Below are positions 1 to 43,649 of a stretch of DNA of 43,649 nucleotides, piece by piece. This stretch comes from Myxococcota bacterium. GTDB taxonomy: Bacteria; Myxococcota_A; Polyangia; Polyangiales; Houyiibacteriaceae. The position numbers and the translations under genes were made by a program. Where the stretch lies: positions 1 to 43,649 of the forward strand of contig JALOQC010000026.1 in NCBI GenBank assembly GCA_025453555.1, read 5' to 3'. The notes below the pieces were generated by a model. It searched no databases and was not told where the DNA came from. It worked only from the letters and a program-made list of their open reading frames with translations. The stretch's first letter is position 1; each line of letters begins with the position of its first letter.

Positions 1-918
1 GCGCTCGCGCGGGCCACGCTCGGCGCGGGGGCGAGTGGCGAGGTGCGCGACGTGCGCGTGCGCGAAGGCGATCGAGTGTCGCGTGGTGATCTGCTGGTGG
101 GCATCGATCCGGATCTCGCGCGCTCGTCGCTCCGCACCGCCGAGGCCGCACGCGCGCGGACGGTGGAAGAGCTGGCGCAAGCCGAGCGTGAAGCGGAGCG
201 TCTCGCCTCGGCGGGAGACCAAGCGGTCGCAGCAGTGGAGGTGGAGCGCGCGCGCTCGCTGCGTGAAGCGCTGATCGCGCAACGCGCGAGCGCGGAGGCG
301 GCCATCGCGGGCGCACGCGAGAGCCTCGCGCGGCATCGCGTCGTCGCGCCGTTCGACGGCGTCGTCGCGCGGCGCGCGGTGGATCCCGGTGATTGGGTCA
401 CGGCGGGGACCGCGGTGGTCGAGCTCGTCGGAGATCGCGCGGTCGAGGTGCTCGCGCGTGCGACGCCCGAGATCGGTCTCGCGCTCGAGGAAGGACACCC
501 CGCGACGCTGTTGCGCGGCGGCGAGCGGGTGGACGCACGTGTGGTCGGTGTGGTGCGCGCGATCGATCCGGCGACGCGAACGGTGCAAGTGCGCGTGGAG
601 CCCATCGACGTGCCGGCGTGGCTCGTGCCCGGCACCGTGGTCGACGTCGAGGTCGCGCTCGAACGCGCGGGTGAAGGTGTGCTCGTGCCGCGCGACGCGC
701 TCGTGGTCGGTGTGGTCGAGAGCCGCGTGGTGACGATCGTCGACGGCGTCGCGAAGCCGGTGCGGGTGGAGGTGCTCGACCGCGGCACCACCCACGTGCG
801 GGTGCGTGGCGAAGGGCTCGCGGCGGGCGCGGTGGTGGCGGTGCGCGGCAACGATCGACTCTTCCCCGATCAGCCAGTGCGGGTGATCGAGCCTGCCAAC
901 GCCGAGGCGCCGCGATGA
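1..918 (+). CDS. RND efflux periplasmic adaptor (HlyD/MFP family), 5' end outside the window
   Basis: Frame is open to the window edge. Contains lipoyl/HlyD-like 'VVAPFDGVVARRAVDPGDWVTAGTAVVELV' and is followed by an RND permease with a 4-nt overlap. Confidence 0.85.
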   Translation, partial: ALARATLGAGASGEVRDVRVREGDRVSRGDLLVGIDPDLARSSLRTAEAARARTVEELAQAEREAERLASAGDQAVAAVEVERARSLREALIAQRASAEAAIAGARESLARHRVVAPFDGVVARRAVDPGDWVTAGTAVVELVGDRAVEVLARATPEIGLALEEGHPATLLRGGERVDARVVGVVRAIDPATRTVQVRVEPIDVPAWLVPGTVVDVEVALERAGEGVLVPRDALVVGVVESRVVTIVDGVAKPVRVEVLDRGTTHVRVRGEGLAAGAVVAVRGNDRLFPDQPVRVIEPANAEAPR

Positions 919-3900
919 GCGAGCGCGACGAGTCGGAATCGACCACGGAATCCGGGAACGATCCGGCGGCGACGCCAGGCGCCCCGAGCACGACCGAGCC
1001 CACCGCGCCCACGCGCGAGCCACCGAGCACGGGTCTGCTCGCCACGCTCGTCGGTCGACCGGTCACCGCCTCCGTCGGCGCGATCCTGGTGATGCTCTTC
1101 GGCGCGCTGAGCATCGCGGACCTGCCGATCCAGCTCACGCCCGACGTCTCGCGTCCGGTGCTCAACATCAACACCGTGTGGCCCGGCGCGTCGCCCACCG
1201 AGGTCGAAGCGGAGATCCTCGAGCCGCAAGAGGACACGCTCAAGAGCCTGCCGGGGCTCGTGCGCATGACGAGCGAGGCGCGGCCGGACTCGGGATCGCT
1301 CTCGCTCGAGCTCGAGGTCGGTACCGATCTCGACGAGGCGCTCGTTCGTGCGAGCAACCGCCTCGGACAGGTCGCGGACTACCCGGACTCGGTGCGCGAG
1401 CCGACCATCGAGACCGCGGACAGCTCGGGCCCGCCGGTGGTGGTGATCGCGATCCGCTCGCTCGAAGGGCGCGACGTCGATCCGTACTTCACGTGGGTGG
1501 AGGACACGATCGTCCCCGAGGTCCAGCGCGTGCGCGGCGTCGGCGAGGTCCGCATCCGCGGCGGTCGCGAGACGGTCTTCGACATCCAGATCGACCCGAC
1601 CGAGCTCGCCGCGCGCGGCATCCGGCTCAACGACGCGGCGGCGCGCATTCGCGCAGAGCTGCGTGACGTGTCGGGCGGTGATCTCGACGTCGGTCGGCGT
1701 CGCTTCCTCGTGCGCACCATGGCGGTCGGCGCGTCGCCCGAAGCGCTCGAGCGCATCGTGCTGGGTGTGGGGCCCGACGGAACGCCGATCCGCGTGTCGG
1801 ACGTGGGCCGCGCGACGGTGGCGCTGCGTCGCGCGACCGGCGTCGCGTTCGCGAACGACAAGCCCGCGCTGATCATGCTCGTCGATCGCGAGAGCGGATC
1901 GAACGTGCTCGAGCTGACCAAGGAGATCCGCGCGCGAGTGGAGCAGCTCGACGCGGAGCGCTTCGCGCCGGAGGGCCTGCGCTTCGAGGTGATCTCCGAT
2001 CAGGTCGACTACATCGAGGGCTCGCTCGCCACGGTGCGCGACAACCTCCTGCTCGGTGGGTTCCTCGCGATGCTCACGTTGCTCGCATTCCTGCGTGCGC
2101 TGGGGCCGAGCTTGCTGGTGAGCGTGACCATCCCGATCTGCGCGCTCGGGACGGTGCTCGGGATGGTGTTGCTCGGTCGCTCCGTGAACGTGGTCTCGCT
2201 GGCGGGCATCACCTTCGCGGTCGGCATGGTGCTCGACAACGGCATCGTCGTGCTCGAAGCGATCGACGTCGCGCGCACGAAGCTCGCGAGCTCCGCGACC
2301 GCCGCGCTCGCGGGCGTGAGCGAGGTGTGGGGCGCGATCCTCGCGTCCACCGCGACGACCGCCGCGGTGTTCCTCCCCGTGATCGCGTGGGACGGCGAGG
2401 TGGGTCAGCTCCTGGTCGACGTGGCGGTCGCGATCAGCCTCGCGATCGGGTTCTCGTTCTTGGCCTCGGTCTTCGTGATCCCCGCGCTCGCGTCGAAGCT
2501 CCCCGCGAAGCGCGAGACGAAGCGCCTCACCTACCAGATCCTCCCGCCGCTGGAGTACCTGCCGACCGGCAACCGAAACCTCGTGTTCGGCACGTTGGTG
2601 CCACCGCCGGGCACGAGCGTGGCGGAGGTCGATCGCGTCGCGCGCGGCGTGCAGAACCGACTCGGGCCGCACGTCGGACACGAGGTCGACGGAGTGCCGG
2701 CGATCGGGCGATCGTTCTTCGTCGGTGGACCGGATCGCATCTTCGGCGGCGCGACCGCGCAGGATCCGACACGGACCAAAGAGCTCGAAGGCTTCCTGCG
2801 CGGCGTGCAGTCGTCGGTGCCGGGCTTCTTCGCGTTCACCTCGCAGGCCTCGCTCTTCGGGCGGCGCGGCGGCAGTCGATCGATCGAGCTCGATCTCGCG
2901 GGCGGCGATCTGAACGAGCTGATCGAGGTCGCAGGCGTGATGATGCGCGCGGTCGGCGAAGTGCTGCCGGAGTCGCAGGTGCGTCCGGATCCGAGCCTCG
3001 ACGCGGGCGCGCTCGAGCTGCGCGCGCGGCCGCGACGAGACGATGGCGCGGTGCTCGCGCCGTCGACGCCCGACGTGGGTCTGATGCTCGACGCGCTGGT
3101 CGACGGCGCGATCGTGGGTGAGCTCGGGCGCGAAGGCGAAGGACAGCTCGACGTGATCCTGCGCGCGCAGCGCGAGGGAGCGCGCGACGACGCGGACCTC
3201 GTCGCCTCCGCGCCGGTGGTGAGCGCGACCGGAGAGGTCGTGCCGTTCGGTGCGCTGGTGGAGCTCTCGGAGGAGCTCGGCCCGACGGTGCTCAAGCGCA
3301 TCGAACGGCGCCGCGCGATCACGCTGCAGATCGGGCCGCCGGACGACGTGCCGCTCGAGACGGCGCTCGCGCGGGTGCGTGAGGTCGTGGCGCAGAAGCG
3401 CGCGGACGGAACGTTGCCCGCGCACGTCGACGCGACGATCAGCGGCAGCGCGGGCGATCTCGAGGTCGCGAAGGTGCGCTTCGGGGAGGTGCTCCTCTTC
3501 GCGCTCATCATCAGCTACCTGCTGATGTCCGCGCTCTTCGAGAGCTTCCTCGCGCCGCTCGTCATCCTCATCACGTTGCCGCTCGGCGCGGCGGGTGGGA
3601 TGGGCGCGCTTCGGCTCGTCGACCTCTACATCGCGCCGCAGCCGCTCGATCTGATGACGGCGCTCGGCTTCCTCATCTTGATCGGAACCGTGGTGAACAA
3701 CGCGATCCTGGTCGTCGACGGATCGATCTCGGCCCTCCGCGAAGGCGCGAGTCTCGAGCGCGCGGTGCGCGAGGCGGTGGAGTCGCGCGTGCGTCCGATC
3801 TTGATGACGACCGCGACGTCGGTGGCGGGTCTGTTGCCGATGGTGCTCGCGCCCGGCGAAGGCTCCGAGCTCTACCGAGGGGTGGGCGCGATCGTGCTCG

Positions 3901-3986
3901 GTGGCCTCACGTTCTCGACCTTGCTCACCGTCTTCGTGGTGCCGGCGTTCTTCGCGCAGGTCTGGCGGCTCTTCCGCCGCGCGTGA
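915..3986 (+). CDS. RND family efflux permease (AcrB/CusA-like)
   Basis: RND features: 'LPIQLTPDVSRPVLNINTVWPGASPTEVEAEI', TM4 'GITFAVGMVLDNGIVVLEAID', and 'PPLEYLPTGNRNLVFG'. TM7 appears to be absent (see findings). Confidence 0.92.
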   Translation: MSERDESESTTESGNDPAATPGAPSTTEPTAPTREPPSTGLLATLVGRPVTASVGAILVMLFGALSIADLPIQLTPDVSRPVLNINTVWPGASPTEVEAEILEPQEDTLKSLPGLVRMTSEARPDSGSLSLELEVGTDLDEALVRASNRLGQVADYPDSVREPTIETADSSGPPVVVIAIRSLEGRDVDPYFTWVEDTIVPEVQRVRGVGEVRIRGGRETVFDIQIDPTELAARGIRLNDAAARIRAELRDVSGGDLDVGRRRFLVRTMAVGASPEALERIVLGVGPDGTPIRVSDVGRATVALRRATGVAFANDKPALIMLVDRESGSNVLELTKEIRARVEQLDAERFAPEGLRFEVISDQVDYIEGSLATVRDNLLLGGFLAMLTLLAFLRALGPSLLVSVTIPICALGTVLGMVLLGRSVNVVSLAGITFAVGMVLDNGIVVLEAIDVARTKLASSATAALAGVSEVWGAILASTATTAAVFLPVIAWDGEVGQLLVDVAVAISLAIGFSFLASVFVIPALASKLPAKRETKRLTYQILPPLEYLPTGNRNLVFGTLVPPPGTSVAEVDRVARGVQNRLGPHVGHEVDGVPAIGRSFFVGGPDRIFGGATAQDPTRTKELEGFLRGVQSSVPGFFAFTSQASLFGRRGGSRSIELDLAGGDLNELIEVAGVMMRAVGEVLPESQVRPDPSLDAGALELRARPRRDDGAVLAPSTPDVGLMLDALVDGAIVGELGREGEGQLDVILRAQREGARDDADLVASAPVVSATGEVVPFGALVELSEELGPTVLKRIERRRAITLQIGPPDDVPLETALARVREVVAQKRADGTLPAHVDATISGSAGDLEVAKVRFGEVLLFALIISYLLMSALFESFLAPLVILITLPLGAAGGMGALRLVDLYIAPQPLDLMTALGFLILIGTVVNNAILVVDGSISALREGASLERAVREAVESRVRPILMTTATSVAGLLPMVLAPGEGSELYRGVGAIVLGGLTFSTLLTVFVVPAFFAQVWRLFRRA

Positions 3987-4082
3987 TGCTCCAGCGGGCC
4001 GTGAGGGGTGTCGTCCCTTGCGCTCGCACGCGGGTGGTGAACCTTTCTCGCGTGCGCGCACGAGGGTCGGCATCCTCGCGCC

Positions 4083-5660
4083 ATGACGTGGGGTGAGACG
4101 TTCTCGCTCGTCGCCTCCTTCGCGGGTGGGCTCGGCTTCTTCCTGCTCGGGATGCATCAGCTCACGGAGGGGTTGAAGCTCGCTGCGGGCGGCGCGCTGA
4201 GACGTATCCTCGAGAGCTCGACGGCCACGCGCCTGCGCGCGCTCGCCGCGGGTGCCGGCATGACGGCGCTCGTTCAGTCGTCGAGCGCAGTGACGGTCGC
4301 GACGCTCGGCTTCGTGAACGCGGGGCTCCTCGATCTGCGGAGCGCGGTGTGGGTCGTGTTTGGCAGCAACGTCGGCACCACCGCGACCGGCTGGCTCGTG
4401 ACGCTCTCGGGCTTCGACGTCGATCTCGAAGCGGCGGCGCTTCCGATCGTCGGCGTCGGCACGCTCTTGCAGCTCACCGGGCCCACCAAGCGTCGTGGCG
4501 CGGTCGGCCGCGCGATCGCGGGACTCGGGCTCTTCTTCGTCGGGGTCGGCTTCCTCCAGGAGTCGTTCGCGGATCTCGCGTCGAGCGTCGATCTCTCGCT
4601 GCTGCGGGTCGAGGGGATCGGCGGCCGCGTGTTGCTCTTCTTCGTGGGCGTCGGGCTCACCACCGCCATGCAGTCGTCGAGCGCGGCGATCGCCGTCACG
4701 CTCACGGCGGCGGCGGCCGGCGCGCTCGACGTGGCGGGCGCGTGCACGGTGGTGATCGGCGCGAACGTCGGAACCACGAGCACCGCGCTCTTCGGTGCGA
4801 TCGGTGCGACGCCGGACGCGCGTCGCACCGCGCTCGCCCACACAGCGTTCAACCTCGTCGCGGGCGTCGTCGCGTTCTCGACGCTCCCGCTCCTTCTGCG
4901 CCTGCTCGCGTGGCTCGATCGTTGGGCGCCCGGCGAAGGGATCGCCGCGACGGTCGCGCTCTTCCACACGGTGTTCAACGTGCTCGGCGTCCTCGCGATG
5001 TGGCCGATCGCTGGGCGGCTCGTGCGATGGCTCGAGGCGCGCTTCGTGCTGACGGATGAGCTCGAGGGAGCGCCTGCGCATCTCGACGCGCCCACGCTCG
5101 CGATCCCGCACGTCGCGCTCGCGGCGCTGGCCCGCGAAGGATGGCGCCTCTTCGAGATCGCGCGTCGCACGCTCGTGGACGCGCTCGCGGCGGACGACGT
5201 CGCGCGGAGGACGCGCGTCGAGGCGTTCGATCGCCTGCTGCACGCGATCACGGCCGCGATCGATCGGGTGGAAGGTCGCGGGTTGCCGGCCGAGGTGGCG
5301 GTCGGGGTGCGCACCCTGCTCCGCAGTACGCGCCACCTCGTGATCGTCGGTGAGCGGTCGGACGAGCTGATCGCGGTGCCCGCGGGGTCGTTTCGCGAGG
5401 CGCTGGCGGCGCTGCTCGAAGCCGCGCGCGAGCCGGACTCGGAGCGGCTCGGGGAGCTCTACGGCGTGCTCGACGAGCGCTTCCAGCGACGGCTCGACGA
5501 GCTCGCGGACGAGGGCTCGACGGGGCGTCGGCCGGTGCGTGAAGTGATGGATGAGCAGCACGTGCTCGGAGAGGCGCGTCGCGCGGTGAAGCACTTGGTG
5601 CGCGCGTCGCGTGAGCTGCATGCGATCGCGCCGACCGAGCGGGTCGGCATCGCGGCGTGA
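4083..5660 (+). CDS. Na/Pi cotransporter family protein with C-terminal PhoU-like helical domain
   Basis: Two QSSSA repeats ('ALVQSSSAVTVATLGFVNAG', 'AMQSSSAAIAVTLTAAAAG') typical of NptA-type Na/Pi cotransporters, with a helical C-terminus. Confidence 0.9.
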   Translation: MTWGETFSLVASFAGGLGFFLLGMHQLTEGLKLAAGGALRRILESSTATRLRALAAGAGMTALVQSSSAVTVATLGFVNAGLLDLRSAVWVVFGSNVGTTATGWLVTLSGFDVDLEAAALPIVGVGTLLQLTGPTKRRGAVGRAIAGLGLFFVGVGFLQESFADLASSVDLSLLRVEGIGGRVLLFFVGVGLTTAMQSSSAAIAVTLTAAAAGALDVAGACTVVIGANVGTTSTALFGAIGATPDARRTALAHTAFNLVAGVVAFSTLPLLLRLLAWLDRWAPGEGIAATVALFHTVFNVLGVLAMWPIAGRLVRWLEARFVLTDELEGAPAHLDAPTLAIPHVALAALAREGWRLFEIARRTLVDALAADDVARRTRVEAFDRLLHAITAAIDRVEGRGLPAEVAVGVRTLLRSTRHLVIVGERSDELIAVPAGSFREALAALLEAAREPDSERLGELYGVLDERFQRRLDELADEGSTGRRPVREVMDEQHVLGEARRAVKHLVRASRELHAIAPTERVGIAA

Positions 5661-5735
5661 GGTCGCTCGCGTCGGTCCGAGATCGATCGCGGCAGTCCCG
5701 CGCGGGGTGTGCGAGCGGCGACGAACGACGGAATC

Positions 5736-6725
5736 TCAGCGCGTCGCGACCGCGAGGAAGAAGGGCGTGAGCGACTCCGTCAGCGGGTGTCGCTCGGACC
5801 AGCGCTGCGCGCGGAGCGCGAGCGTGCGGAAGGCGTGCTCGGTGACGATGGGATGATCGGCGTCGAGGCACTCCTCGATCGGCCACCAGTCGCCGTGGCC
5901 CTTGAGCTCGAGGATCCGCACGAGGCGCCGCGCCAGGTAGAGAACGCCGTAGACGGCGAAGAACGCGCGGCCGAGGTGCAAGGACTCGAGGAAACGCGCG
6001 AGGTGCGCGTCGAGGAGCTCTTCTTCGACCTTCGGGTGCTCGGGGAGCGCCTCGTCGCCGAGCAACGCCACGAGATCCACGAGGCGATGTCCACGGCCAC
6101 AGCGCGCGAAGTCGAACCACACGAGGGTCGAGCCGCGGACGACGGCGCGGGCCGGTCGCGCGTCGCGTTTGACGAACGACGAGCCGGGGAGCGCTTCGAG
6201 GGTGCGCTCGAAGGTCGTGACGTCGACGAACGGCGTGGGGAGGTCGACGAGCTCGGCGAGGCGGGCGGGCATCGTGAGGTGGCGCGTCGGGGGCGGGAGG
6301 GCCGGCGCGTCGCGATCGAGGCCGGCCGCGCGTCCGGCGGAGTGCACGCTCACGAGCGCGTCGATCGCGGCGTGGAGGAGCACCGTCGCGTCGCGGGTCG
6401 GCGTGAGGTCGAGGCGCTGCGAGAGGCGCAGGCTTCCGAGGTCTTCCTGGACGAGCCAACCTCCGCGCGCGGCGAGCAGTCGCGGCACCGACGCCCCGTT
6501 CTCGCGCAGCGTGCGCAGCACCTGCGCCTCGAACGCGGTGCGCGTCGCGGTCGTGCGGCAGGTCGCGATCACCGCGCGTCCGTCGGCGAGGTGCACGCGG
6601 AACGACTCCGAGGGGTTGCCGCGCAGGCGCCGAGAGGGCTCCACCCGCGTGACGTCCGTCGCGAGCAGGCCCTCGACCGCGCGGTGGGCGGCCTCGGGCG
6701 TCGCAGCGTCGACGTCGTTCGTCAT
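5736..6725 (-). CDS. Aminoglycoside phosphotransferase/lipopolysaccharide kinase-like protein
   Basis: Kinase-like fold: 'SSFVKRDARPARAVVRGSTLVWFDFARCGRGHRLVDLVALL'. ATG at 6725 (MTNDVDAATPEAAHRAVEG). Confidence 0.6.
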   Translation of the reverse strand: MTNDVDAATPEAAHRAVEGLLATDVTRVEPSRRLRGNPSESFRVHLADGRAVIATCRTTATRTAFEAQVLRTLRENGASVPRLLAARGGWLVQEDLGSLRLSQRLDLTPTRDATVLLHAAIDALVSVHSAGRAAGLDRDAPALPPPTRHLTMPARLAELVDLPTPFVDVTTFERTLEALPGSSFVKRDARPARAVVRGSTLVWFDFARCGRGHRLVDLVALLGDEALPEHPKVEEELLDAHLARFLESLHLGRAFFAVYGVLYLARRLVRILELKGHGDWWPIEECLDADHPIVTEHAFRTLALRAQRWSERHPLTESLTPFFLAVATR

Positions 6726-6808
6726 GGACCGACGAGCGTATCGCGACGCGCTGGCCGGAGGAAACGGGGCCTCGAGTCGGCGAGGTGCTCGTGGTCGTCG
6801 CGGCGCGC

Positions 6809-7543
6809 TCAGAAGCCCACGCGGCGCATCACGCTGCGCGGGAGGTGACGGATCACCGCCATCACGAGGGCCCATGGCGCGGGCGCGTACACCACCGCGT
6901 CACCACGATCGATCGCGTGCAGTACGGTCTCCGCGACCGCGTCGGGCTCGCCCGCGAAGGGCGGCGGCTTCAAGCCCGCCGTCATGCCCGTCTTCACGAA
7001 GCCGGGTTTGACCGTGATCACCTCGAGCCCCTGCGCGCGGAACTTGTGATCGAGGCCTTCGAGGTAGTGCGTCAGACCGGCCTTGCTCGCGCCGTAGATG
7101 ACGACCGGCTTTCGACCGCGCTCGCCTGCCACCGACGAGAACACGCAGAGCTTGCCGCCGCCTTGGGCGAGGAGCCGGCGCCGCGCGGCCTCGCAGAAGA
7201 GCACGGTGTTCGTGAAGTTCACCCGCGTGACGCGCTCGGCGAGGCTCGCGTCCGCCTCGAGCTCGTCCTGCGTCGCGAACAGGCCCGCGGTGACCACGAC
7301 GGCGTCCACGCGACCGAGCGCGCCGAACGCGGCGTCGAGCGCGGCCTCGATGCCCTCCGGATGCTCGAGGTCGCAACGATGCGTGCTCGTGGCCTTCGCG
7401 CCGCGGACCTCGAGATCGTGCGCGGTGTCGACGAGCGAGGCTTCGGTGCGGCCGAGCAGCGCGACGCGATCGCCGCGCGCGGCCATCTTGCGCGAGAGCG
7501 CGCGACCCATGCCCTTGGTGGCTCCGAGGAAGACGACGTTCAT
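6809..7543 (-). CDS. SDR family NAD(P)-dependent oxidoreductase
   Basis: N-terminal 'VVFLGATKGMGRALSRKMA', catalytic 'YGASKAGLTHYL', 'VKPGFVKTGM'. Confidence 0.92.
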   Translation of the reverse strand: MNVVFLGATKGMGRALSRKMAARGDRVALLGRTEASLVDTAHDLEVRGAKATSTHRCDLEHPEGIEAALDAAFGALGRVDAVVVTAGLFATQDELEADASLAERVTRVNFTNTVLFCEAARRRLLAQGGGKLCVFSSVAGERGRKPVVIYGASKAGLTHYLEGLDHKFRAQGLEVITVKPGFVKTGMTAGLKPPPFAGEPDAVAETVLHAIDRGDAVVYAPAPWALVMAVIRHLPRSVMRRVGF

Positions 7544-7650
7544 GCGCCCGCTATAGCAGCGATCGTGACACGCGTGCGTGTGCTGCCGAGCGCGCTCGCG
7601 AGGGTCACGTCGCGGGCACCTCGCCGCGAGGCGGACGACGGAAACGAAGA

Positions 7651-7672
7651 AGCCCAGGGTGAACCCCGGGCT
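7651..7672 (-). terminator. Intrinsic terminator-like hairpin downstream of metK
   Basis: Minus strand AGCCC-G-GGG-TTCA-CCC-T-GGGCT followed by TCTTCGTTTC. Confidence 0.6.
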
Positions 7673-7709
7673 CCTTCCGTCGCTCCTCGTTCCGCGAGGA
7701 AGCGCGCCT

Positions 7710-8960
7710 TCAGGCCTCGGCCGACGCCTGCGCCTTCTTGCCGCTCTTCTTCGCGGTCGCCGCGCCGTTGGTCGCGCTGACCTTCTTCGGCTTGAGCGCG
7801 TCCGCGAGCTCCGCCGCGCGGTCGGTACGCTCCCACGTGAAGGTCTTCTCCGGGCGACCGAAGTGACCGTACGCCGCGGTCGGGCGGTAGATCGGACGAA
7901 GGAGATCGAGCGTCTCGATGAGCGCCGCGGGGCGGAAGTCGAAGAGCTGCGAGACGACCTTGGAGATCTTCTCGTCCTCGACCACGCCGGTGCCGAAGGT
8001 CGTCACGTACACACCGACCGGCTTCGAGACGCCGATCGCGTAGGCGACCTGGACCTCGGCGCGGTGGGCGAGCTTCGCGGCCACGATGTTCTTCGCGACG
8101 TAGCGCGCGAAGTACGCCGCGCTGCGGTCGACCTTCGACGGGTCCTTGCCCGAGAAGGCGCCGCCACCGTGGCGACCCATGCCGCCGTACGTGTCCACGA
8201 TGATCTTGCGGCCGGTGAGGCCGGCGTCGCCGCAGGCGTCGCCGCAAGGACCACCGACGACGAAGCGACCCGTCGGGTTCACGTGGAACTTCGTCTTCTT
8301 GTCGATCATCCCCGCGGGGAGGGTCGGCAGGATGACCTCGTCCATCACCGCGGCCTTGAGCTGCTTGTACTTGATCTCTTCCGCGTGCTGCGTGGAGACC
8401 ACGACCGCGTCGATGCGCACGGCCTTGTCGCCGTCGTACTCCACCGTGACCTGCGTCTTGCCGTCCGGGCGCAGCCACGGGAGCGTGCCGTCCTTGCGGA
8501 TCTTCGCGAGGCGGTGCGCGAGGCGATGCGAGAGGTCGATCGGCATCGGCATCAGCGACTTCGTCTCGTCGACCGCGAAGCCGAACATCAGACCCTGGTC
8601 GCCCGCGCCCTGGTCCTTGTCGAGACCGGCGCCGACGTCCACGCCCTGCGCGATGTCGGGCGACTGCTGCTCGACCGCGGTCAGGATGCCGCAGGTCGCT
8701 GCGTCGAAGCCCATGTCGGAGCTCGTGTAGCCGATCTCCTTGATCGTCTTGCGGACGATCGCGGGGTAGTCGAGCGTCGCGCGGGTCGTGATCTCGCCCG
8801 CGATCACGACGAAACCGGTCTTCACGAGCGTCTCGCAGGCCACGCGCGAGCGGGGATCCTGCTCGAGGCACGCGTCGAGGACGGCGTCGGAGACGGCGTC
8901 GCACATCTTGTCGGGGTGGCCTTCGGTGACGGATTCGGACGTGAAGAGATGGCCGGCCAT
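7710..8960 (-). CDS. metK: S-adenosylmethionine synthase
   Basis: '[25 protein letters not shown]', '[12 protein letters not shown]', '[19 protein letters not shown]'. ATG at 8960. Confidence 0.97.
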
Positions 8961-8980
8961 TGCGTGGTTCCTCGTGGCGC

Positions 8981-9023
8981 GGAGCACCGAGCGGAGGAGC
9001 GTCATGCTCACTCGGCGGGCTCC
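8981..9023 (-). promoter_or_regulatory. Structured 5' leader hairpin of metK
   Basis: Plus-strand arms ggagc-a-ccgag-cggag-gagc/gtcat/gctc-a-ctcgg-cgg-gctcc form a three-tier hairpin within the predicted 5' UTR. Confidence 0.5.
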
Positions 9024-9032
9024 GAAGCGCGC

Positions 9033-9061
9033 GGGATACGCGGGGCGCGCGTGGCTGTCAA
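9033..9061 (-). promoter_or_regulatory. Sigma-70-like promoter of metK
   Basis: Minus strand TTGACA - 17 nt - TATCCC; the -35 matches consensus and the spacer is ideal. Confidence 0.7.
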
Positions 9062-9266
9062 ACGTCCTTTCGCTCGCGCGGCGTGGGAGAGTCATGCACG
9101 TCGACCCTCCACCCCGCGTCCGAGCGGTCGTCCGGCCCGCCCGAGGTGCGCGGCTTTGCGCGTTCACCGTGGACGACCGTGATAGCCTTTCGCTCGGTGC
9201 GGCGATCGGGGTCGCACCCACTTCGGAATCGGTGCGTCCGGAGTCGTCCGTTCGATCGGGGTTGGG

Positions 9267-11426
9267 ATGCGCGCAGAATACTTCGCTTGGGCGATCGCCA
9301 CGATCGCGCTCACGTTCGGTTGTGCCAAGGGCGGCAACGGCGGGCCGGGGGAGCTCGATGGGGGCAGGTCGGACGCCGGTGACGTCGACGGCGGCACCGC
9401 GGGCGAGTGCGAGACGAACGACGACTGCGCGAACGACGGCATCTTCTGCAACGGCGTGCTGACCTGCGAGTCGGGCCGGTGCGTCGCGTCGGCCATCCCG
9501 AACTGCAACGACGGCGTGGCGTGCACCGTCGACGAGTGCGTGCTCGCGAGCGACGAGTGCCAGAACACCCCGATGAGCAACCTCTGCCCCGAGGGCTCGA
9601 CGTGCGTGGTGGGGAGCGGCTGCGTGACGGCCGACGTCTGCGAGTTCGACGACGACTGCTCGGGCGACGGAGTCTTCTGCAACGGCGTCGAGGTCTGCGT
9701 CGATCTCTTCTGCGCGAGCCCCGGCGATCCCTGCGACGACGGAAACTCGTGCACCGCGGACGCGTGCAACGAGACGCCGGGCAACTGCACGAACACCGCC
9801 TACGAGGACGTACGTACCAACCCGATGCACTGCGGCACGGGGGCGAACGACTGCGTGGTCTGTCCCGAGCCGACCGCGTCGATGCCGAACGTGGTCGCGG
9901 CCTGCGTCGACGGCGGCTGCGGCTTCGCGTGCGCGCCCGGCTTCTTCGACGACGACGCGAACCTGCTCGACGGCTGCGAGGTCGACTGTCCGACCGCGGG
10001 TATGCCCGACGAGCCCGACGACGGCTTCGCGGACACCAACTGCGACGGAGTCGACGGCGACGTGGCGCGCGCGATCTTCGTGAGCCGCTCCCGTGGCAGC
10101 GACGGCAACACCGGCTTCACGCCGACCACCGCGGTCGCGAGCTTGGCGCGCGCGCTGGAGGTGCACGCGATGAACCGATCGCGTGTGCAGATCCTCGTGG
10201 AGTCCGGCACGTACACGACGAGCTCGGCGCTGCGCATGGCCAACGGCACGGGCCTCTACGGCGGCTACGCGGCGGACTTCGCGTCGCGCACCAACAGCCG
10301 CGCGCAGGTGCTCGCGTCGAGCGCGACGGCGTTCGAGGTGCAGAACCTCAGCAGCGCGACGATCGTCGATCGCTTCACGTTCACCACCGCGGATCGCCTC
10401 GGCCCCGGCGAGTCGACGATCGCGGGCGTGGTCCGCGACGCCTTCACGCACCTCACGCTTCGCTACGTCACGTTCGAAGCCGGACGTGGCGGCGCGGGAA
10501 CACCGGGCAGCACGGGCGCGCCGGGCTCGCCGGGCGATCCGGGCCAGGATCGTGCGGCCAACGTCACGACGGGCGGAGCGGGCGGCGCGATCGGCGGCGG
10601 CGCTGGACGCACCGGTCGCTATCGCGCGACCGGCGAGGCGGGGTTCATGGGCGCGGCCAACGACTCCGCGTGCGGCGGCACCCCGGGCGCAGCGAGCGGC
10701 AGCGGCGGCATGGGCTGCGGTGACGGTGACCCGCAGGACCTCGCGCCGGGTGGCGGTGGCGGGAACGGCTGCAACGGTCCCGTCGGACCTCACGGCGCGG
10801 CCGGCATGGCGCGGGGGATGCTCCTCGGCGATGGAACCTACGTCCCAGCGAGCGGCGTCACGGGGTCGCGCGGCGGCACCGGCGGCGGCGGCGGCGGCGG
10901 CGGCGCGGGCGGCGGAGAGAACGCCAACAACTGCTGTGTGTTCGGCTGCGACTACTTCGGCACCGGTCGCGGCGGCGGAGGCGGCGGCGGCGGCGGCACC
11001 GGCGGCTTCGGTGGCACCGGGGGTGGCGGAGGAGGCGCGTCGATCGGCCTGCTCGTGTCGACGAGCGAGATCTTCGCCACCGAGCTTCGTGTCGTGTCGG
11101 CCGGCGGTGGCAACGGCGGCGTCGGCGGCGCGGGCGGTGGCGGCGGTGGCGGCGGCCGGGGTGGCGTCGGCGCGACGAGCACGGACGACAAGGCGGGGCC
11201 GGGCGGCAACGGCGGCGACGGCGGGCCGGGTGGCAACGGCGGCTGCGGTGGCGGTGGTGGCGGGGGTCCGAGCCTCGGGGTGATCGGCTTCGGCGCGAGC
11301 TCTCGCATCACGCCCACGACCCCAGTGACGATCGTCACGGGCACCGGCGGGGCCGGCGGAGGCTCGTGTGGGAACCCGGGCGCGACGGGGCTGCGCCAGA
11401 ACACGCTGGACGTCGTCGGGATCTGA
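9267..11426 (+). CDS. Cys-rich lipoprotein with beta-helix-like region, short collagen-like stretch and Gly-rich C-terminus
   Basis: Lipobox 'ALTFGC', Cys-rich repeats ('[25 protein letters not shown]'), '[18 protein letters not shown]', long poly-Gly tracts. Confidence 0.8.
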
Positions 11427-11508
11427 GGCCGGATCACGACGGGCAGCGTCGAGCGAATCCCCGGCTCGGCCTTTCCCGTCGTGACGTCGGGTGCTAAGCG
11501 GGCGGGTC

Positions 11509-12391
11509 ATGCTGCGCATCGGTGACGACTGGGCCTTTCCGATCGACGACGAGGCCTCGCGCCTCTGGCTGAGCCCGAAGGGGACCTGGGGCCTCGAGCT
11601 CGTCTGTCGCGAGACGGCCGTGAAGACGGACGACGGCCTCGGTGCGAGCTTCGCGCCTCGGCTCGCGATCAAGGATCTCGAGTTCGACGGGCTCGACTGG
11701 CGCGAGCTGGTCGGCCTCGAGGTCTACCAACACGGCGCGTGGCAAGGCGAAGGCGATCCTGCGGCCGTGCTCTTCGTCGTGGAGGACGGCGATCTCTCGG
11801 AGACGAAGCTCCGCATCACCGGTCATCGCGGCTCGGAGCTCGCGGTGGAGCTCGAGACGCTCGCGGACGTCTTCTTCGACGACTCGCACGACAAGGAAGT
11901 GCCGGTGCGCTTCCAGGGCTTCCTGCGCTTCTCGGGCGTGCGCTTCCGCTTCAAGGCGGAGGGCGCCGCGACGCGCGATCCGGGGCGTCGTGCGTCGGAG
12001 CTGCTCTCGGTGCACCTCGCGCCGCAGGCCTTCGGTCCGCCCGAGGTGACGAAGGTCTCCGCGGGGCTCTACGAGGCGTTCTTCCCGCCGGCGCTCGAGG
12101 ACGCGGAGCCGCCGACGCGCGAGCTCGACCTCGCAGATCTCAAGGGCGCCTCGGGCAGCGCGCCCGTCAGCGCGGAGGTCAACGTGCTGCGGCAGAGCGC
12201 GCGTGAGCTCCTCGACGCGATGCGCGAAGCTCGACACCATGATCGCGGAGTTCGTCGACGTGCTCGAAGAGGGCGGGCGCGGCGCCAAGCGCGCGGAGCG
12301 CGTGAGCGAGTGGCTGATGGATCGCGACGAGGTCGCCGATCTGCACGTGCTCGACGAAGAGCTCGCGCCGGTGCTCGACAAGTTCTGGTGA
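11509..12391 (+). pseudogene. Hypothetical protein whose reading frame appears frameshifted near 12215-12240
   Basis: The [10 protein letters not shown]... frame degrades to Arg-rich out-of-frame sequence after 'LLDAMREA'. The coding-like continuation 'KLDTMIAEFVDVLEEGGRGAKRAERVSEWLMDRDEVADLHVLDEELAPVLDKFW*' is in the +1 frame. Confidence 0.6.
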
Positions 12392-12542
12392 GGACGCCGT
12401 GCGACGCGTGTCGCGTTCTGGCGAACGAACGAGACGCGAGAGACGATCGTCGCTTCGTGGGATGAAGCGACGCCGACGCGCAGGGATGCGCAAGCACAGG
12501 GACGCCGCGCGACACCACGCGCGCGGCGATGGGAGGAATCCG

Positions 12543-13022
12543 ATGCGGAAGATGATGATGGGGCTCGTCGCGCTCGGCGCGATCGGTTGTGGCGGCGAGA
12601 GCGGCGAAGAGCTCGTGCAGTCGGTGCTCGAGTCCTTCGACGACGCGGTCCGCTTCGAGTGCGGCTGCGCATGGGAAGAGTACGAGTACGCCAGCGAAGC
12701 GGAGTGCCTCTCGGACAACCTCTACACCAACGCGGAGAAGGACTGCCTCGCCGCTGCGGTCGGGCCGGTGGCCGAGCTCAACCCGCGCCACGTGAAGTGC
12801 ATCCGGAACGCGAGCAACGACCTCAGCGCGTGCATCGAGCGCTTCGGCTGCGGCGTGACCGACGCCCAGATCGCGAGCTGCGAGGCGGAGGTCGCGACGC
12901 GGTGCGGCGGCGAGGCGGGGGAAGAGAGCCTCTGCTTCGGACTCTCGGGCGATGCGCTCTCGAACTGTCTCGCCGAAGAGGCACGCGCCGACGCGGCGAC
13001 GGAGGCGTGTTTCCCGGAGTGA
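12543..13022 (+). CDS. Small Cys-containing lipoprotein, hypothetical
   Basis: MRKMMMGLVALGAIGC lipobox; RBS GGGAGGA upstream; ends FPE*. Confidence 0.7.
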   Translation: MRKMMMGLVALGAIGCGGESGEELVQSVLESFDDAVRFECGCAWEEYEYASEAECLSDNLYTNAEKDCLAAAVGPVAELNPRHVKCIRNASNDLSACIERFGCGVTDAQIASCEAEVATRCGGEAGEESLCFGLSGDALSNCLAEEARADAATEACFPE

Positions 13023-13061
13023 GCGTTCGGCGGATCGAACGTGCACCGCGCTCACGGCGCG

Positions 13062-13099
13062 GACGAAGCCCGGCTCTCCCTAGCTAGTCGGGCTTCGTC
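13062..13099 (+). terminator. Hairpin/terminator after the lipoprotein gene
   Basis: GACGAAGCCCG ... CGGGCTTCGTC, perfect 11-bp inverted repeat with 16-nt loop. Confidence 0.6.
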
Positions 13100-13240
13100 G
13101 TATCTGGCGCGCGCCGAGCGGCGTGGGGGTCCAGCCCCTTCCGTGGTGCGGCCCGCGGCTCCGTCCGCGGCCCCATCGGTGGTGCCGAACGCACGCGAAC
13201 GCTGGTCGCGCGCGCGCGGAGACGCCACTCTCCGTCCCGC

Positions 13241-15544
13241 ATGTCCGAGCACGACGTTCTTGGTGGGGTCGGCGGGGTCAGCCGCCGCCTTCCCGCTCCC
13301 GCGACGCACACCACCTTCTGCCGCATCTGCGAGGCGCTCTGCGGCCTCGAAGCCGACGTCGAGGGCGGCCGCGTGGTGCAGCTCCGGCCCGACGCCTCGC
13401 ACGTGGCCACGCGCGGCTACGCGTGTGTGAAGGGGCTGCGGCAAGCCGAGTACCTGCGCTCGCCCGATCGGCTGCGTCATCCGCTGATGCGGCGCGGCGA
13501 TCGGCTCGTTCGCGCGACCTGGGACGACACCCTCGCCGACGTCGGTCGCATCGTGGCGCGCGAGCGCGCGATCCATCCCGATCGCGTCGCGATGTACGTC
13601 GGCACCGCGGCGGGTTTCGGAGTGCTGCATCCGATCTTCGCGCAGGGCTTCCTCACCGGGCTCGGCAGCAAGTCGACGTACTCGTCCGCCACCCAGGACT
13701 GCGCGAACAAGTTCGCCGCCGCGACCCACGTCTACGGCTTCCCCTTCACGCAGCCGTTCCCGGATCTGGATCACACGCGCGCGCTGATCGTGGTCGGCGC
13801 GAACCCCGCGATCAGCAAGTGGTCGTTCCTCCAAGTCAGCAACCCGATCGCGCGGCTGCGTGAGATGGAGGCGCGCGGCTGTCGGATCGTGTTCGTCGAT
13901 CCGCGGCGCACGGAGAGCGCGAAGGCGGCGGGCGAGCACGTGTTCATCCGGCCCGGCACCGACGTGTGGTTCTACCTCGCGTTCCTGCACGAGCTCGCGG
14001 CGCGAGAGGCGCGCGGCGAGCGGGTCTTCGATCGCGAGCGCGTGCGCACCTTCGCGCGTGGGCTCGACGAGGCGCTGCACCTCGCGAAGGCCTGGAGCCC
14101 CGAGCGCTGCGCGGAGGTCACGGGTGTATCCGCGCAGACGCTGCGCCACGTGGTCGACGTGCACGTCGAAGGCACCCGCGCGGGCGGCGCCGCGCTCTAC
14201 TCCAGCACCGGCGTGAACATGGGCCCGCACGGCTCACTCTGCTTTTGGCTGCAGGAGACGATCAACCTCGCGACCGGCAACACCGATCGGCGCGGCGGGA
14301 CGCTGGTGGGGCAGGGCGTCGTCGACTTCCCCGCCTTCGGCAAGAAGACGGGCACGCTGCTGCGTCGTGATCGCTCGCGCATCGGCGCGTTTCGGAGCGT
14401 CAACGACGCCTTCCCGGGCGGCATCCTCGCGGACGAGATCCTCACGCCGGGCGAGCGGCAGATCCGCGTGCTCTTCGTGACCGGTGGCAACCCGCTGCTC
14501 ACGATGGCGGGCTCGGCGCGGCTCGCGCGCGCGTTCCGGAGCCTGGAGGCGCTCGTGGTGCTCGACGTGCTCCCGAGCGAGACCGCGCACCTCGCGACCC
14601 ACGTGTTGCCCTGCACGTCGCCGCTGCAGCGCCCGGATCTGCCGTTCGTGTTCCCGCTGATGCTCGGTCTGCAGTCGCGGCCCTACCTGCAGGCCACCCA
14701 CGCGATCGAGGCGCGCGAAGGTGAGCAGCGCGACGAGGCGACGATCTACCTCGATCTCTGCCGCGCCTCCGGGGTGTCGCTCTTCGGATCGAAGGTCGCC
14801 CAGCGTGGGCTCGAGGCGCTGCGCGCGGCGCACACGGCGAAGCTCCGGCGCAAAGATCCGCGTGCGCAGCCCGCGCTCCCGGAAGAGACGTTGCTCGATC
14901 TCCTGCTGCGTGCGACGCGCCAGGGATCGTTCGCGTCGTTGCTCGCGCATCCGCACGGTCGCGCGCGTCCGGAGCACGAGGCGGGCACCTTCCTCGGCGC
15001 ACGCGTGGTGACCGACGACGGCAAGGTCGACCTCGCGCCGGAGCCGCTCGTCACGATGGCGAGCACGCGGCTCGAGCCCGACTTCGCGGCCGAGCTCGTC
15101 GCGCGCACGAGTGGGAAACTGCGATTGATCACGCGACGCGCGGTCACCACGCACAACAGTTGGATGCACAACCACGAGGCGTTCGCGCGCGAAGGCACGA
15201 ACCACCTCTACATGCACGGCGACGATCTGCGCGCGCGTGGGCTGAAGAACGGTGACCTCGTCGACGTGACGAGCGCGACCGCGACGGTGCGCGTGCCGGT
15301 GCGCGAGCTCGACGATCTCGCGCCGGGCGTGGTGGCGCTGCCGCACGGCTGGGGCCATCAGCACGCGCCCGGCTTGAGCGTGGCGAGCAAGACGCGCGGC
15401 GTGAACGTGAACCTGCTCGCGGCGGACGGCCCGGGCGCGCTGGAGCCGGTGAGCGGCATGGCGCGGCTGACCGCGATCGAGGTCGACGTGGTGCGCGCGG
15501 CGGGGCCGCAGGCGCACACGTGGAGCGGGCTGCCGGACGCCTGA
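13241..15544 (+). CDS. Molybdopterin-dependent oxidoreductase (DMSO reductase superfamily, FdhF/nitrate reductase-like)
   Basis: N-terminal 4Fe-4S 'CRICEALCG...GYACVKG', 'SATQDCANKF', 'IVVGANPAISKW', C-terminal molydopterin dinucleotide-binding-like domain. Confidence 0.9.
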   Translation: MSEHDVLGGVGGVSRRLPAPATHTTFCRICEALCGLEADVEGGRVVQLRPDASHVATRGYACVKGLRQAEYLRSPDRLRHPLMRRGDRLVRATWDDTLADVGRIVARERAIHPDRVAMYVGTAAGFGVLHPIFAQGFLTGLGSKSTYSSATQDCANKFAAATHVYGFPFTQPFPDLDHTRALIVVGANPAISKWSFLQVSNPIARLREMEARGCRIVFVDPRRTESAKAAGEHVFIRPGTDVWFYLAFLHELAAREARGERVFDRERVRTFARGLDEALHLAKAWSPERCAEVTGVSAQTLRHVVDVHVEGTRAGGAALYSSTGVNMGPHGSLCFWLQETINLATGNTDRRGGTLVGQGVVDFPAFGKKTGTLLRRDRSRIGAFRSVNDAFPGGILADEILTPGERQIRVLFVTGGNPLLTMAGSARLARAFRSLEALVVLDVLPSETAHLATHVLPCTSPLQRPDLPFVFPLMLGLQSRPYLQATHAIEAREGEQRDEATIYLDLCRASGVSLFGSKVAQRGLEALRAAHTAKLRRKDPRAQPALPEETLLDLLLRATRQGSFASLLAHPHGRARPEHEAGTFLGARVVTDDGKVDLAPEPLVTMASTRLEPDFAAELVARTSGKLRLITRRAVTTHNSWMHNHEAFAREGTNHLYMHGDDLRARGLKNGDLVDVTSATATVRVPVRELDDLAPGVVALPHGWGHQHAPGLSVASKTRGVNVNLLAADGPGALEPVSGMARLTAIEVDVVRAAGPQAHTWSGLPDA

Positions 15545-15574
15545 GGTCGCGGCCGGCGACCGAGACAAACGAAG

Positions 15575-15602
15575 AAAGGGAGGCTGATGAGCCTCCCTTT
15601 TT
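15575..15602. terminator. Bidirectional intrinsic terminator between convergent genes
   Basis: AAAGGGAGGCT-gatg-AGCCTCCCTTT-TT, perfect 11-bp stem with T tract. Confidence 0.85.
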
Positions 15603-15630
15603 CGCGAATGGAGCGTCGTTCAGTCGACGA

Positions 15631-16554
15631 TCAGTCGACGATGCGCACGAGCTCGACGTCGAAGACCAACATGCCGGCCGGCGCGCCCGGACGACCCTGG
15701 TACGCGAGGCTCTCCGGGATCCAGAGGCGCCGCTTCTCGCCTTCGACCATGAGCTGCACGCCTTCGGTCCAACCCGCGATCACCTGGTCGAGGCGGAAGG
15801 TCGCGGTCTCGCCGCGGACGACGCTGCTGTCGAACATGCGGCCGTCGGTGGTCCAACCGCTGTAGTGGACCTCGACGCGGTTGGTGGCCGCCGGGTGGCG
15901 CGAGCCGGTCCCGCGCGTGAGCACGCGGGAAGCCAGACCGCTCGCGGTGCGCTCGGCGCTCGCGGGTGCGGCGGCGACGTCCTCGGGGGCGGCGGGCGGA
16001 TCGGGCATCTCTTCGATCTCGAGCAGCTCGACGTCGAACACGAGCATGCCCTGCGGGCGACCGGGGCGACCCTGGTACGCGAGGGCCTCGGGGATCCAGA
16101 AGCGGCGCTTCTCGCCCGTCACCATGAGCTGCACGCCTTCGGTCCAGCCGGCGATGACGCCGTTGAGCGGGAAGGTCGCGGGGCGTCCGCGCTGCACGGA
16201 GCTGTCGAACATGTTCCCGTCGGTCGTCCAGCCCGTGTAGTGCACGGTGACGCGGTCGTTCTCGTCGGGGTGCGTGGTGCCGCTGCCGGCCTGCAGGACC
16301 TTCGAGGCGAGGTTCGTCGCGGTGCGCTGCGCGTCGGCGGGCGGCGCGGCGACGTCGCTCGGCGCCGGGATCGCACCGGGCTCGGGCGGCGCGGCGGGGC
16401 CGGCGCTCGGGCGCTCCGTCATCGCGGTCGCGGCCATCGTGCCTGCCTGGTCACCCGCGTTCGTCGTCGGGAGATCGACGGGCTCGGTGGGGGCAGAGGG
16501 CTGATTCGCGCATCCGAGCGCGAGGAGGAGGGAGAAGGCGAGTCGCTGGGACAT
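15631..16554 (-). CDS. Lipoprotein with two tandem FKBP-type peptidyl-prolyl isomerase domains
   Basis: Lipobox 'LLLALGC'. Two copies of 'RVxVHYxGWTTDGxMFDSSV...GWTEGVQLMVxGEKRRxWIPExLAYQGRPG..GMLVFDVEL'. Confidence 0.92.
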   Translation of the reverse strand: MSQRLAFSLLLALGCANQPSAPTEPVDLPTTNAGDQAGTMAATAMTERPSAGPAAPPEPGAIPAPSDVAAPPADAQRTATNLASKVLQAGSGTTHPDENDRVTVHYTGWTTDGNMFDSSVQRGRPATFPLNGVIAGWTEGVQLMVTGEKRRFWIPEALAYQGRPGRPQGMLVFDVELLEIEEMPDPPAAPEDVAAAPASAERTASGLASRVLTRGTGSRHPAATNRVEVHYSGWTTDGRMFDSSVVRGETATFRLDQVIAGWTEGVQLMVEGEKRRLWIPESLAYQGRPGAPAGMLVFDVELVRIVD

Positions 16555-16703
16555 GGTCGAGGCGCGTCGTACCCGGAGGGGGCGGGAGGAGCAAGCGGGG
16601 GCCCTTGCAAGGGAGTGGGTTCGGAGCCCTCGCGGACGTGCTCGTCGGAAGTACCGCTCGGCGTGCGTTGCGAACAGCCGTGGATGCCCCGCGGTGCGCG
16701 GTG

Positions 16704-16775
16704 TCTGCGCGGTCTGCGCGGTCTGCGCGGTCTGCGCGGTCTGCGCGGTCTGTGTGGTCTGCGCGGTCTGCGCGG
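16704..16775. repeat. 9-bp tandem repeat (tctgcgcgg) x8
   Basis: Seven tctgcgcgg units plus one variant tctgtgtgg; abuts the stop codon of the minus-strand CDS ending at 16777. Confidence 0.95.
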
Positions 16776-16776
16776 T

Positions 16777-17817
16777 CTACAGCGCGACCCCGAGGCCGAG
16801 CGACACGGTCGACCACGCGCCGTCTACGGCGGCGGCGACGGGGCCGCGCGGGTCACCGACGCGACCGACGACGGGCAGCGTGACCGTGCCGAGCTCGAGC
16901 CGCGCGTGCACGAGCAAGCGACCGACGAGCACGCGCCACGTCTCTCCGACGAGAAATGCACCGCCGAACGGCGCGCTGACGACCCGCGCGTTCGGCGCGT
17001 CGCGATCGCCTTCGAGGCGCGCTCGTCCGACCCGCGCGCCGATGCCGCCCGCGATCCACCACGCGCCGACGGGACGACGCAGCAGCATCGCGACGCTCCA
17101 GCCGAGGCGATCGTCGCGTACGCGGCCGAGGTCGGAGCGCACGCGTCCGCGTGAGAGATCCATGCCGAAGCTCAGGCTCACGCGTGGACCGAGATCGACG
17201 AGCGCTTCGACCTGACCGCCGCCGATCGCGTGCGCGGGGCTGCCGCTGCCGCCGAACGTCCCGTCGAGCATCAAGCGCGCCCGCGAGACGCGTCGGATCG
17301 GACCGGGCGGCGGCGGCGGCGCGGGCGCGAGGCGGGCGTCGACCACGCGGCGCGCGACCTCGCGGACCGGCTCCGGCGCGACGGGCGTGAAGACGGGCGG
17401 CGCGTCGCTCGGAGGACGCAGCCGGAGCTCGGCCCAGCTCGCGGACACGAGCTCCGCGATCGCGAGCGCGAGCAGACGCGATCGGGCGACGCGCGCGGTG
17501 CCTTCGAGATCGATGCGCCGCGAGGTGAGCTTGCCGGTGACGCCGTCGTCGACCTCGAGCAGCGTCGCGTCGCGCGTGCACGAGGCGCGGACGCGGGTGG
17601 TGCCGAGGGTGTCGACGTCGACCGGCTCCACCGCGAGCTCGATTCCGACGATGCGGCGCACCGCGGGGGCGTCGACCTCCAGGCACGGGTGCAGATCGAT
17701 CTGGAGCGGGACGCTCTCGAGCGCTTGGGCGTGCAGGCGCGCGAAAGGAGACGGCGCGAGGAGCGCCGAGAACGTGACGAGCGCGGCGAGTGTGGGGCGG
17801 AAGGGCGCCGCGATCAG
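16777..17817 (-). CDS. Envelope protein (signal peptide plus C-terminal beta-strand-like region), third gene of the ECF sigma operon; start codon uncertain
   Basis: Hydrophobic N-terminus 'LAALVTFSALLAPSPFARLHAQA'; C-terminal alternating strands. No ATG near the upstream stop; a CTG at 17817 would overlap the upstream TGA. Confidence 0.6.
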   Translation of the reverse strand: MIAAPFRPTLAALVTFSALLAPSPFARLHAQALESVPLQIDLHPCLEVDAPAVRRIVGIELAVEPVDVDTLGTTRVRASCTRDATLLEVDDGVTGKLTSRRIDLEGTARVARSRLLALAIAELVSASWAELRLRPPSDAPPVFTPVAPEPVREVARRVVDARLAPAPPPPPGPIRRVSRARLMLDGTFGGSGSPAHAIGGGQVEALVDLGPRVSLSFGMDLSRGRVRSDLGRVRDDRLGWSVAMLLRRPVGAWWIAGGIGARVGRARLEGDRDAPNARVVSAPFGGAFLVGETWRVLVGRLLVHARLELGTVTLPVVGRVGDPRGPVAAAVDGAWSTVSLGLGVAL

Positions 17818-18992
17818 TCGAGCCCGCCGAAGCGACGGACGGCGTCGACGCGCACTCCGCTCGGGAAGCGCGCCAGGTACTCCTCGGCGAGCGCACGTGC
17901 GCGCTCTTGTCGTCCTGCGCGGTGCCAAGCCTCGACCTCGCGTGCGAGAGCATCCTGCGCGAGCGAAGAAGCGGGATCCAGTCTCGCGGCTCGTTCGAAG
18001 GCGTCGGCGGCTTCCGCGGGTCGGCTGCGCAGGAGCACGCGGCCGATCGTGAACGCGGCCAGCGGAGCGCGGGAGTCGTTCGTGTGCTCGTCGACGACCC
18101 GACGGAGGTAGGTGACGGCTTCGTTCGGATGTCCGGAGAGGCGCGCGGCGTCGGCGGCGAGCATGAGGTCGTCGACGTCGGTGGTGCGCACGTCGTCGGC
18201 CGCGGAGAGCGCGGTCCAGGCCGCGTCGAAGTCGCCTTCTTCGGCGAGCGCGCGCCAGCTCGTGGCTTCTTCGCGCGCGGACGTGGCTTCGCGGTCTGCG
18301 GTGCCGTTCGCGGCGGGCGCGGTGCGCGTCGGTTCACGCTCGCGCACCACCTGCTCTTCCTCGGGCGCTGCGCTCGCGGTCTCGCCGTTCGTGCCGCTCG
18401 CGACGCCCATCGCGACGGCCTCGACGGGCGCTTCGACCGCGGACGACGCGGCCCGGTGAGCGGCGAAGCGCGCGCGATCGCCCGCGCGCAGAAGGCGATC
18501 CTCGTCACCTGCTTCCACACGCACGCGACCTTCGAGCACGTCGACCTCGATCTCGTCCGTCTCGTGCGCGACCACGAACTCGGTGCCCACCACGGTCACG
18601 CGCACGTCTTCGGCGTCGACCACGAACGCGCGCTCGGGCAGGCGGCTCACGTCGAAGCGCGCGCGCCCGCGGGTCAGCTCGAGCTCGATGCGCGCGTCGG
18701 CGACCACGCGCGGCGTCACCTCGGTGTCGGCGTCGAGGAAGAAGACCATCGATCCGTCGGGCAGGCGCAGGCTCGGGCTCGTCGCGGTTTCCGTGGGCGC
18801 GCTCGTCGGAACCATCCGCCACGCACCGACCGCGGCGAGCAGGACCAACGCCGCGCTCGCGGCGACCTTCACGACGGTGCGGCGGCGACGCTTCGCCACG
18901 AGGCCGCGCCACTGACGATCGAGGACGACCTCGTCGTCCTTCGTCGTGACGTGCTCGCGCGCTTTCGCGAGCGTTCGGGTCAGCTCATCCAT
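17814..18992 (-). CDS. FecR-domain protein with one TM helix and C-terminal TPR-like region, putative anti-sigma/sigma regulator
   Basis: TM 'VVKVAASAALVLLAAVGAW'; FecR-like 'LRLPDGSMVFFLDADTEVTPRVVADARIELELTRGRARFDVSRLPERAFVVDAEDVRVTVVGTEFVV'; TPR-like C-terminus. Overlaps the sigma gene by 8 nt. Confidence 0.85.
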   Translation of the reverse strand: MDELTRTLAKAREHVTTKDDEVVLDRQWRGLVAKRRRRTVVKVAASAALVLLAAVGAWRMVPTSAPTETATSPSLRLPDGSMVFFLDADTEVTPRVVADARIELELTRGRARFDVSRLPERAFVVDAEDVRVTVVGTEFVVAHETDEIEVDVLEGRVRVEAGDEDRLLRAGDRARFAAHRAASSAVEAPVEAVAMGVASGTNGETASAAPEEEQVVREREPTRTAPAANGTADREATSAREEATSWRALAEEGDFDAAWTALSAADDVRTTDVDDLMLAADAARLSGHPNEAVTYLRRVVDEHTNDSRAPLAAFTIGRVLLRSRPAEAADAFERAARLDPASSLAQDALAREVEAWHRAGRQERARALAEEYLARFPSGVRVDAVRRFGGLD

Positions 18993-19638
18993 CGACTTCG
19001 AGCTCCACCAAGATCCGTTGATGCGCCGCGGCGATCTTGCGCTTCGCGGTCGCGAGGGAGCAGCCGCAGAGCTCGGCCACTCGTTCCAAACGTTCGCCTT
19101 CGACGTGGCGCAGCGACCAGGCCACGCGTTCGTCGCTCGGCAGCGAGTCGAGCACCGCGTACACCTTCGCGAGCGTGTGCCGCGAGGTGGGGTCGGCCGC
19201 GTCGTCCGCGACCTGCGTGTAGTCGGCGCCCTCGTCGAGCCCGAGCACGCGCCGCACGCGACGGAGCTTCAAACGACGCTGCGCCTTGCGCACCGTGACG
19301 GTCGCGAGCCATCCCTTGATCGCGCCCGGCTCCCGCAGCTCGTCGAGCCCGCGCTGCGCGTCGAGGAAGACGTCCTGCACGAGGTCGTCGATCTCTTCGT
19401 GCCGCCCGAGCAGGCGCAGGCCGATGCGCGCGACGTAGGGCGCGAAGCGGCGGAAGACGGCCTCGCGGTCGCGGGGATCGATGGCCGCGTGCGCCTCGCC
19501 CGAGACGCGACCGCTCGCTTCGACGCCGCTCGGACCGGAGGCGCTCGGATCGGCCCCGCTCGGATCGGCCCCGCTCGGATCACCCTCCTTCGGGGACCCG
19601 GGCTCCACCAATCGGAGTCGGCTGCGTTCCTTCGCCAT
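18985..19638 (-). CDS. ECF-family RNA polymerase sigma factor
   Basis: Sigma2 'EEIDDLVQDVFLDAQRGLDELREPGAIKGWLATVTVRKAQRRLK' and sigma4 'LPSDERVAWSLRHVEGERLERVAELCGCSLATAKRKIAAAHQRI'. Confidence 0.93.
   Translation of the reverse strand: MAKERSRLRLVEPGSPKEGDPSGADPSGADPSASGPSGVEASGRVSGEAHAAIDPRDREAVFRRFAPYVARIGLRLLGRHEEIDDLVQDVFLDAQRGLDELREPGAIKGWLATVTVRKAQRRLKLRRVRRVLGLDEGADYTQVADDAADPTSRHTLAKVYAVLDSLPSDERVAWSLRHVEGERLERVAELCGCSLATAKRKIAAAHQRILVELEVDG
19543..19587 (-). repeat. 15-bp tandem repeat in the N-terminal linker of the ECF sigma gene
   Basis: gctcggatcggcccc x2 plus a diverged third unit, encoding GDPSGADPSGADPS. Confidence 0.85.
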
Positions 19639-19650
19639 GCGCTCGAAACA

Positions 19651-19681
19651 CGTAGTGTACCGCGCACGAAAAACGGCTCAC
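19651..19681 (-). promoter_or_regulatory. Putative ECF-type promoter, copy C, upstream of the ECF sigma gene
   Basis: Minus strand GTGAGCCGTTTTTCGTGCGCGGTACACTACG; shares both blocks and exact spacing with copies at 19835 and 31225. Confidence 0.75.
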
Positions 19682-19774
19682 GGACGAGGGCGCGCTCGGG
19701 TCGAATGGCAGGACGGGTGTCGAAGGCGTGAAGACTCATCGGCTCCGCGCTCACGCGCGACCCGATGGTTTCTC

Positions 19775-19824
19775 GGAATCGTTCAGCTTTGCGGACTTGC
19801 GTCCGCTTCGCCTCGAACGATTCC
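19775..19824. repeat. Inverted repeat with internal hairpin between divergent ECF promoters
   Basis: GGAATCGTTC (19775-19784) / GAACGATTCC (19815-19824) enclosing GCGGAC-TTGC-GTCCGC (19791-19806). Confidence 0.8.
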
Positions 19825-19834
19825 GCTTCGATTC

Positions 19835-19865
19835 GTGAGCCGTTCTGCGACGGCCACGCACTACG
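19835..19865 (+). promoter_or_regulatory. Putative ECF-type promoter, copy B, upstream of the lipoprotein operon
   Basis: GTGAGCCGTTCTGCGACGGCCACGCACTACG; GTGAGCCG - 16 nt - CACTACG. Confidence 0.75.
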
Positions 19866-19883
19866 AGCCCGAGAGGACCTCCC

Positions 19884-22800
19884 ATGGCATCCACGCGCTC
19901 TTGGACATTGGCCTTCGTCGCGCTCTCGTTCGCCGCGTGCGACGGCAAGGACGGCATCGTCTACGAGGACGGCGGCGTCGACGCGCCGGTGCTCCCCGAT
20001 GCGCCACGCGACGTCGATGCGCCCAGCGTGCTCTCCACCACGCCCGCGGACGGCGCGGGGGAGGTCGAGCGCGACACGACGGTGAGCGTACGCTTCGACG
20101 AGGCCATGGACCCCACGCGTGGCAGCGTGGAGGTCGCCGGGACGACCTACGGGGTCGACGACGGCGCGTGGTCGGACACGACGTGGACGCTGACGCCCGA
20201 CGTGCCGTTCGAGGAGGGCGCGCGCGTGCAGGTGGCGCTCGAGGACTTCCGCGACGTCGCGGGGAACGCGCTGCCGACGTACCGCTTCGAGTTCACCGTG
20301 CGGCGCGACGCGCCGACGGTCGTCACGAGTGACCCGGCCGAGGGAGCGACGGTGTCGGCGCGCCTCGACGTCCTGCGCTTCGAGCTCTCCGAGCCGATGG
20401 ACAACGCGCGCGGCTCGGTGACGATCGACGGCGGCGCGACCGTCGGCGAGGTGCGGTGGATCGCGGAGAACGAGCTCGAAGTGGACGTCGAAGGCCTCGT
20501 GTACGAGCGGACCTACCGGGTCGCTCTCACGGGCTTTCGTGATCGCGCGGGCACGGAGCTGGCGGCGGACACCCTCGGCGACGGAGTGCTCGACTTCGCG
20601 ACCGGCGAGGACGGCGACGCCCCGCGGGTGATGGATGCAAACCCCGCGGAGGGGCAGCTCGACGTCGATTTCGCGTCGCCGACGATCACGATCGTGTTCG
20701 ACGAGGCGATGGCGACCGACGTCGGAGAAGCGCGCCTCGTGGTCGACACGCTGGACGTGGCGCTCGACGGAACGTGGAACGCCGCGGGCACGACGTTGAC
20801 GCTCGACGTGGCGGGGCTCCTGCGCTCGGGCGGAGCGCACCGCGTGGTGCTCACGGGCTTCACCGACGTCGCCGGCAACGCACTGCCGGCGACCGATGCT
20901 TTCCTCGTCGACGACGCGCTCGACTTCCAGACGGGCCGCGATCTCGCGACGCCCTTCGTCGGGTTCTCCGATCCCTTCGAGTCGCAGGGCGACGTCACCT
21001 TCCAGCGTGAGCGCGTCGTCGTCTTCTTCAGCGAGGCGATGGCGCGCGACGTCGACACCGTGACCTTCGTCGGCGACGACGGGAGATCCTTCGACGCGAC
21101 CGGGACGTGGTCGCTCTCGGGCACGCGCCTGACCCTCGACGTGCGCGATCGTCTGCAGAGCGGGCGCGCGTACACGATCGACCTCTCGGGCTTCCGCGAC
21201 CTCGGGGGCGCGACGGTCGACGCCACGCACCCGTATCTGATCGATGGGGTGCTCGACTTCTCGCTCGTGGCGCCGCGCGGCGAGCGCTGCAACGACGCGC
21301 TCGAGGTCGCGCAGGCGACCACGACCGATGGCGTCCACGTGTGGACGATCGATGGTGCCGCCTTGAGCCTGCAAGACGGTTCGGGCACCTGCGACGAGAC
21401 GAGCAGCGGAAACGACGCGGTCGTCCGCTACGTGAAGACGACGGCCGACACCGCGGGCGGCGGCACCGTGCTCGCGATCCGCGTGGAGAACACCGCGGGC
21501 GCGAACGTCGAGATCTTCCGTGATCTCTGTGATCCGCGTGACCTCGCGGCGGACGCGGCGCGGCTCAAGTGCCTCTGGAACAACGACGATTGGGAGGCGT
21601 ACCTCGACGTCGGTCCGGGCGAGTACTTCGTGTGGGCGATGCCGACGAGCTCGTCGACGGCGGCGACCACCGTCACGATCCGCGAGCTCGCGCTCCCGCC
21701 CGAAGGCGAGACCTGCCTCGCGCCCTGGACGACGGCGAGCGCGATCTACACACCACCCGCGACCCCCGACGACTACGGCGTGTTCACGCTCCCGGCGGGC
21801 GCGTTTCAGTCGTTCGATCGCGACGTGACCTGGAACCGTCCGGGCACGCCGCAGTGCGACGCCGACTATGCGAGCGGCCCGATCGTCGGCGCGGACGGCG
21901 TGCTGCAGATCACCAAGACCGACAGCGACTCCACGCTCGAGATTTTGCTCGAGGTCGACGGCACGACCAGCGTCAACACCTTCCTCGTCGCCGAGCTCCT
22001 CGACCGCTGCGATCCGCTCGCGGCGGGTGCGGTCAGCCTCGAGTGTCGGGCCGCACTTCGCAGCGCCGACAACCCGCACCAGTTCTTCTTCGACGGCGCG
22101 GCCGGCACGTACTTCCTGTGGCTCCACACCGATCGCACCGGCGGCGAGATCGAAGGCGCGCGCGTGCGCGTGAAGGAGACGCGCGTGACGCCGGGTGACA
22201 GTTGCGAGGACGCGCTGCCGCTCGTGCCCGACTCGTCGAACGTCGTCACGCCGACGGGGACCCAGCGCCTCTTCGCGCCGAGCTGCGCGCCCGACGCGCC
22301 GCTGACCTGGTACCGCTTCACCACGACGTCCGCGATGACGGTGCTGAGCACGGACGTCGCCGCCGCGGTGGGCGTAGTGGACGCGGCCTCGGGGGGCGAG
22401 CGCGCGTGCACCGCGGACGCCACGGCAGGCCGCGCGATCTTCGCGGCGGTCGGCACCGACGTCTGCGTCGCCGTGCCCTCCGGCGCGGTGGGCCGCATCG
22501 ACCTCGCGGGGCGCGCCTACGACGGCGTGCTCGGGCGACCGACGGCGCTCTCCATCGATCGGCCGCTCAACGCGAGCGGCAGCACCGCGACGATCACCGC
22601 CGACAACTGGATGACGGTCACCCCGAGCACGCTCTACATGGGCGTGGGTACGAGCTCGACCACCGTCGGCCTACTCCGCGCGCCGAAGGTCGGTGGTGTG
22701 CAGGCGGAGCTGCTGCAGACCGGGATCACCACCCGCGAGATGGGCAACGCGGGCGCGTCGGTGGGGGAGGCAGTGTTCTCGGTCGACGAGAGCACGACGA

Positions 22801-23426
22801 TCGCGGACGGCGACGCGTACACCTTCCGCCTCGTCGGGACCTCCGGCATCCCCGCCACCGAGGCGTGGGACACTGGCAACGCCTACCAGAACGACGTCGA
22901 CGCGATGGGCTACGACGGAACCGAGCTGCTGCTCGCGACCGACGTGAGCACCGGCGCGCCGGACACGTTCTTCTACGCGCTCGATCCGACGACGCCCGGC
23001 AGCAGCCGATCGATCGGACGCAACTCGGTGATCGAAGACGTCACCGCGATCGCGGGCGACGCCACGCACGTCTACGTGCTCGGCAACACCGGCACGACGG
23101 CGAGCGAGGGGCTCTATCGCCTGCGCCGCGATCAGCTCGGAGACGTCGCGCAGGTGCCGGAGGCCATCCACCTCGTCGCCCTCGACGACTTCCGCGCGAA
23201 GCTCTTCCTGCACCGCACGGCGACGACGACGTACGCGTACTTCCGCGACGACGCGGCGAACCTGCACGTGGCCGACGTCGGTGCCGCCACACCGACCTAC
23301 CTCGGGATCCTCAGCGAGATCGGGGGCAGCGCCGACGACGCGTTCGCCTTCGATCCCACCGGACCCGCGATCTACCTCTTCGAGACCGAGTCGCTCACGA
23401 CCGGCAACTTCGTCCGCCTCGACTGA
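19884..23426 (+). CDS. Large lipoprotein with repeated bacterial Ig-like (SbsA/Big_5-type) domains
   Basis: Lipobox 'LSFAAC'. Repeats of 'TTPADGAGEVERDTTVSVRFDEAMD...LEDFRDVAGNALP'. RBS GAGAGGA. Confidence 0.85.
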   Translation: MASTRSWTLAFVALSFAACDGKDGIVYEDGGVDAPVLPDAPRDVDAPSVLSTTPADGAGEVERDTTVSVRFDEAMDPTRGSVEVAGTTYGVDDGAWSDTTWTLTPDVPFEEGARVQVALEDFRDVAGNALPTYRFEFTVRRDAPTVVTSDPAEGATVSARLDVLRFELSEPMDNARGSVTIDGGATVGEVRWIAENELEVDVEGLVYERTYRVALTGFRDRAGTELAADTLGDGVLDFATGEDGDAPRVMDANPAEGQLDVDFASPTITIVFDEAMATDVGEARLVVDTLDVALDGTWNAAGTTLTLDVAGLLRSGGAHRVVLTGFTDVAGNALPATDAFLVDDALDFQTGRDLATPFVGFSDPFESQGDVTFQRERVVVFFSEAMARDVDTVTFVGDDGRSFDATGTWSLSGTRLTLDVRDRLQSGRAYTIDLSGFRDLGGATVDATHPYLIDGVLDFSLVAPRGERCNDALEVAQATTTDGVHVWTIDGAALSLQDGSGTCDETSSGNDAVVRYVKTTADTAGGGTVLAIRVENTAGANVEIFRDLCDPRDLAADAARLKCLWNNDDWEAYLDVGPGEYFVWAMPTSSSTAATTVTIRELALPPEGETCLAPWTTASAIYTPPATPDDYGVFTLPAGAFQSFDRDVTWNRPGTPQCDADYASGPIVGADGVLQITKTDSDSTLEILLEVDGTTSVNTFLVAELLDRCDPLAAGAVSLECRAALRSADNPHQFFFDGAAGTYFLWLHTDRTGGEIEGARVRVKETRVTPGDSCEDALPLVPDSSNVVTPTGTQRLFAPSCAPDAPLTWYRFTTTSAMTVLSTDVAAAVGVVDAASGGERACTADATAGRAIFAAVGTDVCVAVPSGAVGRIDLAGRAYDGVLGRPTALSIDRPLNASGSTATITADNWMTVTPSTLYMGVGTSSTTVGLLRAPKVGGVQAELLQTGITTREMGNAGASVGEAVFSVDESTTIADGDAYTFRLVGTSGIPATEAWDTGNAYQNDVDAMGYDGTELLLATDVSTGAPDTFFYALDPTTPGSSRSIGRNSVIEDVTAIAGDATHVYVLGNTGTTASEGLYRLRRDQLGDVAQVPEAIHLVALDDFRAKLFLHRTATTTYAYFRDDAANLHVADVGAATPTYLGILSEIGGSADDAFAFDPTGPAIYLFETESLTTGNFVRLD

Positions 23427-23444
23427 TTGGACGGGAGAACGCTC

Positions 23445-26400
23445 ATGACGATCCGACGCATCCTCGCGATCCTCTGCACGCTCGCCGTCGCTTGCGGAGA
23501 CGACGACCGGCCCACCACCGACGGAGGCCCGGGCGATCCCGACGGCACCGCACCCACCGACACCGTTCCGCCCTTCGTGGTGGGCACGGATCCGGCCGAC
23601 GAAGAGACCGGCGTCGCGGTCGGACGCGACGTGACGATCTTCTTCTCCGAGGCCATGGCGACCGACGTGGGCGCCGCGAGCGCGACCGCGGACGGCGAGC
23701 CGCTCACGCTCGGCGAGGGCGTGTGGGACGAGAGCGCGCGCGAGCTGCGCTTCACGCCCGAGCTGCCGGCGGACGCCACGATCGTGCTCTCGCTCTCGGC
23801 CTTCGAGGACGTCGCGGGCAACGTGATGGTGGACGTCGAAGTGAGCTTCTCGACCGTCGACGGACGGGCGCCCCGCGTCACGAGCGCGACGCCGAGCGAA
23901 GGCACCGACGACGCGGAGCTGACGTTCGACGCGCGCTTCGAGATCGACGAAGCGCTCGCCAGCGATCGCGGTGCAGCGGCGCTGATCGGGCCCGAGGGCG
24001 ACGTCGGCACGATTCGTTTCGAGGGCACCACGCTCGTCGTACCGGTCTCCGGGCTTCGTCCCGACACCGAGTACTCGCTCGCGCTCTCCGACTTCGCGGA
24101 CGAATCCGGCAACGCGCTCGTCGGAGGCGACGCGCTCGGCGATCTCGCCCTCGACTTCTCGACCGCGCCCGACACCGCGGCGCCGCAGGTGGTCGACGCG
24201 ATGCCGGGTGAGGGCACGGTCGACGTGCCGGCGAGCACGCAGACCGCGACGTTGATCTTCGACGAGCCGATGATGCGCAGCGGCACCGTGACCTACGCGG
24301 GCGAGGCGCTGTCGACGAGCTGGCGATCCGACACGCGCCTCGTGGTGCAGCTCCCCGCGCCGCTGCCGCTGTCGGCGACCGTCTCGCTCGTGTTGGCCGG
24401 CTTCGTCGACCTCGCGGGCAACGCGCTCGACGGCGAGGCGTACCTCGGCGACGGCGCGCTCGACTTCACGCTCGGCGAGGATCTCTTCGCGCCCTACGTG
24501 GTCGGATCGTTGCCGGAAGAGGGCGCGGTCGACGTCGCGTACGACGTGCCCCGCTTGGTGGTCGCGTTCAGCGAGGCGATGGACACGAGCGTGACGGCGG
24601 TGACGGTGCAGAGCGCGCTCGGCACCGCGACGATCGACGGAACCTGGAGCGAGTCCGGCACCCTGCTCGAGGTCGACGCGACCGACGTCGTCGCGGGTCA
24701 GACCTACCGGCTCTCGTTCCCGGGCTTCGAGGACGTCGGCGGCACTGCGCTCGACGTCGCGCATCCGTACCTCGGCGACGGCGCGCTCGACTTCGAGACT
24801 GAAGCTCCGACGGGCGAGCGCTGCCGCGACGCGCTCGACGTCGCGCGCGCTACGAGCTCGAGCGGTGGGCGCCACGAGTGGGTCCTGCCGGCCGCGACCT
24901 TCGAGTCCGCGGACGGACCGATGACGTGCGACACCACGACCTCCGACGACGCCGTGATCCGCGTGCGCAAGCTCGGGGACTCCACCGTGCTCCGCGTCAC
25001 GGTCGAGAGCGCCAACACCGACGAGCTCGTGGTGCAGGCGACGCGCGGCGTGTGCGACACCACGACCGAAGCGGGCGTCGCGGCGATCACGCGCTGCTTG
25101 CCGAACTCGAACCAGTGGGGCTTCCACCTCGAGGGGCCGGCGGGCGACTACTTCGTGTGGGTCGCGCACGAGAGCACCGGCAACTTCGACGGCGCGACGG
25201 TGGTCGTGGAGGAGCTCGCTCCGCCCGAAGGTGAGACCTGCGCGGAGCCGCTCGATACCGCGAGCACCTCGTTCTACACGGCGCCGCCGACGGCGGGCGA
25301 CTTCCACACGTGGACGGTGCCGACCGACGGCGTGCTCGGTTACGACCGCGGCAGCGTCAACGGCGACGCGGACGACTTCGCCTGCAACGACGACACCGAG
25401 CGCGGCGCGGACTTCGTGGTGCGGTGGGACAAGTCGACCGCGACGAGCCTGGTGGAGATCGAGGTGTCGATCGGCACCGAGAACGGTCTGGTCGAGATCT
25501 TGGACGGCGCCTGTCTGCCGAGCGCGGGTGCGACGCGCGGCGCGTGCGAGCCTGGGTTCACGGGGAGCCGCACCTACCTGATCGACGGCCCGGCGCGCCC
25601 ACTCTTCGTGTGGGTCGCGGCGGACGACGACGGGCTCACGTCGGATCCCTTCAGCTCCTACTTCCCTCCGAGCGCCACCGTGCGCGTGCGCGAGATCGAG
25701 CCTGGCCTCGGCGACTCGTGCAGCAGCGCGATCCCGCTGGTCGTCGGTGACAACGCCGTCACCCCGACGGGCACTCGCTCGCTCGGCGCGCCCTCCTGCG
25801 CCGCAACCGCGCTGACGTGGTACCGCTTCACCGCATCGACGACCCTCAGCGTCGTGACCGGCAACGGCTTCGCGCCGGCCGGCATCGTGACCACGAGCGG
25901 CACCGAGCTGTCGTGCAGCGGATCGGTCGTGTCGGGCGTCGCCGCCTTCACCGCGCCCGGAGCCGAATACTGCGTCGCGGTCGCCTCCGGAGGCGCGGTC
26001 ACGAACCTCCGCGTCGAGTCGGTGCCTTACGCCGGCGTCACTGGAGCGACGGTCACCGACCTCCTGGTCGAGCCTTACGAGGGCAGCTCGTCCATCGACG
26101 ACGTCTTCGATCCCGAAGACTGGATCGCCGTCACTCCGACCTACGTGTACCTGGCGAGCGACAACGATCGCCTGATGCGCGCACCGCGAACGGGCGGCGT
26201 GATCGCCGAAGAGCTCCTCGAGGACGCGACGGTGATGGGCGAAGCTGGTGTCGCGGTCGGCGAAGCGATTTTCGGGGTCGACGATCTGCGCAGCGGCGCG
26301 AACCGGCTCTTCCGCTACGTCGCGCCCGACGGGACCTTCGGCGTGATGCCTTGGGACACCGGCTCGACGTACGTGAACGCGGGCATCGACGTGATCGCCT

Positions 26401-26942
26401 ACGACGGGACCTCGCTCTTGCTCGCTTCCTCGCGCGAGACGACGTCACCGCAGCCGATCACCTTCTACTCCGCCGACCCGAGCACGCCCGGGCCGGTGAC
26501 GCTGCTCGGCACGAACGATTCGCTCAGCGACGTCTCGGCGATGGTGGCGGACGCGACGTACCTCTACGTGGTCGGAACGGTCGGCACGACGGAGGGCGTG
26601 TACCGCCTCGTGCGCTCCGAGCTCGGCAACCCCGCCGCGGCCGTCGAAGAGCTGCAGGTGGGAGGCGCGTCGTTCGATCACTCCAACGACAACGCGAGCC
26701 TGGTGCTCCAGCCGGCCTCCGGGGGCGCGCCCTCGGTGCTCTACTTCCGGCCCTACAACCCCGCGGACGTGTTCGCGATCCTCTCGCCCGAGAGCGTGAG
26801 CCCGCGTTTCCTCGGCCAGGTCTTCGGGCTCGGTCGGAACAACGACGACTACGTGCTGGCTCTCGATCCCTCGGTCCCGGCGCTCTTCCTCACCGAAGAA
26901 GAGACCGACCTCTCCAATCCGCGCTGGCTGCGCGTGGAGTGA
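23445..26942 (+). CDS. Large Ig-like-domain lipoprotein, tandem paralogue of the preceding gene
   Basis: Lipobox 'LAVAC' then GDDD. Same repeat order plus shared 'PPEGETC', 'PTGTRSLGAPSC...LTWYRFT'. RBS GGGAGAA. Confidence 0.87.
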   Translation: MTIRRILAILCTLAVACGDDDRPTTDGGPGDPDGTAPTDTVPPFVVGTDPADEETGVAVGRDVTIFFSEAMATDVGAASATADGEPLTLGEGVWDESARELRFTPELPADATIVLSLSAFEDVAGNVMVDVEVSFSTVDGRAPRVTSATPSEGTDDAELTFDARFEIDEALASDRGAAALIGPEGDVGTIRFEGTTLVVPVSGLRPDTEYSLALSDFADESGNALVGGDALGDLALDFSTAPDTAAPQVVDAMPGEGTVDVPASTQTATLIFDEPMMRSGTVTYAGEALSTSWRSDTRLVVQLPAPLPLSATVSLVLAGFVDLAGNALDGEAYLGDGALDFTLGEDLFAPYVVGSLPEEGAVDVAYDVPRLVVAFSEAMDTSVTAVTVQSALGTATIDGTWSESGTLLEVDATDVVAGQTYRLSFPGFEDVGGTALDVAHPYLGDGALDFETEAPTGERCRDALDVARATSSSGGRHEWVLPAATFESADGPMTCDTTTSDDAVIRVRKLGDSTVLRVTVESANTDELVVQATRGVCDTTTEAGVAAITRCLPNSNQWGFHLEGPAGDYFVWVAHESTGNFDGATVVVEELAPPEGETCAEPLDTASTSFYTAPPTAGDFHTWTVPTDGVLGYDRGSVNGDADDFACNDDTERGADFVVRWDKSTATSLVEIEVSIGTENGLVEILDGACLPSAGATRGACEPGFTGSRTYLIDGPARPLFVWVAADDDGLTSDPFSSYFPPSATVRVREIEPGLGDSCSSAIPLVVGDNAVTPTGTRSLGAPSCAATALTWYRFTASTTLSVVTGNGFAPAGIVTTSGTELSCSGSVVSGVAAFTAPGAEYCVAVASGGAVTNLRVESVPYAGVTGATVTDLLVEPYEGSSSIDDVFDPEDWIAVTPTYVYLASDNDRLMRAPRTGGVIAEELLEDATVMGEAGVAVGEAIFGVDDLRSGANRLFRYVAPDGTFGVMPWDTGSTYVNAGIDVIAYDGTSLLLASSRETTSPQPITFYSADPSTPGPVTLLGTNDSLSDVSAMVADATYLYVVGTVGTTEGVYRLVRSELGNPAAAVEELQVGGASFDHSNDNASLVLQPASGGAPSVLYFRPYNPADVFAILSPESVSPRFLGQVFGLGRNNDDYVLALDPSVPALFLTEEETDLSNPRWLRVE

Positions 26943-29128
26943 TGACGATGCGTGACTTCTGCTGCTTCGTGCTCACCTTCGCCCTCGCGGCGTGCGGTGA
27001 CGACGACATCCGGGTCGGTGACGGCGGGCTACCCGACGCGCCCATGGCCGACGCGGGCACCGACGCGGGTCGCGTCGACGTCACGTGTGTCGATCCGGGA
27101 GGCATGCTCGGTGCGACCTGCGAGGTCGCGGCCGAATGCAACGACGGCTGCACCTGCAACGGCGTCGAGCTCTGCGAAGCGGGCGTGTGCGTCGCGGGCG
27201 AGGATCCTTGCGACGACGGCATCGAGTGCACCACGGACGGCTGCGACGAGGACGAGGACGTCTGCGTGTACGAGACCGACGACTCGATCTGCCTCGACGA
27301 CGATCTCTGCAACGGCTCCGAGCGTTGCGTGGTCGGGCTCGGTTGTCGTCCGGGTGGTCGTCTCGCGTGCAGTGATGGCGACCCCTGCACGGTGGGCTCC
27401 TGCGACCCCGAGACCGGATGCGCGTTCGAGCTGCGCGATCTCGACGGAGACGGCTTCGCGGACGATCGCTGCGGTGGCCTCGATTGCTTCGACGACCCGG
27501 GCGATGGCGCGGACGTGTTCCCTGGTGCGCCCGAGATCTGCGGCAACGGCGTGGACGACAACTGCAACGGCATCCTCGACTACCGTGAGGTGACCTGCAC
27601 CGCGTCGAACGACGACTGCGCGACCGCGGAGGCGTTGCCGGGGCCCGGCACCTACGTGCGCAGCACGCGCGGCCTCACGAACGCGATGACGATCGGCTGT
27701 CGCCCCTCGGGCCTCGACGCGGTCTTCACGTTCACGCTCGACCGTGCGCGCGACGTGGTGGTGGTGGCCGAGATCGACGGAGGCAACGGCGCGGTCGCGC
27801 TGCGCCGCCTCGACGATTGCGATTCGACCGGGCCGGACGCGCTCTGCGCGAACGAGGGCGCGGTCTCCGACGTGACCGCGCGGGATCTCGAGCCCGGTGA
27901 GTACGCGATCGTGGTGGAGACCAGCACCGCCACGAGCTTCGCGCTGAGCCTCTCTTTCCTCGAGCCCACGCCGATCCTCCCGGTGGATCTCTGCGACGTG
28001 GACACCGTCGACGTCTCGGCCGGTGGCACCTTCATGGGGCTCTTCGTCGACGTCAACGACGACTACGAGCTCGCCTGCCGCACGCCGAGCACGACCCAGG
28101 TCCGCAAGGACGTCGCGTATCGTCTCGAGATCACCTCGCCCAAGGACGTGGTGCTGCGAGGTTCGACGCGTTCGTCGTCGAGCGTTCGCCCGAGCACCTA
28201 CCTCACGCTCGTCCGCGACTGCGGGAACCCCGCCACCTCGCTCGCGTGCGTGCAGTCGACCAGCGCGGAGATTCGGCGCCGCGCGCTCGAGCCGGGCGTC
28301 TACTACGTGCTCCTCGAGTCGTCGTCGACGACCGCGGTGAGCTGGGAGCTGCAGGTGAGCGTGCTCGATGCGATGCCACGCAACGAAGGAGACGCCTGCT
28401 CCACCGCGGAGGACATCACGGACACCTCCGTCACGTTGCCGCTCTCGAGCCTGGAGCTCGACTACGGCACCGGCTGCGGTGGCAGTACGAGCTCGTCTCG
28501 CGACGGCACGTACGCGTTCACGCTCACCGAGCGCCGCGACGTGATCCTCGAGACGAACGTGGGCGCGATCCACTACCTCTCCGTCGCCACGGAGTGCGGC
28601 AATCCGGCGACGGAGCTCCTGTGCACGAGCGGTACGCCGAGCCTCGCTCCGCGGCTCTTGCGGATGGACCCGGGCACGTACTTCGTGACCTTGTCGACGA
28701 CCCTTTCGAGCGGAGACGTGACGGTCACCGCGCGGACGGAGCCGCCCACCGAGACGCCCGCGAACGACACCTGCGGGGGAGCGCTCGTGCTCGAAGACGG
28801 CGTGGAAGCGCGCGGCACGTTGCTCGGCGCGAGCGACACCACGCTCCTCTGCGGCGCAGATGGGAGCCGCGACGTCTTCTATCGGCTCGACCTCGCGGAG
28901 CGCCGGAACGTCACGCTCGTCGCTCGACGCGCGGACGGTTCGACGGAGCCGCTCTCGATCTCGCTCTTCGGGGGCACCTGCGAGGCCCCCGAGATTCCGC
29001 GCTGCGCGAGCGGCACGCCGGCGTTGCTCAATCGAACCCTCGAGGCGGGGACCCACTACGTCGCGGTGGAGTCGATCCCCAGCTTCGCAGGCTCCTACGT
29101 GCTGACGGCCTACCTCGCGGCGCCCTGA
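26942..29128 (+). CDS. Cys-rich, MopE-like motif-containing lipoprotein with repeated beta domains
   Basis: MTMRDFCCFVLTFALAACGDDD lipobox; Cys-rich segments; 'PGAPEICGNGVDDNCNG' (MopE-type metal-binding motif). ATG overlaps the upstream TGA by 1 nt. Confidence 0.82.
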   Translation: MTMRDFCCFVLTFALAACGDDDIRVGDGGLPDAPMADAGTDAGRVDVTCVDPGGMLGATCEVAAECNDGCTCNGVELCEAGVCVAGEDPCDDGIECTTDGCDEDEDVCVYETDDSICLDDDLCNGSERCVVGLGCRPGGRLACSDGDPCTVGSCDPETGCAFELRDLDGDGFADDRCGGLDCFDDPGDGADVFPGAPEICGNGVDDNCNGILDYREVTCTASNDDCATAEALPGPGTYVRSTRGLTNAMTIGCRPSGLDAVFTFTLDRARDVVVVAEIDGGNGAVALRRLDDCDSTGPDALCANEGAVSDVTARDLEPGEYAIVVETSTATSFALSLSFLEPTPILPVDLCDVDTVDVSAGGTFMGLFVDVNDDYELACRTPSTTQVRKDVAYRLEITSPKDVVLRGSTRSSSSVRPSTYLTLVRDCGNPATSLACVQSTSAEIRRRALEPGVYYVLLESSSTTAVSWELQVSVLDAMPRNEGDACSTAEDITDTSVTLPLSSLELDYGTGCGGSTSSSRDGTYAFTLTERRDVILETNVGAIHYLSVATECGNPATELLCTSGTPSLAPRLLRMDPGTYFVTLSTTLSSGDVTVTARTEPPTETPANDTCGGALVLEDGVEARGTLLGASDTTLLCGADGSRDVFYRLDLAERRNVTLVARRADGSTEPLSISLFGGTCEAPEIPRCASGTPALLNRTLEAGTHYVAVESIPSFAGSYVLTAYLAAP

Positions 29129-29195
29129 GCGTTTCGCTCGACGTTCTTCGCCGATTCCTGATCTCTCTCATTCGACGTTCCTCGTGGAGTCTCCC

Positions 29196-31202
29196 ATGCG
29201 TGCATCTCGCTTCCTGTTCCTCTTGCTCGCGCTCGGAGTCGCTTGCGGCGACGACGACTCGCGCGTCTCCGACGCCGGGCCGCTCAGCGACGCGTCGACC
29301 CCCGACGATCTCGACGGCGACGGAATCTCGAACGCGGACGAGGGATTCGCCGGACGCGTCGACACCGACGACGACGGCACGCCCGATTACCTCGACATGG
29401 ACTCCGACGACGACGGCTTGCCGGATTCGTTCGAGGCCGGCGACGACGACGTGTCCACGCCGCCCGTCGACTCCGACGGCGACGGAACCCCGGACTTCCG
29501 GGATCTCGACTCCGACGGGAACGGCATCGTCGACTCCCGCGAAGGGATGGGGGACGTCGACGGCGACGGGCGCCCCGACGCGCGCGATCCAGACGACGAT
29601 GGCGACCGGGTCTCGGACGTCGTCGAGATCGACGGACGCACCGAGTTCCCGGCGGACGCGGACGACGACGGCATCCCCGACTTCCGCGACCCCGACGGCG
29701 ACGACGACACGATCCTCGACGGAGACGAACGCCCCGCGATGGGCGACGCACCCGACACCGACGAGGACGGCATGCCGGACTGGCGCGACGAGGACACCGA
29801 CGGCGACGGCTATCCGGACTCGGTGGAAGCGGGCGACGACGATCTCTTCACGCCTCCCGTCGACACCGACGAGGACGGCATCCCGGACTTCCGGGACTTC
29901 GACAGCGACAACGACGGTCTCCCGGACGCGATCGAGCGTGACGCCGGGACCGACCCGCTCGACGAAGACTCCGACGACGACGGCGTGAGCGATCTGATCG
30001 AGGTGGGGGCCGGAACCGACCCGCTCGACGGCACCGAGAGCCCACGGACGCGTGGCGACTTCGTGTTCGTGGTGCCCTTCGTGGAGACCCCGGAGCCCGA
30101 GCGCGACACGCTCGAGTTCCGCACGAACATCCAGTTCGCCGACGCGTACTTCCTCTTCGACACGACCGGATCGATGTCGACCGAGATCGACTCGATGAAG
30201 AGCGCGATCGTGAACGTGATCGACAACCTCGTGTGCGAGGACTCGGGCGTCGCTTGCGCGGGCGATCTGGAGTGCATGGAGGGCCAGGTCTGCAGCGCGG
30301 CGGGCACCTGCATCGCCGACCCACGCATCGCCGGCTGCATCGCGAGCCTCTGGACGGGGGTGGGTGTGTACTCGGGCAACCCGAACAGCTACCGGAACCT
30401 GCTCGCGCTGCAGCCCGACTCGGCCGAGACGCAGCGGCGAATCCCGGATCGCGCGGACGGTGGCGGTGCCAACGAGACGCTCTTCGAGAGCGTGGCGTGC
30501 GTGGCCGATCCCACCGCGTGCTCGGGCGCGGAGTGTGTTCCGGGCGGGGTCGGCTGCCCGGCGTATCGCGCGGACGCGCGGCGGATCTTGATCACCATCA
30601 CCGACGAGCCGAACCAGTGCACGACGTGCGCGGTGAACACGGCGGCCGCCGCGGGCAGCCGACTTCGCGCGGAGGATCTCGTGTTCGTCGGCGTCGACGC
30701 GGACGCGGGGAACTCTCCCGCGGTTCCTCTGCAGGAGATCGCGCGCCAGTCGAACAGCTTCGACGCCAGCGGCGAGCCGCTCTACGTGCAAGGCTCCGAA
30801 GCCTCCGTCACGAGCGCCGTCACGGACGCTGTGCGGCGGATCGCGGAGAACGTGACGCTCTTCGTGAACGTCGCGCCGGAGGAGGTCGCCGGCGACGACG
30901 GAGACGCGCTGCCCTTCATCGATCGCATCGAGGTGAACGTCTCGGGCGACGGAGACTGCACCGCGGTCGGCTCGGTGGCGGACACTGACGGCGACGGCTT
31001 CCGCGACGCGTTCCCGAACCTCTTGCCTGGCACCCCGATCTGCTGGGACGTCGTCGCGCGCGAGAACGACCTCGTTCGTCCCACCGCTCGTCCCCAGGTC
31101 TTCGTCGCCCGCGTGGTCGTGCGCGGAGACGGCTCGATCCTCGACACGCGCCGCGTGTTCTTCCTCGTCCCGCCACTGGTGGACCGCCCAGTGTTCGAAT
31201 GA
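29196..31202 (+). CDS. Lipoprotein with thrombospondin type-3 Ca2+-binding repeats and vWA-like domain
   Basis: 'ALGVACGDDD'; 'DxDxDGxPD' repeats; MIDAS-like 'FLFDTTGSMSTEIDSMKSAI'. Confidence 0.88.
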   Translation: MRASRFLFLLLALGVACGDDDSRVSDAGPLSDASTPDDLDGDGISNADEGFAGRVDTDDDGTPDYLDMDSDDDGLPDSFEAGDDDVSTPPVDSDGDGTPDFRDLDSDGNGIVDSREGMGDVDGDGRPDARDPDDDGDRVSDVVEIDGRTEFPADADDDGIPDFRDPDGDDDTILDGDERPAMGDAPDTDEDGMPDWRDEDTDGDGYPDSVEAGDDDLFTPPVDTDEDGIPDFRDFDSDNDGLPDAIERDAGTDPLDEDSDDDGVSDLIEVGAGTDPLDGTESPRTRGDFVFVVPFVETPEPERDTLEFRTNIQFADAYFLFDTTGSMSTEIDSMKSAIVNVIDNLVCEDSGVACAGDLECMEGQVCSAAGTCIADPRIAGCIASLWTGVGVYSGNPNSYRNLLALQPDSAETQRRIPDRADGGGANETLFESVACVADPTACSGAECVPGGVGCPAYRADARRILITITDEPNQCTTCAVNTAAAAGSRLRAEDLVFVGVDADAGNSPAVPLQEIARQSNSFDASGEPLYVQGSEASVTSAVTDAVRRIAENVTLFVNVAPEEVAGDDGDALPFIDRIEVNVSGDGDCTAVGSVADTDGDGFRDAFPNLLPGTPICWDVVARENDLVRPTARPQVFVARVVVRGDGSILDTRRVFFLVPPLVDRPVFE

Positions 31203-31217
31203 CCAGTGTTCGAAGGA
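31188..31217 (+). repeat. 15-bp tandem duplication across a stop codon
   Basis: ccagtgttcgaatga ccagtgttcgaagga; the TGA at 31200-31202 ends the upstream CDS. Confidence 0.9.
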
Positions 31218-31224
31218 ACTTTTC

Positions 31225-31255
31225 GTGAGCCGTTTTTCGCCCCCCGCGCACTACG
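31225..31255 (+). promoter_or_regulatory. Putative ECF-type promoter, copy A, intergenic
   Basis: GTGAGCCGTTTTTCGCCCCCCGCGCACTACG; identical to copy C over CGTGAGCCGTTTTTCG and at CACTACG, with the same 16-nt gap. Confidence 0.7.
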
Positions 31256-31260
31256 GGGTC

Positions 31261-31458
31261 GAGCGGCTGGTCCGCTCTCCGAAGCGGCGTGGTGGTCCAT
31301 CCCCCCAACCGCCACGACGCTCAGGACGGGCACCCCTCGGAGCTCTCCGTTTCCACACTTCCCACACACATCCACACCTCACTCCGAGGGGTGCACGTCC
31401 GTTGCCGGGCTCGACGCAGGACGTCTCGAGCCGCCTCCGCGTCCTGAGCCCCGAGCCC
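31261..31458 (+). ncRNA. Candidate structured RNA with four consecutive hairpins
   Basis: Stems at 31261-31277, 31283-31321, 31330-31394 (13 bp perfect) and 31407-31458, immediately downstream of promoter copy A. Confidence 0.45.
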
Positions 31459-31498
31459 ACGAAACTGGGGGGTGCGGTGACCCGACCGACTGCCCACC

Positions 31499-31675
31499 AT
31501 GCCCGACGAGCCTTCTCCCATGCGCACACCCGAGCCGCGCACACCTGCCGAGCCGCCCGCGCCGACCACGCCGCGCGTTCCGCTCTCGACCCCTCCGGTC
31601 GAGCAGCCGCCGCAGACGCGTGACCGCACGCCGACGCGCCGCCCGCCGCCGCGCGAGTCGCGCGCGCGGCTCTGA
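31499..31675 (+). CDS. Small Pro-rich ORF (58 aa), low confidence
   Basis: MPDEPSPMRTPEPRTPAEPPAPTTPRVPLSTPPVEQPPQTRDRTPTRRPPPRESRARL*; lies downstream of the candidate structured leader; no good RBS close to the ATG. Confidence 0.3.
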   Translation: MPDEPSPMRTPEPRTPAEPPAPTTPRVPLSTPPVEQPPQTRDRTPTRRPPPRESRARL

Positions 31676-31683
31676 CGCTCGCT

Positions 31684-31701
31684 CCTCGCGCGGTCGCGAG
31701 G
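31684..31701. terminator. Hairpin between convergent units
   Basis: CCTCGCG-CGGT-CGCGAGG, with flanking TGACGC/GCGTCA outer arms. Confidence 0.5.
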
Positions 31702-31715
31702 TTCGCCGTGCGGCG

Positions 31716-32906
31716 TCAGCCGTGCACCGCGAGCAGGTAGATCACGATCCCGAACACGCAGATCATCGCCGCCGTCTCGACCCAGCTCACTTGGCCGTCG
31801 TCCTGCACGGCCTTCCAGAGCATCAGCATCGGCGGGAACGCGAGCAGCATCACGCTCGTGGTCTCGAGATCGATCGGCAGGATCGCGCCACTGCTCGCGG
31901 TCGGGATGACGCCCGTCTGCGCGAGGATCGCGAGCAGGATGAGCGCGACCGGGAGCACCACGAAGGGCACCTGGCTCACCTGTCCGGCCGCCGACGCGAG
32001 CGCCACGTCGTACATCTTGTTCGCGTGCGAAGTGACGATCATCGCGAACGCACCCGCGCTCGCGAACACGCTCAGCAAGAGCGCGCCGACCATCTCCGGG
32101 TATCCGGCTTCGTCGAGCGCCTCGACGAGGATGTCCGCGAAGTCGCCCACTGCGTGGCCGCCGAGCACCGAGGTCGCGAGGCCGATCGCGCCGAAGCCCG
32201 CGATGGTGCCCCAGCTCGGCGGCGCCACCGGCGGCGGACCGTCCGCGGCTGACCCCGCGGACCCGGAAGGACCGTCGTGCGCTTCTTCCTTCTCGTCGCT
32301 GCTGAAGCGCTTCACGAGCTCCAGCGTCGCGACGATCTGCACGAAGAGCAGCGCCGCGCCGAGCACGTACAAGTCCGCCGCGCCGAGGCCCTCGCCGCCG
32401 TGATCGCCGGCGGAGAACGTGCGCAGCATCAGCATCACGAGCCCGGTTCCGAGAAAGACCCCCGCCGCGGCGGCGAAGAGATCCGTGCTGATCTTCACGA
32501 GCGGCTCGGGCAATCGCGCGTGACCGGTCGCATCGCGCGGCAGGAAACCGCTGTAGAGACCGAACGCGAGCGCGCCGACGTGCAGGGTCAGACACGTGAC
32601 GATGAAGCCCACGCGCGGGGCGGCGGCGAGCACGAAGCCGAGCATCACGAGCTCGGGCACGTTCGAAGCCAGACCCGCCATCGTGCCGGCGACGAAGGGG
32701 TTCCAGCCGACGCGTTTGCCGACCCCCTCGACGCTCTTGATCATCGCCTCGCAGCTTCCGAACACTACCGCTAGACCGCCGAGCCCGAGACAGGCCGCCG
32801 CGAGCCAGAGGGGCAGCGCGTGATGCCCGAACATCCCGACCGCGACCACCGCGCCGCCGCCGCCGATCTTGTAGAGCCAGCCTCGTCCTTCGCCGCTTCC
32901 CGCCAT
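31716..32906 (-). CDS. Na+/Ca2+ exchanger-type (CaCA superfamily) cation antiporter
   Basis: Two alpha-repeat-like segments: 'NPFVAGTMAGLASNVPELVMLGFVLA' and 'MIVTSHANKMYDVALASAAGQVSQVPFVVLPVALIL'. Multiple TM helices. Confidence 0.75.
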   Translation of the reverse strand: MAGSGEGRGWLYKIGGGGAVVAVGMFGHHALPLWLAAACLGLGGLAVVFGSCEAMIKSVEGVGKRVGWNPFVAGTMAGLASNVPELVMLGFVLAAAPRVGFIVTCLTLHVGALAFGLYSGFLPRDATGHARLPEPLVKISTDLFAAAAGVFLGTGLVMLMLRTFSAGDHGGEGLGAADLYVLGAALLFVQIVATLELVKRFSSDEKEEAHDGPSGSAGSAADGPPPVAPPSWGTIAGFGAIGLATSVLGGHAVGDFADILVEALDEAGYPEMVGALLLSVFASAGAFAMIVTSHANKMYDVALASAAGQVSQVPFVVLPVALILLAILAQTGVIPTASSGAILPIDLETTSVMLLAFPPMLMLWKAVQDDGQVSWVETAAMICVFGIVIYLLAVHG

Positions 32907-33014
32907 CGCGCGTGGGTGTAGTGCAGGAAGCGCCCGCGCGTCGAGCGCGGCGTGTCGGATGCGTCTCGATCGCGTGGGCGTGTGTTGACGTCGTGGTGGT
33001 CGCGGCCGTGGTCG

Positions 33015-33044
33015 TGAACGTGAGCGTGAGCGTGAGCGTGAACG
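33015..33044. repeat. Hexanucleotide repeat (gtgagc/gtgaac)
   Basis: gtgaacgtgagcgtgagcgtgagcgtgaac. Confidence 0.85.
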
Positions 33045-33120
33045 TTCGTCCAACGTGTCGTGTGCAACGAAGGCCAGGCACGACGACCACCGTGCTCTCG
33101 TCGCCGAGCACGTCGCCGAC

Positions 33121-33235
33121 CACGACCACGACCACGTCGACGATCACGTCGACGATCACGTCGACGATCACGTCCACGATCACGTCCACGATCACGTCGA
33201 TCACGTCGATCACGACGATCACGACGATCACGAAG
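33121..33235. repeat. 12-bp tandem repeat (cacgtcgacgat) with 9-bp variants
   Basis: Repeated cacgtcgacgat/cacgtccacgat/cacgacgat units in the intergenic region. Confidence 0.92.
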
Positions 33236-33310
33236 ACAAAGACACTCATCCGTGCGCGACCCGAGCACGCCGCATGTCCTCACGCCCCTTCCTCGCGTAC
33301 CTTCGCGCCC

Positions 33311-34288
33311 GTGCTCCCCGAGACTCGGCTCCTCCTCCGTCATCCCTTCTTCCTCCAGGGCGACGTCTACACGCTCGGCGTGCCGGGATCGGAGCTCGCT
33401 CCCCTCGGCGTGAAGCGCGGCTGGAGCCCGGACGCCCACGAGCGCGCGGTCGCTCCCTTCGCGCTCGACGGCGAGCTCGCCCCGAACGCGCGCGCGGAGA
33501 TCGCGCTCGTCTACTTGCCGAAGGGCAACGCGCGTCGCGATCACGTGCTCGACCTCGCGAGCACGATCGCGGAGAGGCTCGTGCTCGTCGGCTGCAACGA
33601 CGCGGGCATCAAGACCGCGCGCAAAGCGGTCGCCGCGCGCGCGACCGGGCCCGTCCAGAGCGAGCACGGAAACCACGCGCAGCTCGTGGCGACCTCGCTC
33701 TCGGTCGTGGAGCCGAAGCTGCGGGAGCGCCGGTTCGAGGTGCCGATCGCCGAGGGAGCCGCGCTCACGCTCGTCTCGCTGCCGGGCGTGTTCTCCGAAG
33801 GGCGGCTCGACGACGCCACGCGCACGCTGCTCGACGTGATCGAGTGGCCCGCGCGCGGACGTGTGCTCGATCTCGGCTGCGGCGCGGGGCCGATCGGCCT
33901 CTCCGCGAAGCGCCGCGTGCCCGCGCTCGACGTCACGCTCGTGGACGTCGACGACTACGCGGTCGAAGCGACGCGACGAGGCGCGAAGGTGAACGCGCTC
34001 GACGTGGAGGTTCGCTCCAGCGACGGGTATTCCGCGGTGAAGGGCGAACGCTTCGACGTGATCGTCACGAACCCGCCGTTCCACCGCGGTGTCGGCACCG
34101 AGTACGAGGTCACGCGCGCCTTCGTGAACGAGGCGCCCGCGCACCTGCGACCGGACGGAGCGCTCTGGCTCGTCGCGAACGCCTTCCTCCCCTGGGAGGA
34201 GCCGCTCCGCGCACGCTTCGCGACGGTCGACGTCGTCGCGCAAGATCGCCGCTTCGTCGTCTACCGCGCGACGCGCCCGCGCACGTGA
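33311..34288 (+). CDS. RsmC/RsmD-like class I SAM-dependent methyltransferase
   Basis: 'VLDLGCGAGPIGLSAKRR', 'FDVIVTNPPFHRGVGTEYEVTRAFV' (NPPFH motif), 'LWLVANAFLPWEEPL'. GTG start at 33311. Confidence 0.85.
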   Translation: MLPETRLLLRHPFFLQGDVYTLGVPGSELAPLGVKRGWSPDAHERAVAPFALDGELAPNARAEIALVYLPKGNARRDHVLDLASTIAERLVLVGCNDAGIKTARKAVAARATGPVQSEHGNHAQLVATSLSVVEPKLRERRFEVPIAEGAALTLVSLPGVFSEGRLDDATRTLLDVIEWPARGRVLDLGCGAGPIGLSAKRRVPALDVTLVDVDDYAVEATRRGAKVNALDVEVRSSDGYSAVKGERFDVIVTNPPFHRGVGTEYEVTRAFVNEAPAHLRPDGALWLVANAFLPWEEPLRARFATVDVVAQDRRFVVYRATRPRT

Positions 34289-34378
34289 CACCTGTCCTCG
34301 GTGTCGGGGTCGACGCGAGGGGTGCAGCGGCGGTGGCGCGAAGCGTCGACTCGGGCTCCGTCTCGGACGTCTTCCGCG

Positions 34379-35554
34379 TCAGCCGAGCAACGCGATCGCG
34401 GCCGCGATCGGATCCCCCTTCGCCTTCCACCCCATCGCGGCCAGCGTCCCGTGCAGTGCCCCGAGGCAGAGCAACACGTTCCGCGGCGTCGAGCCGCTGC
34501 CCATGAGGCCGATGCGCCACGCGCGACCCTTGAAGTCGCCGAGCCCGCCGCCGATCTCGATCCCGTAGCGCTGCAGCAGCGCCTTGCGCACCGGCGCGTC
34601 CTCGATGCCCTCCGGGATCGCGACCAACGTCAGCGGCGGAAGCCGCGAGCCCTCCGGCACCGGTAGCTCGAGCCCGAGCGCCTGCAGACCCGCCGCGAGC
34701 GCCTTCGCGTGTCGTGCGTGCCGCGCGAAGCGCGCGTCGAGGCCCTCTTCGAGCGCGAGCCGGAGCGCCTCGTGGATGCCGTAGAGCATGTTGATCGGCG
34801 CGGTGTGGTGGTACGCGCGCTCACTGCCCCAATACGAGCCGATCAATTCGAGATCCAGGTACCAGCTCTGCGGCCGAATCTTTCGTGACTTCAGCTTCGC
34901 CATCGCGCGCTCCGAGAGCGACACCGGCGCGAGCCCGGGCGGACACGAGAGGCACTTCTGGGTGCCGGAGTAGATCGCGTCCACCCCGTGCGCGTCGACG
35001 TCGATCGGTACACCGCCGAGCGAGGTCACCGCGTCCACGAGGAAGAGCGCGCCGAGCTCGTCCGCCAGCGCGCGGAAGGGGGCGAGCGGCGTGAGCACGC
35101 CGGTCGAGGTCTCCGCGTGCACCATCGCGATCGCGTCGAAGCGCTGACCCTTCGCGGCCGCGCGCATCGCGTCGGCGTCGATCTCGCGCCCCCAGGGCGC
35201 GCTCACCGTCACGACCTCCGCGCCACAGCGTCGCGCGACCTCCGCCATGCGCCCACCGAACACGCCGTGCACGCCCACGAGCACGCGGTCGCCCGGCTCG
35301 ATCAGGTTCACGAAGAGCGTCTCCATGCCCGCCGAGCCGGTGCCGCTCATCGGCATCGTGATCGTGTTCTTGGTGCCGAAGACCGCGCGCAACATCGCGC
35401 GCACCTCGTCCATCACGCCGAGGAAATAGGGATCGAGGTGCCCCACGGTCGGCGCGGCGAGCGCGCGCAAGACGGAGGGCGCGACGTCGCTCGGACCGGG
35501 GCCGAGGAGCACACGCGCGGGGGGAACGAGGGGAGCGGGGACGGACAGGGTCAT
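34379..35554 (-). CDS. pucG: Class V aminotransferase, alanine/serine/ureidoglycine-glyoxylate aminotransferase (PucG-like)
   Basis: '[17 protein letters not shown]', '[19 protein letters not shown]', PLP site '[19 protein letters not shown]'. The purine-catabolic context favours PucG. Confidence 0.8.
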
Positions 35555-35571
35555 GGGAGGTCTCGTGCGGC

Positions 35572-35889
35572 TCAACTGCCGCGGTAGGTGGAGAAGCCGA
35601 AGGGGCTCAGCAAGAGCGGCACGTGGTGGTGCTCGCTCGGGTTCGTGACGCGAAACGTGAGGGTCGCCTCGGGGAAGAACGCGGCGTCGCCGAGGTACGC
35701 GGTGAGCGCGAAGACCAATCGGTACGTGGTCGCGCGTTCGGTGACGAGCCCACGCACGCGACCGTCGTCGTCGGTGAGGTGCTCACCGAGGAGCATCCAC
35801 GCGCCGTCGAGCAGCGCTTCGACGCGCAGGGGCACGCCGCGTGCCGGAACGCCGCGGGCGAGATCGAGGACGTGGGTGCTGAGGCTCAT
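35572..35889 (-). CDS. uraH: 5-hydroxyisourate hydrolase (transthyretin-like)
   Basis: 'LSTHVLDLARGVPARGVPLRVE', C-terminal 'YRGS', 'HHHVPLLLSPFGFSTYRGS'. Confidence 0.95.
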   Translation of the reverse strand: MSLSTHVLDLARGVPARGVPLRVEALLDGAWMLLGEHLTDDDGRVRGLVTERATTYRLVFALTAYLGDAAFFPEATLTFRVTNPSEHHHVPLLLSPFGFSTYRGS

Positions 35890-36056
35890 GAGGCTTCCTC
35901 CGCGCGGAGCTTCGTCGGCCGCTGACCCGGCCGACCGCGAAGCATCGCACCGATGGGCGGCCGCGCACCGATCGGCGGTGTCCCTTCGACCCGCGGGCAC
36001 TCACGCGACGCGCAGGCCGCGACACCCTCGACGAGCCACACGAGACGCGCGTTCAT
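35886..36056 (-). CDS. Small ORF (56 aa) joined by ATGA overlaps to uraD and uraH
   Basis: MNARLVWLVEGVAACASRECPRVEGTPPIGARPPIGAMLRGRPGQRPTKLRAEEAS*; its ATG overlaps the uraD TGA and its TGA overlaps the uraH ATG. Confidence 0.5.
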   Translation of the reverse strand: MNARLVWLVEGVAACASRECPRVEGTPPIGARPPIGAMLRGRPGQRPTKLRAEEAS

Positions 36057-36667
36057 CGCAGCTCCGCCAGGCGAAGGCGCGTGATCTTCTTCTGTTCGCC
36101 CGCCGCGATCGCGAGCTCCGCCTCCGGCCCGTTCGCGAGCCGCGACCGAAGGATCGCGAGCATCTGGTCGGCCGACTTCCCGGTCGCGCACACCAGGAAC
36201 ACGTGCCCGAACTTCTCTTCGTAGCGGCGGTTCCCGTCCGAGAGCGCGGCCAGGGTGGCCACGTGCGCGCCCCGCACGCCCGCTTGCTCGCGCTCGGAGT
36301 CCTCCGCGTGCGCGAAGGCCGCGAGGCGCTCCTTCTTCTCGCCGATGCGCGGATGCGTGGCGAACGCTTCGAGCCAGTCGTCGGCCACGAGCGCGTCGAA
36401 GGCGCGGTCGATCGCGCGATCGAGCCGCGCGCCGTCGTGGAACGGACGCGCGCGCAGCATCGCGTCGACCCAACGTCGCGCGCCGCAACAACGTCCGAGC
36501 GCGGCCTGCGCCTCCGCGTCCGGCAGCGTGTCGAGCCGCGACGCGACGGCGTCCCACGGATCGCCCACGAGAGGTGCCGCCGCCGCGCTCGCGCTCGGCG
36601 GAGCCTTCGTCGCAGCGCGATCGGAGGCGGGATCGGGACCAGGACCGTGAGAGGGATCGTGGGTCAT
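36053..36667 (-). CDS. uraD: 2-oxo-4-hydroxy-4-carboxy-5-ureidoimidazoline (OHCU) decarboxylase
   Basis: 'CCGARRWVDAMLRARPF', 'THPRIGEKK', 'YEEKFGHVFLVCATGKSADQML'. Confidence 0.95.
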   Translation of the reverse strand: MTHDPSHGPGPDPASDRAATKAPPSASAAAAPLVGDPWDAVASRLDTLPDAEAQAALGRCCGARRWVDAMLRARPFHDGARLDRAIDRAFDALVADDWLEAFATHPRIGEKKERLAAFAHAEDSEREQAGVRGAHVATLAALSDGNRRYEEKFGHVFLVCATGKSADQMLAILRSRLANGPEAELAIAAGEQKKITRLRLAELR

Positions 36668-37992
36668 GCGAGGATCCGTCCGCGCACGCGGGAGAAGCTC
36701 CAAGAGCCGACGCGCGCGTCGTAGGCGCGCTCACCACGGAGCCAGGTCGCGCGCACCGCGCCGCGCAGCGTGAGCCCCTCGTAGGGCGTCAGATCGTGGC
36801 GGTGGAGGATCGCGCGGCGATCGACGGCGAAGCGCGCCTCGGGATCGAACGCGACCAGATCGGCGTCGAAGCCCGGTTCGATGCGGCCCTTCTTCGCGAG
36901 CCCCACGAAACGCGCGGGCGCGTCGCACATCCAGCGCGCGATCGCGTCGAGCGAGAAGCCGCGCGCGCTGGCTTCGGTGTGAGTCGCCGAGAGGCCGAGC
37001 TGCAGCCCCGCGATGCCGCCCCACGCGCCCGCGACGTCGCCTTCGGCCATGCGCTTGAGGGCGGGCGCGCACGGCGAGTGATCGCTGACCACGAAGTCCA
37101 CGAGCCCCTCGCGCAGCCCACGCCAGAGCCCTTCGCGCTGATCGCGCTCGCGGATCGGCGGCGCGCACTTGAAGCGTGGATCTCCGTCCGGGATCGTCTC
37201 CGCCTCGAAGCTCAGGTAGTGCGGGCAGGTCTCGACGCTCAGCTTCACGCCGCGCGCGCGCGCCTCCGCCACGAGCCCGAGCGCGTCCGCGCACGCGAGG
37301 TGCACCACGTGCACGCGCGCGCCCGTCGCTTCGCCGAGCTCCGCGAGCAGCGCGATCGCCGCTTCTTCCCAGGCGCGCGGGCGCGACGCGAGGTAGTCGC
37401 GGTAGCGGCGTGGATCCGAAGGCGAAGGCGCGCCGAGATCGAGCTCGCAATGCGCGAGCAGCGGCACCCCGCGCGCAGCGAGCTTCGGCAGCGCGATCCG
37501 CAGATCCGCCGCGCCCACGTGCGGAAGCTCGTCCACGCCGCTCTCGATCAAGAACGCCTTGAAGCCGAGCACGCCCGCGTCGATCAGCGGCTCGAGGTGA
37601 TCGGCGTTGCCCGGGATCACCCCGCCGTAGAAGCCGACGTCGACCACGAGCTGCCCCTCCGCTGCGCGCCGCTTCTTCGTGAGCGCGTCGACGCTCGTGG
37701 TCGCGGGGATGCAGTTGAGCGGCATGTCGACCAGCGTCGTGATGCCGCCCGCCGCAGCGGCCGCCGTCGCGGTCGAGAAGCCCTCCCACTCCGTGCGACC
37801 CGGCTCGTTCAGGTGCACGTGCGTGTCGACGAGCCCGGGCAGGAGCGCGAGCTCGCCGAGGTCCTCCACGCGCCCACGCTCGAAGGGCACGTCGTGCGGC
37901 TCCACCGCGGCGATGCGCTCGCCATCGACCACCACGGTCGCGGGCCGCGTGCCCTCCGGCGTGACCACGCGTCGACTGCGCAGCGCGAGCAC
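36664..37992 (-). CDS. allB: Allantoinase
   Basis: 'LLPGLVDTHVHLNEPGRTEWEGFSTATAAAAAGGITTLVDMPLN', 'ETCPHYLSF', 'SDHSPC'. ATGA overlap with uraD. Confidence 0.93.
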   Translation of the reverse strand: MLALRSRRVVTPEGTRPATVVVDGERIAAVEPHDVPFERGRVEDLGELALLPGLVDTHVHLNEPGRTEWEGFSTATAAAAAGGITTLVDMPLNCIPATTSVDALTKKRRAAEGQLVVDVGFYGGVIPGNADHLEPLIDAGVLGFKAFLIESGVDELPHVGAADLRIALPKLAARGVPLLAHCELDLGAPSPSDPRRYRDYLASRPRAWEEAAIALLAELGEATGARVHVVHLACADALGLVAEARARGVKLSVETCPHYLSFEAETIPDGDPRFKCAPPIRERDQREGLWRGLREGLVDFVVSDHSPCAPALKRMAEGDVAGAWGGIAGLQLGLSATHTEASARGFSLDAIARWMCDAPARFVGLAKKGRIEPGFDADLVAFDPEARFAVDRRAILHRHDLTPYEGLTLRGAVRATWLRGERAYDARVGSWSFSRVRGRILA

Positions 37993-39540
37993 TCAGCGCA
38001 CCTCGTCGTTCGCGACTTCGCCCGTCGACGCGTCGCTCGGTTCGTCCAGGCGCACCGACTCGATGTCCGGCACGTCGTACGCGTCGAGCGCGCGGAAGTG
38101 GGTGTCCGCGTCTTCGAGGTAGAGCTGGCGCGTGATGCCGGCGACGAGCCGATCGACGCCGTACTTCATGCCCGAGATGCTCGCTCCGCCGAGCCCGCAG
38201 CTCAGCAGACCGCCGAACGAGAAGCAGAAGAGCCCGCGCAGCCACGGCGCTTCGCCTTCGCGCCGCTCGGTGAGCTCGAAGCTCGGCCCGAGGTAGGGAT
38301 GCCGGAGCAGCTCGTCGACGCGCTCGCCTGCCGGCGGCTCGAAACGATCTTCCCAGATCGCGCGCAGCTCCGGGCGCGTCGCGAGGTCCGTGCGGAAGCC
38401 CGTGCCGCAGATCACGAAGTCGTGCGCGCTCGTTCCCTTCGGCGTCGTCACGCGCACCTCGCCGTCGATCTCTTCGACCGACTGCCACGGCGAGCCCGGC
38501 CGCAAGTGAAAGTCCGGATGCTCGGCCGCGCGCTCGTAGGTCGTCTTCGGCGGGAGCTGACCCGCCTCCCAGAACCGCTTCACGAAGCGCCACTTCGCCT
38601 CGTCCGGCAGATCCGCGTGGTGCCGCAGGAAGCCCGTGAACTCCGCCCAGCGGTACACGTTCACGCGCACCAGATCCGGTCGACGAAAGAAGAGATCGAC
38701 CCGCGCCGCGCCGTGCTCGAGCGCGACCGCGGCGTTGTCGAACGCGGACGCGCCCGCGCCGAGGATCGCGACGCGTTTGCCTGCGAGCGCCTCGAAGTCG
38801 ATGCGTTCGCAGGTGTGCGCCCAGCGCGACTTCGGCAGCCCCTCGCGCACCAGCTCGGGTACCCACCACTGCCCGGATCCTTCGATGCCCGTCGCGAGCA
38901 CGACCTTGCGCGCGTAGACGACGTCCGCGGTGCCGAGCGGTCCGCTGCCGGTCGTGATCGGCACGAGGAAACAGCCGTTCGCGGCGTCCCATCGCATCGC
39001 GCCCACGCGCGTCTCGTTCTTCACCGGAAGATCGAGCACGCCGCGCAGCCAATGCAGGTACTCCGCCCACGCCTCGCGATCGATGAACGCGAACGCGTCG
39101 AAGCTGCCTTCGCCGTGCTGCGCCTCGAACCACGCCTGCACGGACAGGCTCGGGATGCCGAGCTCCGGCCCCAGCACGTGCTTGGGCGTACGCAGCGTCT
39201 TCATGCGCGCGAAGCGACGCCACGGACCTTCTTGTCCGGCCGGCGCGGCGTCCACCACGAGCACGTTCTCCACGCGCTCGCGGCGCAGCGCGAACGCGGT
39301 CGCGATGCCGCCTTGGCCTCCGCCCACGATCAGCACGTCGAGGATCGGCTCACCTCCTGCGGTCTTCCGCGGAGGCACCCACTCGCGCTTCGGATACGCG
39401 AGCATCGCGAGCTCTCGCCGCGCGCGTTCTTCGAGGCGCGCGAGCGCGTCCCGTCGTGCCTCGTCGCGCGCGTCGGACGGAAGGCTCGTCACGCCGTCCT
39501 TCTTCATCGACGTCGCCCGCGCCGCTCCCTGATCACGCAT
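37993..39540 (-). CDS. FMO-like FAD/NAD(P)-binding flavoprotein monooxygenase
   Basis: FAD motif 'VLIVGGGQGGIATAFALRRE', NADPH motif 'VAILGAGASAFDNAAVALE', 'VICGTGFRTD'. Confidence 0.85.
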   Translation of the reverse strand: MRDQGAARATSMKKDGVTSLPSDARDEARRDALARLEERARRELAMLAYPKREWVPPRKTAGGEPILDVLIVGGGQGGIATAFALRRERVENVLVVDAAPAGQEGPWRRFARMKTLRTPKHVLGPELGIPSLSVQAWFEAQHGEGSFDAFAFIDREAWAEYLHWLRGVLDLPVKNETRVGAMRWDAANGCFLVPITTGSGPLGTADVVYARKVVLATGIEGSGQWWVPELVREGLPKSRWAHTCERIDFEALAGKRVAILGAGASAFDNAAVALEHGAARVDLFFRRPDLVRVNVYRWAEFTGFLRHHADLPDEAKWRFVKRFWEAGQLPPKTTYERAAEHPDFHLRPGSPWQSVEEIDGEVRVTTPKGTSAHDFVICGTGFRTDLATRPELRAIWEDRFEPPAGERVDELLRHPYLGPSFELTERREGEAPWLRGLFCFSFGGLLSCGLGGASISGMKYGVDRLVAGITRQLYLEDADTHFRALDAYDVPDIESVRLDEPSDASTGEVANDEVR

Positions 39541-40849
39541 CGGTCCCCTCCGCGAGCTGCAACATCGTGCGCGCGAGCACCTCGGCGCCGCGCGCGATCT
39601 CTTCGGGGCTCGTGTGCTCGTCCGGTCGGTGGCTCAGGCCTCCCGCGGAGGGCACGAAGATCATCCCCATCGGCGCGACGCGCGCGAGGAAGAGCGCGTC
39701 GTGGTAGGCGCGGCTCGGCAGCCGCATCGACGAGAGCCCGAGCGCACGCGCGCTCGCCTCGACCGCGTCGACGATGCGCGGATCCGAGGTGGCCGGCGGA
39801 TCCGCGTTGAGCGTGCGCAGCGCGATCGTCACGCCACGCTCGTTCTGGATGCGCGCGATCGCGTCTTCGATGCGCGCGAACGCGGCGTCGCGCGCGGACA
39901 GCTCGGTGTCGCGCAGATCGATCGTGAGCTCCACGCGGTTCGGGATGCCGTTCACCGCGCCCGGGAACACGCGGCAGATCCCGACCGTGCCCACGGTGTC
40001 TCCCGTGCTCGATCGCTTCGCCGCGTCTTCCACCGCGAGCACCAGCTCGGCCGCGGCGCAGAGCGCGTCGCGTCGCGTCGGCATCAGCGCGCCGCCCGCG
40101 TGACCGCCTTCGCCGCGCACGAGCACCTCGTACGACGCCGGCGCCGCGATCGCGCTCACCGCGCCGATCGCGATGCCTTCGCGTTCGAGCACCGGGCCCT
40201 GTTCGACGTGCAGCTCGACGAACGCGTGGAAATGACCCGGCGCGAGCGGCACCTCTTCGAGCGCGCCCGAAAAGCCCGCCTCCGCGCGTACATCCTCGAA
40301 GCCGCGTCCCTCCGCGTCGCGCAGCGCGCGCACGTCGTCGGGCGAGATCGCGCCCGCAAGCAGGCGACTGCCCACGCAGCCGATCCCGAAGCGCGTCGGC
40401 TCCTCGCTCGTGAACGCGATCACCTCGAGCGGACGCCGCGGCACGATGCCCGCGCGTGCGATCGACTCGAGCGCCGCGATGCCGCCGAGCACGCCGACCG
40501 TTCCGTCGAAGCGCCCCGCGTTCGGGATCGCGTCCAGGTGCGATCCCGTGGCGACCGCGGGGAGCGCCTGCCGACCCTCGAGTCGGTAGAAGGCGTTGCC
40601 GATCGCGTCGACCCGCAGCGAGAGCCCGGCCGCGCGCGCGAGCTCGTGCACGAACGCGCGCCCCGCGAGATCGGTCGGCGTGTAGAGCACACGCTTCACC
40701 GCGGGCGCCGGATCGTCGGAGAAACGTGCGAGCTCGCGCGACCATGCGTCGAGGCGAGCCGCGTCGATCGGGAGCGGCACCTTCGCGCTCGTGCTCGCGC
40801 TCGACGGCCCCGTCGCGTGGGGCGCGTCGTGAGTGGAGACGGCCTTCAT
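39533..40849 (-). CDS. M20-family amidohydrolase (allantoate amidohydrolase/ureidoglycolate amidohydrolase/N-carbamoylase family)
   Basis: 'ATGSHLDAIPNAGRFDGTVGVLGGIAALE', 'FTSEEPTRFGIGCVGSRL', 'ELHVEQGPVLE', 'SRAYHDALFLARVAP'. Confidence 0.88.
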   Translation of the reverse strand: MKAVSTHDAPHATGPSSASTSAKVPLPIDAARLDAWSRELARFSDDPAPAVKRVLYTPTDLAGRAFVHELARAAGLSLRVDAIGNAFYRLEGRQALPAVATGSHLDAIPNAGRFDGTVGVLGGIAALESIARAGIVPRRPLEVIAFTSEEPTRFGIGCVGSRLLAGAISPDDVRALRDAEGRGFEDVRAEAGFSGALEEVPLAPGHFHAFVELHVEQGPVLEREGIAIGAVSAIAAPASYEVLVRGEGGHAGGALMPTRRDALCAAAELVLAVEDAAKRSSTGDTVGTVGICRVFPGAVNGIPNRVELTIDLRDTELSARDAAFARIEDAIARIQNERGVTIALRTLNADPPATSDPRIVDAVEASARALGLSSMRLPSRAYHDALFLARVAPMGMIFVPSAGGLSHRPDEHTSPEEIARGAEVLARTMLQLAEGTDA

Positions 40850-41531
40850 CGGCGCGCCTCGTGGAGCGGATCGCGGTTGACGTCCTTGTAGTAGAGGTAG
40901 CGCGAAGGCGTCTTGCCGAGCGCCCCGAACCACTGCGGCAGGTAGGGCGCCATCCAGATCGAATCGCCCGCCGTCACCGGGTACCACGCGTCGCCGAGCC
41001 GGTAGACGCCGCCGCCTTCGAGGAAGATCAGCCCGTGCTCCATCACGTGGCTCTCCACCATCGGCAGCGTCGCGCCCGGATCGAACACGAAGGTGTTCAT
41101 CGCGAGATCGAAGCCCGGCTCGTCGGGCAGCAGCGTGCGCAGCCGCGCGGACGGATCGCCGAGGAAGTCCACGCTCGGCACGTCGGATTCGCGCGCCACG
41201 ATCACCCGCGCCGCGTGACCCGGAAGCGGCACGTGGCGCTTCTCGAGCAAGAAGAAGCGCGCGCCCTTCGCGCTCACGAGCGCGTGCTCTTCGCCCGCGG
41301 GCAGGAACGCGTAGCTCTCGATCCCGAGCGACCGGGCAGCGGGAGCGCGCTGCGCGAGTCGGGCTGCATCGTCACGAGGCACTGCACGAAGCCCGCGCCC
41401 ATCACCGGCGCGATCAGCGTGATCGCCTTGGCGCCCACCCAGCCCGGCATCGACGCCGGCACGTGGCTCTCGGGCGTGATGAGCGCGTGGTCGCGCGCGA
41501 CGTGGGTGCGGGAGTGAGAGGTGGCGATCAC
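40846..41531 (-). pseudogene. allE: (S)-ureidoglycine aminohydrolase (AllE/UGlyAH, bicupin), apparently disrupted by an internal deletion plus frameshift
   Basis: N-terminal part (GTG at 41531, overlapping the upstream TGA): 'VIATSHSRTHVARDHALITPESHVPASMPGWVGAKAITLIAPVMGAGFVQCLVTMQPDSRSALPLPG'. C-terminal part in another frame: 'RSLGIESYAFLPAGEEHALVSAKGARFFLLEKR...FDLAMNTFVFDPGATLPMVESHVMEHGLIFLEGGGVYRLGDAWYPV...YLYYKDVNRDP'. Total 686 nt is not a multiple of 3. Confidence 0.75.
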
Positions 41532-42985
41532 GTGGTCCTGCTTTCGGCGGAGACGGAGTCCGTGACGGCGACGGAGTCCGAGACGGAGACGGAGTCCGAG
41601 ACGGAGACGGAGTCCGCGACGGAGAAGGAGTCCGCGACGTAGACGGAGTCCGCGACGGAGACGGAGTCCGTGTCGACTGCCGACACGCGCGCGGCGAGGG
41701 CGCGCACGAAGTCGAGCGTCACGTCGAGTGCGAGGGCGACGTCGATCGCGTGCACGCGTTCGTCCGGGTGGTGCGAGAGCCCCTCGGGGCTGCGCACGAA
41801 GAGCATCGCGATCGGCCCGAGGGTCGCGAGGATGCGCCCGTCGTGTCCGGCGCCGCTCGGCAGCGCGTGCACGTCGAGCCCCACGCGCCGAACGCTTTCG
41901 CTCAAGAGCGCCTGCAGCGCGGGCGCACACACCACGGGCGGCGACGCGAAACGATCCCGCGCGCTCACCTTCACGCCGCGTCGCCCCGCGATCTCCGCGA
42001 TCTGCGCGTCGAGGGTCGCCAGCGCGTCCGCGAGCACCCGCGCGTCGATCGAGCGCACGTCGAGCTCCAGCTCCGCGCGCCCCGCGATCACGTTGTTGCC
42101 GCCCGGTCGCGCCACCACCTGACCGACCGTCGCCACGAGCCCCGGCGTCTGCTGCGCGAGGCGCTCCACCGCGAGCGTGAGCTCCGACGCCGCCGCGAGC
42201 GCGTCGCGCCGCAGCGCCATCGGCGTGGTCCCCGCGTGGCCCGCGCGACCCTCGAACGTCACGGTGCGCCACACGTGGCCCGCGATGCCGGTGACCACTC
42301 CCACCGGGAGCTCGAGGCTCTCCAACACGGGGCCCTGCTCGATGTGCACCTCGACGTAGGCGAGCAGATCCTCCGGACGGATCGCGCACGCGTCGACTCC
42401 GTCGACGACGCCGAAGCCGTTCGTCGTCGACGACGTGTCGAGCGCCTCGAAGCGCGCGATCGCCTCCGCGAGCGACACGCCGTCCGCGTCGCGCAGCGCG
42501 AGGTCCTCCACGTCGAGCGTGCCCGCGAGCGCGCGCGCGCCGAGGAAGGGGCGCCCGAAGCGCACGCCCTCTTCGTCCGAGATCGCGATCACCTCGAGCG
42601 CGAACGGCAGCGCGACGTCGCGCAGCGCCTCTGCCACCGCGAGCCCGAGCACGACCCCGAGCGGTCCGTCGTAGCGGCCCGCGTCGCGCACCGTGTCGAC
42701 GTGCGAGCCGAGCACCAGCGTGCGGCTCCCCGGCGGGCCTTCTCGCCGCGCGCGCAGGTTGCCGAGCGCGTCGACGTGCACGACGAGCCCCGCGCGCTCC
42801 GCCCACGCACGCAGCAGCGCGTGCGCGTCGCGCATCGCGGGCGTGAGCGCGCGACGGAGGATCGCGCCCTTCGTCTCCGAGCACGCGCCGAGCGCGTCAC
42901 ACCGTTCGAGCGCGTCCTCGGTGCTCGACCGCGCCCACTCGGAGGGCGACGGAAGCAACGCGAGGTTGGGGAGAGCACCGGCCAT
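41528..42985 (-). CDS. M20-family amidohydrolase (allantoate amidohydrolase-like), second copy, with C-terminal Ser/Asp repeat tail
   Basis: 'LGSHVDTVRDAGRYDGPLGVVLGLAVAEAL', 'ISDEEGVRFGRPFLGARAL', 'EVHIEQGPVLE', 'GGNNVIAGRAELELDVRS', 'SGAGHDGRILATLGPIAMLFVRSPEGLSHHPDE'. Confidence 0.9.
   Translation of the reverse strand: MAGALPNLALLPSPSEWARSSTEDALERCDALGACSETKGAILRRALTPAMRDAHALLRAWAERAGLVVHVDALGNLRARREGPPGSRTLVLGSHVDTVRDAGRYDGPLGVVLGLAVAEALRDVALPFALEVIAISDEEGVRFGRPFLGARALAGTLDVEDLALRDADGVSLAEAIARFEALDTSSTTNGFGVVDGVDACAIRPEDLLAYVEVHIEQGPVLESLELPVGVVTGIAGHVWRTVTFEGRAGHAGTTPMALRRDALAAASELTLAVERLAQQTPGLVATVGQVVARPGGNNVIAGRAELELDVRSIDARVLADALATLDAQIAEIAGRRGVKVSARDRFASPPVVCAPALQALLSESVRRVGLDVHALPSGAGHDGRILATLGPIAMLFVRSPEGLSHHPDERVHAIDVALALDVTLDFVRALAARVSAVDTDSVSVADSVYVADSFSVADSVSVSDSVSVSDSVAVTDSVSAESRTT
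41550..41673 (-). repeat. 18-bp minisatellite encoding a DSVSV(A/S)-type tail
   Basis: Reiterated gacggagtccgNgacgga units, translating as DSVSVADSVYVADSFSVADSVSVSDSVSVSDSVAVTDSV. Confidence 0.9.
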
Positions 42986-42993
42986 GAACGGGA

Positions 42994-43011
42994 GGCTCGA
43001 TCGTTCGAGCC
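42994..43011. promoter_or_regulatory. Operator-like palindrome upstream of the first gene of the purine cluster
   Basis: GGCTCGA-TCGT-TCGAGCC, starting 8 bp upstream of the ATG at 42985. Confidence 0.5.
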
Positions 43012-43040
43012 GAGAGCGACCTTAGCGTGCGCGCTCGGTC

Positions 43041-43066
43041 CGCGAGGTGCGCTCGCGAGGTTTTTT
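43041..43066 (+). terminator. Plus-strand intrinsic terminator in a divergent intergenic region
   Basis: CGCGAG-GTGCG-CTCGCG-AGG-TTTTTT. Confidence 0.65.
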
Positions 43067-43150
43067 CTTCGCGGAAATCGAACGGAAACACGAGGGCGAC
43101 CCTCACGAAACGAACGGCCACGTGGTGTCCCTCGTGGCACCCTCGCGGGC

Positions 43151-43649
43151 GTGAGGAGCTCGCCGATCGACTCGCCGGAGGCACCGGAGGACCCGTCGAA
43201 GGAGCGCGCAGACGCGCTTCGCTTCGTCGCGGGCGCGGCGCTCTTGGTGCTCTCGGTGCCGTGTGTCGTGCTCGGTCTGCCGGGGATCGTGCTCGCGATC
43301 GGCCTGCTCGTGCATGCGACGCTCGGGCGCGCGAGCGTGCGAGGCCCCGCGATGCTCCTCGGTGTGATCGCGGTCAGCACGTGGTGGCCGCTCGCCTGGT
43401 GCCTCGTCGACGCACGGCTCGACCCGTTCTTCGCCGCCCTCGCGACGCTCTCCGTCGCGGCCGTCGCCGCCGCGCTCGCTCCGCTCGTCCTCGCACCGCT
43501 CGCGTCCGTCGCGAGCACGCGCACGACGGACCCGCACGCCTCGGACCCACACGCCTCGGACCCACGCACATCGGACCCACACGCCTCGGACCCACGCGCC
43601 TCGGACCCACACGCCTCGGACCCGCGCACCTCGGCCCCGCGCACCTCGG
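43151..43649 (+). CDS. Small membrane protein with C-terminal DP(H/R)(A/T)S repeats, 3' end outside the window
   Basis: GTG start. 'RFVAGAALLVLSVPCVVLGLPGIVLAIGLLVHATLG', several TM helices, then a 15-bp repeat; the frame is open to the window end. Confidence 0.6.
   Translation, partial: MRSSPIDSPEAPEDPSKERADALRFVAGAALLVLSVPCVVLGLPGIVLAIGLLVHATLGRASVRGPAMLLGVIAVSTWWPLAWCLVDARLDPFFAALATLSVAAVAAALAPLVLAPLASVASTRTTDPHASDPHASDPRTSDPHASDPRASDPHASDPRTSAPRTS
43529..43649 (+). repeat. 15-bp minisatellite (gacccacacgcctcg), runs off the window
   Basis: gac cc(g/a) c(a/g)c (g/a)c(c/a) tcg units, encoding DPHAS/DPRTS/DPRAS. Confidence 0.92.

Follow-up and report, generated by a model that had tools for sequence, protein, structure and literature searches.

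ECF sigma factors are in general autoregulated, their promoters are specific to the subgroup, and the combined use of the -35 and -10 elements for specificity is established (PMC3817407). FecI-like groups have been reported without autoregulation (PMC3817407, PMC9249621), and a FecI/FecR-like pair of Leptospira, LIC12757/LIC12756, is positively autoregulated (PMC13118517). Here, we consider a locus of a Myxococcota bacterium in which an ECF sigma operon lies divergent from an operon of large lipoproteins, within a stretch of 43,649 nucleotides (the window; features in Table 1). A sequence-only reading of this DNA had proposed that two divergent ECF promoters provide sigma autoregulation and control of the lipoprotein operon. 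The analysis supports this proposal through the conservation of the promoters, their ECF spacing, a CGTC -10 in a sister clade and co-variation within the locus. We consider it highly probable that the blocks are a -35, TGAGCCGTT, and a -10, CACTAC[G], read by the ECF sigma factor encoded at 18985-19638 for autoregulation and for expression of the lipoprotein operon, in a family with one -35 throughout and private -10 elements.

Table 1. Coordinates of the predicted genes, promoters and other features of the locus (positions in the window).
Feature	Position	Strand	Details	Basis
Third operon gene, predicted outer-membrane protein	16777..17832	-		AlphaFold pLDDT 86; Foldseek OmpA 1.8e-7
Predicted membrane anti-sigma regulator (FecR-TPR)	17814..18992	-		Pfam FecR 4.3e-16 and TPR; AlphaFold pLDDT 83
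ECF sigma factor	18985..19638	-	217 aa; region 4.2 helix CSLATAKRKI	Pfam Sigma70_r2 and Sigma70_r4_2; alignments
Predicted autoregulatory promoter, sigma operon	19651..19681	-	-35 GTGAGCCGTT (19681-19672), 14-nt spacer, -10 CACTACG (19657-19651)	Exact match and ortholog conservation
Predicted promoter, divergent lipoprotein operon	19835..19865	+	-35 GTGAGCCGTT (19835-19844), -10 CACTACG (19859-19865)	Exact match; counterparts in G001 and G007
lipA, lipoprotein	19884..23426	+	First gene of divergent operon	Pfam Big_5 (Ig-like) 2e-37; ortholog in G001 and G007
lipB, lipA paralog	23445..26942	+	Big_5 domains	Pfam; relatives
lipC, cysteine-rich lipoprotein-like secreted protein	26942..29128	+		Sequence; weak PPC match
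lipD, lipoprotein	29184..31202	+	VWA-like DTTGS motif (VWA by eye only)	Pfam TSP3_bac 5.4e-7
Third exact motif copy	31225..31255	+	Begins 23 nt past the lipD stop codon	
Strongly structured segment, possible small RNA or terminator	31262..31420	+	-68.8 kcal/mol	z -3.58

Like autoregulated ECF/anti-sigma modules in general, the locus has a two-domain minimal sigma factor, a predicted membrane regulator next to it and a predicted promoter before the sigma operon, together with typical -35/-10 spacing and subgroup-specific promoters (PMC3817407). It differs from them in its -35, which is TGAGCC and not of the usual, canonical GGAAC type (4/6 positions match GGAACC), in the use of one -35 across a large paralogous family with a locus-private -10, and in sigma mRNAs that often appear leaderless. 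The locus resembles FecI-FecR-FecA and PupI-PupR-PupB in that the ECF sigma gene adjoins one for a regulator with one TM helix and, in the periplasm, a FecR domain whose predicted fold matches PupR, and in that the operon further encodes a predicted outer-membrane barrel protein with a domain at its N-terminus. Unlike in those systems, no TonB-dependent receptor was recognised by Pfam among the neighbouring gene products, the OmpA-like barrel has 8 strands, and the regulator carries TPRs. In further contrast to FecI (PMC3817407, PMC9249621), the sigma gene here is preceded by its own cognate-type promoter motif, which is conserved in orthologs. Judged from the motifs, the sigma factor is probably autoregulated, unlike FecI, with the same promoter type before the sigma gene and its target operon. 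The Leptospira pair is comparable in that an ECF sigma factor is combined with a FecR-like regulator, the anti-sigma function of which resides in the N-terminal domain, and in the positive autoregulation of the sigma promoter (PMC13118517). It belongs to a different phylum, and the comparison covers the sigma factor, the regulator and the autoregulation.

The sigma factor contains the sigma2 and sigma4 domains only, both above the Pfam cut-off. The regulator has a short cytoplasmic N-terminus, one TM helix, a periplasmic FecR domain and C-terminal TPRs, and in Foldseek its model matches a putative anti-sigma protein (4m0n, 5.4e-8) and PupR (6ovk, 4.8e-6) over ca 110 residues, and also TPR proteins. 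The AlphaFold model of the third product shows an N-terminal alpha/beta domain and an 8-stranded, OmpA-like C-terminal beta-barrel. In most loci, the single-TM FecR-TPR gene adjoins the sigma gene, and a homolog of the barrel protein adjoins the sigma-fecR pair. No specific NCBIfam subfamily was found for the sigma factor, the FecR-TPR protein or the barrel protein. By analogy with the known systems, the FecR-TPR protein may inhibit or activate the sigma factor, and the barrel protein may relay an outer-membrane signal. Farther along the minus strand, at 15631-16554, lies a gene for an FKBP-type prolyl isomerase with two tandem FKBP domains.

The three copies of GTGAGCCGTT-N14-CACTACG to which the sequence-only reading had drawn attention are all present with zero mismatches and equal geometry, the distance from GTGAGCCG to CACTACG being 16 nt in each. 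The -10 block is separated by 12 nt from the sigma ATG (19638) and by 18 nt, with GAGAGGA in between, from the lipA ATG (19884). With up to 3 mismatches allowed, the window contains 3 matches (shuffle mean 0.14), a number that 0/100 shuffles reach. The three window copies are also the only exact ones in the whole genome (699 contigs, 8,334,035 bases), where one further copy has 1 mismatch and another has 2. The reversed pattern gives 0 matches in the whole 8.33-Mb genome, and at 71.3% G+C the chance expectation genome-wide is 0.0007 exact and 0.04 1-mismatch matches.

Alignment with relatives, which had been suggested as a check, shows the divergent pair to be kept both in a relative of the same genus (G001) and in one of the same family (G007). 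The sigma orthologs are there 72% and 67% identical, respectively, and the divergent lipA/lipB/lipD operon is kept as well. The pair consists of TGAGCCGGT-N14-CACTACG and TGAGCCGAA-N14-CACTACG in G001, and of TGAGCCGTT-N14-CACTGCG and TGAGCCGTT-N14-CACTACG in G007, the counterpart before the lipoprotein operon having the -10 CACTACG in the former and CACTGCG in the latter. Spacers and flanks have diverged in both relatives while the two promoters persist. More distant orthologs have an N15 spacer and mostly CACTA[C/T] or near variants, and the strict pattern is matched in 7/97 genomes, mostly at sigma loci of the same family. Canonical ECF promoters have 22-23 nt between their two elements, counted from start to start; across the present family this distance is 23-24 nt, that is, of ECF type. 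As predicted promoters, the two sites are best read as divergent, autoregulatory and ECF-type, and the comparison supports this.

It is important to point out that the -35 element extends well beyond this locus. Among 88 non-identical regions upstream of sigma homologs, TGAGCC is the commonest hexamer of all, found in 73 and, as an exact match, absent from 15, while a first-order Markov model gives an expectation of ca 7 and a maximum of 15. Upstream of distant ECFs it occurs in 6/55 cases, 3 of the 6 carrying a similar SLxT-KR helix in region 4.2. The -35 that had originally been proposed needs a small correction: the core conserved family-wide is TGAGCC[G/A], with TT next to it in most cases, and the first G is common and not fixed. 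The downstream block, on the other hand, changes with the clade of the sigma tree, being CACTAC in that of the window sigma and CACTAT, CGTCCAT/CGTCATG, GCGCCTCAC, GCGTCGGAC, GGAACC, GGTACGAAC or others elsewhere; in one sister clade, the -10 position is the classic CGTC.

The -10 blocks also match within a locus, as expected if the local sigma factor reads both promoters. Where a locus has TGAGCC on both strands (25 loci), the match amounts on average to 5.76/7, compared to 4.30 +/- 0.20 when permuted (0/2000 permutations), with examples such as GCCACTGAG/GCCACTGAG (L087), TCTCTA/TCTCTA (Myxococcus qinghaiensis, L122) and GGAACCCT/GGAACCCT (L077). The region 4.2 helix, CSLAT[A/V]KRRI, is near-invariant across the family and region 2 is variable. 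The -10 blocks are more alike where sigma2 identity is higher (r = 0.39, against 0.11 as the permutation maximum), and the correlation with sigma4 (region 4) identity is weaker (r = 0.30). Region 2 and region 4 are correlated with each other and with phylogeny, and the link to sigma2 is therefore short of residue-level proof. Taken together, the family counts, the clade-wise downstream block and the match within loci indicate that the predicted -35, TGAGCC, is shared by a large Myxococcota family of ECF paralogs and that the predicted -10 is specific to the clade or locus. Of the motif, only the CACTAC block is specific to this sigma factor; TGAGCC, which the whole family has in common, is not private to it.

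The same arrangement recurs in this genome, where TGAGCCGTT is found at 36 sites (15 for the reversed control), several of which directly precede lipoprotein genes and have other -10 blocks (contigs C48, C66 and C639). On C639, TGAGCCGTT (423-431, 3274-3282) and the -10 GACGACTC are found both at a sigma paralog and at a lipoprotein gene close to it, and this pair is a predicted second circuit of like kind. The divergent pair on C19 has the common -10 GGCCCTC. TGAGCC as an ECF -35 was not found in the accessible parts of the literature searched, and it may be listed earlier in the ECF classification; the combination of a family-wide TGAGCC -35 with -10s private to the locus, in association with a FecR-TPR/OmpA-like module, looks new.

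The sigma gene had also been predicted to be almost leaderless. Taking the first in-frame start, a rule biased toward short leaders, the distance from the -10 in 69 members has a median of 13 nt and is <=15 nt in 43; many members have gaps of 5-7 nt, which place the start codon at the expected transcription start. A conserved LRL motif near the N-terminus backs the short leaders in many members, though not in all, and for the window sigma the ATG at 19638 is the sole in-frame ATG/GTG between the -10 and this motif. Since the start-choice rule leans short, short leaders are a trend and not a measurement, and it is as such a family trend that the prediction holds, with 12 nt at the present locus. 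We infer that the sigma mRNAs would be leaderless or nearly so.

Other explanations of the promoter pair have to be weighed against these results. Two conserved half-sites at a fixed spacing could in principle bind a dimeric regulator, and the blocks would then be operator sites of a separate DNA-binding protein and not sigma promoter elements. We regard this as very unlikely. The blocks are not repeats of each other, whether direct or inverted, and they are oriented toward a start codon close by (at a median distance of 13 nt). One clade of this family has CGTC at the -10 position, and the motif goes together with the sigma gene and varies in step with the sigma sequence. It is also unlikely, if less strikingly so, that another ECF paralog reads the promoters, or that several do so redundantly: the -35 is common to the family and the genome has 27 sigma-like matches, several with a TGAGCC -35, but promoters with CACTACG hardly occur outside this locus and the -10 types follow the clade of the adjacent sigma factor. 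Long antisense ORFs span the region in this high-GC DNA, which could suggest a coding-sequence remnant or plain coincidence; with the genome-wide expectation of 0.0007 and the conservation in relatives despite diverged spacers, that explanation is effectively refuted and its probability negligible. The reading that we prefer is that the ECF sigma factor encoded at the locus would itself recognise these sites.

The third copy is not a chance occurrence, the match being exact at 17/17 positions and beyond chance. As a conserved regulon member it is rejected, since no motif is present behind lipD in either G001 or G007. It could still be a functional promoter, for a small structured RNA or for a transcript antisense to a Na/Ca-exchanger gene, and thus a lineage-specific extra output of the sigma factor. 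The segment right behind the copy is predicted to fold, as RNA, with unusual stability, and the exchanger gene (31716-33053, minus strand) lies head-on downstream. On the other hand, the copy has no counterpart in the two relatives, the DNA downstream is matched in none of 57 relatives over its full length (only in 25-49-base fragments in three genomes), no Rfam family was found for the segment, and the copy could equally be a remnant or the promoter of a lost gene; we judge a functional promoter to be plausible, with the balance tipping slightly against it. The long hairpin directly behind the copy is lineage-specific. Between the copy and the exchanger gene there is a small proline-rich ORF of 58 aa (31499-31675, plus strand), with no evidence of being a gene, and just upstream of the exchanger gene a short unit is repeated in low-complexity DNA (33100-33250). 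The 1-mismatch copy elsewhere in the genome (C437:25705-25735, minus strand; the same as L050:7706-7735, minus strand) has the -10 block CACTGCG and lies between a gene for a BamD-like lipoprotein, beginning 27 nt behind its stop, and a TPR gene ca 400 nt away. It is a possible fourth site.

In the circuit that we propose for the sigma factor and its two divergent promoters, an envelope signal would be relayed by the OmpA-like barrel to the FecR-TPR membrane regulator, which would release or activate the sigma factor. The freed sigma factor would then transcribe its own operon, encoding itself, the regulator and the OmpA-like outer-membrane protein, and also the divergent operon, which encodes the large surface lipoproteins, resulting in positive feedback and a mostly local regulon. 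The private -10 would be recognised by the divergent sigma region 2, and since the -10 is specific to the clade or locus, several paralogs could coexist in a cell without cross-talk. The parts of this scheme based on sequence are the motif, its conservation, the matching within loci, the clade-specific -10s, the invariant recognition helix, the gene order and the predicted folds. A broader reading is that surface-signalling switches independent of TonB, each made up of an ECF sigma, a FecR-TPR regulator and an OmpA-like barrel, form a large family of paralogs in Myxococcota, with one -35, TGAGCC, read by an invariant helix, insulation mainly through diversification of the -10, and leaderless sigma mRNAs; in our view, the odds for and against it are evenly balanced.

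Polyangial myxobacteria have dozens of ECF sigma factors, and few promoters have been assigned to them. A family with a fixed -35 and private -10s is a naturally occurring series in which -10 recognition by sigma region 2 can be studied, and a source of candidate orthogonal promoter/sigma pairs for use in synthetic biology. Regulons would also become predictable from sequence, for example the lipoprotein genes elsewhere in the genome that lie behind other -10 variants. The module suggests, in addition, a Fec-like envelope signalling route via an OmpA-like barrel that is tied to large surface lipoproteins.

As to the lipoprotein operon itself, the lipC ATG overlaps the lipB stop, and lipD is 72-73% identical to its counterparts in G001 and G007. 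The genes lipA and lipB (19884-26942, plus strand) are tandem paralogs encoding proteins of ca 1170-1180 aa with Big_5 domains, and pairs resembling them adjoin sigma paralogs in two further genomes, G044 and G059 (L052, L053).
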